From Myxococcales bacterium (GTDB lineage: Bacteria > Myxococcota_A > Polyangia > Polyangiales > Polyangiaceae), in NCBI GenBank assembly GCA_016212965.1, contig JACRDA010000308.1, positions 1 to 64,000 of the forward strand: 64,000 nt of DNA. The letters run 5' to 3'. Positions 1 through 64,000 of this stretch are shown here, in pieces. The notes under the pieces are model-generated. The model worked only from the letters and a program-made list of their open reading frames with translations. It did no database searches and had not been told where the DNA came from. Made by a program: the position numbers and the translations under genes. How positions within the stretch are numbered: the first letter of the stretch is position 1; the number at the start of each line of letters is the position of its first letter.

Positions 1-167
1 CGCACGTGCACGAGGTCGGCCCCGAACGACGCGAACACGCGCGCGATCGACTCCGGGGCGAGCTTGCAGGCCGCGATGAAGAGGTGTGCGGCGCCGACGG
101 CGCGCGCGTCCGTGGCCTCGGCCTCGGCCGCGGCGCGCTCGACGAGATCTTCCAGGATGGTCGACAT
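1..167 (-). CDS. Partial protein with possible Clp N-terminal (Clp-N) repeat domain; continues beyond window
   Basis: Reverse complement from ATG at 167 reads MSTILEDLVERAAAEAEATDARAVGAAHLFIAACKLAPESIARVFASFGADLVHVR, resembling Clp-N repeats; open to the window edge. Confidence 0.45.
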   Translation of the reverse strand, partial: MSTILEDLVERAAAEAEATDARAVGAAHLFIAACKLAPESIARVFASFGADLVHV

Positions 168-176
168 GGACTGCGC

Positions 177-1151
177 TCAGTAGCTCGATCCGATCCTGCG
201 ATAGGTCTCTGCCACGACCTCGAGGCGCGCACCGTTGAAGCGTCCCGGCTCCTTTTCGTACACGCGCCGCGCGGCCTCGCCCCCGAAGGCGCTCGCCGGC
301 ACGGCCTGCTGTCCGGGCGGCACGAACTTCAGGATCTCCTCGAGGCACGCGGCCGCCGTCAGCACGTCGTCGCGCGCCGCCTCGCGCTCGCGCGCCGAGA
401 GCCCGTCGCCCGAGCCGGGCGCGCGCTTCGAGAGGATGTCGGCCCACACGAGGAGCTCGGCCGGTCCGAGGATGGCGGACGGACCGCGCACGCCCCCCGT
501 CCCGAGCCGGCCCGCGGGCTCGGCGACGCGGAACGCGAAGCGCGCCGGCGGGTCGGCCCCCGCGCCGCGCGCGGTCAGGACCGTCACCGGACCGTCGGGC
601 GTCGCGACGAGCTCCTCGGTGCGCTCGCGCGGCGCGCCGCGGAGATCCAGGTAGAGGTGCGCCTCGGCGAGACAGCGCGCCGCCAGCACGGGCCCGGGCG
701 GCGGCGACGCCGGGGGCGGTGTCGGGGCGGACGCCGGCGCGAAGGCACCCGACGCCGCAGGTCCATCGGCCGGGCGCGCGAGCCACGGCTCGGCCTGGCT
801 GCGCGGGTCGAAGAGCTCGACCTCGGCCGGCGGCGGCGCCCACTTCTGCCACAAGATCTCGGGCTTCAACACGAGCGCGATACGCCGGCAGCCGAGCGCC
901 GCCAGGCTCGAGGACCACCAGCCGGTCGCGAGCTCGAGCGACTCGGCCGGGAGCGTCGCCGCGTAGCTGAGGTCGAGGATGGCGCGCGTCGGCCGGTGCT
1001 CGCGCACGAGCCCGAGGAGGCGCGCGTCCGACAGGAGCCGGAACATCGTGCTCGGCGCGAGCTCGCCGCCGAGCGCCACCTCGAGCGCCACGCCGGGAAA
1101 GAGCCGCAGCCAGAAGGTCGGAGGCTCGTCGATCGCGATGGGTCCCACCAT
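177..1151 (-). CDS. Hypothetical protein (MVGPIAIDEPPTFWLRLFPG...)
   Basis: C-terminal half of ORF 177..2219; ATG at 1151 fits the gap after the upstream gene ending at 1157; collinear with neighbours. Confidence 0.7.
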   Translation of the reverse strand: MVGPIAIDEPPTFWLRLFPGVALEVALGGELAPSTMFRLLSDARLLGLVREHRPTRAILDLSYAATLPAESLELATGWWSSSLAALGCRRIALVLKPEILWQKWAPPPAEVELFDPRSQAEPWLARPADGPAASGAFAPASAPTPPPASPPPGPVLAARCLAEAHLYLDLRGAPRERTEELVATPDGPVTVLTARGAGADPPARFAFRVAEPAGRLGTGGVRGPSAILGPAELLVWADILSKRAPGSGDGLSAREREAARDDVLTAAACLEEILKFVPPGQQAVPASAFGGEAARRVYEKEPGRFNGARLEVVAETYRRIGSSY

Positions 1152-1156
1152 GTTCG

Positions 1157-2047
1157 TCAGTCCGCCTCCGCGACCCCGAGCCAGCCGCTGATGCGTCGCA
1201 CGGCGGCGACCTCGCGCGGCTCGACCCTGCCGTCGGCCATCATGACCTCCACGAGCACGCCGCCGAGCCTGCCGCGCTCCTCGCGCGGCAGGGTGGCGAA
1301 CGCACGCGACAGCTCCTCGAGCGCCCCGCGTCCGAGCAGCGCGTAGAGGCCCTCGGCGCCGTACGCTGCCCACACGTCGGGGAGCGCAAGGCGCGCCATC
1401 GTCCGCTTCCAGACGAGGTACTCGTCCTCGCCGACCTTGCCGTCCGACGCGGCGACGTCGAGGAACGCGAGCGTGACCCAGAGCGCGCGCTGCGTCGCCG
1501 GATCGAGCGCGGCGAGCTCCGGCGCGAGGCGCGGCTGGCTCGGGGACAGCTCGACCGGCGCGGCCGCCAGCTCCATGGCCGAGGGAGCCGCGCTCGCGAG
1601 CACGGACGGGCCGAGCTTCTCGTACACGTCCTTCGTGAGCGGGTGCGCGCCGCCGAGCACCTCGCGCACGAAGCGAAAGAGCTTCGGGGCGTGCGGCGCA
1701 CCCGGCGCGACCTCGCCCGAGAGCACCTGGAACGCGCCCCCGATCGCCACGGCACGCAGCGCCTCGTCGCCCTCGGCCTTGCCGAGGCGCTTCAGGAACT
1801 GGTAGATGCCCTTCCAGTACTCCGCGCCCTCGGCGAAGAGCTGCCAGCGGTAGAAGCTCTCTCCGTACCAGAGGAGCCACGGCAGATCCGTGGAGGGCGC
1901 CGAGGCTCCCTGCGCGCCCATCATCGTCGCCGCGAGCCCGCCGAGCGCCGCGGTGCGTCCCGACCCGCCGCGCTCGACGTCGTCGTCGATCTGCGCGCCG
2001 ACGCCCTCGAGCAGGGCGCGGAGCGTCGGCGGGGGCTCGGCGTTCAT
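1157..2047 (-). CDS. TerB-like domain protein
   Basis: C-terminal part has two acidic TerB-like motifs (AASDGKVGEDEYLVWK and MMADGRVEPREVAAVRRI). Confidence 0.65.
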   Translation of the reverse strand: MNAEPPPTLRALLEGVGAQIDDDVERGGSGRTAALGGLAATMMGAQGASAPSTDLPWLLWYGESFYRWQLFAEGAEYWKGIYQFLKRLGKAEGDEALRAVAIGGAFQVLSGEVAPGAPHAPKLFRFVREVLGGAHPLTKDVYEKLGPSVLASAAPSAMELAAAPVELSPSQPRLAPELAALDPATQRALWVTLAFLDVAASDGKVGEDEYLVWKRTMARLALPDVWAAYGAEGLYALLGRGALEELSRAFATLPREERGRLGGVLVEVMMADGRVEPREVAAVRRISGWLGVAEAD

Positions 2048-2056
2048 CGCGCGCGC

Positions 2057-2854
2057 CTACGGCAGCGTCGTGACCGCATCCACCTGATCGACGAAGTGCG
2101 GATCGAGGTCCATGTCGAGCTCGGTCTGCAGACCGATGTAGAGGTCGAGGCGCCGGACGTCGACGTCGGCCTCGAAGCGGTCGCGCACCTCCCATTGGCC
2201 GGCGCGGAGGTCGGCGCACGCCGCGCCGTCCATCGGCGCGCTCGTCGCCGAGTCGACGCCGCAGTCGACGAGGGCGAAGCTCGCGCCGAACGGCACGGTC
2301 GGGTGCGCCGCCGCCGAGACGTAGGGCACGAGCGCCGTGCCCTCGGCGTTGCGGGGAGCCGTGTCGAGCCAGTAGCCGGAGCCGGGCACGCTGCCCGACC
2401 AGTTGAGGTACTGCCCCGCGTAGGGCCCCGTGGCGATGGCCCCCGTGCCCTCGGCCTGCACCGTGTCGACGAAGCCCTGCGGATAGCTACCGAGGTCGTT
2501 CGTGGGATCGCCCGGGGCGTCGCAGGTGGTCACGACGCAGCCCGTGACCGCGGTCGCCGCACCGCCGAAGAGCAGCTCGTCGGCCGTGAAGTACACGGTG
2601 AGGTGCCAGCCACCGGTCGGGCCGGCGCCGCCCGAGGCCGTCCCGCCGGCGCCGCCCGCGTGGCTGCCGCCCTGCGCGCCCGCACCGCCGCTCGCCCCGG
2701 CGCCGCCGCTGGCACCGGCTCCGCCTCCGCCCGTGCCGCCGTCCGAGCTGCCGCCACAGGCAGCGGCGAGGGCGACCGAGAACGAGAGCGCGAGCGCGGT
2801 CGCGCTCGGGCCCGGCGAGCGCGCTCCCCCGTGGCTCCGTGCTCGATCGACCAT
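2057..2854 (-). CDS. Secreted lipoprotein with Gly/Ala-rich linker, possibly 3D-domain-like
   Basis: Lipobox LAAAC followed by GGTGGGGAGASGGAG linker; C-terminus VPFGASFALVDCGV...VRDRFEADVDVRRLDLYIG resembles 3D-domain proteins. ATG at 2854 in frame with ORF 2057..5206. Confidence 0.6.
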   Translation of the reverse strand: MVDRARSHGGARSPGPSATALALSFSVALAAACGGSSDGGTGGGGAGASGGAGASGGAGAQGGSHAGGAGGTASGGAGPTGGWHLTVYFTADELLFGGAATAVTGCVVTTCDAPGDPTNDLGSYPQGFVDTVQAEGTGAIATGPYAGQYLNWSGSVPGSGYWLDTAPRNAEGTALVPYVSAAAHPTVPFGASFALVDCGVDSATSAPMDGAACADLRAGQWEVRDRFEADVDVRRLDLYIGLQTELDMDLDPHFVDQVDAVTTLP

Positions 2855-2898
2855 GGCGAAAATGTCGCCGCGCCGGGGCCGGGCCGCAAGCTCGCCCT

Positions 2899-5187
2899 TC
2901 AGTCGAGCTCGAGCACGACGACGCTCGTGCCGCCGTCGACGGGCACGGGCGCCTTGCCCTTGCCCGACCGGAGCTTGAAGTAGGCCTCGAAGCGCTCGGT
3001 GCCCGGCCGCTTGCGAATGGGCACCCGGTCGAAGTAGAGGTAGCCCGCCTTCCAGCGCTGGGGGGCGATGGGCAGGGGCAGCCCCACCTCGCGCACGCTC
3101 GGATCGGCCATCGTGGTCGAGAGCGTCGCGCGCGCGACGACGCGCGAGCGCACGAAGAGCTGCACGTCGCTGACGGGGGGCGCGGCCGCGCGCACGAGCA
3201 GCGTGAGCAGGTCGCGCGCCCCCGGCTCGAAGCGCACGCCGAGGAGCTCCGTGCCGTCGTCGAAGCGCGCCGTCGGCGCCCCGAATGCCGCCGTCACGCG
3301 CGCCAAGAGCGCGCTCGTGTCCTCGCCCCGCGCGAGCGCGAGGTTGTGCGCGATGCGGAGCTCGTCGAGGTCGTCGGGCTCGCCCTCGGGCGGCTCGGCC
3401 GGCTGGCCGAAGTGGTCGCGGAGCTCCCAGGTGAGCCACGGGCTCGGCACGATCGTGCGCACGGGCTCGGTGCCGCTCACGAAGTACCACTCGAGCGGGC
3501 CCGGCTCGCGCTCGACGAAGGCGTAGGCCTCGAGCGGCGCCAAGGGCTCCCCCTCGGTGACCTGCCAGAAGGGCCCGACCGCCGTGACGTGCGCGCCCTT
3601 CGCGATCGCCGCCTGCGCGGAGTCGTAGAGGAAGCGCGTGTCGGCGAGGTAGACGCGCGTCCCCGCCTTCTGCGGCAGCGCGCCCGTGGGGGACACGACG
3701 CGCCCGCCGAGCGCCCACACGAGCGACCAGTTCGGGATCATGCCCTCGTGCAGGGACACGTCGGCGTCGCGCGGGATGCGCTCGGCGAGCCAGCGCAGGA
3801 ACGCGACCTTGTCGCCGTCCGACTGGATGAGCGCGCCCTTCTCGTTGAAGCGCCCGCCGGTCTGCCGCGCGTAGACGAGCGCGGGCAAGCCGTCGCGCAG
3901 CACGAAGGCGCAGACGAAGAGCGCGAGGACCGCGATCGCGACGAGCGCGCGGCGTGGCTCGAGCGCGGCCGCCGGCGCGGCGGTGGGTACGCGCCGCGCG
4001 CGCCGGGCCGCGAGCACGCGGGTCGCGCGCCCGACGGACGCGAGCAGCGTGTCGGCGACGGCACCGAGCCCGAGCGCGAAGAAGGGCGCGAAGTAGTGGG
4101 GCCAGTAGACGTGGATGTCGGCGCCCTGCTTGAAGACGAGGTACTGAAAGAGCGCCACCGCGAGCACGGCGAGCGGCAAGAGCTCGTGCTCGTCGCGCCG
4201 CACGAGCGCGCGCACCAGGCACACGACCGCGGCGATCTTGCCGGTCAGGATGGCGAGCGGCGTGAAGGTGAGCTCGATCCAGTAGCGCCGACCCGCGAGC
4301 ACGTCGGCGAGCGATTGCTGGTTGCCCGCCGCGCGCATGCCGTAGCTGCCGAGGAAATCGTCGAGCTTGCCGGCCTTCGAGAAGAGGTAGACGTAGAGCA
4401 GCGCGGTCGCGACCGCCGTCGCGGCGAGCAGCGCCCAGAGCCGGGCGTGCGGCCGCGCCGGGATGGGCCCGTAGGCGCCGCGCCGCGCGAGGATGCCGCG
4501 CCACAGGCCGAGCGCGAGCACCTCGGCGACGAGCACGAAGGCCGGCCAGTCGGCGTGCAGCGCCATCCCGAAGCCGACGAGGCAGGCGACGAGGTAGCGC
4601 CGGCGCTGAGTCTGGGCGTGCCGCACGTAGGCCCACAGGCCGAGCAGCGACCACGCGATGACGGGCACCTCGAGCGCGTTGAAGCTCGCGAAGGCGAGGG
4701 CAATCGGCAGGACCACGAACCCCGCGGCGGCGAGCGCACCCGCGAGCGGACGCCACAGCGCCCGACCGAGCAGGTAGAGCAGCGGCGGGGTCGCGGCCGA
4801 GAGCAGCACGGCCGGCAGGCGACACACGAAGTCGAAGCGGCCGAAGAGCTCGAGGAAGCCCGCCGTGACCCAGAAGATCCCCCACGGGTGGTGGCAGTAG
4901 TACTGCGCCGGGGTCGGACGGGTCGCGGTGTACTCCCACACCGGCCCGGCGATCTTCCAGCGCAGCATGTTCTCCGCGATGATGCCCTCCGAGGCCGACG
5001 CGGCGTAGTGGCCGGCGAGCAGCGGCCCGAACAGCTCCCAGGCCGCCGCGAGCCCGAACCACACGCTCGCCACGACGACGATGGCGCGCGCCAGCCGCAC
5101 CTCGAAGCGCCCGGCGACCGGCAGCCCGTCCTCGCCGCGCGCGAGCCGGCTCCCGACCCAGGCTGCGAGCTCTGCGTGCGCCGCCAT
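2899..5187 (-). CDS. Glycosyltransferase family 39 (PMT-like) integral membrane protein
   Basis: 762 aa, multiple TM segments, N-terminal region with PTPAQYYCHHPWGIFW typical of GT39/ArnT-like proteins. Confidence 0.75.
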   Translation of the reverse strand: MAAHAELAAWVGSRLARGEDGLPVAGRFEVRLARAIVVVASVWFGLAAAWELFGPLLAGHYAASASEGIIAENMLRWKIAGPVWEYTATRPTPAQYYCHHPWGIFWVTAGFLELFGRFDFVCRLPAVLLSAATPPLLYLLGRALWRPLAGALAAAGFVVLPIALAFASFNALEVPVIAWSLLGLWAYVRHAQTQRRRYLVACLVGFGMALHADWPAFVLVAEVLALGLWRGILARRGAYGPIPARPHARLWALLAATAVATALLYVYLFSKAGKLDDFLGSYGMRAAGNQQSLADVLAGRRYWIELTFTPLAILTGKIAAVVCLVRALVRRDEHELLPLAVLAVALFQYLVFKQGADIHVYWPHYFAPFFALGLGAVADTLLASVGRATRVLAARRARRVPTAAPAAALEPRRALVAIAVLALFVCAFVLRDGLPALVYARQTGGRFNEKGALIQSDGDKVAFLRWLAERIPRDADVSLHEGMIPNWSLVWALGGRVVSPTGALPQKAGTRVYLADTRFLYDSAQAAIAKGAHVTAVGPFWQVTEGEPLAPLEAYAFVEREPGPLEWYFVSGTEPVRTIVPSPWLTWELRDHFGQPAEPPEGEPDDLDELRIAHNLALARGEDTSALLARVTAAFGAPTARFDDGTELLGVRFEPGARDLLTLLVRAAAPPVSDVQLFVRSRVVARATLSTTMADPSVREVGLPLPIAPQRWKAGYLYFDRVPIRKRPGTERFEAYFKLRSGKGKAPVPVDGGTSVVVLELD

Positions 5188-5265
5188 CGGCCGCGCACGC
5201 TACCATGGGCGCCCGCGCGCTCGTCGCGCTTGGGCGACCACGGGGCCCGCGTTAGGGTCGCCGGC

Positions 5266-6885
5266 GTGAGCTCCCTCGGGCGACCCGGCGCGTGGCTCGG
5301 CTGGCGCGCGTGGCTCGCCGGCCGCGGGCGCGCACCGGCGCTCGGTCTCGCGCTCGGCGCCGTGGCGCTCGCGCTCGTGAGCTACGTCGTCGTCGGGCCT
5401 TTGCTCGCGGCGCGCTACCCGATGATGACGGATCTGCCGTTCCACGCGGCCAACGCGTCCGTCCTGCGGCACTACTTCGATCCGGCCTGGCACTTCCGGG
5501 AGCAGTTCGAGCTCCAGCCCTTCGCCGTCCCCTACGTCTCCTTCTACGGGCTCGCCGCGTTCTTCATGCTCTTCGTCGGCCCGCTCGCGGCCGTGAAGGT
5601 CGCCGCGGCGCTCATGCTCGCGCTCCTGCCGGCGGGGCTCGCCGTGCTCGCGTGGGGCATGCGCAAATCGCCGCTCCTCGGCCTGCCGGGGCTCGGCCTC
5701 GTCTGGGGCGGGCTCACGAGCTGGGGCTTTCTCAACTTCATGGGCGCGCTCGGCCTGTTCGCGGCCGTCGTCGGGCTCGCCCTGCGCGCGCTCGACCGAC
5801 CGAGCCGCGCGGCGACGCTCGGGCTCTCGCTCGCGCTCGTGGCCGTCTTCTTCACGCACGTCTTTCGCTTCCCCTTCGCCATCGCGGCCGTCGTCGGCTC
5901 GGCCGTCTGCCTGTACCCGGCCACGCGGCGCGTGCGCCCCGTCGTGCTCCCGGTCCTCGGCGCGAGCGCCCTGTTCGTCGCCTGGTGGCTCTTGCGCCCC
6001 GCCGAGGTGGGCGGCTCGCTCGGCAAGCTCGCGCCCGACCCGAAGCGCCTCGGCGCGCTCGGCGAGCACCTCTACCGGAGCCTCGCCGACCCGGCCGAGG
6101 CCGCCGCGGCGCAGAGCGCGGCCCGCTGGCTCTGCGCGCTCGCGCTCGGGCTCGCGGTCGTGCTCGTCCTCGACGGGCGACTCGGCCGGCGCACCCGGCG
6201 CGAGCTCTGGTTCGACGCGGGCGCCCACGCCGTCGTCGCCGCCTCGGCCGCGGTCTTTCTCGGGCTCTACCTGACCCTGCCGATGGAGATCGGCCTCTGG
6301 TGGTACGTGTACCCGCGCGAGGCCACGGCCGCGGTGTACGTGGGCCTCGGCCTGTTGCCCGATCTGCCGCGCGCCGGCTGGCTCCGGGCGCTCGCGGTCG
6401 CCGCCATGTGCGCGGCGCTCGCACCGCTCGGCACCGTGACCGCGCGCGCCTACCGCGCCTTCGACCTCGCCACGGCCGACTTCGCGCGCATCGTCGCGCG
6501 GTTGCCCCAGGCACCGAAGCTGCTCTACCTCGTGCTCGAGCACGGCGGCAGCGTCGCGACCCACACGCCCTTCCTCCACCTGCCCGCCTGGGTGCAGGCC
6601 GACAAGGGCGGGTGGCTGTCCTTTCACTTCGCGATGTGGCGCAACTCGCCCGTCGTCTACCGCGACCCCGCCGAGCCCGGGGCCGTCGTGCCGCCGCCCG
6701 TGCCGCTGCGCTGGGAGTGGACGCCGGAGCGCTTCCGCGTGCTTCAGCACGGGCGCTTCTTCGACTGGTTCCTGGTCCGCGCCCGCAGCCGCCCCGACGG
6801 CATCTTCGCCGCCGACCCGTCCATCTCGTTCGTGGCCGAGGAGGGCAGCTGGTTTCTCTACCGGCGAGGCGCGTCGGAGCCTTGA
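5266..6885 (+). CDS. Polytopic integral membrane protein
   Basis: C-terminal part of ORF 2839..6885; GTG at 5266 in frame; many hydrophobic segments; stop overlaps next ATG (TGATG). Confidence 0.65.
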   Translation: MSSLGRPGAWLGWRAWLAGRGRAPALGLALGAVALALVSYVVVGPLLAARYPMMTDLPFHAANASVLRHYFDPAWHFREQFELQPFAVPYVSFYGLAAFFMLFVGPLAAVKVAAALMLALLPAGLAVLAWGMRKSPLLGLPGLGLVWGGLTSWGFLNFMGALGLFAAVVGLALRALDRPSRAATLGLSLALVAVFFTHVFRFPFAIAAVVGSAVCLYPATRRVRPVVLPVLGASALFVAWWLLRPAEVGGSLGKLAPDPKRLGALGEHLYRSLADPAEAAAAQSAARWLCALALGLAVVLVLDGRLGRRTRRELWFDAGAHAVVAASAAVFLGLYLTLPMEIGLWWYVYPREATAAVYVGLGLLPDLPRAGWLRALAVAAMCAALAPLGTVTARAYRAFDLATADFARIVARLPQAPKLLYLVLEHGGSVATHTPFLHLPAWVQADKGGWLSFHFAMWRNSPVVYRDPAEPGAVVPPPVPLRWEWTPERFRVLQHGRFFDWFLVRARSRPDGIFAADPSISFVAEEGSWFLYRRGASEP

Positions 6886-7622
6886 TGCGCTACGCTGCCC
6901 GCGTGACGAAGCTCCGCGCGCCCTCGCTCGTGCTCGTGCTCGCGCTCGGCGCCGGCTGCCCCGGTGCGAAGGTCGAGGGCGCACCTGGTGCAGCCAGCGC
7001 GGCCACGCCTCCGAGCGTGACGGCCGCGGCGAGCGCGAGCGCCACGGCCGCGAGCGCCACGGCCCCGAGCGCCCCTGCGAGCGCGACCCCGAGCGCGGCC
7101 TCCTCCGCGGCGCGTCCGGCGCGCTGGGCCGAGCCCGTCGCTCGCCCGGGCCTACCGAACCTCCACCGCGTGGACGAGGGGTTCTACCGCGGCGCGCAGC
7201 CGACGGCCGAGGGCATCCCGGAGCTCGTGAAGCTCGGCGTGCGCACGGTCGTCAACGTCCGCGCCCTGCACTCGGACCGGAGCCTGCTCGCGGGCCATAG
7301 CCTCGACTACGAGCACATCAGCTTCAAGGCCTGGCACCCGGAGAGGTCGGACGTCGTCGCGTTCCTGCGCATCGCGACCGACCGCGCGCGTCAGCCCTTC
7401 TTCCTGCACTGCCAGCACGGCGCCGACCGCACCGGCATGATGACCGCAATCTACCGCATCACCGTGCAGGGTTGGTCGAAGGACGACGCCATCGCCGAAA
7501 TGGTCGAGGGCGGGTTCGGCTTCCACGCGGTGTGGCAGAACCTCGTCGCGTACGTGCGCGAGCTCGACGTCGCGTCCATCGCGCGCGAGGCCGGGCTCGC
7601 CTACGACGCGGGCGCGCGCTGA
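6885..7622 (+). CDS. Dual-specificity/tyrosine phosphatase-like lipoprotein
   Basis: LALGAGC lipobox, Ala/Ser-rich linker, signature HCQHGADRTGMM (HCx5R). Confidence 0.8.
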   Translation: MRYAARVTKLRAPSLVLVLALGAGCPGAKVEGAPGAASAATPPSVTAAASASATAASATAPSAPASATPSAASSAARPARWAEPVARPGLPNLHRVDEGFYRGAQPTAEGIPELVKLGVRTVVNVRALHSDRSLLAGHSLDYEHISFKAWHPERSDVVAFLRIATDRARQPFFLHCQHGADRTGMMTAIYRITVQGWSKDDAIAEMVEGGFGFHAVWQNLVAYVRELDVASIAREAGLAYDAGAR

Positions 7623-7626
7623 GCCG

Positions 7627-7985
7627 CTAGTTCGGGCCCGTCGCGCTCATGGTGAGCACGAGCTCGCCGCCCGCCGTAAGGGTCGCATGTTCGAGAAACG
7701 GGCTGCGAGGCCCCAGGGAAGGGAGGGACCGGGGAAGGTCTGCCCGTCGTTCGCCGTGCCGACGAAGGGATCGACGAGCGCCGCGAGGGGAGCATCCGCC
7801 GGTGGGCTGGCCACGGGCGGGACGAACGCCGCTTCGTCACGCGGGCCGCAGCCGGCGGGCGCGCCCCATGCGACGAGGGCGAAGGCGCGCGCGAGCGGCC
7901 GCGCTCCTGCCCGCTCGCCCGGCCCGTCGCTCGCCATCGAGGCAGCGTACGTCGCGCTCGGGTCCGGGGAAAATGCGCGCTCCAC
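7627..7985 (-). pseudogene. GH92 (alpha-mannosidase family) remnant with large internal deletion
   Basis: Minus strand: lipoprotein-like start then ALVDPFVGTANDGQTFPGPSLPWG (GH92 N-terminal motif); about 20 codons later, in another frame, PFLEHATLTAGGELVLTMSATGPN-stop, matching GH92 C-termini. Confidence 0.7.
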
Positions 7986-8079
7986 GCGCGATGCGCGCGC
8001 TCGGGTCGAGCGCCGGCATCCGGGCGGGCGGCCTCTTCCTCGCGCGCCTCGACTGGCCGGAGCCTTGAGTCTCCGCCCG

Positions 8080-9006
8080 TCACTCCTCCGGCGGCGGAGG
8101 CTTCTTCGTGGGCGTCAGGTACTCGATGTGGGCGCGCGCGCGCAGCTCCTCCTCGGTGCGCGCGCGCAGCTCCTGGGTGCGGGTGTGGGTCAGCGCGTCG
8201 ACGATGACGGGCTTGGCCGTCTCGAAGTCCATGGCGGGATCCTCCTCGACGGCGACGAGCTGGATGAGCCAGTAGCGCTCGTTGGGCCCCTTGATGACGT
8301 CGCTGACGTCGCCGGGCTTCATCCGGTCGAGCACGGGGCGCCACGCCTCCGGCACCTGATTCCAGCGGAGGAAGCCGGCGTCCCAGGGCTTCTTGCGGCC
8401 GGGCGCGTCGGGCTGCAAGCTCTCGGCCACCTCCGCGAAGGTCTTGCCCGTCGCGAGCTCGCGTTTCGCCTCGTCGAGGGCCGCGAGACCGCGCCGCAAG
8501 ATCTGCAGCACGTGAACGCGCCGCCGGATGCGCGGGAGGTTCTGGTCGAAGTACGCCCGCGCCTCGGCCTCGGTCGGCGCGGCGTTGCGCCTCACCTCGT
8601 CGCGGTAGAGCTTCGGGGCGAGCTCGCTCCGCCGATAGGCGTCGAGCTGCGCCTGGAGCTGCTGCAGGCCCGCCTGGTAGCCCGGGTCGGCGTCGAGCCC
8701 GAGCTCGGTCGCGCGCTGCGCCGCGAGCTCGAGCGCGATCACGTTCTCGAGCACCTTCGCGCGGTTCTCGGGCGTGTCCTCGACCTTGCTGTGGCTGTCG
8801 CCCTTGATCCGCAGCGCGACGTCGCGCTCGGTGAGCACCTTGCCGTTGACGATCGCCACCGCGTCGTCCGGCACCGAGCCCACCGGGCGCGCCGCGCTCG
8901 CGCTCGCCGTCGACTGGCCAGTGCCCCCTTGCCCGCAACCGCCGAGCGCCACGAGCGCCACGAGCGCCACGAGCGTCGCGCCCGCCGTCCCGATTCCGCG
9001 ATCCAT
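8080..9006 (-). CDS. Parvulin/SurA-like peptidyl-prolyl isomerase lipoprotein
   Basis: LGGCG lipobox; VAIVNGKVLTERDV and VHVLQILRRG...PWDAGFLRWNQVPEAWRPVLDRMKPGDVSDVIKGPNERYWLIQL typical of SurA/PrsA-like PPIases. Confidence 0.8.
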   Translation of the reverse strand: MDRGIGTAGATLVALVALVALGGCGQGGTGQSTASASAARPVGSVPDDAVAIVNGKVLTERDVALRIKGDSHSKVEDTPENRAKVLENVIALELAAQRATELGLDADPGYQAGLQQLQAQLDAYRRSELAPKLYRDEVRRNAAPTEAEARAYFDQNLPRIRRRVHVLQILRRGLAALDEAKRELATGKTFAEVAESLQPDAPGRKKPWDAGFLRWNQVPEAWRPVLDRMKPGDVSDVIKGPNERYWLIQLVAVEEDPAMDFETAKPVIVDALTHTRTQELRARTEEELRARAHIEYLTPTKKPPPPEE

Positions 9007-9061
9007 CGGGCCCCAGTCTAGCGCGCGTGGGAGGCGAGCTCGCAAGCGCGATGCGGCGGGG

Positions 9062-9103
9062 ACAAAAAGGACGAGGGCGGCGCCCTCGAGAGGCGCCGCC
9101 CTC
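9062..9103 (-). terminator. Intrinsic terminator of the decaheme cytochrome gene
   Basis: GAGGGCGGCGCC (9073-9084), 7-nt loop, GGCGCCGCCCTC (9092-9103): perfect 12-bp stem; minus strand then reads GTCCTTTTTGTC. Lies just past the stop at 9144. Confidence 0.85.
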
Positions 9104-9143
9104 CTCGGGGCCTACGCGCTAGGCGCAAGCCCGGGTGGGGGGG

Positions 9144-11933
9144 TCACTGCGCGTGGCAGACCGCGCAGGACTCCTCTTCGTCTCCGCTCCAGGGGTCGAA
9201 CGGCGTGGGATCGTAGACCTGCGCCTTGAAGTGCGCGCGGTCGGCGTCCGAGTCGTGGCAGCCCCAGCAGGGCAGGCGCGCCGGCGCGGTCATCCAGCTG
9301 CCGCTCGAGTTGCCCGGGTGGCAGGTCTCGCAGTTGCGGATGTCCTGCGGGAAGGTGATGTCCCAGTTGCGCCCCGCGATGGGGTCGCCGTTCGAGTACG
9401 CCACCGTGGCGAGCGGGTAGTTCAGGTTCGAGCCGTTGTGGACCGCGTGCACGCGCTTGGCGATCGGGTGACCGCCGCTCCACTCGCCGGTCGCGCCGGT
9501 CGGCTGGTAGTCGTGGCACGCGCCGCACTGGTCGACGGCCGTGTCGTCGAAGATCTTGTAGTGGCGTGCGAAGTCGAGGATGAAGCCCTGGCCGGCGTCG
9601 TTCTGGTGGCAGGAGTTGCAGTTGCGGGCCGGCGGGGCCTCCTCGGTGGCCTGCTTCACGTTGAAGATGAGCTTCGCGACGGAGGGCGTCTTGTAGTCGG
9701 TCGCGCCCTTGCGGCCGCGGTCGCCGATCTCGACGCTGACGACGTAGGTGCCCGGGTCGAGGTCGTCGACCGCGTCGAGCTGGTACTGGATGTTGGCGGC
9801 GTTCCAGGTGACCTTCGGGTCGTTGTTCGCGGCGCTCGCCTGCTTGGCGATCGAGTTCGCGGTGCTGCTCGGGAGCTTGACGGCGCTGTCGCACACGCCC
9901 GCCACGGCGAAGGCCACCGTGCAGACCCGCCCGACGTTGCCGGCGCCCGTCGTCAGCTGGACCGAGTAGACGGTGCCGAGGTTGCGGCTCCGGATGGACA
10001 GGTTGCCGTTCGCTTCCTTCCAGGCGATGCCGCGCGCCTTGAAGGCCACGTTGGCGTTGAGCCAGGTCACCATCTCGTCGACCGTCGCCGCCGCGAGGTT
10101 GGCGAAGGACGCCGCCACCACGGGCACGCTGACCGTGCCCTTCAGGATGGCGCTGCCGTTCGCCGGCGTGTAGACGTCGAGGCCTGCGTCGAACTTGATC
10201 TCGAGCGATGCGCTCGCCCCGGTGAGGTCGAAGGGCCCGGGGCCGCTCGAGGTGATCGACGCCTTGCGTGCACGCGTCGTGAGGACCGGGCCGCGATTGC
10301 CGCGCGGACCCTGGACGAAGAAGTTCGAGGCCGCGAGCAGGCCGTCCTTCGCCGGGCAACCGGCCTGGAGACAGCCCTCGTAGTTGGCCGACGAGGTCTC
10401 CGACGTGAGGTTCGAGTGGTCGATGACGACGCCGCCGTTCTCGAGGTCGTGGAGCACGAGGGTGACGACCGGCGCCTCGCCGTTCACGTAGTGTGTGGCG
10501 TTGGCCGGCGGGGTCATGGAGAGGTCGACCGAGAACTCGGGCGTGTTGCGCGGGTCGTCGGTCGCCCACTTCGCCATCCAGTCGTGCGCCTCGTCGACGC
10601 CGATGGGGCTACCGACCGAGTGGCACGCAGCGCAGGCGTTGTCGGTGAGCTGCTGGCCGCCGCTGTGCAGCACCATGCCCGCGGGAACCGGTGTGACGAA
10701 CGACGTGAGATCGTGGCAGGAGCCGCAGGCCTCGCGCGACGGCACGGCCCGGTAGTTCGCGACCTCGGCACCGGCGCCGGTGTGGCACTTGGTGCAGTTC
10801 TCGATGACCGCGGGGAAGTCGGCCTTCCACCACTCGTACTTCGTGTCCTGGAAGCCGTAGATGGCGTACTCGCCGTTGTCGGCGGACTCGTCGCCGCCGG
10901 TCGCCGGGTTGTCCCACACGATGCCGTCCGTGCCCGGGATGCTCGCGAGCTCGCCGCCGGCGTGGATCTTGTGGACCATGGTCTTGAAGTCGACCGTGTT
11001 GCCGCTGTGGGCGTCCGTGCTGCCCGGAGCGTGGCATGTGACGCAGGTCTCGACCGTCAGCCGGTCGCCGCCGTGCGCGGCGAACTGCCAGCCGTGGCAG
11101 TTCTTGCACGTGGCGGTCTCGACGATGTCGCGGCTCTCGGCGCCCGAGAGCGGCGAGCCGTCCGGCACGAAGTCGTAGGTCGGGCTCGCGGTCGGACCGG
11201 ACGAGCCACCGATCATGATGGCGACGCGGTGACGGCGGTTCGCCTCGTAGGGCACCGCCGTGTTCGTGACCGGCGTCGTCACGTTCGAGATGTCGGTCGC
11301 GAAGGTGTACGTGTAGGTGCCGTCGCCGTGGTCGGCGACCGTGCCGGTGGTCTCGCGATAAGCCTGCTCGGCCACCGTGCCGTCCGGGTTCGGGAAGCCG
11401 GCGCCCACCACGGTCTCGGTGCGGTAGATGTACGAGACCCACTTGTTGTAGGCCTCGCCGGCCACGGCCGGCACGAGCTTCGCGATCGACGCCTTCACGC
11501 CGGCCGTGAGGCCGAGCACGGGCAGGCCATCGGCGTCGAGGACCTCGTAGTCGACGGTCGCGATGCCGTTCGTGATGGTCACGCCAGTGATGGCGGCGTC
11601 GGCGAGGAACTTGCCGGAGGCCTCGAGCTCTTGCCGCTCGAGCGCCGCGCGGCCGTGGAAGTTGAGCAGCTCGACGTTGCCGCCGTTCTGACCCGGGTCC
11701 CCGGGGTCGCCCGGCGTGCCCGGCGTGCCGTCCTGGCCGTTGGCGCCGTTGGTGCCGTTGGTGCCGTTGGTACCGTTGGTGCCGTCGGCGCCGTCTTGGC
11801 CGTCCGCACCAGGCAGGCCCTGCGCGCCGTTGAGGCCAGGCTCACCCTGCGGCCCCTCGCAACCCGCAACTCCCAGCGCTCCGCCAACCAGGCAGACCGC
11901 GATCCATCGAGTCGTCGCTCTCCATGCGAGCAT
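9144..11933 (-). CDS. OmcA/MtrC-type decaheme c-type cytochrome lipoprotein with collagen-like N-terminal stalk
   Basis: Ten CXXCH motifs (CKNCH, CVTCH, CTKCH, CGSCH, CAACH, CNSCH, CGACH, CETCH, CWGCH, CAVCH); lipobox GVAGC; GPQGEPGLNGAQGLPGADGQDG...GTNGTNGTNGTNG repeat. ATG at 11933. Confidence 0.9.
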   Translation of the reverse strand: MLAWRATTRWIAVCLVGGALGVAGCEGPQGEPGLNGAQGLPGADGQDGADGTNGTNGTNGTNGANGQDGTPGTPGDPGDPGQNGGNVELLNFHGRAALERQELEASGKFLADAAITGVTITNGIATVDYEVLDADGLPVLGLTAGVKASIAKLVPAVAGEAYNKWVSYIYRTETVVGAGFPNPDGTVAEQAYRETTGTVADHGDGTYTYTFATDISNVTTPVTNTAVPYEANRRHRVAIMIGGSSGPTASPTYDFVPDGSPLSGAESRDIVETATCKNCHGWQFAAHGGDRLTVETCVTCHAPGSTDAHSGNTVDFKTMVHKIHAGGELASIPGTDGIVWDNPATGGDESADNGEYAIYGFQDTKYEWWKADFPAVIENCTKCHTGAGAEVANYRAVPSREACGSCHDLTSFVTPVPAGMVLHSGGQQLTDNACAACHSVGSPIGVDEAHDWMAKWATDDPRNTPEFSVDLSMTPPANATHYVNGEAPVVTLVLHDLENGGVVIDHSNLTSETSSANYEGCLQAGCPAKDGLLAASNFFVQGPRGNRGPVLTTRARKASITSSGPGPFDLTGASASLEIKFDAGLDVYTPANGSAILKGTVSVPVVAASFANLAAATVDEMVTWLNANVAFKARGIAWKEANGNLSIRSRNLGTVYSVQLTTGAGNVGRVCTVAFAVAGVCDSAVKLPSSTANSIAKQASAANNDPKVTWNAANIQYQLDAVDDLDPGTYVVSVEIGDRGRKGATDYKTPSVAKLIFNVKQATEEAPPARNCNSCHQNDAGQGFILDFARHYKIFDDTAVDQCGACHDYQPTGATGEWSGGHPIAKRVHAVHNGSNLNYPLATVAYSNGDPIAGRNWDITFPQDIRNCETCHPGNSSGSWMTAPARLPCWGCHDSDADRAHFKAQVYDPTPFDPWSGDEEESCAVCHAQ

Positions 11934-12159
11934 CGTCGCCTCCTTGAGCTCGAGCCCCCCCCGGTTTGCTCGAGCCTGCGCCCCGCCATCGTCAGCCGCG
12001 GGCCACCGAATGCGACCTGGGTCAGGAGCACCACCGCCCCGGCGCAAGTCACAAAACGATCATGCGACGCCAAGGCAAGGACCGTGCCGCTACCGGTCAC
12101 CCGCGGCGCACGCTTGCGCCGGGACCCGCAAAACCTGCGGGCTCCCGCCAGGTTGCGCG

Positions 12160-12864
12160 TCAGCGAGCGCGGCGGGGGCCAGCCGGGGTCGGGCGCGGCG
12201 GCCGTGTGGGGCGCGCAATTCGTGCGCGCGAGCGGACGGCCGCAGGCGGGTGGGCACCCGGGGCGCCGAGCGCGCGGGCGCCGGCGAGCGCAAACGCCAC
12301 GAGACGCCTCACATATCCAATACCTACGCGTTCCTGGTGCGCGATCCACCGGAGCCGGAGGGCGCCCTCGACCGCGTCCGCAAGGAGCGCAAGGTCTGCG
12401 CCCGGCGGGAGCTCTTTGCGCGCCACGGCACGCCGGAGGATCGTGCGGTACTGCCGCTCCTGGGCCTGCTGGGTGCCGAGCGCCATGGCGAGCAGCGTGG
12501 GCGTCAGGCTCTCGGTGTGGAACATGCGCACGAGCGCCTGACCGCGCGGCGTGCCGACGAGCGCGAGGCCGCTCGTGACGAACGCGACGAGATCCTCCTC
12601 GACCGAGCCCGTGTCGGGCGTCGGCACCTCCTCGGTGAAGCGCAACAGCGCCGCGTGCACGAGCTCGTTCTTGGTCGGCCAGCGGCGGTACACCGTCGTC
12701 TTGTTGACGCCCGCCCGCGTGGCCACGTCCTCGACGCTGAGCGCGCCGAAGCCCCCCTGCGCGAGCTCGTCGAGCGTCGCCTCGAGCACGTCGTGCACCA
12801 CCCGCTCCGCGCGCGTGCGGTGCCCCTTGCCGGCGCTGCGGTCGACCGTCCCCACGCGGCGCAT
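12160..12864 (-). CDS. TetR/AcrR family transcriptional regulator
   Basis: LDELAQGGFGALSVEDVATRAGVNKTTVYRRWPTKNELVHAAL is a TetR HTH; ATG at 12864; divergent from the RND operon. Confidence 0.9.
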   Translation of the reverse strand: MRRVGTVDRSAGKGHRTRAERVVHDVLEATLDELAQGGFGALSVEDVATRAGVNKTTVYRRWPTKNELVHAALLRFTEEVPTPDTGSVEEDLVAFVTSGLALVGTPRGQALVRMFHTESLTPTLLAMALGTQQAQERQYRTILRRAVARKELPPGADLALLADAVEGALRLRWIAHQERVGIGYVRRLVAFALAGARALGAPGAHPPAAVRSRARIARPTRPPRPTPAGPRRAR

Positions 12865-12903
12865 GCTGACACCTCGGCGGGTGCCTGGAAAGGGCGATCC
12901 GCG

Positions 12904-12930
12904 CGAAACGCAACTTCGAGTTGCGTTTCG
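12904..12930. promoter_or_regulatory. Perfect inverted repeat, candidate TetR operator
   Basis: CGAAACGCAACT-TCG-AGTTGCGTTTCG: 12-bp arms, 3-nt spacer, between tetR (start 12864) and the efflux adaptor (start 12993). Confidence 0.85.
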
Positions 12931-12992
12931 GTCGGGCGGTGTTAAACGTCGTGACGCAACGGAGTGTTGTGCTTGCCACTTGCGGAGGATCG

Positions 12993-14069
12993 ATGCCGTC
13001 TTCGTGGACCCGGCCCGTTTGCCTTGCGGGCGCCTTGCTAGCCCTGAGCGCGTGCCAACGCGAGGGGACCGAGCCCGTCGCGGCGGCACGCGACACCGCC
13101 GAGCCGGCGAGCGTCGATACGGTGGCCGTCCGCGAGGCGCCGATGCCGCGCACCCTGTCGCTCACCGGCAGCCTGCGCGCGGAGCAGGAGGCCGAGGTCG
13201 CGGCGGGCGCGGCCGGGCGCGTCGTCAAAGTCGGCTTCGACCGCGGCAGCGAGGTGAAGGCGACCACCGTCCTCTGCGAGCTCGACGTGAGCGCGGCGGC
13301 GTTGATGGCGGCCGAAGCGAACGTCGCGGCCAAGAGCGCCTCCGTGCAGCGCGACAGCGCGGCGCGCGAGTGCGCGCGCTCGGTGCAGCTCTTCCAGGCG
13401 GGCGTCCTGTCGCAGGCCGACTACGACCGCGCCACGGCCCAGTGCGACGCGGCCGAGCTCCAGGTCGCGGCCGCCAAGGCGCGCATCGCCAGCGTGGCGC
13501 GCAACGTGAGCGACGGGCTCGTGCGCGCCCCCTTCGGCGGCATCATCACCGAGCGGCGCGTCGACCCCGGCGAGTACGTGATGCCGTCGAGCCCCGTGGC
13601 GACGCTCGTCGCGGTCGACCAGCTGCGCCTCGAGCTCTACGTGCCCGAGGCGCACGTCGCTGCGACCGCGGTGGGCGCCGCGGTGACCTTCCAGGTCGGG
13701 GCCTTCCCCGACCGCACCTTCACCGGCTCCGTCCGGGTGGTGGGCGCCACGGTGCGGCCCGCGACGCGCGACGTGCTGCTCGAGGTGGGGATCGACAACG
13801 CCGACCGCGCCCTCCGCCCCGGCATGTTCGCCTCGGTCGAGCTCTCGCTGCCGGACGTCGTGGCGCCGGTGGTGCCGCAGAAGTCGCTCGTCGTGCGCGA
13901 CGGCTCCGAGCACCTCTACGTCGTCGTGAACGAGCGGCTCGAGGAGCGCGTGGTCACGATCGGCGGCAAGCGCGGCGACGACGTGGCCGTCGTGCGCGGC
14001 GTGCGGGTCGGCGACCTCGTCGTGACGAGCCCGAGCGAGTCCCTGCACAACGGCCAGGCCGTGAAGTAG
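12993..14069 (+). CDS. RND efflux periplasmic adaptor subunit (MFP)
   Basis: Lipobox LSACQ; LTGSLRAEQEAEVAAGAAGRVVKVGFDRGSEVKATTVLCELD; VRAPFGGIITERRVDPGEYV. GGAGG upstream of ATG at 12993. Confidence 0.9.
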   Translation: MPSSWTRPVCLAGALLALSACQREGTEPVAAARDTAEPASVDTVAVREAPMPRTLSLTGSLRAEQEAEVAAGAAGRVVKVGFDRGSEVKATTVLCELDVSAAALMAAEANVAAKSASVQRDSAARECARSVQLFQAGVLSQADYDRATAQCDAAELQVAAAKARIASVARNVSDGLVRAPFGGIITERRVDPGEYVMPSSPVATLVAVDQLRLELYVPEAHVAATAVGAAVTFQVGAFPDRTFTGSVRVVGATVRPATRDVLLEVGIDNADRALRPGMFASVELSLPDVVAPVVPQKSLVVRDGSEHLYVVVNERLEERVVTIGGKRGDDVAVVRGVRVGDLVVTSPSESLHNGQAVK

Positions 14070-14088
14070 CCGGAGCGAGGAACGGACC

Positions 14089-17000
14089 ATGCAGTGGCTG
14101 GCCCAGGTGTGCGTGCGGCGCCCCATTTTCGCGTGGGTGCTGATGCTGGTCGTGGTGGTGGTCGGCGGCGTGAGCTACCGCGGCCTCGGCGTCGACGAGT
14201 TCCCGAACGTCGAGTTCCCGCTCGTCATCGTGCGCACGCTCCTGCCCGGCGCCTCGCCGGAGGTCGTCGAGACCGAGGTGAGCGACCGCATCGAGGGCTC
14301 GGTCAACACCATCGGCGGCATCGACGAGCTGCGCAGCATGTCGGCCGAGGGCATCTCGCAGGTCATCATCTCCTTCACGCTCGACCGCGACGTCGACGCC
14401 GTGGCGCAGGAGGTCCGCGACCGGGTCGACGCCGTGCTCTACGAGCTGCCGCGCGGCATCGACCCGCCGGTCGTCAGCCGCATCGATCCCTCGGCGATGC
14501 CGGTGCTGCTCGTGGCCGTGCACTCGCCGACCTCGATCCGCGACACGACGGAGCTCGCCGACAAGGTCATTCGCCGGCGCATCGAGAACATCTCGGGCGT
14601 CGGCCAGGTGACGATGATCGGCGGCAAGAAGCGCGTCATCCAGGTGTGGCTCGACCCGACGGCGCTGCGCGCCGCGGGCCTCACGCCCGCCACGGTGCAG
14701 ATGGCGCTCGCGACCCAGAACGTCACGGTCCCGGGCGGCTCGCTCGAGACCGGCCCCCAGAACCTGTCCTTGCGCGTCGAGGCGCGCGTCACGAGCATCG
14801 AGGAGCTGAAGCGCCTCGTCGTGGCCGAGACCGCCGGGCGGCCGATTCGCCTCGAGGAGCTCGGGCGCGTCGAGGACGGCGAGGAGGAGTCGACGAGCTA
14901 CGCGCAGATCGACGAGGAGCGCACGGTCGTGCTCTCGGTGCGCAAGCAGGCCGGCACGAACACCGTCGCCGTCGTCGACAGCGTGAGCGAGCGGATGAAG
15001 GAGATCGAGAAGGAGCTCGCCGAGATGCACCCCGGCGTCACGCTCGAGGTGGTGCGCGACAACTCGGCGGTCGTGCGCACCGGCATCAAGGCCGTGACCG
15101 AGCACCTCATCGTGGGGGCGCTCTTGGCGGCCTTCGTGGTGCTCATCTTCCTCGGCAACGCGCGCAGCACCATCATCTCGGCGCTCGCCATCCCCATCTC
15201 GGTCATCGGCACCTTCGGGGTCATGAAGCTCGCGGGCTTCACCCTGAACTTCCTCACGCTGCTCGCGCTGGCGCTGGCGGTCGGCATCGTCATCGACGAC
15301 GCCATCGTCGTCCTCGAGAACGTCGTCCGCTACGTCGAGGAGAAGAAGAAGAAGCCCTTCGTCGCGGCCGTCGAGGCGACGCGCGAGATCGGCCTCGCCG
15401 TCCTCGCGACCACGCTCTCGCTCGTCGCGGTGTTCGTGCCCATCGGCTTCATGAGCGGCATGATCGGCCGCTTCCTCGCGAGCTTCGGCCTCACCATGGC
15501 CTTCGCCATCGTGGTGTCGATGCTGGTCTCCTTCTCGCTCACGCCCATGCTGTGCGCGCGCTGGCTACGACCCGCGAGCGACAAGCGCCGCCCGCTGCAG
15601 CGCGTGGTCGACTTCTTCTACCGCCCCATCGAGCGCGCCTACATGGCGCTGCTCGGCTTCTGCATGCGCCACCGCTGGATCGTGGTGCTCGCCAGCTTCG
15701 CCGCGCTCGGCTCCTGCATCCCGCTCGCGCAGAGCCTGCCCTCGGGCTTCGTGCCGCCTAGCGACAAGGGCGAGTTCGAGATGCGCGTGCGCACGCCCGA
15801 GGGCACCAGCGTCGAGGAGACGCGCCTCATCGCCGAGCGCGTGGCGCAGGACGCGCGCCGCATCGACCACGTGACCCGCACGGTGTTCACCATCGGCGAC
15901 GATTCGCTGCAGTCGAGCAACATCGCCATCATCTACGTCTCGCTCACCGACCCGGCCACGCGCCGGGAGACGCAGCGCGACATCATGGCCAAGATGCGCG
16001 ACGAGGTGATCCCGAAGCACCCGAAGGAGCTGCTCATCACGCTCGGCGAGGTGTCGAGCTTCAACACGGGCGAAGCCCAGGCCAACATCACCTACTCGCT
16101 GTCGGGCAGCGACATCGACCTGCTCGCCGGCTACGCGCAGACCATCACCGACGAGCTGCGCGCGGTGCCCGGTGCGGTCGACGTCAACAACTCGCTCATC
16201 CTCGGCAAGCCCTCGATCGGCGTGCACATCGACCGCGAGCGCGCGGCCGACCTCGGCGTGCGCGTCGCGCAGATCGCGGACTCGCTGCGCCTGTTCGTGG
16301 GCGGGCTCAAGGTGTCGACCTTCGAGGAGAAGGGCGAGCAGTACGACGTGCGCCTGCGCGCCGACGCGCGCTTCCGCGCCGACCCCGAAGGCCTGTCGGT
16401 CGTGTCGGTGCCCTCGAGCAAGCACGGCGCCGTCATGCTGAGCGGGCTCGTGCACCTCGAGCCCAAGACCGGCCCGTCGCGCATCGACCGCATGCAGCGG
16501 CGGCGCACGGTCAACATCACGGCCAACGCGGCGCCCGGCGTGGGCGACTCGACCATCGAGAAGGCCCTGCAGGACATCACCGCGAAGGTCGATCTGCCGC
16601 CCGGCTACCAGCTCCAGGCGGTCGGCATGTCGAAGGAGGCCGCGCGCATGGTGACCGGCTTCCTCATGGTGGTCGGGCTCGCCTTCGCCTTCATGTACAT
16701 GGTCCTCGCCGCGCAGTTCGAGTCGTGGCTGCACCCGGTGACCATCCTGCTCGCGCTGCCGCTCACGGTGCCCTTCGCGCTCATGTCGCTGCACCTGCTC
16801 GGGCAGACCCTGAACCTGTTCTCGGCGCTCGGCCTGCTCGTGCTCTTCGGCGTGGTGAAGAAGAACGCCATCCTGCAGATCGACCACACGAACCAGCTGC
16901 GCCGTGAGGGCAAGCTGCGCCTCGAGGCCATCCTCGAGGCCAATCGCCACCGGCTGCGGCCCATCCTCATGACGACGCTCGCCTTCGTGGCGGGCATGCT

Positions 17001-17268
17001 GCCGCTCATCCTGTCGAAGGGCATCGGCGCCGGCTTCAATCAGTCCATCGCCGGCATCGTCATCGGCGGCCAGACGCTCTCGCTCCTGCTCACGCTCATC
17101 GCGACCCCCGTCGCGTACTCGCTCTTCGACGATCTGGCGCACCTCGTCGGGCGCATCTTCCGCCGCAAGGTGATCGACCGCGGCGAGCACGAGCTCGAGG
17201 CGATGATCGCTGCCGAGCGCCCGCGCGCCCCGGCCGAGCCCACGCCGCACCCCGCGCCCGGGGAGTGA
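14089..17268 (+). CDS. RND efflux transporter permease (HAE1/AcrB-like)
   Basis: 1059 aa; PIFAWVLMLVVVVVGGVSYRGLGVDEFPNVEFPLV, LALALAVGIVIDDAIVVLENV, GVVKKNAILQIDHTNQLR. Confidence 0.95.
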   Translation: MQWLAQVCVRRPIFAWVLMLVVVVVGGVSYRGLGVDEFPNVEFPLVIVRTLLPGASPEVVETEVSDRIEGSVNTIGGIDELRSMSAEGISQVIISFTLDRDVDAVAQEVRDRVDAVLYELPRGIDPPVVSRIDPSAMPVLLVAVHSPTSIRDTTELADKVIRRRIENISGVGQVTMIGGKKRVIQVWLDPTALRAAGLTPATVQMALATQNVTVPGGSLETGPQNLSLRVEARVTSIEELKRLVVAETAGRPIRLEELGRVEDGEEESTSYAQIDEERTVVLSVRKQAGTNTVAVVDSVSERMKEIEKELAEMHPGVTLEVVRDNSAVVRTGIKAVTEHLIVGALLAAFVVLIFLGNARSTIISALAIPISVIGTFGVMKLAGFTLNFLTLLALALAVGIVIDDAIVVLENVVRYVEEKKKKPFVAAVEATREIGLAVLATTLSLVAVFVPIGFMSGMIGRFLASFGLTMAFAIVVSMLVSFSLTPMLCARWLRPASDKRRPLQRVVDFFYRPIERAYMALLGFCMRHRWIVVLASFAALGSCIPLAQSLPSGFVPPSDKGEFEMRVRTPEGTSVEETRLIAERVAQDARRIDHVTRTVFTIGDDSLQSSNIAIIYVSLTDPATRRETQRDIMAKMRDEVIPKHPKELLITLGEVSSFNTGEAQANITYSLSGSDIDLLAGYAQTITDELRAVPGAVDVNNSLILGKPSIGVHIDRERAADLGVRVAQIADSLRLFVGGLKVSTFEEKGEQYDVRLRADARFRADPEGLSVVSVPSSKHGAVMLSGLVHLEPKTGPSRIDRMQRRRTVNITANAAPGVGDSTIEKALQDITAKVDLPPGYQLQAVGMSKEAARMVTGFLMVVGLAFAFMYMVLAAQFESWLHPVTILLALPLTVPFALMSLHLLGQTLNLFSALGLLVLFGVVKKNAILQIDHTNQLRREGKLRLEAILEANRHRLRPILMTTLAFVAGMLPLILSKGIGAGFNQSIAGIVIGGQTLSLLLTLIATPVAYSLFDDLAHLVGRIFRRKVIDRGEHELEAMIAAERPRAPAEPTPHPAPGE

Positions 17269-17298
17269 CTCGCGCGCCTCGCGCCTCGCGCCGGGAAC

Positions 17299-17341
17299 GG
17301 ACACGGAGACGGACACGGACACGGACACGGACACGGACACG
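17299..17341. repeat. Short tandem hexamer repeat (GGACAC)n
   Basis: ggacacggagacggacacggacacggacacggacacggacac visible after the RND stop. Confidence 0.9.
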
Positions 17342-17398
17342 AAACACGGGCTCGGGCTCGACCGGGCTCGACCGGCCCGTCTCTTGCCGACGCGCTCG

Positions 17399-17932
17399 CT
17401 AGACCGGGCCCGGTCCGCCCCAACCGCCTCCACCCGGGCCGGGCGGGGGCCCGTAGCCCGGCTGGAGCGGCGGGCCCGGCTGCGCGAGCGGCGCACCGCC
17501 CGGAGCACCCGGCGCAGGCCCGTAGCCGGGGGCGGGCGGACCGTAGCCGGGTTGCGGCGGCGGCCCGTAGCCCACGACCGGCGCGCCCTCCGGGGCCTGC
17601 TGCGGGCCGTAGCCCGGCGCCGGTGGGCCGTACCCGGGTGCCGGCGGACCGTAGCCAGGTGCCGGAGGACCGTACCCCGGCGCCGGCGGACCGTAGCCAG
17701 GTGCCGGCGGACCGTAGCCAGGTGCCGGCGGGCCGTAGCCCGGTGGCGCGCCCATGCCCGGTTGCGGCCCGTACCCCGGCGGCGGCCCGTAACCCGGCTG
17801 CTGCGGAGGTCCGTAGACCGGATACTGGTAGTTCTGGGGATGGGTGTGAGGGCTCTGACCGGACTTGGCGATCGCCGCGACGATCGCGGCGATGAGACCG
17901 ATGACGAGCCCGACGGCGGCGCCGATGAGCAT
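17399..17932 (-). CDS. Small membrane-anchored protein with PGYGPPA repeats
   Basis: [27 protein letters not shown] segment then about seven PAPGYGPP octapeptides. Confidence 0.6.
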
Positions 17933-18016
17933 GGGACACGGTACACCCGCGAGTCGACGCAGCGAAGTGCGACGGCACCTCCGTGCGCTCGGAGCGCACC
18001 GGCCCGCGCACGCGCG

Positions 18017-18433
18017 TCAGTCGATGTCCACGACCTGCACGTTGCGGTAGGGCGCCGCGAGCCGGCCGAGGTCGCCAGGGTCGCACGTGAGCACGATCCC
18101 GCCGCCGGCTTCCACCGCGGCGGCGACGACATGGGCATCGACGATGAGCTCGGACCCGGCGCCTGCCGCGGCGAGAACGCTGCCGACGAGCCGGGCGAAG
18201 GCCCGGTCCGTGACACGTACGTGAAGCCCTGTCTCGCGGGACAGGCAGGCGTCGACCATCCCGCCGGGGCCGCGCCCGCGGTAGAGCTCCGCGAGGACGA
18301 CAGCAGGAACGATGACCTCCCGGCGAAGGCGAACGGCCACGGCGAGCGCCGCCTGCACTTCGCGCTGGCGCCGCGACGCTGGAGCGCCGAGCGCGGCCAT
18401 CGCCTCGCTGTCGAGGACGACGCACCGACTCAC
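18017..18433 (-). CDS. PIN-domain (VapC-like) toxin
   Basis: VLDSEAMAALG...VVLAELYRG...IVDAHVVAAAVEAGGGIVLTCDPGDLGRLA; GTG at 18433 overlaps antitoxin stop by 4 bp. Confidence 0.75.
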   Translation of the reverse strand: MSRCVVLDSEAMAALGAPASRRQREVQAALAVAVRLRREVIVPAVVLAELYRGRGPGGMVDACLSRETGLHVRVTDRAFARLVGSVLAAAGAGSELIVDAHVVAAAVEAGGGIVLTCDPGDLGRLAAPYRNVQVVDID

Positions 18434-18657
18434 GCGAGGAGCGCCTCGTACTTGGCGAGCAGCTTCTTCGAGACCGGGCCGTGGCGCACCTCGAGCTCGG
18501 CGCAGAGCTCGGCGAGCAGGCGCTGGCGGCGACGCCGTTCGAGGGCGTCGCGAACGGCGTCGTTCACCTGCCGCGACAGAGCCTCGTCCGCCAGGCCGAG
18601 CTCGGCGACGAGATCGGCGTCGAGGGTCACCGAGACCTTGCGCTTGGCCGCAGTCAT
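18430..18657 (-). CDS. Type II antitoxin paired with PIN toxin
   Basis: 75-aa MTAAKRKVSVTLDADLVAELGLADEALSRQVNDAVRDALERRRRQRLLAEL, RHH-like N-terminus; directly upstream and overlapping the PIN gene. Confidence 0.7.
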   Translation of the reverse strand: MTAAKRKVSVTLDADLVAELGLADEALSRQVNDAVRDALERRRRQRLLAELCAELEVRHGPVSKKLLAKYEALLA

Positions 18658-18751
18658 ACCGAGAGCTTACCAAGGTAGTACCGCTCGGCAAGCGCACGGG
18701 CGCGCCCGCGACGCGCGCCGGCTAGGTGGCCGCAGGGCTGCTGCGAGCCGA

Positions 18752-18872
18752 GTTGGCGTTGACGTTGACGGAGAGCCGTCCACGCCGGGTCGTCCAGGTC
18801 CACGTAGACGTCGCCGTCAAGGTCCACGTGAACGACCACGTCAACGTCGACGCGTACGTCTACGCCGACGCC
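18752..18872. repeat. Degenerate period-6 repeat (GTCCAC/GTCGAC/GTTGAC)
   Basis: gttgacgttgacgg...ggtccacgtagacgtcgccgtcaaggtccacgtgaacgaccacgtcaacgtcgacgcgtacgtctacgccgacg. Confidence 0.6.
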
Positions 18873-18904
18873 CCGGTCCGCGCCTCTTCTGCCCGACAGG
18901 CTGC

Positions 18905-20188
<1,284 letters not shown>

Positions 20189-20217
20189 GGTCGTGACTCC
20201 TTGTCGATCGCCGTCGT

Positions 20218-22185
20218 TCACTCGTGCAGGAAGGCCGCCGGGACGCGGGGGCCGTTCTGCATGAAGTTCTTCATCCCGATGTCCATGTCGACCGTGCGCT
20301 TGCAGCGCGCGAAGCCCTGGGCCTCGAGCTCGAGCCCCTCGGGGAGGGGCAGGGCGAGCCCGCGCCGCACGACGTCGACGAGGATGGCGTCGATGGCGAG
20401 CGAGCGGTGGCCGATGTCCGCCGCCGGGAGCTTGGCGGGCACCGCGAGGGGCCTCGGATCGACGGGCGCGAGCTTCACCCGGCCCTCGAGGTGCGCGCCG
20501 AGGAGTGCCTTGGCGGCCGCGACCGCGTCCGCGGCCGGCTCGCCGTGCGCCCAGCCGAGCTTGCACGCCGCGGCGGCGTCGAGCGTCCGGGCACTGCGCA
20601 GGACGGGCAGCGCCGCCTCGAGGCCGACCAGGCGCGGCAGCCGCTGCGAGCCGCCGTAGCCCGGGATGATGCCGAGATCGACCTCGGGCTGGCCGAGCAC
20701 GAGCTTTCTGCCGACGACGCGCGCGTGGCACGCCATGCTGAGCTCGGCGCCGCCGCCGAGCACCGGGCCGTCGAGCGCAGCGACGACGGGCTTCGCCGAG
20801 GCCGCGATGGCCCCGAGGATCTGGTGACCGCGGCGGCAGATGGCCGCGCAGGCCTCGGGATCGCGCAGGGCCGCGAGCTCGTGGATGTCGGCGCCGGCGA
20901 AGGCGCCGTCGCTCGAGGTGAGCACGATGCCCTTCACGCTCGGGTCCGCGCCGAGCATCGCCACGGCGCGCTCGAGCTCGGCGAGCGTGCGGGCGCAGAG
21001 GGCGTTGCGGACCTCGGGGCGGAAGACGCGGATGGTGGCGATGGCGCCGTCCTTCTCGATGCGCAGATCGCGCACGAGCGCGAGCGGCTTCTTGCCGGCG
21101 ATCGAGGGCGGGACGGGGAAGCCCGGGAAGCGCGCCGCGTAGGCGGTCACGAGGGCGTGCACCTTGTCCATGCCGAGCGACTCGGCGAGCTCGAGCGTGC
21201 CCTGGTCGAAGCCGAGCGACATGCGGAGCAGCCAGTTGAAGTCGGACGGCTCGCAGGTCTTCTCGTCCACGACGGCGAAGGCGCGGCCGAGCAGGACCGC
21301 GAGGATGCGGTCGACGATCTCTTGGCGCACCTCGGGCTTGCAGGTCGCGTCGACCGACTTCTTCGGATCGTGCCAGGGTGTCGCGCCCTGCGTCGCGAGC
21401 AGGGCCGGCGGCGCGAACCACGGCGTGCCGGTCGCGGCGGCGCGCATGAGCTCCTGGCAGTGGACGACGAGTTTATTGCCCGAGGTGAGGTCCATGACGT
21501 TGAAGGGCCCGCCGCCGCCGATGGCGTCGTTCACGGCCTTGTCGACCTGCGCGGGCGTCGCGAGACCCTCGGCGACGATGCGCGCCGCCTCGGAGATGTA
21601 GTTGCAGAACACGTCGTCGGCCGCGAAGCACTCGACGTCGGCCGTCACGATCGGCACCTTGCCGAGCTTCTTCATGGTGGCGAGCATCCGCGCGCCGAGG
21701 GCGGCGTCGTCCGACAGGACGATCTCGATGGGGAGCGTGCGCCACGCCGGGTAGAAGGGGTGGTTCACGAAGCAGCGGTGCGGGTGGCGCGCCTCGGCGG
21801 CGATGTCGCGGCGCGGGATGCCCGAGGTCGCGAAGCCGATGAGGCAGTCGGGCCGCACGACGGCCTCGAGGTCGCGCAGGATGACGCGCTTCAGGGCGAG
21901 ATTCTCGGTCGCCGCCTCGAGCACGTACTCGCAGTCGGCGAGGTCGGCGAGCCGCAGCGTCGGCACGAGCGCCGCCTCGACCGCCTGCGCGGCCTTCGGC
22001 GCGAGCTTGCCGCGCGCGAGCGCCTTCTTCACGTAGCCCCGGATGCGCTCGACGCCCTTCTGGAGCGCCTCTTCCTTGACGTCCACGAGGTAGACCTTGC
22101 TCCCCGGCTCGCCCCCGAGTGCGGTGACGAAGCCGTAGGCCAGGTCGGGCCCGATGGAACCCGAGCCGATCACACCGACGATCAT
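20218..22185 (-). CDS. 3-hydroxyacyl-CoA dehydrogenase / enoyl-CoA hydratase fusion (HCDH N-terminal, ECH C-terminal)
   Basis: N-term MIVGVIGSGSIGPDLAYGF Rossmann motif; C-term AKPVVAALDGPVLGGGAELSMACHARVVGRKLVLGQPEVDLGIIPGYGGSQRLPR crotonase motif. Confidence 0.9.
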   Translation of the reverse strand: MIVGVIGSGSIGPDLAYGFVTALGGEPGSKVYLVDVKEEALQKGVERIRGYVKKALARGKLAPKAAQAVEAALVPTLRLADLADCEYVLEAATENLALKRVILRDLEAVVRPDCLIGFATSGIPRRDIAAEARHPHRCFVNHPFYPAWRTLPIEIVLSDDAALGARMLATMKKLGKVPIVTADVECFAADDVFCNYISEAARIVAEGLATPAQVDKAVNDAIGGGGPFNVMDLTSGNKLVVHCQELMRAAATGTPWFAPPALLATQGATPWHDPKKSVDATCKPEVRQEIVDRILAVLLGRAFAVVDEKTCEPSDFNWLLRMSLGFDQGTLELAESLGMDKVHALVTAYAARFPGFPVPPSIAGKKPLALVRDLRIEKDGAIATIRVFRPEVRNALCARTLAELERAVAMLGADPSVKGIVLTSSDGAFAGADIHELAALRDPEACAAICRRGHQILGAIAASAKPVVAALDGPVLGGGAELSMACHARVVGRKLVLGQPEVDLGIIPGYGGSQRLPRLVGLEAALPVLRSARTLDAAAACKLGWAHGEPAADAVAAAKALLGAHLEGRVKLAPVDPRPLAVPAKLPAADIGHRSLAIDAILVDVVRRGLALPLPEGLELEAQGFARCKRTVDMDIGMKNFMQNGPRVPAAFLHE

Positions 22186-22415
22186 GGGAAGCTCCTTTCC
22201 GAGGCGGAGGCACGCGAGACGGGACGACGGCTCCCCAGCCAGTCCGAGCGGGCGGACGCTAGCCAAGGAACGCGGGGCGAGCAAAGGCTACGTGCGCGAA
22301 ACGTGCACGCAGGGCTTCGAGAACGCCGTCGGGCAGAGAAGAGGAGGAAATCGCCCGCGGTCTTCTCGCGCGGGTCGGCGGTCAGTGTCCGGGCCAAGCT
22401 GCTAGGCTAGCCGCC

Positions 22416-23006
22416 ATGGGCCAGCCTGCGCTGAGGACCGGCGTCAGCCCGGAGGAGTACCTGGCGTTCGAGCGTGCGTCGGCGGACAAGCACGAGCTCT
22501 CGCACGGCGAGATCTTCGCCATGTCGGGCGGAACGCGGGCGCACGCCATGCTCGCGGCCGGACTCTTGCGGGAGCTCGGCGTCGCACTCCTCGAGCGCCC
22601 GTGCGAGATCTACACCTCGGACATGCGCGTGAAGATCGCGTCGTCCGGGAGCTACCTGTACCCCGACGTCAGCGTGGCGTGCGGCGAGCCTCGGGTCGAG
22701 GATGAGCACGGCGACACCCTCGTGAACCCCTCGCTGATCGTCGAGGTCCTTTCCGAGTCGAGCGAGGCCTACGACCGCGGCGAGAAGTTCGCGCAGTACC
22801 GCAGCGTGCCGTCCGTCAGCGACTACGTGCTCGTGTCGCAGACGGTCGCGCGCATCGAGCACTACCGGCGCCAGCCCGACGGCACGTGGCTGCTCACGAT
22901 CCTCGGGCCAGGGAGCGAGCTCGTGCTCGCGCCGCTCGACGTCAAGGTGGCCGTCGACCGCGTGTACCTGAAGGTGCCGCTACCGGGCGGGAGGTCGGCC
23001 GCCTGA
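22416..23006 (+). CDS. Uma2 family (DUF820) endonuclease-like protein
   Basis: SPEEYLAFERASADKHELSHGEIFAMSGGTRAH; YLYPDVSVACGEP; NPSLIVEVLSESSEAYDRGEKFAQYRSVPSVSDYVLVSQ. Confidence 0.85.
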   Translation: MGQPALRTGVSPEEYLAFERASADKHELSHGEIFAMSGGTRAHAMLAAGLLRELGVALLERPCEIYTSDMRVKIASSGSYLYPDVSVACGEPRVEDEHGDTLVNPSLIVEVLSESSEAYDRGEKFAQYRSVPSVSDYVLVSQTVARIEHYRRQPDGTWLLTILGPGSELVLAPLDVKVAVDRVYLKVPLPGGRSAA

Positions 23007-23117
23007 GCGGGTCCGTCCCGCGTCACGGGACGGGCCGTGGAGCGGGAGCCCCTGCCGCCGACCGTGCGCGGGGTCCGCCGGGCCGGAGGCGACGAGGCGT
23101 CGACCCGCGGCGTGAAT

Positions 23118-23133
23118 GTGCTACATGTAGCAC
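23118..23133. promoter_or_regulatory. Perfect 16-bp palindrome at the antitoxin start, candidate TA autoregulatory operator
   Basis: GTGCTACATGTAGCAC ends 1 nt before the ATG at 23135. Confidence 0.75.
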
Positions 23134-23134
23134 C

Positions 23135-23410
23135 ATGAAGTCCATCGGCATCCGCGCGCTGCGCCAGAGCGCGAGCGTCGTGTTGCGGCAGGTCGAGAAG
23201 GGCGTGACCTTCGAGATCACCGACCGGGGGCGGCCCGTCGCCCTGCTCAGCCCGATGCCGCAGGCGAGCGTGCTCGACAGGCTGCGGGCCGCCGGCGACA
23301 CCGCGGAGCCCGTGGGCAACCTCGACGACCTTCCGGACCCCGTGCGCCTTGGCCCCGGGCAGATCGCGCCATCCGCGACGCTCGCGAGGTCGAGGGCCGA
23401 TGAGCGCTGA
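23135..23410 (+). CDS. Phd/YefM-type antitoxin
   Basis: MKSIGIRALRQSASVVLRQVEKGVTFEITDRGRPVALLSPM. Confidence 0.85.
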   Translation: MKSIGIRALRQSASVVLRQVEKGVTFEITDRGRPVALLSPMPQASVLDRLRAAGDTAEPVGNLDDLPDPVRLGPGQIAPSATLARSRADER

Positions 23411-23800
23411 GCGGGTCACGTACCTGGACTCGTCGGCGGCGGTGAAGCTCGTGGTGCGGGAGACCGAGTCCGTGGCCCTCCGGCACTACCTGCGCGGTCG
23501 GCGCCCGGTGGTCGCGAGCGCCCTCGCTCGTGTGGAGGTCGTGCGTGCCGTGCTGCCTCTGGGCGCTGCGGCTCACGAGCGAGCTCGGGAGTCCTCCGCC
23601 GCATCGAGCTGGTGCGCATCACCGACCGGGTTCTCTCCATCGCGAGCGGGCTCGCGCCGGCCGCACTCCGCTCGCTCGACGCGATCCACCTCGCGACCGC
23701 CGCGCTCTTCGGGGACACGCTCGGGAAGATCGTCACCTACGACGCCCGCATGGCCGAGGCCGCCAAGGCGCTCGGGTACGCCGTAGTCGCGCCGAGCTGA
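23400..23800 (+). pseudogene. PIN-domain toxin disrupted by a frameshift
   Basis: Frame 1: MSAERVTYLDSSAAVKLVVRETESVALRHYLRGRRPVVASALARVEVVRAVLPLGAAAHERA; continues in another frame as GVLRRIELVRITDRVLSIASGLAPAALRSLDAIHLATAALFGDTLGKIVTYDARMAEAAKALGYAVVAPS. Switch near 23580-23590. Confidence 0.8.
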
Positions 23801-23858
23801 GCGCCGGCCTGCGCGCCTCGGAGCGGCAGCGCCGCGCCTCCGCGTCTATGCTCGGGGC

Positions 23859-25922
23859 ATGCCGCACCGTGCCATCGCCCGGCGCGCGCTCGCGCGCGTG
23901 CTGCCGCTCGTCGTCGCGGGCCTCGCGCTCGCGGCCTGCGCGCCCGCGCCCGCCCGGCGGCAGGAGCCGACCGTCACGGCCCCGCCGATCGCGCAAATCC
24001 CGGCGCAGACGGCCACGCCGGGTGTCGAGGACGAGCGGCCGGCCGACGACACGCCTCGCACCCTGACGCCGGTCGCCCGCTACGGCGGCACGCGCTGGGT
24101 CGCGAGCTCGGAGGTGAAGGCCGTGGCCCTGTCGTCCGACGGCCGCTGGGCCGTGTCGGGCGGCGGCGACGGGCCGACGCCGCTGCTCTGGGACGCGCAG
24201 ACGGGCGAGCTCGCGGGCCCCCTCGGGGGCGCCACGCTCTCCGTCGCGGCGCTCGCCTTCACGCCCGACAGCAGGCTCGTCGCCGGGGCCGACATCGGCC
24301 GGAGCATCGTCGTCTGGGACGTCGCGACGCGCGCGGTCGTGCGGCGCCTCGAGGGTCACACGGCGAGCGTCTACCGCCTCGCCATCTCGCCCGACGGCAA
24401 GCTCCTCGCCTCGGGCGACGCGGACGGCGTGGTGCTGCTCTGGGACCTCGGCTCGAGCGCAGCGCCGCGCACGCTCGCCCGTGATCTCCCGTCGACGGGC
24501 GCGCTCGGTTTCTCGCCGGACAGCCGCACGCTCGCCGTGCCGAACGACGGGGGCATCGTCACCCTCTGGGACCTCGCATCGGGTCGCATGACGCGACAGT
24601 CGCCGGCTCCGAGCGGCAGGGTCCGGGCCGTGCACGGCCTGTGCTACTCGCACGACGGCACGAAGCTCGTGACCGGCGAGACGCTGGGCGACGGGACCCA
24701 AGCCGTGGTCGTGCGCGACGCGGCGAGCCTGCGCGTCCTGCGCACGCTCCTCGGCCACGACAACTACGCCTACGGCCTCGCGACGACGCCCGACGACCGG
24801 CTGCTCGTGTCGGCGGGCGGCGACGGACAGGTCCACGTGTGGGAGCTCGCGACGGGCCGAGAGCTCCACGCTCCGTCACACGCGGGCGTGCCGCTCTGGA
24901 CGCTCGGCCTGTCGCCCGACGGTCGGCTCGCCGTCGCGGCCGGCGGGGGCCGCAAGATCCACCTCTTCCGCGTCGACACCGGCGAGGCCGCCGTGCCCCA
25001 GGCCGACCACGAGGCCGCCATCGCAGAGCTGGCGTTCGCGCCCGACGGCCGCACCCTCGCCTCCGGGGACGACGACGGCGTCGTCATCGTGCGCGACCTC
25101 GCGAGCGGCACGGTGCGCCACCGCTTGCCGAAGCAGGCGCGCGCGCTCGCAGCGCTCGCCTGGAGCGCCGACGGCTCGCGCCTGTTCACGCTCGCGAACG
25201 GCGACGGACGCTACTGGAACGCGCAGACCGGCGCGCCCCTCGGCAGCCTCCAGCTCGGGCGCTTCGACGGCGCCGTCCTGTCGCCCGACGGCCGCTTCCT
25301 CGCCGCGAGCAGCTCCACGCGCATCGTGCGCCTCCTCGATGCGGCGACGGGCACCGTCATCCGCACCTTCGGCGAGGCCCAGCCCCACGACGACATCCGG
25401 CAGAACCTCATGACGCCGAGCGCGGTCTCCTTCTCGCCGGACGGCAAGGCACTCGCCGTGGCCCGCTGGGACCAGCCAACCCAGGTGTGGGAGATCGCGA
25501 CCGGCGCCCCGCTCCGCACGCTCGCCGGGACGCTCCACGTCGCCTTCTCGCCGCGCGGCGACCTCCTCGCGGGCAGCGTGGGCTCGGTGAGCAAGGGCGG
25601 GCGCGATCTCCGCACGCGCCTGTGGCGCGCCGCCACCGGCGCCGAGCTCTTCACCTTCGCCGGCGAGACCGCGCCCGTCTTCACACCCGACGGCCGACAC
25701 GTGCTCGTGCTCCACGACCCCGAGGCCGCCGCCCCGAGCGGCTCGACCCCGGCCCGCGAGCGCGAGCTCCTCGTGTGGAGCGCCGCGACCGGCCGGCTCG
25801 TGGCGCGCGCGCCGGTCCCCCGCCACGACGCGCTCGCCGCATCACCCCACGGCACGCTCGTCGCCCTCGGCAGCCGCGACGGTACGGTGGTCGTCTTCGA
25901 CCTCGCGCCGCCCGGGAGGTGA
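23859..25922 (+). CDS. WD40 repeat lipoprotein
   Basis: Lipobox LAACAP; repeated LAFSPDG..LASGD.DG.V.LWDLA units across about 600 aa. Confidence 0.85.
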   Translation: MPHRAIARRALARVLPLVVAGLALAACAPAPARRQEPTVTAPPIAQIPAQTATPGVEDERPADDTPRTLTPVARYGGTRWVASSEVKAVALSSDGRWAVSGGGDGPTPLLWDAQTGELAGPLGGATLSVAALAFTPDSRLVAGADIGRSIVVWDVATRAVVRRLEGHTASVYRLAISPDGKLLASGDADGVVLLWDLGSSAAPRTLARDLPSTGALGFSPDSRTLAVPNDGGIVTLWDLASGRMTRQSPAPSGRVRAVHGLCYSHDGTKLVTGETLGDGTQAVVVRDAASLRVLRTLLGHDNYAYGLATTPDDRLLVSAGGDGQVHVWELATGRELHAPSHAGVPLWTLGLSPDGRLAVAAGGGRKIHLFRVDTGEAAVPQADHEAAIAELAFAPDGRTLASGDDDGVVIVRDLASGTVRHRLPKQARALAALAWSADGSRLFTLANGDGRYWNAQTGAPLGSLQLGRFDGAVLSPDGRFLAASSSTRIVRLLDAATGTVIRTFGEAQPHDDIRQNLMTPSAVSFSPDGKALAVARWDQPTQVWEIATGAPLRTLAGTLHVAFSPRGDLLAGSVGSVSKGGRDLRTRLWRAATGAELFTFAGETAPVFTPDGRHVLVLHDPEAAAPSGSTPARERELLVWSAATGRLVARAPVPRHDALAASPHGTLVALGSRDGTVVVFDLAPPGR

Positions 25923-25985
25923 GGCGAGGCGCGGGGCGCCCGACGCCAACATGGAGCGGGCGCAGACTGCGCTGGACACACTGGC

Positions 25986-27602
25986 GTGGTAGCCTCGCAG
26001 GCACGAATGATCGAGGACGAGGGTGGCGAGCCGCCGGGCACGGCGCCTGAGGACGGCGGGGCGCCCCAGCCCGAGCCGAGCCGCGTGCCTGCCGGCGGAA
26101 CGTCGCGCGTCCCTCCCGCTGGGGACCCGGAGACACGCGAGGGAAGGGCCTTTCGTCAGGCCGCCTTGCTGCTGTCCGGGCTGCTGCAGACCCCCGACTG
26201 TGCGCTCCAGGTATTCCGCGACGGCCGCAAGCTCGACGCCGCGATGCCTCTCGAAGGGCTGGTACACGCGCGCGACGTGCTCGATGCGCTGGTCGCAGCC
26301 GTGACCGGGCCTGCCGAGCCCGGAGTGGCGCTCCTGGCCAGGGCCTTTGCCGCCTGCTGTCCCGAAAAGGCGGCCCGGTGGGCGGAGACCGCTGCCGCCG
26401 CGCCGCAGCCGTCGCCCCCCGCGCTCGACCTCGCACCCCCAGCCCCTGCAGCGGCCGGTTTGGCGGCGGCGCCGAGCATCGTCGGGCCCGGCGCGACCCA
26501 CGCCGCGGTGCCGTGCGTGCCTTCGCGTCCGACCACGCCGTCCTCGGCGCCCGCGTCGTCCAGCGTGTCGGTCGTGCAGGCCACCGCCGGAGCCGGTCCG
26601 CCCGGTGAAGCCTCGTCTGCGCGTTCCATGCCGGCGCCCGCGCCTGTCGCGCCCGCAGGAGCCGCGGCAGCGTCCGCGCAGCCGTCCGCGAGCATGTCCT
26701 TCGCGGTGCCGAGCCCGGAGACGCTCGACGACCCCACAGCGTGCGCTATCGACCCGAGCTGCGCGGGCGCGCTGAGCTCCGCGCTGCCCTTCCGTGACGC
26801 AGACGGGCCTCCTGCGCTACTGGCCGAGCCGCGGGTCGCCGCACCCGACGTGTCGGGCTCCACGGTCTCCGGCGCAATGAGCCCCGTGCGCGGCGTGACG
26901 CTGCCGTTTCAGAAGGGCAATGAGCTCGCCGCGGCGCTGCGGGCGCAAACGGGCGCGTCTGCCGCGGCGTTCGACGAGCCCACGGCTCCGCTTCCGCAGC
27001 CCGCCGGCGCTCGGCCGCGCCCGCCGGCTCCGGCCGAGCCGGAGTCGGAGCGCGGGCGAGAAGCGCGCGCGCCGCTCGCCGTCGGCGGGGCCCCGCCCGC
27101 TCAGGGCGCTCGACCGAAGCTCGCCGCCACGCCGTTCGTCGCCTCGGCCGAACAGCCGACCGGGGCCCCCGAGCGCGGCGCGCAGGAGGCCGCCGAGTCG
27201 TCACGCCCAGCCATGCCTTTCCGCACGTTTCTGCAGCGAGCGGTCGATCCAGCCCAGGTCGCGGCCGCCCGCCAGGCCCCGCCACCCGCCCTACCTCTGC
27301 CGCCGGAACCTCCGGACGCCGCTCGGCCGTCGCCCGGTCCCGTACAGCCCGGCCACGCGCTGCCCGATCTGAGCGTGGAGCAGTGCGCGGCGCTCTTCGC
27401 CGAGTGCGCGACGTTTCCCGATATGCGCGCTGCGGCGGGCGTGCGTTTCGGCCTCGTCGACGAGGCGGCGCTGCGTGCCCTCGAGCTCGCGTGGCGCGAA
27501 CGCTTCGTGCGCGAACCGCAGCTCTTCCCGCGCTGGCACGCACTCTACGCCCATTATTGCCGCTGGTTCGCGGCGAATCCGCCCGGGGGCGCGCGCCCCT
27601 GA
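25986..27602 (+). CDS. Hypothetical protein: short folded N- and C-terminal domains joined by a Pro/Ala-rich linker
   Basis: N-term FRQAALLLSGLLQTPDCALQVFRDGRKLDAAMPLEGLVHARDVLDAL; long P/A-rich middle; C-term LSVEQCAALFAECATFPDMRAAAGVRFGLVDEAALRALELAWRERF. Just upstream of vgrG. ATG at 26007 also possible. Confidence 0.6.
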   Translation: MVASQARMIEDEGGEPPGTAPEDGGAPQPEPSRVPAGGTSRVPPAGDPETREGRAFRQAALLLSGLLQTPDCALQVFRDGRKLDAAMPLEGLVHARDVLDALVAAVTGPAEPGVALLARAFAACCPEKAARWAETAAAAPQPSPPALDLAPPAPAAAGLAAAPSIVGPGATHAAVPCVPSRPTTPSSAPASSSVSVVQATAGAGPPGEASSARSMPAPAPVAPAGAAAASAQPSASMSFAVPSPETLDDPTACAIDPSCAGALSSALPFRDADGPPALLAEPRVAAPDVSGSTVSGAMSPVRGVTLPFQKGNELAAALRAQTGASAAAFDEPTAPLPQPAGARPRPPAPAEPESERGREARAPLAVGGAPPAQGARPKLAATPFVASAEQPTGAPERGAQEAAESSRPAMPFRTFLQRAVDPAQVAAARQAPPPALPLPPEPPDAARPSPGPVQPGHALPDLSVEQCAALFAECATFPDMRAAAGVRFGLVDEAALRALELAWRERFVREPQLFPRWHALYAHYCRWFAANPPGGARP

Positions 27603-27674
27603 TGGAGCCGGCACCGGGCGCGCCGGCCACCGGCCGCCCCTAATCCGGCGGCAAGGTTCTGGCCCCGCATCTGG

Positions 27675-27810
27675 GGCTCCAGGCTCCCGGCTTCAGACTC
27701 CGGGCTGGAGAGCCCCGCACCCAACGGGAAGATTCGCACCCGCTGGGTGAGCAACCGGAGGTCGGCTCGGGACGAACTTCCTCCTGAAGCCCGAAGCCTG
27801 CAGCCTGAAG
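27675..27810. repeat. Two clusters of a 7-nt repeat in opposite orientation
   Basis: 27675-27709: GGCTCCA GGCTCCC GGCTTCA GACTCCG GGCTGGA; 27783-27810: CCTGAAG CCCGAAG CCTGCAG CCTGAAG (complementary register). Confidence 0.75.
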
Positions 27811-27905
27811 CCGCCGCGCTTGCGCGGGATCAGGGGCCGCCGCGGCGCCTTGTGTTCGGTCGCTCGTTCTGGTCTAGTCGTGCGTCCGGCACGAAGGGAG
27901 CAGCC

Positions 27906-30281
27906 ATGAGCGTCGACGTCTTCACCCTGCACTGTTCGGCGGTACAGAGCGCACGCCTCGTCGGTTTCCGCGGCACCGAGATCCTCAATCGACCTTTCGA
28001 GCTGGACGTCTTCTTCACGGTCCCGGAGGGCACCGACATGCGTTCCGCCATAGGGGCCGCCGCGACACTGACCGCCAATCGCGCGGATGACACCCCGGTG
28101 CTCGCATGGCACGGCCTCTTCGTGCGGCTGCGGCTCGTCCACCAGACGGCGGAGCGCGCGCTCTACCACGGCTTGCTCGTGCCGAAGCTGTGGCTCCTGC
28201 AGCAGCACGCGCGCAGTCACGTGCAGACGAAGCCGGGCCAGAATGTGAAGGCGTTCACGACGGTCGCCCTGGAGGCCGGAGGACTCGCGAATGGCTCCGA
28301 TTTCCGCTTCACGACCGACGACGGCAACTACCCCAAGGAGGAGTTCGTCTGCCAGTACCGCGAGAGCCACATCGACTTCGTCCATCGCTGGTTCGAGCGC
28401 GAGGGGATCTACTACTACTTCGAGCACGCCGCACACACGACCGGCGAGCCGGTCATGGTCATCATGGACGAGAAGGGCTCCTACAACGCCCTCCGGGACG
28501 ACGGCCGGGTGCGCTACTACCCGACCGCCGCCGCAGACGCGTCCCACGGTGAATGCCTCCGCGAGCTCCACGTCGACCTCCGCCTCTTGCCTGCGACGGT
28601 CACCATCGCGGACCACAACTATGCCAACCCTTCCGCCCCGCTCGAGGGCGAACGCGCCGTGGCCGCCAACGGCCGGGGCGCCCTCCACGACTACGGCTAC
28701 CGCGTGTTCGACGCGGGCGAGGCGCGGCGGCTGGCCGGCATCAAGGCGCAGTCGCTCGCCTGCCGCGAGCTGACACTGCAGGCGCGCGGCAACTACCTCG
28801 GGTTGCGCGCGGGCTACAACTTCGAGGTCGAGGAAGGTCCCGCGGAGTACCCCGCGAAGTACCTGGCCATCGAGGTGCGCCACATGGGCGCCGTCACCGC
28901 GGCGACCCCGGAAGTGGCGCGTCTGACGGGACTCCGCACCGGCGAAACTTACGAGGTGGACGTCGTCGCCATTCCCCAGGAGACGCAGTTTCGCGCTCCG
29001 CAGGCAACCGCGTGGCCGCGCATCTACGGCTTCGAGCACGGCACCGTCGACGGTCCCGCCACGAGCACGTACGCGCAGATCGACGATCACGGCCGCTACC
29101 TGGTGCGCTTCCATTTCGACACGGCAGAGCTCGCCGACGGCTCCACCTCGACCTATCTGCGCATGATGCAACCGCATGGCGGCAACCCCGAGGGTTTTCA
29201 TTTCCCGCTGCGCAAGAACACCGAGGTGATGGTGGGCTTCCAGGGCGGCGATCCCGACCGACCGTTCATCGCGGGCGTCGTGCCCGACGCCACGACGCCG
29301 AGTCCCGTGACGAAGGGCAACTACTCGCAGAACGTGCTCCGCACGGGCGGCATGAACCACATGATCATCGAAGACCTCGAGGGCAAGCAGTTCATCTGGC
29401 TGCACACGCCCGAGAGGCACACCGAGATCTACATGGGTCACCCCAAGACCCGCACGCTGAACCAGCCAGCCGCGGCCCAGGGCCCGGGCGCGCCGGCCGA
29501 AGTGCCGTGCACGTTCTACCTGACCACCGACGACAACGCCGGATTCCATAGCGGCAAGGAGTGGTGGCAAACGGTGGGGACGAACTACTTCCTCGACGTC
29601 GGCGGCACGGCGCGTGTCCACTACAAGGGCATTCACACCATCAACATCGATGCCGACTCGAACGAATGGTACAATGCGCACCGCAATACCCATATCGCTG
29701 CGGGGCGCACCGATACCGTCGCCGCGGGGGGCATGGTCCAGACGATCCAGGCTGGTGGCTACACGCAGGAGATCACGCCCGGCGGCCAGCAGACGGTCCA
29801 CGGCGGCTGGAAGCACCACGTCGACTCGCTATGCACCGATGAGTACGGCGCGTGGCTGACCAAGGCCACGGACGGCTGGACGATGCAGGCGACGGCCAAG
29901 GTCGCGTGGACCATCGGTGGTGGCGGCGTGGAAATCAACACGGGCAAGGAGTTCAAGCTCACCGCGCCGAAGATCGAGCTGCACGGGCAGAGCTACCAGT
30001 TCCACTCGCACGAGGAGCACTTCATCGGCAACTTGCTGGAGGTGGTCGGCGCCGTGGAGGTCATCGGAGCCGCGATCCAGTTGCATGCAGCGCCGGCGCT
30101 GATCCACCTGACCGGGTACACCGTGCACACGGGCGGCTCCAGCACGCACACGCAGCTGCACCACCTCGAGAACACCGTGACGGGGATGAAGAACGAGGCC
30201 ACCGCCTTGGCCACCCGCGCCACCAAGCTCGAGACCGAAGTGTCCTGCATCCACAAGTTCGCAATCGCCATGATGGGATAG
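27906..30281 (+). CDS. vgrG: Type VI secretion system tip protein VgrG (TssI)
   Basis: NRPFELDVFFTV, EEFVCQYRESHIDFVHRWFEREGIYYYFEH, LRMMQPHGGNPEGFHFPLRKNTEVMVGFQGGDPDRPFIAGVVPDATTPSPVTKGNYSQNVLRTGGMNHM. Confidence 0.92.
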   Translation: MSVDVFTLHCSAVQSARLVGFRGTEILNRPFELDVFFTVPEGTDMRSAIGAAATLTANRADDTPVLAWHGLFVRLRLVHQTAERALYHGLLVPKLWLLQQHARSHVQTKPGQNVKAFTTVALEAGGLANGSDFRFTTDDGNYPKEEFVCQYRESHIDFVHRWFEREGIYYYFEHAAHTTGEPVMVIMDEKGSYNALRDDGRVRYYPTAAADASHGECLRELHVDLRLLPATVTIADHNYANPSAPLEGERAVAANGRGALHDYGYRVFDAGEARRLAGIKAQSLACRELTLQARGNYLGLRAGYNFEVEEGPAEYPAKYLAIEVRHMGAVTAATPEVARLTGLRTGETYEVDVVAIPQETQFRAPQATAWPRIYGFEHGTVDGPATSTYAQIDDHGRYLVRFHFDTAELADGSTSTYLRMMQPHGGNPEGFHFPLRKNTEVMVGFQGGDPDRPFIAGVVPDATTPSPVTKGNYSQNVLRTGGMNHMIIEDLEGKQFIWLHTPERHTEIYMGHPKTRTLNQPAAAQGPGAPAEVPCTFYLTTDDNAGFHSGKEWWQTVGTNYFLDVGGTARVHYKGIHTINIDADSNEWYNAHRNTHIAAGRTDTVAAGGMVQTIQAGGYTQEITPGGQQTVHGGWKHHVDSLCTDEYGAWLTKATDGWTMQATAKVAWTIGGGGVEINTGKEFKLTAPKIELHGQSYQFHSHEEHFIGNLLEVVGAVEVIGAAIQLHAAPALIHLTGYTVHTGGSSTHTQLHHLENTVTGMKNEATALATRATKLETEVSCIHKFAIAMMG

Positions 30282-30293
30282 CGGCCGCGTGCG

Positions 30294-32999
30294 ATGAAGG
30301 TCGTCAAGCCCGTCAAGGTGCCGGTGCTGTCTCGCGTCGTCGAGATGGCGCGGCAGCCCGTGTTCCACGTCGCAGGCCTGCTCGGCTTTCCGCTGGCGTC
30401 GCCGCGCGCGTTGCTCGACGAGCTCGGCTTCTGGAAGACGGTTCGGACCGTGCTCGGAGAGAATGGCGTCGTCGACGAAGGCACGGCCAAGGGCCGCGCC
30501 GAACTGCTCGTGGCGGGCAGCTTCCATGCTCCGGGGGGCGCGCCGTGCACGAGCGGGTTCGCCCGGGCGAAGCTCGGCGCCATCGACAAGCGCGTGGCGG
30601 TCCTCGGGGATCGCTACTGGCGACGCGGCGAGCAGACGGCGCCGGCGCCGTTCACAGAAATGCCGATCGACTGGGCGCATGCCTTCGGGGGCCCGAGCTT
30701 CGCGCGCAATCCCGCCGGCAAGGGCGCCGAGCCCGTCGAGCACGACGGCGTCGAGGTGCACCCACTACCCAATATCGAGCACCACGGCGCACTCATCCGC
30801 TCCGCACGTGAGAGACCCGAGCCTGCGGGCCTCGGCGCGTTCGATCTCAGCTACCCGCAGCGCCGCGCGCACGCCGGGACCTACGACAAGGGCTGGCTGG
30901 AGCAGCATTATCCCGGCATGCCACCCGATGCCGACGCGACGTTCTTCAACCTCGCGGCCGCGGACCAATGGCTCGCAGAGGGGTCCTTCCGGGGCGACGA
31001 GGAGTTCCTCGTCGAGAACATGAGCCCCTCGGCGGCGCGCATTACCGGTCGCTTGCCCGGGCTGGCACTGCGATCTTTCGTGACCCAACGGGGTCGTGCG
31101 GGCGAGGTCTTCTTCGAGATTCCGATGCGCTGCGACACCGTGTGGCTCATGCCCGGCGCTGGTGTCGGGGTGGTGGTCTTCCACGGTAGGTGGCGCGTGC
31201 TCGAGGACGACGCGGCCGACATCGTTCACCTGCTGACGGCGTGCGAGGAGACTGGAGCGCGGCGACCGCTCGACCACTACCGTGCGTGCCTGGCCCGGCG
31301 CCTCGACAAGGACCAGGGCGCGATCGCGAGCCTCTCCGACCGAGACCTGATGCCCGCGCGAGAGTCGGGCGTGGCGCCCAACTTCGACGGTGGCGACTTC
31401 GGACGCTGGCTGAAGACCGAGTCGCTCCCCGTCCAGCACGGGCTTCGGGGCGTCGCGCGGCAGCGCAAGCGCGCCGAGGACACGCTGAAGGAAAAGGGTA
31501 TCGACATCAGCCATCTGCCGCCGGCACCGCCCACCCCCATCTTCGCAGTCCCCGATCAGAGCGATCTCGACGCGGTCGCGGAGCACCTCGTCGAGCTACA
31601 GAAGCTGGGAGAGCAACAGCTCGCGGACGCCAAGGTCCAGAAGGCGCAGCTCGTCGAACGGGCGCGCCAGCGGCTGGCCGAGCAAGACCGCGACTACGAC
31701 GCCTGGGTCGACGAGCAGCAGGCCGCCGCCGGCGGTCCGGTCAAGCTGCCCTCCTACGAGCAGGTCGCGCAGCTCGAGCAGGTGGTGGCGCAGGCGCGCG
31801 CGGCCGGCACGCCCCTGCCGACGCTCGAGACGGCGCTCGCCGGCGGGCGCCTGAAGGAGCAGCTCGCCGAGCACCAAGCCCGCGCGGACGCGGCGTACCG
31901 CGCGAGCGCGCACCTGACACCGGGCAAGGCGAGCCGTGGCCACGAGGAGGAGGCGCGCCTGCGCGTCATCGTGCAGGCTGCGCTCGATAGTGGCGAGAGC
32001 CTCGCCGGCCGCGATCTGACGGGCGCCAGGCTCGCGGGGATGGTGCTCGCGGGCATCGATTTGACGGGCGCGTTCCTCGAGGCGGCCGACCTGTCCGGGG
32101 CCGACCTGCGCGGCGCGAAGCTCCGGAACGCAGTGCTCGCCAAGGCCACCTTGCGCGGCGCGAACCTGTCCGGTGCGGACCTCGGCGGCGCGAACCTGGG
32201 CGCCGCCGATCTACGGGACGCGACGTTGACCGGGGCGAACATGGCACGGGCTGTGCTGGGGCGCGCGACGCTCGCCGGTACGAGCCTCTGCGACGCCGAT
32301 CTCACCGGCGCGGATTGGCTCGAGGTGCAGTTCGCCGGCGTCGATCTCGGCGGCGCGAAGCTGCCGCAGTGCGCCTTCCTCGCGGTCGATCTGCGCGGCT
32401 CGAGCTTCGCGGGCGCCGACCTCAGCCGCGCCACGTTCGTGGCTTGCCAGCTCGAGGGCGCGAGCTTCGCCGGCGCGATGCTCGGCAAGGCCACGCTCGT
32501 CGACTGCCGGGGCACCGGCGCGTCGTTCGCAGGTGCGAAGATGGCGCAGGCCACGATTCTGTCCGGCTCGGCGCTGCCCGGCGCCAACTTCGCCGACGCG
32601 GATCTCGAGAGGGCGTGCCTGCGAACGACGGCTTTCCCGGGGGCCTGCTTCGATCGCGCCAATCTAGCCGGCGCCGACCTCTCGGAGTGCGACGCAACGG
32701 GAGCGAGCTTCGAGCGCGCCATGCTCGGGCGCGCCATGCTGGTCCGCACGAAGCTCGGAGGTGCCTCGTTCGCGGGGGCCAACCTGATGAACGCGATGCT
32801 CTCCAAGGCGCAGATCCCGGGAGCCGACTTCACGGGCGCGAATCTCTTCCAGGCCGATCTGGCGCGTGCCGTCGGTGACGACCGGACGCGCTTCACCGAG
32901 GCGGAACGCGGCCGGGTGCGCGTGGAGCCCAAGGCGTCACCGGCCGCGACGGGCCCCATGCCCGGCGACCCGCCGCCGGAGTCGGGAGGCGTGACGTGA
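30294..32999 (+). CDS. DUF2169 domain protein fused to pentapeptide repeats (T6SS-associated)
   Basis: N-term VLGDRYWRRGEQTAPAPFTEMPIDWAHAFGG...NPAGKG...LPNIE (DUF2169-like); C-term long A(D/N)LxGA pentapeptide array. Confidence 0.85.
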   Translation: MKVVKPVKVPVLSRVVEMARQPVFHVAGLLGFPLASPRALLDELGFWKTVRTVLGENGVVDEGTAKGRAELLVAGSFHAPGGAPCTSGFARAKLGAIDKRVAVLGDRYWRRGEQTAPAPFTEMPIDWAHAFGGPSFARNPAGKGAEPVEHDGVEVHPLPNIEHHGALIRSARERPEPAGLGAFDLSYPQRRAHAGTYDKGWLEQHYPGMPPDADATFFNLAAADQWLAEGSFRGDEEFLVENMSPSAARITGRLPGLALRSFVTQRGRAGEVFFEIPMRCDTVWLMPGAGVGVVVFHGRWRVLEDDAADIVHLLTACEETGARRPLDHYRACLARRLDKDQGAIASLSDRDLMPARESGVAPNFDGGDFGRWLKTESLPVQHGLRGVARQRKRAEDTLKEKGIDISHLPPAPPTPIFAVPDQSDLDAVAEHLVELQKLGEQQLADAKVQKAQLVERARQRLAEQDRDYDAWVDEQQAAAGGPVKLPSYEQVAQLEQVVAQARAAGTPLPTLETALAGGRLKEQLAEHQARADAAYRASAHLTPGKASRGHEEEARLRVIVQAALDSGESLAGRDLTGARLAGMVLAGIDLTGAFLEAADLSGADLRGAKLRNAVLAKATLRGANLSGADLGGANLGAADLRDATLTGANMARAVLGRATLAGTSLCDADLTGADWLEVQFAGVDLGGAKLPQCAFLAVDLRGSSFAGADLSRATFVACQLEGASFAGAMLGKATLVDCRGTGASFAGAKMAQATILSGSALPGANFADADLERACLRTTAFPGACFDRANLAGADLSECDATGASFERAMLGRAMLVRTKLGGASFAGANLMNAMLSKAQIPGADFTGANLFQADLARAVGDDRTRFTEAERGRVRVEPKASPAATGPMPGDPPPESGGVT

Positions 33000-34060
33000 A
33001 CCGCGAGCGCTTGCTCGACGCGATCCACCACGCGGAGCCCATTCGCGAACTGGACCTGTCCGCGCTCGATCTCAGCGGGGTCGACCTCGGAGGGGGGATG
33101 TTCGAGAGCGTGCGGTTCCCGGCGGCAATGCGGGGAGCACGGTTGCGCGAGGCCAACGTCATCGCCTGCGACTTCTCGCGCTGCCGGCTCGACGAGACCG
33201 ACTGGCATCTCGCCAGCGTGATCCAGACGACCTTCCAGCGCGCGCGCCTCACGGGCAGCAACCTCACCGCCGCCAAGTTCGCGCAATGCAGCTTCGATGG
33301 CGCCGCCCTTGGCGGCGTCGAGGCTCCGCTGGCAGCCTGGGTGAACAGCTCGCTCTGCGGCGCGTCGTTCGTGGGGGCGGAGCTCGAGCGGGCCACCGTG
33401 CTCGAGACCGACGTGGCGGGCGCCACCTTTGCCGGCGCCAATCTCGACAAGGCGACCCTGCTGAAGCTCGACCTCACGACGGTGGAGCTCGCAGGCGCAA
33501 ACCTGACGCTGACGACGCTCATCGATGCCAAGCTCGGACCCAAGGACTTCGCCAAGTGCCGGCTGTTCCGCACCCAGTTCATGCGGAGCGAGCTCGAGGG
33601 CGCGAGCTTCGCCGGCTGTGAGCTCGTGCAGTGCAACTTCATGGCCGCAGCGCTGCGAGGCGCGCGCTTCGACGGGGCGCGGGCCGGGCAGTGCTTCTTC
33701 GGCGAGGCAGCGCTCGAAGACGCGCGATTCGCAGGCGCGTTCCTGAAGCAGGCGGTGTTCGAGAAGGCGCGGTTGGCGCGTGCCGATTTCACCGGAGCCA
33801 TGCTCGAGGAGGCCGTCTTGACGCAGACGCAGTGCGAGTCGGCGAAGTTCCTGCGCGCCACGCTGACCCACGCGGACTTCTCGCACGCGGAGCTCGACGG
33901 GGCGGACTTCACCGGAGCGCGCCTGTTTCGCACCAAGTTTCATCTCGCCCGTCGCGAGCAGGCGATCCTGCCGCGCGCCACGGGCTGGATCGGCGAGGAC
34001 GAAGAGCTGGCCAGGGCGGAGCTCTGGCGGCCGCAGCACGGCAAGGAGACGAGTCAATGA
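32996..34060 (+). CDS. Pentapeptide repeat protein
   Basis: IRELDLSALDLSGVDLGGGMFESVRFP...ADFTGAMLEEAVLTQTQCESAKFLRATLTHADFSHAELDGADFTGARLF. Confidence 0.85.
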   Translation: MNRERLLDAIHHAEPIRELDLSALDLSGVDLGGGMFESVRFPAAMRGARLREANVIACDFSRCRLDETDWHLASVIQTTFQRARLTGSNLTAAKFAQCSFDGAALGGVEAPLAAWVNSSLCGASFVGAELERATVLETDVAGATFAGANLDKATLLKLDLTTVELAGANLTLTTLIDAKLGPKDFAKCRLFRTQFMRSELEGASFAGCELVQCNFMAAALRGARFDGARAGQCFFGEAALEDARFAGAFLKQAVFEKARLARADFTGAMLEEAVLTQTQCESAKFLRATLTHADFSHAELDGADFTGARLFRTKFHLARREQAILPRATGWIGEDEELARAELWRPQHGKETSQ

Positions 34061-34626
34061 CCGCCGCACGGAGACTTCGCGAACTGGACAGTCGGTTGGT
34101 GTCGGGTGTGGTCGTGGAGACCAGCCCGAGGCTGCAGGTGCGCATCGGCGAGGAGCTCTACTCGGTGCTTCGGGCGAAGAGCTGCCTGGTGGCACCGGAG
34201 CAGCGGGACCGGGTCCTGTGCGCCATCGAGCACGACGCCGTGTTCGTCCTCGCGGTTCTCTCCGGAGCCGAGGGAGCGACGACCCGCGTCACCGCCGCGG
34301 GCGACGAGCTGTCGATCGAGGCTCGGCAGATCACCATCCGGGCCGAAGCCGGCACCGTGGCCGTGGATCGACTCGGGGTCTTCGGGAGCCTCGTGAACGC
34401 CCAGGTCCGCAAGGTAGTGCTCCTCGCCGACCAGCTCGACGCGGTCGCCGAGCGCATTGCGCAGCGGGCCAAGCGCGTGTTCCGGTTCGTGGAGGACGTC
34501 GACCAGCTGCGCGCCGGCATCGTGGACATCCGGGCCGAGAGCCTGGCGGCGATCCGCGCCGAGAATGCCCTCATCTCGGCCCGCGTCCTCGCCAAGATCG
34601 ACGGCGAGCAGATCAACCTCGGCTGA
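34057..34626 (+). CDS. DUF3540-like T6SS-associated protein
   Basis: Overlaps previous stop (ATGA); ITIRAEAGTVAVDRLGVFGSLVNAQVRKVVLLADQLDAVAERIAQRAKRVFRFVEDVDQLRAG; position between PPR and PAAR-like genes. Confidence 0.65.
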   Translation: MTAARRLRELDSRLVSGVVVETSPRLQVRIGEELYSVLRAKSCLVAPEQRDRVLCAIEHDAVFVLAVLSGAEGATTRVTAAGDELSIEARQITIRAEAGTVAVDRLGVFGSLVNAQVRKVVLLADQLDAVAERIAQRAKRVFRFVEDVDQLRAGIVDIRAESLAAIRAENALISARVLAKIDGEQINLG

Positions 34627-34637
34627 AGGAGCGGACC

Positions 34638-35039
34638 ATGCTGGCGAAGAGCTCTGCCGGTGGCATGTGCCTGGCGTTTCCGGACGTGTGCCTCACCCCT
34701 GCGCCTCCGGCGCCGGCGCCGGTGCCGATCCCCTATCCGAACACGGGCGTCGAGCCGACCGACACGACGTTCGTCACCAACGTGCTCATCACCTGCACGC
34801 CGGCCCACAACATGTCGACCGAGCCGGTGATGACCAACGGCGACAACGCGGGCGTCGCGACCGGCGTCGCATCCGGCACGGTCATGGGGCCGGCGCGGAC
34901 GATCACGGCGGCGTTCACGTGCATCGTCGGTGGCATGCCGCTGTCGCGGCTCACTTCCATGACGCTCCAGAACAACACGAACGCACCGGGCGCCAAGATC
35001 GTGCCGAGCGCCACCAACGTGCTGGTCCTGGCGCCGTAG
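34638..35039 (+). CDS. DUF4150/PAAR-like T6SS spike protein
   Basis: AGGMCLAFPDVCLTPAPPAPAPVPIPYPNTG...TRTITAAFTCIVGGMPLSRLTSM style PAAR-like sequence, 133 aa. Confidence 0.8.
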   Translation: MLAKSSAGGMCLAFPDVCLTPAPPAPAPVPIPYPNTGVEPTDTTFVTNVLITCTPAHNMSTEPVMTNGDNAGVATGVASGTVMGPARTITAAFTCIVGGMPLSRLTSMTLQNNTNAPGAKIVPSATNVLVLAP

Positions 35040-35097
35040 CGGCGGGCGCACTGCGGGCTCCACAAGCGCCCCCGTTGCTGGCAAGCTCGTCCGCGCC

Positions 35098-37149
35098 ATG
35101 CCATCGCCCCACCGTCGCTCGCCCCTGCTCGGTCTCGTCGTCGCCGGTCTCGTCTCCGCGGGCTGCGCCGCGCCCATGGGCTCGATCGGCAAGGGCTCGA
35201 TCGGCCCGACCACGCCCCAGCAGGGCCTCACCACGCAGGCGCGGCCCGCCCCCGGCGGCTCCGCGGCGACGCCGCCCCCGAGCCCGGGGCAGTTGCCCGA
35301 CGCCAACATGGATCGGGCCGCGATCCCCGACCGCTACAAGTGGAAGCTCGACGTCCTGTTCGCGAGCGACCAGGCGTTCGAGCAGGGCATGAAGGACGTG
35401 GCCGAGAGGCAGAAGGAGCTCGGCGCCTACGCCGGCAAGCTCGGCAAGCCGGCCGAGCTCCGCGCCTGCCTCGAGCGCTACTTCGAGGCGCGGCTCGCGA
35501 CGAACAAGCTCACGCTCTACGCGAACCTGCGCTTCGACAGCGCGCAGAAGTCGAACGAGCTCCAGGGCATGAACGACCGCGCGCAGGCCGCGATGCAAGA
35601 GCTCATGCGCGCGGCCTCGTTCATCCGCCGCGAGGTGCTCCTGCTCGACGACGCCGCGCTCGCGGCCGCCTACCGCGCCGAGCCGAAGCTCGCGGGCTAC
35701 AAGCCCTACCTCGAGGAGCTCCGCCGCCGGCAGAAGCGCGTGCTCGGCCCCGACGCGGAGCGCGCGCTCGCGCTGCTCGGCGACAACCTCTGGGCGGAGA
35801 TCGATCTCAACGAGCTCACCGCGGACGTCGAGCGGATCTACAAGTCGGCGCGCGCCGACCTGGTGCTGCCGAAGATCACGGACGAGGCGGGCAAGGAGGT
35901 GCAGCTCACCCTCGCGAACTACGGCAAATACCGCGGCTCGACCGACCGGCGCGTGCGCCGCGACACGGTCGAGGCCTTCTTCGGAGCGCTGCGCGGCGCC
36001 GAGAACACCTTCGCCGCGACGCTCGCGGGCCAGATGAAGCTCGACGTCGGCTTCGCGCGGGCGCGCGGCTACGACACCGCCCTCGCCGCCTACCTCGACA
36101 AGGACGACATCGATCCCGGCGTCTACCACGGCATGGTGAAGGCCCTGCACGCCAATGTCGCGCCGCTGCACCGCTACGTGAAGCTGCGCAAGCAGCTGAT
36201 GGGCCTCGACGAGCTGCACATCTACGACCTCTACGGCCCGATGTTCGAGGGCTCGAAGCGGCAGTTCGGCTACGACGAGGCCGTGCGCATCCTGCCCGAG
36301 GCGCTCGCGCCGCTCGGCGACGCGTACGTCGCCGAGCTCCGGCGGGGCCTCGACCCGGCCCAGGGCTGGATCGACGTCTACCCGCACAAGGACAAGGACT
36401 CGGGCGCCTTCTCGGTGAACGTCTACGGCGTGCACCCGTTCCTCAAGATGAACTACCAGGACGACGCCGAGGACCTGTCGACGCTGGCGCACGAGTACGG
36501 CCACGCCATCCACAGCGCGCTCGCGATGAAGGCGCAGCCCTACGTGACGGCCGGCTACGTCCCCTTCATCGCCGAGATCGCCTCGACCCTGAACGAGAAG
36601 CTCCTGTCGGACTACCTCTTCGCCCACGCCAAGGACGACGACGAGCGACTGTCGATCTTGAATCGCCTGGTCGAGAGCATTCGCACGACCATCTATCGCC
36701 AGGCGATGTTCGCGGAGTTCGAGCTGCGCGCGCACACGGCCGTCGAGGCGGGGACGGCCCTCACCGCGGAGTGGCTCGACGCGCAGTATGGCGAGCTCCT
36801 GCGCACCTACTACGGACCCGACCTCACGCTCGGCCAGAACGACGCGGTCGAGTGGGCCTACATTCCGCACTTCTATTACAAGTACTACCTCTATGCCTAC
36901 GCGACCGGCCTCGCGTCGGGCATCGCGCTCGCCGACAAGGTGCAGAAGGAGGGCGCGCCCGCGCGCGACGCCTACCTCGGCATGCTGAAGGGCGGCTCGT
37001 CCAAGCCGCCGCTCGAGCTGCTCCGCGGCGCGGGCGTCGACCTCACGAAGCCCGACGCCATCGAGGCCGCGGCGCGCCTCCTGGACCGGACGCTCGGTCA
37101 GATCGAGGAAATCCTGGCGCGCCGGGCGGGCGCCACGAAGACCCCCTGA
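35098..37149 (+). CDS. M3 family oligoendopeptidase F-like metallopeptidase with lipoprotein signal
   Basis: LSTLAHEYGHAIHSALAMKAQPYVTAGYVPFIAEIASTLNEKLL (HExxH); N-terminal LVSAGC lipobox. Confidence 0.9.
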   Translation: MPSPHRRSPLLGLVVAGLVSAGCAAPMGSIGKGSIGPTTPQQGLTTQARPAPGGSAATPPPSPGQLPDANMDRAAIPDRYKWKLDVLFASDQAFEQGMKDVAERQKELGAYAGKLGKPAELRACLERYFEARLATNKLTLYANLRFDSAQKSNELQGMNDRAQAAMQELMRAASFIRREVLLLDDAALAAAYRAEPKLAGYKPYLEELRRRQKRVLGPDAERALALLGDNLWAEIDLNELTADVERIYKSARADLVLPKITDEAGKEVQLTLANYGKYRGSTDRRVRRDTVEAFFGALRGAENTFAATLAGQMKLDVGFARARGYDTALAAYLDKDDIDPGVYHGMVKALHANVAPLHRYVKLRKQLMGLDELHIYDLYGPMFEGSKRQFGYDEAVRILPEALAPLGDAYVAELRRGLDPAQGWIDVYPHKDKDSGAFSVNVYGVHPFLKMNYQDDAEDLSTLAHEYGHAIHSALAMKAQPYVTAGYVPFIAEIASTLNEKLLSDYLFAHAKDDDERLSILNRLVESIRTTIYRQAMFAEFELRAHTAVEAGTALTAEWLDAQYGELLRTYYGPDLTLGQNDAVEWAYIPHFYYKYYLYAYATGLASGIALADKVQKEGAPARDAYLGMLKGGSSKPPLELLRGAGVDLTKPDAIEAAARLLDRTLGQIEEILARRAGATKTP

Positions 37150-38525
37150 GGCGCGGCCCGCCGCAGCGCCGCTTCACCTCGTGCGCGTGGCGGCGCGGGT
37201 CTCCGGGTCGTGAAGATCGCGCCGAGCGTGGTCGTCGCCTGCAGGCGGGAGGTGTCGCGCACCCCCTTCTGGAAGAGCTCGGCGTTCGCGACGTCGACGC
37301 GGTTGTCGATCATCACGAGGAAGTGCGACGTGGCTCGCAGGCCGAGGGTCAGGGTGGCCGTGCCGAGCAAGGTGTCGCGACCGGTGGCGGTCATGAGCCC
37401 GTCGGGGTCGCGCAGCACCTCGCCGCGGAGCGCGGCGTAGAAGAGCTCGGTCGGCCGGAGCTGGAGCGCCAGGCTGGCGCCGTACCACCCCACGAAGCAC
37501 GTCTCGCTCGAGCCGAGCGGCCGCCAGGGCTCGCCACCGACGTCGGCGTTCACGAGGATCCTCACGCTCTCGGCCGGCGTGAAGTCGAGCACGAGATCCA
37601 CGAGGTGCCGGAAGCGCGCATTGGCGCCGTCGCGATCGACGAGGACGTCTCCCCCGGGCGCGCCCGGCTCCGGCCTGCACCCGGCGTCCGGTACGAACGC
37701 CGAGCCGGCCTCGCAGGTGACCGTCGCCGTGTCGGGCTGCTCGGGTCCGGTCAGGTAGGTGAGGTAGCCGGCGAAGATGTCGCCGCCCCTGGCCGTGACC
37801 TGCAGACCGAACGTCTTGCCGGTGTTGTTGTCGACGGTGTCGTTCCACCCGTTCACGGCGAACAACCGGAGCCCGAGCTCCGGCAGCGGGTCGTACGCGA
37901 CGCGCAGGCCGGTGTGGAACAGGGGCTGCGCATACCAGTAGAGCGCGCCGCGCGTGTAGTTCATGTTCCCCTGGCTGTCGGCGACCTCCGCCCCCACGGG
38001 TGTGTCGAGCTTGCCGAAGTCGATCGTGAGCTCGCCGTCCTTGCCGAGCGGCTTGACCGACAGGAACGCCTGCTTCACGAACTGGAGGCCGAACGCGGCA
38101 TCGCTCGCGTTGTAGAGGGCCGACGAGGGACCGAAGCGCAGCCCGAGCGTGCCCCCGAAGGGCTCGGCCGGGTAGGCGAGATCGACGCCGGCCCAGTGAA
38201 GGGCGACGCCGTTGCTCACGTCGTAGGCACGGAATCCGTTGCCGCCTCCGAGACCGGGCGTCGGCGTCTGGGGCTTGGGGAACTGGTAGTTGAGGCCGAC
38301 GTAGCCGTCGACGAACGCCGACAGGTCGAAGCGCTCGTACCAGGGCTCGTCCTGCTCCGGCGCCGTGCCGCCGGCCGGTGGCTCTGCCGCGGCAGCGGTC
38401 GGCGAGGGTCCGGGCGCGGGCTGCGCGAAGGCCGTAGCGGTGGTGAGGAGGGTGAGGGACGACGCGGCGAGCAGGCACGTGCGCTGCGTCGATCCGCGGA
38501 CCACGGTGGCGAGCCGAGAGGACAT
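37098..38525 (-). CDS. Outer-membrane beta-barrel protein (BBP2-like porin)
   Basis: Signal peptide to TATAFAQ; DLSAFVDGYVGLNYQFP...LRFGPSSALYNASDAAFGLQFVKQAFLSVKPLGKDGELTIDFGKLDTPVGAEVADSQGNMNYTRGALYWYAQPLFHTGLRV. Confidence 0.8.
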   Translation of the reverse strand: MSSRLATVVRGSTQRTCLLAASSLTLLTTATAFAQPAPGPSPTAAAAEPPAGGTAPEQDEPWYERFDLSAFVDGYVGLNYQFPKPQTPTPGLGGGNGFRAYDVSNGVALHWAGVDLAYPAEPFGGTLGLRFGPSSALYNASDAAFGLQFVKQAFLSVKPLGKDGELTIDFGKLDTPVGAEVADSQGNMNYTRGALYWYAQPLFHTGLRVAYDPLPELGLRLFAVNGWNDTVDNNTGKTFGLQVTARGGDIFAGYLTYLTGPEQPDTATVTCEAGSAFVPDAGCRPEPGAPGGDVLVDRDGANARFRHLVDLVLDFTPAESVRILVNADVGGEPWRPLGSSETCFVGWYGASLALQLRPTELFYAALRGEVLRDPDGLMTATGRDTLLGTATLTLGLRATSHFLVMIDNRVDVANAELFQKGVRDTSRLQATTTLGAIFTTRRPAPPRARGEAALRRAAPQGVFVAPARRARISSI

Positions 38526-38548
38526 GACCAGCACCGTAGCCACGGCGC

Positions 38549-38565
38549 CGTCAACGCGGCGTCAA
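38549..38565 (-). promoter_or_regulatory. Pair of TTGACG half-sites, 11-bp period, facing the porin gene
   Basis: Minus strand TTGACG-CCGCG-TTGACG upstream of ATG at 38525. Confidence 0.6.
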
Positions 38566-38628
38566 GATTGCCCGCTCGGCTCGCAGACCGTGCGGCGCGT
38601 CGAGCGTTTCCGCGCCCACGCCGCAACC

Positions 38629-38677
38629 TTGAGCCTTTCTTGATGCCCGCTGCCCGAGACTTGACGCCCGGTTGAGG
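38629..38677 (+). promoter_or_regulatory. Four TTGA half-sites upstream of the kdp operon (11/21/11 spacing), candidate KdpE operator
   Basis: TTGAGC 38629, TTGATG 38640, TTGACG 38661, TTGAGG 38672; same spacing as 50119-50167. Confidence 0.75.
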
Positions 38678-38714
38678 CGCCATCGCTTAGCTTGACCGGT
38701 GAAGGTGCCCCCCA

Positions 38715-38948
38715 GTGGACCCCTACCGGCAGAGCAGCAGTCACGAAACCGCGGCGTCCGAGCGGGCGCGCTCCGGAGACGACGTGGCCGTGCACCTTGC
38801 GCTCTTCGGCATGGGGTGCATACCCATCGTGCTCGCGCTCGTGCGCGGGGGGTCGTGGGGCGTCGAGCCGACGCTCGGCTTGCTCGTCTGCCTGTGGGTC
38901 GCGCTGGCAGCCCTCCGGCAGCGGCGCCTGCGTCGACGCGGGGCCTGA
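38715..38948 (+). CDS. Small hypothetical membrane protein
   Basis: 77 aa from GTG, two hydrophobic segments (VAVHLALFGMGCIPIVLALV; GVEPTLGLLVCLWVALAAL). Confidence 0.4.
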   Translation: MDPYRQSSSHETAASERARSGDDVAVHLALFGMGCIPIVLALVRGGSWGVEPTLGLLVCLWVALAALRQRRLRRRGA

Positions 38949-38979
38949 CGCGCCGGGTGGGGCAGGAGAGAACAGAGCC

Positions 38980-39060
38980 ATGGATGCGCTCTACGTGGCT
39001 GTAATTGTGGTGTTTTTCGGCGCCGCCTGGGGATTCGTGCGCCTGTGTGGCCGGCTCTAG
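38980..39060 (+). CDS. 26-aa membrane microprotein upstream of kdpF
   Basis: ATG...TAG encodes MDALYVAVIVVFFGAAWGFVRLCGRL; GGAGAG upstream. Confidence 0.6.
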   Translation: MDALYVAVIVVFFGAAWGFVRLCGRL

Positions 39061-39082
39061 GGCCGCGCCGGAGGAACTCGAC

Positions 39083-39171
39083 ATGACCGGGCTCGAGTGG
39101 GTCGGAGCGGGGCTCGCCCTCGTTCTCCTGGGCTATTTGTTCGTGGCGCTGCTCCTGCCGGAGAAGCTGTC

Positions 39172-39175
<4 letters not shown>
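39083..39175 (+). CDS. kdpF: K+-transporting ATPase small subunit KdpF
   Basis: [30 protein letters not shown], KdpF-like; stop overlaps the kdpA start (ATGA). Confidence 0.8.
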
Positions 39176-41805
<2,630 letters not shown>

Positions 41806-41807
41806 CC

Positions 41808-42413
41808 ATGAAGACGCTGTTGCGACCCCTCCTGGTCCTCTTCGGAGCCCTCACCGTCCTCACGGGCCTGCTCTACCCGCTGCTCGTGACCGGCATCGCC
41901 CAAGGGCTCATGCCGGACAAGGCCAACGGCAGCCTGGTGCGCCGCGACGGCGTCGTCGTCGGCTCCTCGCTCATCGCGCAGCCGTTCGCGGATGCGGGGT
42001 ACTTCTGGAGCCGCCCGTCCGCCATCAGCACCCCCGACGGGCCGAACGCCTACGACGCCACTTCGTCGGCGGGCTCGAACCTCGGGCCCACGAACCCCGC
42101 CCTGTCGACGGCCGTCCGCGAACGCATCGCGACGCTGCGCGCGGCCGACCCCGGCAACGACGCGCCCGTGCCCATCGATCTCGTGACGGCCTCGGGCAGC
42201 GGCCTCGATCCCGAGCTGTCGCCCGCGGCGGCGTACTACCAGGTGCGGCGCGTCGCCCTGGCGCGCCACGCCGAGGAGGCCGAGGTGCGCGCGCTCGTCG
42301 ACGCGGCCATCGTGGGGCGCGTGCTCGGGGTGCTCGGGGAGCCCACGGTGAACGTGCTGCGGTTGAACCTCGCGCTCGACGAGCGCCTGCCGCGACCGCC
42401 ACGCGCCGACTGA
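41808..42413 (+). CDS. kdpC: K+-transporting ATPase subunit C
   Basis: GLLYPLLVTGIAQGLMPDKANGSLV; GSSLIAQPFADAGYFWSRPSA; SGSGLDPELSPAAAYYQVRRVA. Confidence 0.95.
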   Translation: MKTLLRPLLVLFGALTVLTGLLYPLLVTGIAQGLMPDKANGSLVRRDGVVVGSSLIAQPFADAGYFWSRPSAISTPDGPNAYDATSSAGSNLGPTNPALSTAVRERIATLRAADPGNDAPVPIDLVTASGSGLDPELSPAAAYYQVRRVALARHAEEAEVRALVDAAIVGRVLGVLGEPTVNVLRLNLALDERLPRPPRAD

Positions 42414-42435
42414 GCGCCGAACGCGCCGGCAAGCC

Positions 42436-45158
42436 ATGGACGAGCCCCCGGCCTCGCGCCCCGATCCGGACCTCCTGCTGCGTCGCCTCCACGCCGAGGA
42501 GGAGCGGCTGCGCCGGGGCAACCTCAAGGTCTTCTTCGGGTGCGCGCCCGGCGTGGGCAAGACCTACGCCATGCTCGAGAACGCGCGGCGCCTGCGAGCC
42601 AACGGCGTCGACGTGGTCATCGGCTGCGTCGAGACGCACGGCCGTGCGGAGACGGCCGCCCTGTGCGAGGGGCTCGAGCACATGCCGATGCGCGTCGTGC
42701 TCTACCGCGGCGCGAAGCTCCTCGAGCTCGATCTCGAGGGGGTGCTCGCGCGCAAGCCGCGGGTGCTCTTGCTCGACGAGCTGGCGCACACGAACGCCCC
42801 GGGCACGCGCCACAAGAAGCGCTGGCAGGACGTGCTCGATCTGCTCGACGCCGGTATCGAGGTGCACACGACCCTGAACGTGCAGCACATCGAGAGCCTG
42901 AACGACGTGGTCGCGCAGGTGACCTCGGTGCGGGTGCGCGAGACGGTGCCCGATCGCATGCTCGATCGCGCCGACGAGATCGAGCTCGTCGATCTGCCGC
43001 CCGAGGCGCTGCTCGCGCGCCTGCAGGAAGGCAAGGTGTACCTGCCCACCGAGGCCACGCGCGCCGCGCAGAGCTTCTTCAAGCGCGGCAACCTGCTCGC
43101 CCTGCGCGAGCTCGCCCTGCGGCGCACGGCCGACCGCGTGGACGCCGACATGCTGGCGTACCGCGAGGCGCACGCCATCGACGCCACCTGGCCGGCAGGC
43201 GAGCGCATCCTCGTGTGCGTCGGCCCGAGCCCGTCGTCGGCGCGCCTCGTGCGGGCCGCGCGCCGCATGGCGGCGGGCCTGCGGGCCCCGTGGGTGGCGG
43301 CCTCGGTGGACGCGATGGGGGTCGCGCCCATGACGCGCGCCGACCGCGAGCGGCTCGACGCGAACCTCTCGCTCGCCGAGTCGCTCGGCGGCGAGGTCGT
43401 GCGCCTGGCCGGCAAGAGCGTGAGCGAGGCCCTGTTCGACTACGCCAGGCGGCACAACGCCACGCGCCTCATCGTCGGCAAGCCGACCCACGCGCCGCTG
43501 CGCGACCGGCTGCGCGGCTCGTTGCTCGACGATCTCGTGCGCCACAGCGGGGAGATCGACGTGCACGTGATCTCCGGCGATGCGGGTCCTCGCGCCCGGG
43601 CGCCCGAGCGGACGGCAGCGCGGCGCACCATCCCGTGGCGCGCGCTCGCGTCCGCCACCGGCCTCGTCGCCGCCGCCACGGCCTTCGGTCACGTGGGGCG
43701 CGACTTCTGGTCCCCGGTCGACATCGTGATGATCTACCTGCTCGTCATCACGGTGGTGGCCGTCGGGCTCGGGCGCGGAGCGTCGCTCCTCGCTGCCGCC
43801 CTGTCGGTCGCCTGCTACGACTTCTTCTTCGTGCCGCCGTTCTACACCTTCGCGGTGAGCGACGCGCGCCACGTCCTCACGTTCGTCGTGATGTTCGTCG
43901 TGAGCGTCGTCATCGGTACCTTGACGCTGCGCGTACGGCGGCAGGAGGGCGCCGCGCGGACGCGCGAGGAGCGCACCGCCGGGCTCTACGCCCTGACGCG
44001 CGATCTCGCGACGGCGGCCGACGACGCGAGCGTGGCGCGGGTATCGCGCGCCACGCAGCCACGGCCTTCCACACCGGGGCCGTCGTGCTCGAGGCGGCCC
44101 CCCGGCCGGGCGACCCGCTCCACGTGCTCGCCGAGAGGGGCTCGGTGCCGCTCGAGAGCCCGGAGCACGCGGTGGCGCGCTGGGTGCTCGAGCACGGGCG
44201 GCCGGCCGGCGCCGGCACCGACACCCTGCCCGGCGCGCGCCTGCGCTGCCTGCCGCTCGGCACCGGCGCCGAGCCGCTCGCGGTGCTGGGCCTCGCGGCG
44301 CCGGATGCGCAGGCGGCGCCCGCGCCGGAGCGCGACTTCGTCGAGGCGTTCCTGCGCCAGGCGAGCCTCGCCCTCGAGCGCGCGCACCTCGCCGACGAGG
44401 CGAAGGCGGCGGCGCTGCAGGCGCGGACGGAGCAGCTCAGGAGCTCGCTCCTGTCGGCCGTGTCGCACGATCTACGCACGCCGCTCGCGGTCATCACGGG
44501 CGCCGCCACGGCGCTCCGCGACGACACCGCAGCGATCCGTCCGGCCGAGCGCGTCGAGCTCGTGGACACGATCTGCGTCGAGGCGCACCGCCTCGAGCGC
44601 CTCGTCGGCAACATCCTCGACATGACGCGACTCGAGTCGGGCACCTTGCAGGTCAAGCGCGAGTGGGTCCCGGTCGACGAGCTCGTCGGGGCCGCGCTGA
44701 CGCGCCTCGAGAGCGAGCTCGAGAGCCGCCCCATCACGACGGAGCTGCCGGACGAGCTGCCGCTCTTGTCGGTCGATCCGGTGCTGTTCGAGCAGCTGCT
44801 CGTGAACGTGCTCGACAACGCCGCGCGCTACACGCCGGCCGCGAGCGCCATCGACCTCCGAGCCCGCACCGAGAACGGCGCCGTCGTGCTCGAGATCGCG
44901 GACCGCGGCCCGGGCCTGCCGCCGGGTGCCGAGAACAAGATCTTCGAGAAGTTCGTGCGCGGCCCGGGCAACACGGAGCGCGGCGCCGGGCTCGGGCTCG
45001 CGATCTGTCGCGCGATTGCCGAATCGCACGGCGGCCGCATCGAGGCCGAGAACCGCGAGGGCGGCGGCGCCACGTTCCGCATCCGCATGCCCGAGCTCGA
45101 GCTCGGGCCGAGCGAGGCGAGCGCGCGTGCCGAGGCGAGCCGGGGGGCGCCGCCGTGA
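42436..45158 (+). pseudogene. kdpD: KdpD sensor kinase, copy 1, frameshifted
   Basis: Frame 1: FFGCAPGVGKTYAMLE...GYALTRDLATAADDASVAR-type sequence to about 44035; then frame of ORF 42540..45158: GIARHAATAFHTGAVVLEAA...LLSAVSHDLRTPLAVITGA...GLGLAICRAIAESHGG. Single-nt indel near 44030-44045. Confidence 0.85.
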
Positions 45159-45907
45159 AGCTCGAGGGCAAGCGCGTGCTCGTCGTCGAGGACGAGCCCG
45201 AGATGCGCCGCTTCCTGCGCGCGGCGCTCGGGTCGCACGGCCTCGAGATCGTCGAGGCCGCGACGCTCGGCGCGGCCACGCGTGAGGTCACCAGCCGGAG
45301 CTTCGATCTCGTCTTGCTCGACCTCGGGCTGCCCGACGGTGACGGCCTCGCACTCGCGGCGGAGCTCCGAGGCTTCACGGGCGTGCCCATCATCGTGCTG
45401 TCGGCGCGCCGGCGTGAGGACGACAAGGTGCAGGCGCTCGACGCCGGCGCGGACGACTACCTCACCAAGCCCTTCGGCATGAACGAGCTCCTGGCGCGGA
45501 TGCGCGTGGCGCTGCGCCACGCGGAGCGCGCGGCGCGCGCGCCCGAGCCGGCCGTCGAGCACTTCGGCCCGCTCTCGCTCGACCGCGCGCGACGGCGCGT
45601 CGAGGTGTCGGGGCGCGAGATCCGCCTCACGCCGACCGAGTACCGCATGCTCGGCCTGCTCGCCGACCACGCGGGGCGCGTGCTCACGCACCGGCAGATC
45701 GCGCAGGGTGTCTGGGGGGAGAGCCGCACCGTGGAGGCGCACCACGTGCGCGTCCACATGGCCCTGCTGCGCAAGAAGCTCGAGGCGAGTCCGGCGCGGC
45801 CGAGACTGCTCTTGACGGAGCCCGGCGTGGGGTATCGGCTGTGCGAGCCCGACCTCGAGACCCGGGCGGAGCTCCCGCGCTCGACCGACCCGCACCCGGA
45901 GGAGTAG
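45155..45907 (+). CDS. kdpE: KdpE response regulator (OmpR family), copy 1
   Basis: VLVVEDEPEMRRFLRAALGSHG...DLVLLDLGLPDGDGL...ADDYLTKPFGMNELLARMRVALRH; C-terminal winged helix. GTG at 45155 overlaps kdpD stop. Confidence 0.9.
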   Translation: MKLEGKRVLVVEDEPEMRRFLRAALGSHGLEIVEAATLGAATREVTSRSFDLVLLDLGLPDGDGLALAAELRGFTGVPIIVLSARRREDDKVQALDAGADDYLTKPFGMNELLARMRVALRHAERAARAPEPAVEHFGPLSLDRARRRVEVSGREIRLTPTEYRMLGLLADHAGRVLTHRQIAQGVWGESRTVEAHHVRVHMALLRKKLEASPARPRLLLTEPGVGYRLCEPDLETRAELPRSTDPHPEE

Positions 45908-45961
45908 AACGGGCGTGAGCTCGGCCCGGCGCGGGCTCCTCCCGACGCGCCAGCCATCGCC

Positions 45962-48688
45962 ATGGAACCGCCCGACGCGCGCCCCGATCCCGATGCGCTC
46001 CTCCGGCGCGTCACCGCCGAGGAGGAGCGCGCGCGGCGCGCCAAGCTGAAGCTCTATTTCGGGTTCGCGCCCGGCGTCGGCAAGACGTACGCGATGCTCG
46101 AGGTGGCGCAGCGGCTCCGGGCCGAAGGCGTCGACGTCGTCGTCGGCTGCGTCGAGACGCACGGGCGCGCCGAGACGGCGGCGCTCGCGGCGGGGCTCCC
46201 TGCCCTGCCGCGGCTCACCGTGCCGTACCGCGGCACGACGCTCGAGGAGCTCGATCTCGAGGCGGCCCTGGCGCGCCGCCCCGCCGTGCTCTTGCTCGAC
46301 GAGCTCGCGCACACCAACGCCCCCGGCCTGCGCCACAAGAAGCGCTGGCAAGATCTGCTCGATCTGCTCGCCGCCGGCATCGAGGTCCACACGACGCTCA
46401 ACGTGCAGCACGTCGAGAGCTTGAACGACGTCATCGCGCAGGTGACGGGCGTGCGCGTGCGCGAGACGGTGCCCGACCACGTCCTCGATCGTGCCGACGA
46501 GATCGAGCTCGTCGATCTGCCGCCCGAGGAGCTGCTCCTGCGCCTGCGCGAGGGCAAGGTGTACGTGCCGGAGCAGGCGGCACGCGCGACCCAGAACTTC
46601 TTCCAGCGGGGCAAGCTCCTCGCCCTGCGCGAGCTCGCCCTGCGGCGCACGGCCGAGCGCGTCGAGGCCGACGTCCGCGCCTACCGCGAGGAGCACTCCA
46701 TCCAGGCGACCTGGGCGTCCGCGGAGCGCATTCTCGTGTGCGTGAGCCCGAGCCCCACCTCCGCGCGCCTCGTGCGGGGCGCGTACCGCATGGCGTCCGG
46801 CCTGCGCGCCCACTGGGTCGCGGCCTACGTCGACGTGCTCGGGACGCCGCTCGCCGGACGGACGGATCGCGAGCGGCTCGAGGGCCACCTGCACCTCGCC
46901 GAGTCGCTCGGCGCGGAGATCGTGCGGCTGGCAGGCAGCAAGGTGAGCACCGCCTTGCTCGAGTACGCCCGCCAGCACCACGTGACGCGCCTCGTCATCG
47001 GCAAGCCCACGCACCCGCGGCTGCGCGACCGGCTGCGCGGCTCCTTGCTCGACGAGGTCGTGCGCGGCAGCGGCGACATCGACGTGCACGTCATCTCGGG
47101 CGACGAGTCCGCGACCCCGCCACCCGCCGCAGCGCTGCCGCCCCGCGCCCCCCTGCGCGGCGCCTCGTACGCCTCCGCGGTCGCCCTCGTGGCCGCCGCG
47201 ACCGTGATCGGCATCGTCGCGCGCTCCGTGTTCGCCGACGCCGACACGGCCATGATCTACCTCTTCGTCATCACGGTCGCGGGCGCCTGGCTCGGGCGCG
47301 GGCCCTCCCTCGTCGCCGCCGCGCTGGCGGTCGCGGCGTTCGACTTCTTCTTCGTGCCGCCCTTCCACACCTTCGCGGTCTCCGACGCCCGGCACCTGCT
47401 CACCTTCGCGGTCATGTTCGCCGTCGGCGTCGCCACGAGCGCGCTCGCCGCGCGCCTGCGCCGTCAGGAGCGGGCCGCCACGAGCCGCGAAGCGCGGACG
47501 GGGGCGCTCTACGCGCTCAGCCGCGAGCTCGGCGCGGCCGTCGACGCCCACGGCGTCGCGCTCGCGGCCGCCCACCACGCGGCGGCGGCCTTCGGCGGGG
47601 GTGCGGCCGTGCTCCTGCTCGGGGAAGGCAGCGAGCTCCGCACGGTGGCGCCGCGCAGCCACACGGTGCTCGGCCCGGACGAGCTCGCGGTCGCGCGCTG
47701 GGCGCTCGAGCACGGCGAGCCCGCGGGTGCCGGTGCCGACACCCTCCCGGGCGCCCGCATCCGCTGCCTGCCGCTCGTCTCGAGCGGCGTGCCGCTCGGC
47801 GTGCTCGCGCTCTCGGCGCCCGAGCACGGCGCGCTCGCGCCGGCCGACCGCGACTTCGTCGAGGCCTTCCTCCGCCAGGTGTGCCTCGCGCTCGAGCGGG
47901 CGCGGTTGGCCGAGGAGGCCAAGGCCGCCGCGCTCAAGGCGCGCACCGAGGAGATGAGGAGCTCGCTCCTCTCGGCCGTGTCGCACGACCTCCGGACGCC
48001 GCTCGCCGTCATCACGGGCGCGGCCGCGGTGCTCGGCGACGACGAGACCGCGCTCTCTGCCACGGACCGGGCGGAGCTCGTCGGCACGATCGGCGACGAG
48101 GCGCGGCGGCTCGAGCGGCTCGTGGGCAACCTGCTCGACATGACGCGCCTCGAGGCCGGCGTCGCCCCGAAACGCGAGTGGGTGCCGCTCGAGGAGCTCG
48201 TCGGCTCGGCGCTCGGACGGCTCGAGCGCGAGCTCGAGGGCCGCACGATCACGACCGAGCTCGCCGCCGATCTGCCGCTCCTGCCGATCGACCCGGTGTC
48301 GTTCGAGCAGGTGTTCGTCAACCTGCTCGACAACGCCGCCAAGCACACGCCCACCGCGAGTCCGATCGAGCTCGCGGCCTCGTTCGCCGGCGGCGTGGCG
48401 ACGATCGAGGTGCGCGACCGCGGCGCCGGCGTGCCGCCCGAGGCCCGCGAACGGCTGTTCGAGAAGTTCTACCGGGGGCCGGGCGCGAGCGGCGCCGGCT
48501 CGGGCCTCGGGCTCGCCATCTGTCGCGCCGTCGTCGAGGCCCACGGCGGCACGCTCGAGGCGGAGAATCGACCCGGCGGCGGCGCCGTGTTCCGCGTGCG
48601 GCTGCCGATCGTCGGCGAGCCCCCCGGGGTCGACCCCGAGGCGCCGCTCGTCGAGAGCGCCCGCCAGCCTTCGGAGGTAGCACCATGA
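45962..48688 (+). CDS. kdpD: KdpD sensor kinase, copy 2 (intact)
   Basis: 908 aa: FGFAPGVGKTYAMLEVAQRLRAEGVDVVVGCVETHGRAETAAL...SLLSAVSHDLRTPLAVITGAAAVLG...GSGLGLAICRAVVEAHGG. Confidence 0.95.
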   Translation: MEPPDARPDPDALLRRVTAEEERARRAKLKLYFGFAPGVGKTYAMLEVAQRLRAEGVDVVVGCVETHGRAETAALAAGLPALPRLTVPYRGTTLEELDLEAALARRPAVLLLDELAHTNAPGLRHKKRWQDLLDLLAAGIEVHTTLNVQHVESLNDVIAQVTGVRVRETVPDHVLDRADEIELVDLPPEELLLRLREGKVYVPEQAARATQNFFQRGKLLALRELALRRTAERVEADVRAYREEHSIQATWASAERILVCVSPSPTSARLVRGAYRMASGLRAHWVAAYVDVLGTPLAGRTDRERLEGHLHLAESLGAEIVRLAGSKVSTALLEYARQHHVTRLVIGKPTHPRLRDRLRGSLLDEVVRGSGDIDVHVISGDESATPPPAAALPPRAPLRGASYASAVALVAAATVIGIVARSVFADADTAMIYLFVITVAGAWLGRGPSLVAAALAVAAFDFFFVPPFHTFAVSDARHLLTFAVMFAVGVATSALAARLRRQERAATSREARTGALYALSRELGAAVDAHGVALAAAHHAAAAFGGGAAVLLLGEGSELRTVAPRSHTVLGPDELAVARWALEHGEPAGAGADTLPGARIRCLPLVSSGVPLGVLALSAPEHGALAPADRDFVEAFLRQVCLALERARLAEEAKAAALKARTEEMRSSLLSAVSHDLRTPLAVITGAAAVLGDDETALSATDRAELVGTIGDEARRLERLVGNLLDMTRLEAGVAPKREWVPLEELVGSALGRLERELEGRTITTELAADLPLLPIDPVSFEQVFVNLLDNAAKHTPTASPIELAASFAGGVATIEVRDRGAGVPPEARERLFEKFYRGPGASGAGSGLGLAICRAVVEAHGGTLEAENRPGGGAVFRVRLPIVGEPPGVDPEAPLVESARQPSEVAP

Positions 48689-49407
48689 GCGACGAGACCG
48701 GTCCGCTCGTCCTCGTCGTCGAGGACGAGCCGCAGATGCGACGCCTGCTGCGCGCCTCGCTCGGCTCCCACGGCTTCCGGCTGCTCGAGGCCGGCACGAC
48801 GGCCGACGCCCTGCGCCTCGTGACCTCCGCCCACCCCGACATCGTTCTGCTCGATCTCGGCCTGCCCGACGGCGACGGCCTCGAGCTCGCCCGCCAGTTG
48901 CGGGAGTGGACGCTCGTCCCCATCGTGGTCGTCTCGGCGCGCGGGCGCGAGGACGACAAGGTGGCGGCGCTCGACGCCGGGGCCGACGACTACCTCACCA
49001 AGCCCTTCGGCGTGAACGAGCTCCTGGCGCGCATGCGCGTCGCGCTCCGCCACGCCGAGCGCGCGCGCAGCCACGAGCCGGCCCCCGTGCTCACCTTCGG
49101 CGGCCTCACCATCGACCGCACGCGGCGCGAGGTCACGCTCGACGGCGCGCCCGTGCACCTCACGCCGATCGAGTACCGGCTCTTGCTGCTACTCGCCGAG
49201 CACGCGGGGCGGGTGCTCACCCACCGCCAGATCCTGAAGGAGGTGTGGGGCCCGGCGCAGCAGAACCAGACCCACTACGTGCGCGTGCACATGGCCGAGC
49301 TCCGGAAGAAGATCGAGGCCGAGCCCGCCCGCCCGAAGCTCCTGCTCACCGAGCCCGGCGTCGGCTACCGGCTGCGCGACGAGCCGCCGAAGGCGGGGCC
49401 GTCTTGA
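48685..49407 (+). CDS. kdpE: KdpE response regulator (OmpR family), copy 2
   Basis: VLVVEDEPQMRRLLRASLGSHG...ADDYLTKPFGVNELLARMRVALRHAERA...LLTEPGVGYRLRDEPP; ATG overlaps kdpD stop. Confidence 0.93.
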   Translation: MSDETGPLVLVVEDEPQMRRLLRASLGSHGFRLLEAGTTADALRLVTSAHPDIVLLDLGLPDGDGLELARQLREWTLVPIVVVSARGREDDKVAALDAGADDYLTKPFGVNELLARMRVALRHAERARSHEPAPVLTFGGLTIDRTRREVTLDGAPVHLTPIEYRLLLLLAEHAGRVLTHRQILKEVWGPAQQNQTHYVRVHMAELRKKIEAEPARPKLLLTEPGVGYRLRDEPPKAGPS

Positions 49408-49485
49408 CGCCTCGATGATGCCCTCGCGGGCCGAGGCTACGGGCGAGCGCGCTCGCGCGCGTCGTCGGGGCGAGGCGGCGCGGAA

Positions 49486-50052
49486 TCAGGCCGGACCGAC
49501 GACATCGCCCACCGCCATCGCCACGTCGGGAAATCGGCGCAGAGCGATCGTCTCACCGGGCCGATGCACGGTGACGAGCGCGTAGGTCCCGTCGCGAGGC
49601 TCGGCATGCAGTTCGATGGCGCGATCCACCAGGTTGACGACCCAGTACTCCTCGACGCCCGACTCGGCGTAGAGGCGCGCCTTCGGGCCGCGGTCCTTGC
49701 GCAGGCTCGCGTCCGCAACCTCGACGATGAGCCACGCGTCGCTGGGATGTGCATCCCGGTAGCTGCGACGCGGCACGACCGCCAGATCCGGCTCGGGCTC
49801 GGAGCCGTCGGACGCCGCGAAGGCGCTTTGCACGCGCACCTTCGCGCGCGAGCCGAGGGCCGCGATGAGCCGCTCGGCGAGCTCCCCGAGGCGATCGTCG
49901 TGCTCGGGACCATGAGGGCTCATGGCGACGATGGTGCCATACAGGAGCTCGACGCGATCGTCGCCAAGCACGCCCGCCGCGACGATCTGCTCGTACTCGC
50001 AGCGGCGCATGGGGCGCGGCGTCTCCGGGGCAATTTCGCGCGGGTCGAGCAC
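49486..50052 (-). CDS. Uma2 family (DUF820) endonuclease-like protein
   Basis: RCEYEQIVAAGVLGDDRVELLYGTIVAMSPHGPEHD; SEPEPDLAVVPRRSYRDAHPSDAWLIVEVADASLRKDRGPKARLYAESGVEEYWVVNL. Confidence 0.9.
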   Translation of the reverse strand: MLDPREIAPETPRPMRRCEYEQIVAAGVLGDDRVELLYGTIVAMSPHGPEHDDRLGELAERLIAALGSRAKVRVQSAFAASDGSEPEPDLAVVPRRSYRDAHPSDAWLIVEVADASLRKDRGPKARLYAESGVEEYWVVNLVDRAIELHAEPRDGTYALVTVHRPGETIALRRFPDVAMAVGDVVGPA

Positions 50053-50118
50053 CCGACCAGCGTAGCACGATCCGCTCCGCCGCCCGTCCGGAGCCAGCGC
50101 GGGCGCCGGGCCGCCGTC

Positions 50119-50167
50119 TTGATGCTTTCTTGATGTCGGGCTGCCGCGCCTTGATGTCTTCTTGATG
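50119..50167 (+). promoter_or_regulatory. Four TTGATG half-sites upstream of the KimA-like transporter (11/21/11 spacing), candidate KdpE operator
   Basis: TTGATG at 50119, 50130, 50151, 50162. Confidence 0.78.
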
Positions 50168-50176
50168 TGCCCGGGT

Positions 50177-50194
50177 GCTAGCTAAAGAGCTAGC
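50177..50194. promoter_or_regulatory. Inverted repeat in the leader of the KimA-like gene
   Basis: GCTAGCT-AAAG-AGCTAGC, perfect 7-bp arms, 4-nt loop. Confidence 0.5.
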
Positions 50195-50269
50195 GAGGTC
50201 AGCGCCCGCGTCCGGTCCGCCCGTGGCTCCCACGTGCGGCCCGCGTTGCGCGCCGCGCGCCAACTCCCC

Positions 50270-52390
50270 ATGTCGCTCTTCGGCCGTATCCGGCGCGCCG
50301 TCCTCGGCGCTCCCAAGGACGTCAAGGATCCGCACGCCTTCCACAAGCTGTCGCTCGTCGCTCTGCTCGCCTGGGTCGGGCTCGGCGCGGACGGCCTGTC
50401 CTCGAGCAGCTACGGTCCCGACGAGGCCTTCAAGGCGCTCGGAGAGCACACCGGCCTCGCCGTCTTCCTCGGGGTCGCCGCGGCGCTCACGGTCTTCATC
50501 ATCAGCTACGGCTACAGCCGCATCATCGAGGAGTTCCCCGCGGGTGGCGGCGGCTACGTCGTGGCGACCAAGCTGCTCGGCCCGAAGACCGGCGTCGTTT
50601 CGGGCGCGGCCTTGCTCGTCGACTACGTGCTCACCATCGCCGTCTCGGTATCGGCCGGCGCGGACGCCATCTTCAGCTTCTTGCCGCCGCACTTTCAGCC
50701 CTACAAGTTCCCCTTCGCCCTCGTGGGGCTCGCCCTGCTCACGCTCCTCAACCTGCGTGGCGTCAAGGAGTCGGTCACGGCCATCGCGCCCGTGTTCGTC
50801 GTCTTCCTCCTCACGCACGCGGTGGTCCTGCTCGCGGTGCTGATCGGCAAGGCGGCGGACTTCCCCATCGTGAGCGCCGAGGTGTCCCGGAACATCAGCG
50901 AGTCGTCCCAGAGCCTCGGCACCTTCGGCGTGCTCGCCCTCTTCGCGCGCGCCTACTCGCTCGGCGGCGGCACCTACACCGGCATCGAGGCCGTCTCGAA
51001 CGGGATCGGCATCATGCGCGAGCCGCGCGTGGCGACCGCCAAGCGCACCATGGTCCTCATGGCCACGTCGCTGGCGATCACGGCCGGCGGCCTCTTGCTC
51101 TGCTACCTGCTGGTCGGCGCGCGGCCGGAGGCGGGCAAGACGATGAATGCGGTCCTGCTCGACCGCGTCACGGCGGACTGGAGCGTGGGCGGCTGGCACT
51201 TCGGCGACGCGTTCAGCGTCGTCACCCTCGTGAGCGAGGGGGCGCTGCTCTTCGTGGCCGCGCAGGCGGGCTTCATCGACGGGCCACGCGTCATGGCCAA
51301 CATGGCGACCGATTCTTGGCTGCCCCACCGCTTCGCGGCGCTGTCCGAGCGGCTCACCATGCGCAACGGCGTCGTCCTCATGGGGGGTGCCGCGGCGGTG
51401 GCCCTGCTCTACGCCCACGAGACGCGCCCCGCGGACGCCACGAGCGACGTCGGCACGCTCGTCGTCATGTACTCGATCAACGTGTTCCTCACGTTCTCGC
51501 TCTCGAACATCGCCATGTGCCGCCTCTGGATCCGGCGGCGCCGGGAGGAGCCGAAGTGGCGCCGCCACCTGCCGGCGCACCTCGCCGCCGTCCTCTTGTG
51601 CCTCACCATCCTCGTCGTCACGGTGATCGAGAAGTTCGTGGAGGGCGGCTGGGTGACCCTCGTGGTCACCTCCGCGCTCGTCGTCTTCTGTCTCTTCGTC
51701 AAGCGCCACTACGGCCGCGTGGTCGGGGCGATCCGCAGGCTCGACCACGAGCTGCCGGACCCCATGCGCAGCGCCGCCGATCTACGCCACTTCGGCCACG
51801 AGGCTCCGCCCGCGCTGCTCGGGCCACCCCACGCGGACGAGCCGGTCGCCGTCCTGTTCGTCGGCGGCTACGGCGGGCTCGGCCGCCACGCTCTGTTGAC
51901 GCTCGAGCGCATGTTCCCGGGCCACTTCAACGCCGTCGTGTTCGTGAGCGTCGCGGTCGTCGACTCCGACGTCTTCAAGGGCACGCGCGAGCTCGAGGCC
52001 CTCGAGGCCCGCACGCAGCAGCACCTCGCGGCCTACGAGCAGTTCGCGGCCGTGCTCGGCCTGCGCGCCACGACGGCCTACTCGGTCGGCACCGAGGTCG
52101 CGGTCGAGGCCGAGAAGCTCGCGCAGGAGCTCGTCGGGCGCTTCCCGAAGGCCCTCGTGGTCGCCGGCCAGATCATCTTCGAAGAGGACACGAGCTGGAA
52201 TCGCATGCTCCACAACGAGACCGCCTTCCAGATCCAGCGCCGCCTGCAGCACGCCGCCGTCCCGATGGTGGTCCTGCCCGTGCAGCTCGACCTCGCGGCG
52301 CCGCGCGCCGGCGTGGCGCATCCGCCGCGGACGGGCCGGCTGCTCGCCCGGCCGAGCCTGGCGGGGGCGCCGCCGGCATCGGCGGAGTAG
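50270..52390 (+). CDS. APC-superfamily transporter, KimA-like (putative K+ importer)
   Basis: VALLAWVGLGADGLSSSSYGPDEAFKALG, EEFPAGGGGYVVATKLLGPKTGVVSGAALLVDYVLTIAVSVSAGADAI, FARAYSLGGGTYTGIEAVSNGIGIMREPR; 706 aa with soluble C-terminal domain. Confidence 0.8.
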   Translation: MSLFGRIRRAVLGAPKDVKDPHAFHKLSLVALLAWVGLGADGLSSSSYGPDEAFKALGEHTGLAVFLGVAAALTVFIISYGYSRIIEEFPAGGGGYVVATKLLGPKTGVVSGAALLVDYVLTIAVSVSAGADAIFSFLPPHFQPYKFPFALVGLALLTLLNLRGVKESVTAIAPVFVVFLLTHAVVLLAVLIGKAADFPIVSAEVSRNISESSQSLGTFGVLALFARAYSLGGGTYTGIEAVSNGIGIMREPRVATAKRTMVLMATSLAITAGGLLLCYLLVGARPEAGKTMNAVLLDRVTADWSVGGWHFGDAFSVVTLVSEGALLFVAAQAGFIDGPRVMANMATDSWLPHRFAALSERLTMRNGVVLMGGAAAVALLYAHETRPADATSDVGTLVVMYSINVFLTFSLSNIAMCRLWIRRRREEPKWRRHLPAHLAAVLLCLTILVVTVIEKFVEGGWVTLVVTSALVVFCLFVKRHYGRVVGAIRRLDHELPDPMRSAADLRHFGHEAPPALLGPPHADEPVAVLFVGGYGGLGRHALLTLERMFPGHFNAVVFVSVAVVDSDVFKGTRELEALEARTQQHLAAYEQFAAVLGLRATTAYSVGTEVAVEAEKLAQELVGRFPKALVVAGQIIFEEDTSWNRMLHNETAFQIQRRLQHAAVPMVVLPVQLDLAAPRAGVAHPPRTGRLLARPSLAGAPPASAE

Positions 52391-52547
52391 GAGCGCGTCC
52401 GCCCGCCGCTCCCACCGAGCCTGGCGGGCACGCCGCTTGGCTCGGGCGAGTAGCCCGCCCCGCCGCTCGCCTCTCGCGGAGCCTGGATCCGCGTGGAGCC
52501 GCGCGCGGCCGCCTTGCTCCGAGCGCGTGGCGCGCGCAGACTGAGCC

Positions 52548-53120
52548 ATGGTCATGCGCCTGCTCCACCGTCCTGCGACGCGGGCCGACCTCGACGCGCT
52601 GCCGCCCGGCGAGAAGGGAGAGATCGTCGACGGAGTGCTCTACACCCAACCGCGTCCGCGAGCGCCGCACCAGGAGATCACCTCCCTGCTCGCCGACGAT
52701 CTCGTCGGGCCGTATCGACGCGGCCGCGGCGGTCCGGGCGGCTGGTGGATCCTGGTCGAGCCCGGCATCGCCCTGCCCGAGGCGCCTGAGGTGGCCCCCG
52801 ATCTCGCGGGCTGGCGGCGCGAGCGACTCGCCTCCTTGCCGCGCGAGGCCGCCATCGAGCTCGCGCCGGACTGGGCGTGCGAGATCCACTCGCCGACGAC
52901 GCGCGGCTATGACCTCGTCACCAAGCGGCGGCTCTACGAGCGCATCCGCGTCGGCCACCTCTGGTACGTCGACCCCGAGGCGCAGACCCTGCGCGTGAGC
53001 CGCCTCGAGGGCGTGCACTACGTGGAAATCGCCGTGCACGGCCCGGGGGAGCGACCGCGCTGTGAGCCCTTCGACGCCGTCGAGCTCGAGCTCGACGAGT
53101 GGTGGGCGGCGCTCGCGTAG
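52548..53120 (+). CDS. Uma2 family (DUF820) endonuclease-like protein
   Basis: LPPGEKGEIVDGVLYTQPRPRAPHQEITSLLADDL; APEVAPDLAGWRRER; CEIHSPTTRGYDLVTKRRLYERIRVGHLWYVDPEAQTLRV. Confidence 0.9.
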   Translation: MVMRLLHRPATRADLDALPPGEKGEIVDGVLYTQPRPRAPHQEITSLLADDLVGPYRRGRGGPGGWWILVEPGIALPEAPEVAPDLAGWRRERLASLPREAAIELAPDWACEIHSPTTRGYDLVTKRRLYERIRVGHLWYVDPEAQTLRVSRLEGVHYVEIAVHGPGERPRCEPFDAVELELDEWWAALA

Positions 53121-53385
53121 GTCGGCCTCGAGTAGCCGTTCACGTCCCGCCACCAGGGACGACGGCTCGCCGAGCCCGCGGCGCTCGACCTCCGGCGCGA
53201 GGGGCTCGATGCCAGTCGTGGACGCCGATCCGTGCTAAGCTCGGCGACCCAGGGGACGAGGGACACCGGACGGCGCCGCGGCCGGGCGGCGGGTCCACGG
53301 ACGCGGGGTCGCCGACCCGCGCCCGGCGACGCGATCGCTCGTGCGGGGGTTGCGACCGGCTCACCACCCCGAGGCAGAGAGCGCC

Positions 53386-55734
53386 ATGATCCACGACCAC
53401 TTCTCCCTCCTCGCACCCGACCTCGGCGAAGGCCTGCGCGTGCTCGCGTTTCGCGGCACGGAGGCGATCTCGACGTCGTACCTGTTCGAGGTCTTCTTCC
53501 TCGGCGCGGCCAAGGCCATCGACGAGGCCGCCGCGGCCGTCGGGTCGGGCGCAACGCTGCAGGTGAACGCCGAGGACGGGTCGGCCGTGCTCGCGTGGCG
53601 CGGGATCGTCGAGGCGGTCGAGATCGTCGAGGCGCACGGCGAGCGCGCCCTCTACCGGGTCGAGCTGCGCCCGCGCCTCCACCGCCTGACGCACGAGGTG
53701 CACAGCCGCATCTGGGTGGACAAGGACGTGCCGGCCATCGTGAAGGAGCTCCTCGACGCCGCCACGGTCGGGCACTCGCTGGCGCTCGACGGGACCTACA
53801 CCGCGGTCGAGCACATCGGCCAGTACCACGAGACCGACTTCGACTTCGTGAGCCGCCGGCTCGAGCGCGAGGGCATCCACTACTACTTCGACCACGAGGG
53901 CGACGAGGAGAAGCTCGTCGTGACCGATCGCGGCGCGACCCACGACCCGTCGCCTGCCGCACCCGTGCGCTTCGTCCCGCTCGCCGATCAGTCGACCCAG
54001 GCCATGGCCGGGGAGGCGATCTACCGCTTTCGCGCGCGCCACGGGACCGTGGCGTCCGACATCCTCCTGCGCGACTACGACTACCTGAAGCCCGCGCTCG
54101 CCCTCGAGGGCGAGGCCGCGGTCGCGTCGGGTCACCAGGGCAAGGTCGCCGTGTTCGGCACGGCGCTGCGCGATCCGGGCGAGGCGAGCCACCTCGCGAC
54201 GGTGCGCGCCGAAGAGCGCGCCATCCCCGTCGCGACCTACCACGGCACGGGCAGCGTGCTCGGCCTGCGCACGGGCTACGAGCTCGAGCTCACCGAGCAC
54301 CCGTGGAGCAGCCTCGACGGGAAATACCTCGTCACGCGCCTCCGGCACCGCGGCGTCGACCACGCGCGCGTGCGCCAGTTCGCGCGCGCCATCGACCCCG
54401 ACGGCGAGTGGCTCGCGGGCGGGGGCGCCGAGGATCCGTACCGCGTCGACTTCGACGCCGTGAAGAGCGGCGTGCCCTTCCGGCCCGAGCGCAAGACGCC
54501 CTGGAAGCGCGTGGACGCGCTCGAGCACGCGCGCGTCGACGGCCCCGCGGACGACGACTACGCGCAGATCGACGACCACGGGCGCTACCACGTGCGCCTG
54601 CTCTGGGACGAGACCGAGGCGAAGGCGGGCGGCAACAGCACCTGGGTGCGCATGCTCCAGCCCCACGCCGGCGCGCCCGAGGGCTGGCACTTCCCCCTGC
54701 GCAAGGGGACCGAGGTGCTCGTCGCCTTCGTGCGCGGCGATCCGGACCGGCCGCTCATCGTCGGCACGGCCCACAACCCCGAGGTCCCGAGCCCCGTCAC
54801 GAGCCAGAACGCGAGCCAGAACGTGCTTCAGACCGGGGGCAAGAACCGCCTCGAGATCGAGGACCAGGCGGGCAAGGAGTACCTGGCCTGGACCTCGCCG
54901 ACCCAGACCTCGACCCTGCACCTCGGCGCGAAGGCGGGCCCCTACCAGGAGGCCCACAACGCCACCCTGCGCACCGACGGCGACGCGAAGGTCCACGCCG
55001 GCGGCGCCCGGCACATCACGGTCGTCGGCGAACAGACCGAGGACGTGCAGGGCAACGTGGTCGAGGACTACCACTCGAGCCAGACGACCCACGTCGACGG
55101 CGACTGGACGGAGACGATCGACGCCGGCGCGACGCAGACCATCTCGGCCGGCGAGACGCGCACCGTCCACGCCGGCGTGACCGAGACCATCACCGGCGGC
55201 GAGACCCGCACCATCACGGGCGATCAAACCGAGGACGTGTCGGCGAACGTGACCTGCACCATCGGCGCGAACCGCTCGGACACGATCGGCGCGAGCTCGA
55301 CCGTGAGCATCGGCGCGAACAGCACGTTGACGGTGGGAGGGGCGCAGACGGCGACGATCACCGGAGGCGTGACGCAGACCATCGGGGGCAACTTCACGCT
55401 CATCGCGGCCGGGCCGGTGACCTTCACGGCCGCGGCGGGTTTCACGGTCCTGGCGCCGGGGGGCGTCAACATGATCGACAACGGCAACGACCACAAGGGC
55501 TTCAAGAACGAGAACGAGTACGCCGAAGCGGTCAAGGTACTGGGCATCAAGGCGGAGGCCATCGGCATCGAGACCAAGGTCGTCCGCCTGGGTATCGAGC
55601 GCCTCGGCGCCGGCGTGGACTTGATCGCCGGCGTCAAGAACGAGAAGTGGGCCAGCCAGAAGAAGATCATCGGTGGCTGGATGAAGCCCACGGGGCTCGT
55701 CCAGCTCATCACGGTCTTGCACAAGCTGGGCTGA
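53386..55734 (+). CDS. vgrG: T6SS tip protein VgrG, tandem copy 1
   Basis: ISTSYLFEVFFLG, QYHETDFDFVSRRLEREGIHYYFDHEGDEEKLVVTD, MLQPHAGAPEGWHFPLRKGTEVLVAFVRGDPDRPLIVGTAHNPEVPSPVT; C-terminal TETI..GETRT repeats. Confidence 0.93.
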   Translation: MIHDHFSLLAPDLGEGLRVLAFRGTEAISTSYLFEVFFLGAAKAIDEAAAAVGSGATLQVNAEDGSAVLAWRGIVEAVEIVEAHGERALYRVELRPRLHRLTHEVHSRIWVDKDVPAIVKELLDAATVGHSLALDGTYTAVEHIGQYHETDFDFVSRRLEREGIHYYFDHEGDEEKLVVTDRGATHDPSPAAPVRFVPLADQSTQAMAGEAIYRFRARHGTVASDILLRDYDYLKPALALEGEAAVASGHQGKVAVFGTALRDPGEASHLATVRAEERAIPVATYHGTGSVLGLRTGYELELTEHPWSSLDGKYLVTRLRHRGVDHARVRQFARAIDPDGEWLAGGGAEDPYRVDFDAVKSGVPFRPERKTPWKRVDALEHARVDGPADDDYAQIDDHGRYHVRLLWDETEAKAGGNSTWVRMLQPHAGAPEGWHFPLRKGTEVLVAFVRGDPDRPLIVGTAHNPEVPSPVTSQNASQNVLQTGGKNRLEIEDQAGKEYLAWTSPTQTSTLHLGAKAGPYQEAHNATLRTDGDAKVHAGGARHITVVGEQTEDVQGNVVEDYHSSQTTHVDGDWTETIDAGATQTISAGETRTVHAGVTETITGGETRTITGDQTEDVSANVTCTIGANRSDTIGASSTVSIGANSTLTVGGAQTATITGGVTQTIGGNFTLIAAGPVTFTAAAGFTVLAPGGVNMIDNGNDHKGFKNENEYAEAVKVLGIKAEAIGIETKVVRLGIERLGAGVDLIAGVKNEKWASQKKIIGGWMKPTGLVQLITVLHKLG

Positions 55735-55765
55735 CGGCCGAAACCCCACACCGAGCGAGCTCGAC

Positions 55766-58126
55766 ATGACGGATCTCTACGTAGTCGCCATCGACGGCCT
55801 GCCCACCGGTACCCGGGTCGCCGCCTTCGTCGGGCGCGAGGCCATCTCCGAGTGCTTCGCCTTCGAGATCTCCCTCGTCGTGCCAGCGCAGGACGGGTCG
55901 TTTCAACCGGAGATGCTCGTGGGCGCCGAGGCGTGCCTGTCCTTCGGCGACGCCGAGCCGGGCGCGCAGCCGCTCTGCGCGGGTGTCGTGGCCGGGGCCG
56001 AGCTGGTGCAGGCCACCTCGAGCCACGGCTTCTTGCGCGTCACCGTGCGACCACACCTCTTTCGTCTCTCGCTCGCGCGCCAGAGCCGCATCTGGACGGA
56101 CAAGAAGGTGAGCGACGTCGTGAAGGACGTGCTCGAACGCGCGGAGCACCAGGGTCACGAGCTCAAGCTCGAGGGCGACTACCCCGAGCACGTCCACATC
56201 TGCCAGTACCACGAGACCGACCTCGAGTTCTTCGAGCGACGGCTCGAGCGCGACGGCATCTTCTACTGGTTCGAGCACGCCGCGGGCGGCGAGAAGCTCG
56301 TTCTGGCCGACTCGGCGGGAGGCTGCGGTACTGGCCCGACGTGCAGATTTCGCCGCGCCGGTGCCGGCGCCGCCGAGGGCGGCAGCGCGGCGATCCTGCG
56401 CCTCGGCTCCCGCAAGGAGCTCACGTCGAAGAAGGTCAAGCTCGGCGATTACGACTACCTGCACCCCGCCCTCGCCGTCACCGGCGAGGCGGCGCCGCCT
56501 GGCGGCCTGCTCGGCGAGGTCTCCCTCTTCGGAGGCAACCTCCTCACCCCGGGCGACGCGAAGCGCCTGGCCAAGGTGAGGGCCGAGCGCCTGGGCGTGG
56601 AGGCCGAGCGCTACACGGGCACCGGGACCGTGCGGACCCTGCGGAGCGGCTGCGTCTTCGAGCTCGAGGAACACCCGCTCGCGGACCTCAACGGCAAGTA
56701 CCTCGTCACGGAGCTCCACCACAGTGGCGTGGATCTCGGCCTCATGCGCACCTTCGGAGCCCTGCTCGACGTCGACGCGCCCGGCACGACCCACCACGCT
56801 CGCAGGGCGCGCATGGGCGCCGAGGCCGAGCCCTACCACGTGGAATTCTCGGCCGTCCGAGAGGCTCAGCCCTTCCGCCCGGCCCTGCGGCGCCCGGTGC
56901 CGCGCGTCCCCGGCCTCGAGTACGGTGTCGTCGATGGTCCGGCCGACAGCGACTCCGCGCAGATCGACGAGCACGGCCGCTACCGGACGCGCCTCTTGTT
57001 CGACGAGGCGGACGCGGACGCGGCGAAGAACAGCGCCTGGCTCCGCATGATCCAGCCGCACGCCGGCGCGCCCGAGGGCTGGCACCTGCCCCTGCGCAAG
57101 GGCACCGAGGTGCTGGTGGCGTTCGTCGCGGGCGAGCCCGATCTGCCGGTGATCGTCGCCGCCGTGCCCAACGCCGTCACGCCGAGCCCGGTCACGGCGA
57201 GCAACCACACGCACAACGTGTTCCAGTCGGGCGGCAAGAACCGCGTCCAGATCGAGGACCAGGACGGCAAGCAGTACGTGGCCGTGTTCTCGCCGCCCGA
57301 GAAGACCACGCTTCACCTCGGAGCCTCCGACGGCCAGTATGCCGAAGGCCATCACGCCACCGTGCGAACCGACGGCGACATCCGCATCCACGCGGGCGCC
57401 AACCGGCACATCACCGTCGGCGGCGAACAGACCGAGGACGTCGGCGGCGACGTGACCGAGACCTACCACGCCACCCAGGCGACCCACGTCTTCGGCGCCT
57501 TCACCGAGACCATCGACGCGGGCGCCACCCAGACCATCAACGGCGGCGAGACGCGCACGGTCGACGGCGGCGTCACCGAGGACATCTCCGGGGGCGAGAC
57601 GCGCAGCATCACCGCCAACCAGACCGAGACGATCTCGGCCAACCTGACGCGCACCATCGGCGCGGATCTCTCGGACACGATCGGTGCCAACGCCACGTTC
57701 ACCGTCGGGGCCGGTCAGACCGAGACGACGGGAGGCGCGCGCACGGAGGACGTCGGAGGCAACGTCACCATCGTGACGGCGGGCGCCTACGACTACACCG
57801 CGATCGGCGGCGCCACCTGGAGCACACCCGGAGGCTTCACGCTGCTCGCGCCCGGGGGCGTGTCGGAGACGGACCAGGAGCACGAGGGCGAGGGTGGCAA
57901 GTTCCTGCAGATGTACGGCGCCTCGACGGAGGCGGCGGCCTTCGTGTTCGACATCGCTTACATCGTGACGGAGGTCATCGGGGCGAAGGTCGAAATGAGC
58001 ATGGACAAGCACGAGGGCGGAGGCGCCAAGGTCGAGGCCGTGGGCTCCATCCAGCACTCACGCGCGCGACACGCGGGCCGGATGGCGCTGAGCGCAATCA
58101 CCTTCGGCTTCCTCAACTGGACGTGA
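55766..58126 (+). CDS. vgrG: T6SS tip protein VgrG, tandem copy 2
   Basis: QYHETDLEFFERRLERDGIFYWFEHAAGGEKLVLAD, MIQPHAGAPEGWHLPLRKGTEVLVAFVAGEPDLPVIVAAVPNAVTPSPVT; TETI..GETRT repeats. Confidence 0.93.
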   Translation: MTDLYVVAIDGLPTGTRVAAFVGREAISECFAFEISLVVPAQDGSFQPEMLVGAEACLSFGDAEPGAQPLCAGVVAGAELVQATSSHGFLRVTVRPHLFRLSLARQSRIWTDKKVSDVVKDVLERAEHQGHELKLEGDYPEHVHICQYHETDLEFFERRLERDGIFYWFEHAAGGEKLVLADSAGGCGTGPTCRFRRAGAGAAEGGSAAILRLGSRKELTSKKVKLGDYDYLHPALAVTGEAAPPGGLLGEVSLFGGNLLTPGDAKRLAKVRAERLGVEAERYTGTGTVRTLRSGCVFELEEHPLADLNGKYLVTELHHSGVDLGLMRTFGALLDVDAPGTTHHARRARMGAEAEPYHVEFSAVREAQPFRPALRRPVPRVPGLEYGVVDGPADSDSAQIDEHGRYRTRLLFDEADADAAKNSAWLRMIQPHAGAPEGWHLPLRKGTEVLVAFVAGEPDLPVIVAAVPNAVTPSPVTASNHTHNVFQSGGKNRVQIEDQDGKQYVAVFSPPEKTTLHLGASDGQYAEGHHATVRTDGDIRIHAGANRHITVGGEQTEDVGGDVTETYHATQATHVFGAFTETIDAGATQTINGGETRTVDGGVTEDISGGETRSITANQTETISANLTRTIGADLSDTIGANATFTVGAGQTETTGGARTEDVGGNVTIVTAGAYDYTAIGGATWSTPGGFTLLAPGGVSETDQEHEGEGGKFLQMYGASTEAAAFVFDIAYIVTEVIGAKVEMSMDKHEGGGAKVEAVGSIQHSRARHAGRMALSAITFGFLNWT

Positions 58127-58147
58127 CGTCGACTGCCCGAGGACGAG

Positions 58148-60478
58148 ATGGATCGCTTCAAACTCGAGATCGATGGGGTCGACGGACTGCGCGTCGCGGC
58201 GTTCGCCGTCGACGAGCGCATCTCGGCGCCCTACCTGGCGCGTGTGTTCGCGTCGCTCCCCGAGGCGGACCTCGGGTCCCTCGACGGCGTCCTCGGCAAG
58301 CGCGGCGCGCTCACGGTCCCGGGCGCGGACGACGCGGCTTCCCTCCACTTCCCGGGCATCGTGACCGCGCTCGAGCTGATGCACACCTTCGGCGAGCGAG
58401 CGCTCGTCGAGGTCGTCTTGCGGCCGACGCTCTGGGGCCTCGGGCTCGAGTGCCACAGCCGCGTGTGGGTGAAGAAGAAGGTGCTCGACGTCGTCAAGGA
58501 GCTGCTCGACAAGGGCGGCGTCGCGCACGAGCTCCGGACCGAGGCGAGCTACGTCGAGCACGAGCACGTCTGCCAGTACCGCGAGACGGACCTCGACTTC
58601 GTCGCCCGCTCTCTCGAGCGCGACGGCCTGCACTACTACTTCGAGCTCGCCGAGGGCGAGGACAAGCTCGTCGTCTCCGACGGTCCGCACGCCACGGACC
58701 TGCACCCGCCTTCGCCCGTCCGCTGCGTGGGCTCCTTCGACGCGGGCGCCGCGGGCAGCGTGGGCGAGACGCTCCACGGCTTCGCCGCCCGCCGCTCCGC
58801 CCGGAGCAAGGAGGTCGAGGTCGCCGACTACTACTCCCCGAAGCCGGCGCTCGCGCTCCGCGAGCGCAAGCCCGTCATCGATCCGGCGCTCGGCACCGCG
58901 ATCGCGTTCGGAGGTCAGGCCTGGTCACCCGCCGAGGCGAAGCGCCTCGCGCAGGTGCGCGCCGAGCAGGCGGCAGCCGAGGCCGTCCTCTTCCGCGCGA
59001 CCGGCACGGTCCTCGGCCTGCGCGCGGGCTACCACTTCGAGGTGGGCGAGCACCCGATCGCCGACCTGCTCGGCGAGTACCGAGCCGTGGCGGTCCGGCA
59101 CCTCGGCTTCGACGCCGTCGCGGGCCGCGGGCTCGAGGCGTGGATCGATCCCGAGCGCGCGTGGCTGCGCGCCGACGGCCTGCCTTACCACGTGAGCGTC
59201 GAGGCCGTCCGGGCCGACGTCCCCTACCGCGCCGCGCGCAAGACGCCGTGGCCCCGCGCCCACGGCCTCGAGCACGCGCGCGTGGATGGCGCGGCCGATG
59301 GGGACTACGCGCAGCTCGACGACCAGGGTCGCTACCGCGTGAAGCTCCTCTTCGACGAGAACGACTCCCCCGCCGGGGAGGCGAGCGCCCTCTTGCGCCT
59401 GATGCAGCCCCACGGCGGCGCGCCCGAGGGCTGCCACTTCCCGCTCCGCAAGGGGACGGAGGTCCTCGTGGCCTTCGTCGAGGGCGACCCCGACCAGCCC
59501 GTGCTGGTGGGCGCCGTGCCCAACCCCGAGACCCCGAGCACGGTCACCGACGCGAACAACACGCAGAACGTCATCCAGACGGGCGGCAAGAACCGCATCG
59601 AGGTCGAGGACAAGGCGGGCTCCGAGTACGTCGTGCTCTACTCGCCGCCCGAGAAGACGACGCTCCACCTCGGCGCCTCCGACGGGCCCTACGCCGACGG
59701 ACACCACGTGCGCCTCAGCACCGACTGCGACGCCAAGATCCACGCGGGAGGGGCGCGCCACATCACCATCGGCGCCGAACAGACCGAGGACGTGACGGGA
59801 CGGGTCGTCGAGGACTACCACAGCGATCAGACGACCCACGTGTACGCCGCCTTCGACGAGACGATCGACGGCAGCGCCACCCAGACCATCCATGCGGGCG
59901 AGACCCGGACCGTCACGGGCGGCCTGACCGAGACCATCACCGGTGACGAGACGCGGAGCGTCGCGCCCGATCAAACCGAGGACGTGTCGGCCTCCGTCAC
60001 GCGCACGATCGGCGCCAACCTGACCGAGACCGTCGGCGCGGCCGTGGACCGCACCATCGGCGCCGACGAGACGATCTCCGTGGGCGGCAACGTGACCCAG
60101 ACCATCGCGGGCGGCGTCACGACGAGCACGCCGGCGGCGCTGTCGGTCACGACGGGCGGCAGCGCGACCTTCATCGCACCGTCGGGTTTCACCATCAGCG
60201 CGCCCGGCGGCTTCCACAACGTCGACGGCGAGTGGGTGAAGACCGGTGGCTGGGAGAAGGACGCCTTCGTCGAGAAGGGCTCGCTCGTCGGGTTCAAGCT
60301 CGAGATCATGGCGGTGGCGGCGTCGGTCGCGGTATCGCGCATCTCCGGAACGGTTGCGAAGCTCGCCTACATCGCGACGGAGTTCGAGGCGGAGACCGAC
60401 GAGGAGGAGGACGAGCCGATCGAGCTCTGCGAAGGCGGGCTCTTGCTCGAGCCCTCCGGCAACCACAGCGAATCCTGA
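58148..60478 (+). CDS. vgrG: T6SS tip protein VgrG, tandem copy 3
   Basis: QYRETDLDFVARSLERDGLHYYFELAEGEDKLVVSD, LMQPHGGAPEGCHFPLRKGTEVLVAFVEGDPDQPVLVGAVPNPETPSTVT; TETI..GETRT repeats. Confidence 0.93.
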   Translation: MDRFKLEIDGVDGLRVAAFAVDERISAPYLARVFASLPEADLGSLDGVLGKRGALTVPGADDAASLHFPGIVTALELMHTFGERALVEVVLRPTLWGLGLECHSRVWVKKKVLDVVKELLDKGGVAHELRTEASYVEHEHVCQYRETDLDFVARSLERDGLHYYFELAEGEDKLVVSDGPHATDLHPPSPVRCVGSFDAGAAGSVGETLHGFAARRSARSKEVEVADYYSPKPALALRERKPVIDPALGTAIAFGGQAWSPAEAKRLAQVRAEQAAAEAVLFRATGTVLGLRAGYHFEVGEHPIADLLGEYRAVAVRHLGFDAVAGRGLEAWIDPERAWLRADGLPYHVSVEAVRADVPYRAARKTPWPRAHGLEHARVDGAADGDYAQLDDQGRYRVKLLFDENDSPAGEASALLRLMQPHGGAPEGCHFPLRKGTEVLVAFVEGDPDQPVLVGAVPNPETPSTVTDANNTQNVIQTGGKNRIEVEDKAGSEYVVLYSPPEKTTLHLGASDGPYADGHHVRLSTDCDAKIHAGGARHITIGAEQTEDVTGRVVEDYHSDQTTHVYAAFDETIDGSATQTIHAGETRTVTGGLTETITGDETRSVAPDQTEDVSASVTRTIGANLTETVGAAVDRTIGADETISVGGNVTQTIAGGVTTSTPAALSVTTGGSATFIAPSGFTISAPGGFHNVDGEWVKTGGWEKDAFVEKGSLVGFKLEIMAVAASVAVSRISGTVAKLAYIATEFEAETDEEEDEPIELCEGGLLLEPSGNHSES

Positions 60479-60489
60479 GGCAGCACGGC

Positions 60490-63117
60490 ATGCGAGTGTT
60501 CAAGCCGCGCAACGTGGGCCTCCTCTTCCGGACGGTGGAGCGCGCCCAGCGCTACCACTTCTGCGTCGCCGGGCTCCTCTTCGTGCCCCTCGACGCGACC
60601 CGCACCCTCCTTCCCGAGGCCCAGATGTGGAAGGCGGTGCCCAAGCTGCTCGGCAAGGACGCCGTGCTCGACGAGATGGTCGCGAAGACCCACGGCGAGC
60701 TCCTCCTCAAGGGCTCCGTCTACGCGCCCGACCAGAAGCCGGTGCCGGTCTGCGTGGCGCGCGTACAGCTCGGCCCGGTCGAGAAGCGCATCGTGGCGAT
60801 CGGCGATCGCGTCTGGCGCCGCGGCGCGCCGACCGAGCCCGCACCCTTCACCGAGATGCCGCTCGACTGGGAGCACGCCTTCGGGGGCGCGGGCTTCGCA
60901 TCGAACCCGCTCGGCAAGGGCTACGCGCCAATCGAGGGGCCCGACGGCAAGGTGCACCCCCTACCCAACGTCGAGTACCCCGAGCGGCTGATCAAGAGCC
61001 CCGGAGACCGCCCTGCGCCCGCGAGCTTCCTGCCCCTCGACCTCACGTGGCCCGAGCGCTGGAAGAAGGCCGGCACCTACGATCGCAGCTACCTCGAGAC
61101 GGATTTTCCGGGTCTGGCGCGCGACGCCGACTGGACGATGTTCAACACTGCGAGCCCGGATCAGTGGGCGCCCGGCCACTTCTCCGGTGACGAGAGCTTC
61201 GTGCTCGAGAACCTCCACCCGACGCGCCGACGCATCGAGGGGCGACTGCCGGGCGCAGCGATGCGGATCTTCATCGTGAGGAAGGGAGAGCCCGTCGCCG
61301 AGCCCACGAGCCTGGCCATGCGGCTCGAGACCGTCTGGTTCTTCCCCGACGTCGAGCGCGCGGTGCTCATTTACCGCGGCACGACGGACGTGAGCGAGGA
61401 CGATGCCGACGACCTCGAGCACCTGCTCATCGCCTGCGAGGACGCCGCCGCGCCGAAGCCCGACGCCCACTACTGCGACGCGCTGGCAGCACGCCTCGAC
61501 CCGGAGCGCCAGATGGAGGCGATGAAGCGCGAGGACGACTTCTTGCCCGCCTGGCCCGCGACGGACGTGGCGGAGCTCGTGGACGAGATGGCGGCGGTCA
61601 AGATCGAGGGCTTCGCCATGCAGAACCAGCTCCGCAAGGCCGAGCGCGAGATCGTCCAGTCGCGGGCCGCGGTGGCGGCCCTCGGGCTCGACCCCGACAA
61701 GCACGGCCCGCGCTCGCTGCCTGCGCCGCGCAAGCCCGACGAGCCGCCGAAGAGGCGCGCCGACGTCGAGCGCGAGATGCAGGAGGGCGAGGCGAAGACG
61801 CGCGCCAGTGCGCAGGCCAGGCGCGCACGCCGCCGCGAGCAGTTCGAGAAGCTCGGGCTCGACTACAGCGTGGTCGAGAAGGAGATGGACAGCCTGCCCT
61901 GCGGCCCGCCGAAGCCCATCGCGGACGAGAAGCTCCGCTGGCTCGAGGGAATGCTCGTGCAGGCGCGGGGGCACGGCGTCGACCTCCCGGACGTGACCGC
62001 CCTCCTCGAGGACGAGGCGTTCCGGGCGCGCCTCCACGCCATGGACGACGCAGAGCGCGACTCGTACCTCCTGACGGCGCACGAGCGGCCGGCCGCCCCG
62101 CGCCGGGCGCCCGAGGACTCCGAGCGCCTGCGCGCCGAGCTCGGCCGCCTCCGCGACGCGGGGCTGCCGGTCAGGAACCTCGACCTCACCGGCGCCGACC
62201 TCTCCCGGCTCGACCTGTCGGGCCTCGACCTCGAGCGCGCGTTCCTCGAGGGGGCCGATCTTCGCGGCGCCAACCTCGCAGGGGCGAAGCTCACCGAGGC
62301 GGTCCTCACGCGCGCCAAGCTCGAGGGGGCGCGGTTCGACGGGGCGAGCCTCGTGGGCGCGAACCTCGGCGACTGCGAGGCCGTGCAGGCGAGCTTCCGC
62401 GAGTGCGACTTCGAGCGCGCGCTGCTCGTGAGGACCAACTTCGAGGGCGCGACGCTCGACGGGGCGAGCCTCGCCGGGGCGGACTTCACCGAGGGGCGCT
62501 TCGGCGGCGCCTCGTGGCGCGGCGTGAAGGCCCAACGCACGGCCTTCATCCGCACGAACCTCACCGGGCTCGATTTCTCGGGTGCGGACCTCGAGCGCGC
62601 GAACTTCATCGAGGTGGACGCCGCCGGGGCGAACTTCGGTCGGGCGCGCATGTGCAACGCGGGCTTCGTCACGTCCAAGGTCGACGGCGCGAGCTTCGCG
62701 GGCGCCGACCTCACGAAGGCCACGTTCCTCATCGACACGACCGCCGTGGGCGCCAACTTCACGGGCGCCCAGGCCCTCGAGTCGAACTACCGGGGCACCA
62801 AGCTCGACGGCGCCGACTTCTCGGCTGCGCGCCTCGACTGCTCGGACTTCAGCACCTGCTCGCTGCGCCAGGCAAAGTTCGTCGGCGCCGACGCCAAGCG
62901 CACGCGCTTCGTGCGCGCCGACCTCGGGGACGCGGACCTCACGGGCGTCGATCTTGCCGAGGCCGTGCTCCAGAAGGCCCACCTCGAAGGCGCGAAGCTC
63001 GACGAGGCGAACCTCTTCCAGGCCGATCTCTCGCTCATCTGGGGCAGCCCCGAGACGACGAGCAAGGGCGCCAACTTCACCCGCACCCGCGTCCACCCCC
63101 TGCGCAAGAAGAAGTGA
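60490..63117 (+). CDS. DUF2169 domain protein fused to pentapeptide repeats (T6SS-associated)
   Basis: IAIGDRVWRRGAPTEPAPFTEMPLDWEHAFGGAGFASNPLGKGYAPIEG...HPLPNVEYPE; C-terminal LDLTGADLSRLDLSGLDLERAFLEGADLRGANLAGAKL array. Confidence 0.85.
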   Translation: MRVFKPRNVGLLFRTVERAQRYHFCVAGLLFVPLDATRTLLPEAQMWKAVPKLLGKDAVLDEMVAKTHGELLLKGSVYAPDQKPVPVCVARVQLGPVEKRIVAIGDRVWRRGAPTEPAPFTEMPLDWEHAFGGAGFASNPLGKGYAPIEGPDGKVHPLPNVEYPERLIKSPGDRPAPASFLPLDLTWPERWKKAGTYDRSYLETDFPGLARDADWTMFNTASPDQWAPGHFSGDESFVLENLHPTRRRIEGRLPGAAMRIFIVRKGEPVAEPTSLAMRLETVWFFPDVERAVLIYRGTTDVSEDDADDLEHLLIACEDAAAPKPDAHYCDALAARLDPERQMEAMKREDDFLPAWPATDVAELVDEMAAVKIEGFAMQNQLRKAEREIVQSRAAVAALGLDPDKHGPRSLPAPRKPDEPPKRRADVEREMQEGEAKTRASAQARRARRREQFEKLGLDYSVVEKEMDSLPCGPPKPIADEKLRWLEGMLVQARGHGVDLPDVTALLEDEAFRARLHAMDDAERDSYLLTAHERPAAPRRAPEDSERLRAELGRLRDAGLPVRNLDLTGADLSRLDLSGLDLERAFLEGADLRGANLAGAKLTEAVLTRAKLEGARFDGASLVGANLGDCEAVQASFRECDFERALLVRTNFEGATLDGASLAGADFTEGRFGGASWRGVKAQRTAFIRTNLTGLDFSGADLERANFIEVDAAGANFGRARMCNAGFVTSKVDGASFAGADLTKATFLIDTTAVGANFTGAQALESNYRGTKLDGADFSAARLDCSDFSTCSLRQAKFVGADAKRTRFVRADLGDADLTGVDLAEAVLQKAHLEGAKLDEANLFQADLSLIWGSPETTSKGANFTRTRVHPLRKKK

Positions 63118-64000
63118 TGCTGCGCGACGATCTGGTGAGCTTCATCCACGGCGGCGAGATCGCGCGCAAGCTCGATCTGTCGGGCGCCGATCTCGCGGGC
63201 GCCGATCTCGCGGGCGGGATCTTCGAACAGGTGTGCTTCGCGGGTGCGAACCTCGAGGGCGCGCGCTTCGAGGAGGCGATGCTCTTCAACTGTGACCTCC
63301 GCGGCGCGCGCCTCGCCGGCGCCTCGTTTCGCATGGTCATCATCAACGAGTCGAACCTCGAGGGCGCCGACCTGCGCCATACGAACCTCGGGGCCGCGAA
63401 GATCGCCGGGACGAACCTCGCCGGGGCCGACCTCTCCGGCGCCGACCTCACGATCGCCTCCATGGCGAAACCCGACCTCCGCAACGCCAAGTTCTGGGGC
63501 GCGAAGCTCGACCGCACGGGCTTCATGGACGCGCTCACCGAGGGCATCGGCTTCCGCGGCGCGAAGCTCCAGATGGTGACCATGCTGAAGGTCGACATGC
63601 GCACGGCCGACTTCACCGACGCGGAGCTCGATCTCGTGGTCATGCTCGACTCGAACTTCTCGGGGCGCGATCTCAAGGGCGTGCGCTTCGGGCGCTGCCA
63701 GTTCAAGGGCTGCGACTTCTCGGGCACGGATCTCACGGGCGCCGAGCTCGGCCAGGCGAGCTTCCACCAGGCGAACGTGTGCGACGCGAACTTCGAGGGC
63801 GCCGAGGCCGAGCGCGCCATCTTCATGGAGGCGAAGGCGCACCGGACGCGCTTCGTGAAGACCCACCTCCGCCAGGCCATCTTCCAGGACGCCGACCTCG
63901 AGGAGGCCAACCTCGCGGGCGCCGATCTCTACCAGACGAACTTCGCCCGCGCTCGCTGCGCCGGCACGAAGTTCACCGGCTGCGAGCTCACCTACGCCGA
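63117..64000 (+). CDS. Pentapeptide repeat protein, partial (runs off window)
   Basis: ATG overlaps previous stop (TGATG); MLRDDLVSFIHGGEIARKLDLSGADLAGADLAGGIFEQVCFAGANLEGARFEEAML... open to base 64000. Confidence 0.85.
   Translation, partial: MLRDDLVSFIHGGEIARKLDLSGADLAGADLAGGIFEQVCFAGANLEGARFEEAMLFNCDLRGARLAGASFRMVIINESNLEGADLRHTNLGAAKIAGTNLAGADLSGADLTIASMAKPDLRNAKFWGAKLDRTGFMDALTEGIGFRGAKLQMVTMLKVDMRTADFTDAELDLVVMLDSNFSGRDLKGVRFGRCQFKGCDFSGTDLTGAELGQASFHQANVCDANFEGAEAERAIFMEAKAHRTRFVKTHLRQAIFQDADLEEANLAGADLYQTNFARARCAGTKFTGCELTYA

Follow-up and report, generated by a model that had tools for sequence, protein, structure and literature searches.

A Class III Tvp spike-assembly module of the T6SS in a Polyangiaceae-like genome, and VgrG trios in modules of the same kind

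Five genes lying side by side on the + strand of the analysed DNA (27906-35039 of the window, which is the whole stretch of 64,000 nucleotides) are read here, with a probability of about 0.9, as a self-contained Class III Tvp module that assembles a VgrG-PAAR spike of the T6SS. The family content, the gene order, the conservation of the layout, the domain architecture of TvpAB and the OB fold of TvpC are direct observations. The module is of a known kind, correctly observed in a little-studied host; what is new comes from beyond these coordinates, namely from the VgrG trios described below.

Gene content and likeness to the Class III Tvp system

The first gene encodes a VgrG (TssI; 27906..30281, 791 aa), in which gp27-like and OB domains are followed by a distal β-prism of ~330 residues counted from the OB motif; an unusually long β-prism is a mark of Class III, and its length is taken here from sequence alone. 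The assignment is based on Pfam (Phage_GPD PF05954, 6e-53; Phage_base_V PF04717, 1e-7), on TIGR03361 (above cut-off) and on PDB relatives, which are VgrGs; VgrG1 of Serratia has 786 aa (PMC13373197). The second product, TvpAB (30294..32999, 901 aa), joins a DUF2169 domain (residues 1-320; Pfam, 4e-74) through a helical linker (326-566) to a C-terminal pentapeptide-repeat (PPR) solenoid (571-876; Pfam Pentapeptide, 2e-52). This fusion, characteristic of Class III, was also seen in the AF2 model built on an alignment of 35 homologues (mean pLDDT 87.9), where a confident DUF2169 fold precedes an unbroken solenoid, and the best Foldseek match was 8vth, a solved DUF2169 protein (E 9e-18, TM 0.76 on target). 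Next come a stand-alone PPR protein, TvpB (32996..34060, 354 aa; PF00805, 4e-36), the predicted VgrG mimic TvpC (34057..34626, 189 aa), which is of the longer DUF3540 type (PF12059, 2e-42) and not DUF6484, and a PAAR-like tip (34638..35039, 133 aa) with a DUF4150/PIPY domain (Tox-PAAR-like PF13665, 4e-36, residues 9-118) and the motif PIPYPN. All three are further marks of Class III, and so is the order vgrG-tvpAB-tvpB-tvpC-paar, which is conserved in relatives.

Curated Pfam cut-offs were exceeded by all family assignments of the five proteins, and all five reading frames are intact. Sequence and Pfam confirmed the genes in the order and coordinate range that the first-pass annotation had given, all on the + strand. 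The 4-bp ATGA overlaps that it described between them were found at TvpB/TvpC only (34057-34060); the TvpAB/TvpB junction is a GTGA overlap (32996-32999), and gaps of 12 bp and 11 bp separate VgrG from TvpAB and TvpC from the tip gene, respectively.

In the AF2 model of TvpC an OB fold was obtained at residues 12-69 (pLDDT ~97), while the monomer model did not resolve the β-prism, as one would expect if it forms an intertwined trimer. Foldseek matched TvpC to OB folds only, apart from weak matches to the spikes of R2 pyocin and of an eCIS, and a sequence search of DUF3540 against the PDB gave no significant match, the weak ones being mainly contractile-injection spikes (Afp8, Pvc8, VgrG). Alignments showed that the window TvpC is ~24 residues shorter than most relatives just after the OB fold, in the prism region. 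TvpCs that are short in the region after the OB fold recur in the related loci L109, L110 and L111; the deletion in the window protein has different boundaries from that of L110, therefore the prism length varies repeatedly.

The closest studied counterpart is the Class III Tvp system of Serratia marcescens Db10, with the order vgrG1-tvpAB-tvpB-tvpC-paar1 (EMBO J 2026, PMC13373197). The two share the five families and their relative order, the DUF2169-PPR fusion, the DUF3540-type TvpC, the stand-alone PIPY tip and the long VgrG. They differ in that tvpAB directly follows vgrG in the window module, with neither a vai1-like gene nor any other in between, that its TvpC has 189 aa and a shortened prism region, and that its genome contains six or more such modules. 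The same DUF2169-PPR fusion accompanied by VgrG, DUF3540 and DUF4150 is also found in the DUF2169 'synteny type C' loci (Sachar et al. 2025, JBC, PMC11883445) and group 5 of the B. glumae T6SS (PMC8747328); experimentally studied examples of these are Proteobacterial, whereas the window module belongs to a Polyangiaceae-like member of Myxococcota. With Class II (P. aeruginosa VgrG1b/PA0096-0098) and Class I (A. tumefaciens Tap2) systems it has in common a DUF2169 chaperone for a PIPY tip; those systems, in contrast, have no PPR proteins, possess a DUF6484-type TvpC or none, and carry a tip-fused effector. The earlier reading of the genes as a T6SS spike module was thus borne out, family content and gene order both matching the Class III Tvp system. 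The description of the DUF2169-pentapeptide fusion as poorly characterised was right until 2025-2026 and has since been overtaken by the solved DUF2169 structure 8VTH, reported together with the renaming of DUF4150 as the PIPY domain (PMC11883445), and by the work on Serratia (PMC13373197).

The architecture was found in Myxococcota, Desulfovibrionaceae and Proteobacteria. Among loci drawn from the host's order and from named genomes, 108 carry VgrG, TvpA, TvpC and the tip in this order (a few were fetched by two routes, so that distinct loci are somewhat fewer), and in 105 the TvpC (DUF3540) and tip genes are adjacent. With so many loci sharing the layout, the gene order is no chance grouping. 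The scan used DUF2169 as query, the DUF3540 alignment being too poorly conserved for scanning; DUF3540 is present in 35 of 145 genomes of the host's order.

In Serratia it was shown that firing of VgrG1-Paar1 needs every Tvp gene and that interface mutants abolish activity; Paar1, TvpAB and TvpB co-purify with TvpC or with VgrG1 and never with both. TvpAB and TvpB act as clamps on the tip, which sits first on TvpC (DUF3540), a mimic of VgrG, and then on VgrG itself (PMC13373197). Secretion of TvpAB or TvpB was, according to the authors, never detected (PMC13373197). By homology, the window module would work in the same way. A TvpC trimer, which would mimic the OB and prism parts of VgrG without the Hcp-docking domain, would take up the PIPY/PAAR tip, which is hydrophobic; TvpAB would cap this tip with its DUF2169 domain and, together with TvpB, would wrap and belt it with pentapeptide solenoids. 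TvpC would then be replaced by VgrG, and the tipped spike would nucleate the baseplate and be fired, with TvpAB and TvpB remaining in the cell. The pre-complex, the TvpC/VgrG exchange and the non-secretion of the clamps are all carried over from S. marcescens.

Pentapeptide-repeat proteins and the question of cargo

No recognisable toxin or immunity gene had been noticed in the module at first, and HMM searches for hidden toxin domains upheld this: with Pfam and NCBIfam the five proteins gave spike, chaperone and PPR families only, and Pfam revealed no effector domain in the tip protein. It had been proposed instead that the pentapeptide helix, or the whole DUF2169-PPR fusion, might itself be cargo or a DNA mimic. 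Under that proposal TvpAB and TvpB would be delivered toxins acting on gyrase or DNA in the manner of MfpA or Qnr, with which they do share the pentapeptide solenoid fold; the solenoid of TvpAB was matched by Foldseek to HetL, synthetic solenoids, Qnr and MfpA. Yet the window PPR proteins score only ~77-81 bits against the Qnr family (curated cut-off 240) and 39-61 bits against MfpA (cut-off 360), their net charges of -2 and -7 are near neutral and not like those of a DNA mimic, and their genes stand in a T6SS operon. As judged from these scores, the similarity to Qnr and MfpA is at the level of the repeat only. Moreover, both solenoids are conserved in over 100 loci, which is not the pattern of diversifying toxins, and the Serratia homologues are assembly factors inside the producing cell that were not detected as secreted (PMC13373197). 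Since TvpAB and TvpB of Serratia are tip clamps for spike assembly, the cargo and gyrase-mimic readings are not supported, and we consider delivery of these proteins as toxins exceedingly improbable. By analogy, the pentapeptide-repeat proteins in all likelihood serve as clamps during assembly rather than as toxins. This chaperone role would explain why the module appears 'toxin-less', and annotators should therefore not list such proteins as effectors.

If the clamps are not the cargo, where does the toxicity reside? In Serratia the toxicity of the pathway tracks with VgrG1 itself and takes the form of membrane depolarisation; pull-downs with the immunity protein Vai1 recovered VgrG1 only, and a separate effector could not be found (PMC13373197). 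The toxicity of the window module may likewise track with its VgrG. The hydrophobic distal prism or the C-terminus of VgrG would then be a cryptic, membrane-active effector, a role already suggested for VgrG1 of Serratia, and the module would have no cargo gene besides. The last 26 residues are hydrophobic in 84% of 77 Class III VgrGs from the host's order (+0.48 in the window protein), and such a tail is missing from most of the 12 VgrGs used for comparison, some of which are truncated ORFs. The tail could, however, equally be a tip-docking surface, the isolated C-terminal domain of Serratia VgrG1 was not specifically toxic (PMC13373197), and no Vai1-like gene lies beside the window VgrG, which is separated from tvpAB by a mere 12 bp. 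We regard membrane activity of VgrG as a tentative possibility, at somewhat less than even odds.

Another explanation, to which we give a similar and likewise less than even chance, is that an effector encoded elsewhere in the genome is loaded on the spike in trans. The ~40 VgrGs of this genome make orphan cargo genes plausible, and the flanks of the module hold unrelated genes only, namely a WD40 protein upstream (23859-25922) and a PepF-family M3 peptidase 58 bp downstream; against this, no candidate was linked to the module by any of the analyses made. No further module gene was found upstream of VgrG. The M3 peptidase, a PepF-family protein that does not recur beside other modules, was rejected as cargo. 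The flanks vary from locus to locus, and across ~75 loci no recurrent toxin or immunity family was found beside the module; families that recur in at least three loci can mostly be put down to synteny between related species, and the non-module neighbours in the window belong to none of them. Some relatives have genes between VgrG and TvpAB (in Sorangium, one with a TROVE domain), and these were rejected as a 'cargo slot' since they have no common family.

Spike kits and secretion core of the host genome

The host MAG (9.0 Mb in 502 contigs, 86% complete), whose named relatives are Polyangiaceae, contains ~40 VgrGs (44 match rows), nearly 30 DUF2169 genes (34 match rows) and 13 DUF4150 genes above the cut-off. 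Six strong DUF3540 matches were obtained together with several partial ones, and their modules share the layout wherever the contig is long enough. Polyangiaceae can thus bear a heavy load of Tvp kits, this one genome having ~40 VgrGs and no fewer than six Class III modules. Set against a single TssC-like match in the 9 Mb MAG, the numbers of VgrG and DUF2169 genes make a picture of many spike kits and few machines.

No match to TssK or TssF was found in the 86%-complete MAG, and it may be asked whether the module is decaying or orphaned, in a genome without a working T6SS; the ~24 residues missing from the window TvpC would fit such decay. However, the reading frames are intact and short TvpCs recur in related loci. 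Full-length TssK is present in 20 of the 22 other DUF3540-bearing genomes examined, so the missing TssK and TssF most likely represent an assembly gap. (Four family members without DUF3540 were also searched for TssK, with no match in three and a weak, split match in one.) The single TssC match of the MAG is a divergent TssC-like copy that stops 122 bp short of where contig C8 ends, and in the relatives G131 and G110 this divergent gene lies ~1 kb from canonical TssC, on the opposite strand; the core was therefore probably left unassembled. On these grounds a genome truly devoid of a T6SS core was rejected in favour of the assembly gap, and decay of the module is judged very unlikely. A divergent TssC-like gene of this kind (in the MAG at G000:C8:17712-18569), with an open frame of ~650-880 aa, is convergent with, or otherwise near, canonical TssC in many Polyangiales.

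Among the other genes of the window, one ORF of 902 aa (39097-41805) joins the start of KdpA to a P-type ATPase (KdpB-like) region and could be a fusion or a frameshift artefact. Two Uma2-family proteins (putative restriction endonucleases) are encoded at 22416-23006 and 52548-53120, and a relative of the latter also occurs near a module in L100.

VgrG trios and possible heterotrimeric spikes

A second Class III Tvp module occupies 53341-63998 of the window and extends to ~C201:65237, so that its TvpC and tip genes lie just past the window end. Three tandem VgrGs (53341-55734, 55766-58126, 58148-60478) precede its TvpAB. Counting in six frames the VgrG runs immediately upstream of TvpA gave ~80 loci with a single VgrG, 12 distinct loci with exactly three (L010, L013, L088, L092, L093, L094, L101, L127, L144, L169, L170 and L175), and none with four or more. 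Two VgrGs were found only in two orthologous loci (L014, L187), hence doublets arose once; L104/L204 has one VgrG before the chaperones and two after them. In trees the trios fall in ~9 separate lineages, including Polyangiaceae and Desulfovibrionaceae (monophyly of the L127 trio is weak, 59%), and where several genomes were sampled, which was so for two lineages, the VgrGs group by their position in the trio (first, second or third) into distinct clades of orthologues. We infer separate origins of the trios; an old trio subject to gene conversion is a possible alternative.

Within trios the length from OB motif to stop is often matched, e.g., 329/328/328 or 336/336/337. The median difference is 1 residue at 30-60% identity, compared with 19 for between-locus pairs of equal identity, the pairs not being independent. 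Lengths are less well matched in L169, L010, L104 and the Desulfovibrio trios, where one subunit is 170 residues longer. In the latter (L170:6970, L175:6884) the third VgrG alone bears a C-terminal extension of ~170 residues, rich in Ala, Pro, Asp and Asn.

The VgrG spike is a trimer. Because of this, and because trios comprise exactly three genes whose lengths are often matched, three-VgrG modules suggest heterotrimeric spikes. At even odds, we propose that obligate heterotrimers have arisen repeatedly among Class III spikes, with three dedicated VgrGs for each set of tip and chaperones, and that the window would accordingly hold one homotrimeric module (27906-35039) and one heterotrimeric module (53341 onward). 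For Vibrio cholerae a heterotrimer of VgrGs has been suggested, while a test in Aeromonas found effectors, and not VgrG identity, to be decisive (PMC8668125); VgrG1 and VgrG2 of Serratia appear not to mix (PMC4924876). No report of operon-encoded VgrG trios turned up in a search of open-access papers. If borne out, the trios would offer a natural test of obligate heterotrimeric spikes, which are debated for Vibrio and Aeromonas (PMC8668125) and apparently excluded for two Serratia VgrGs (PMC4924876).
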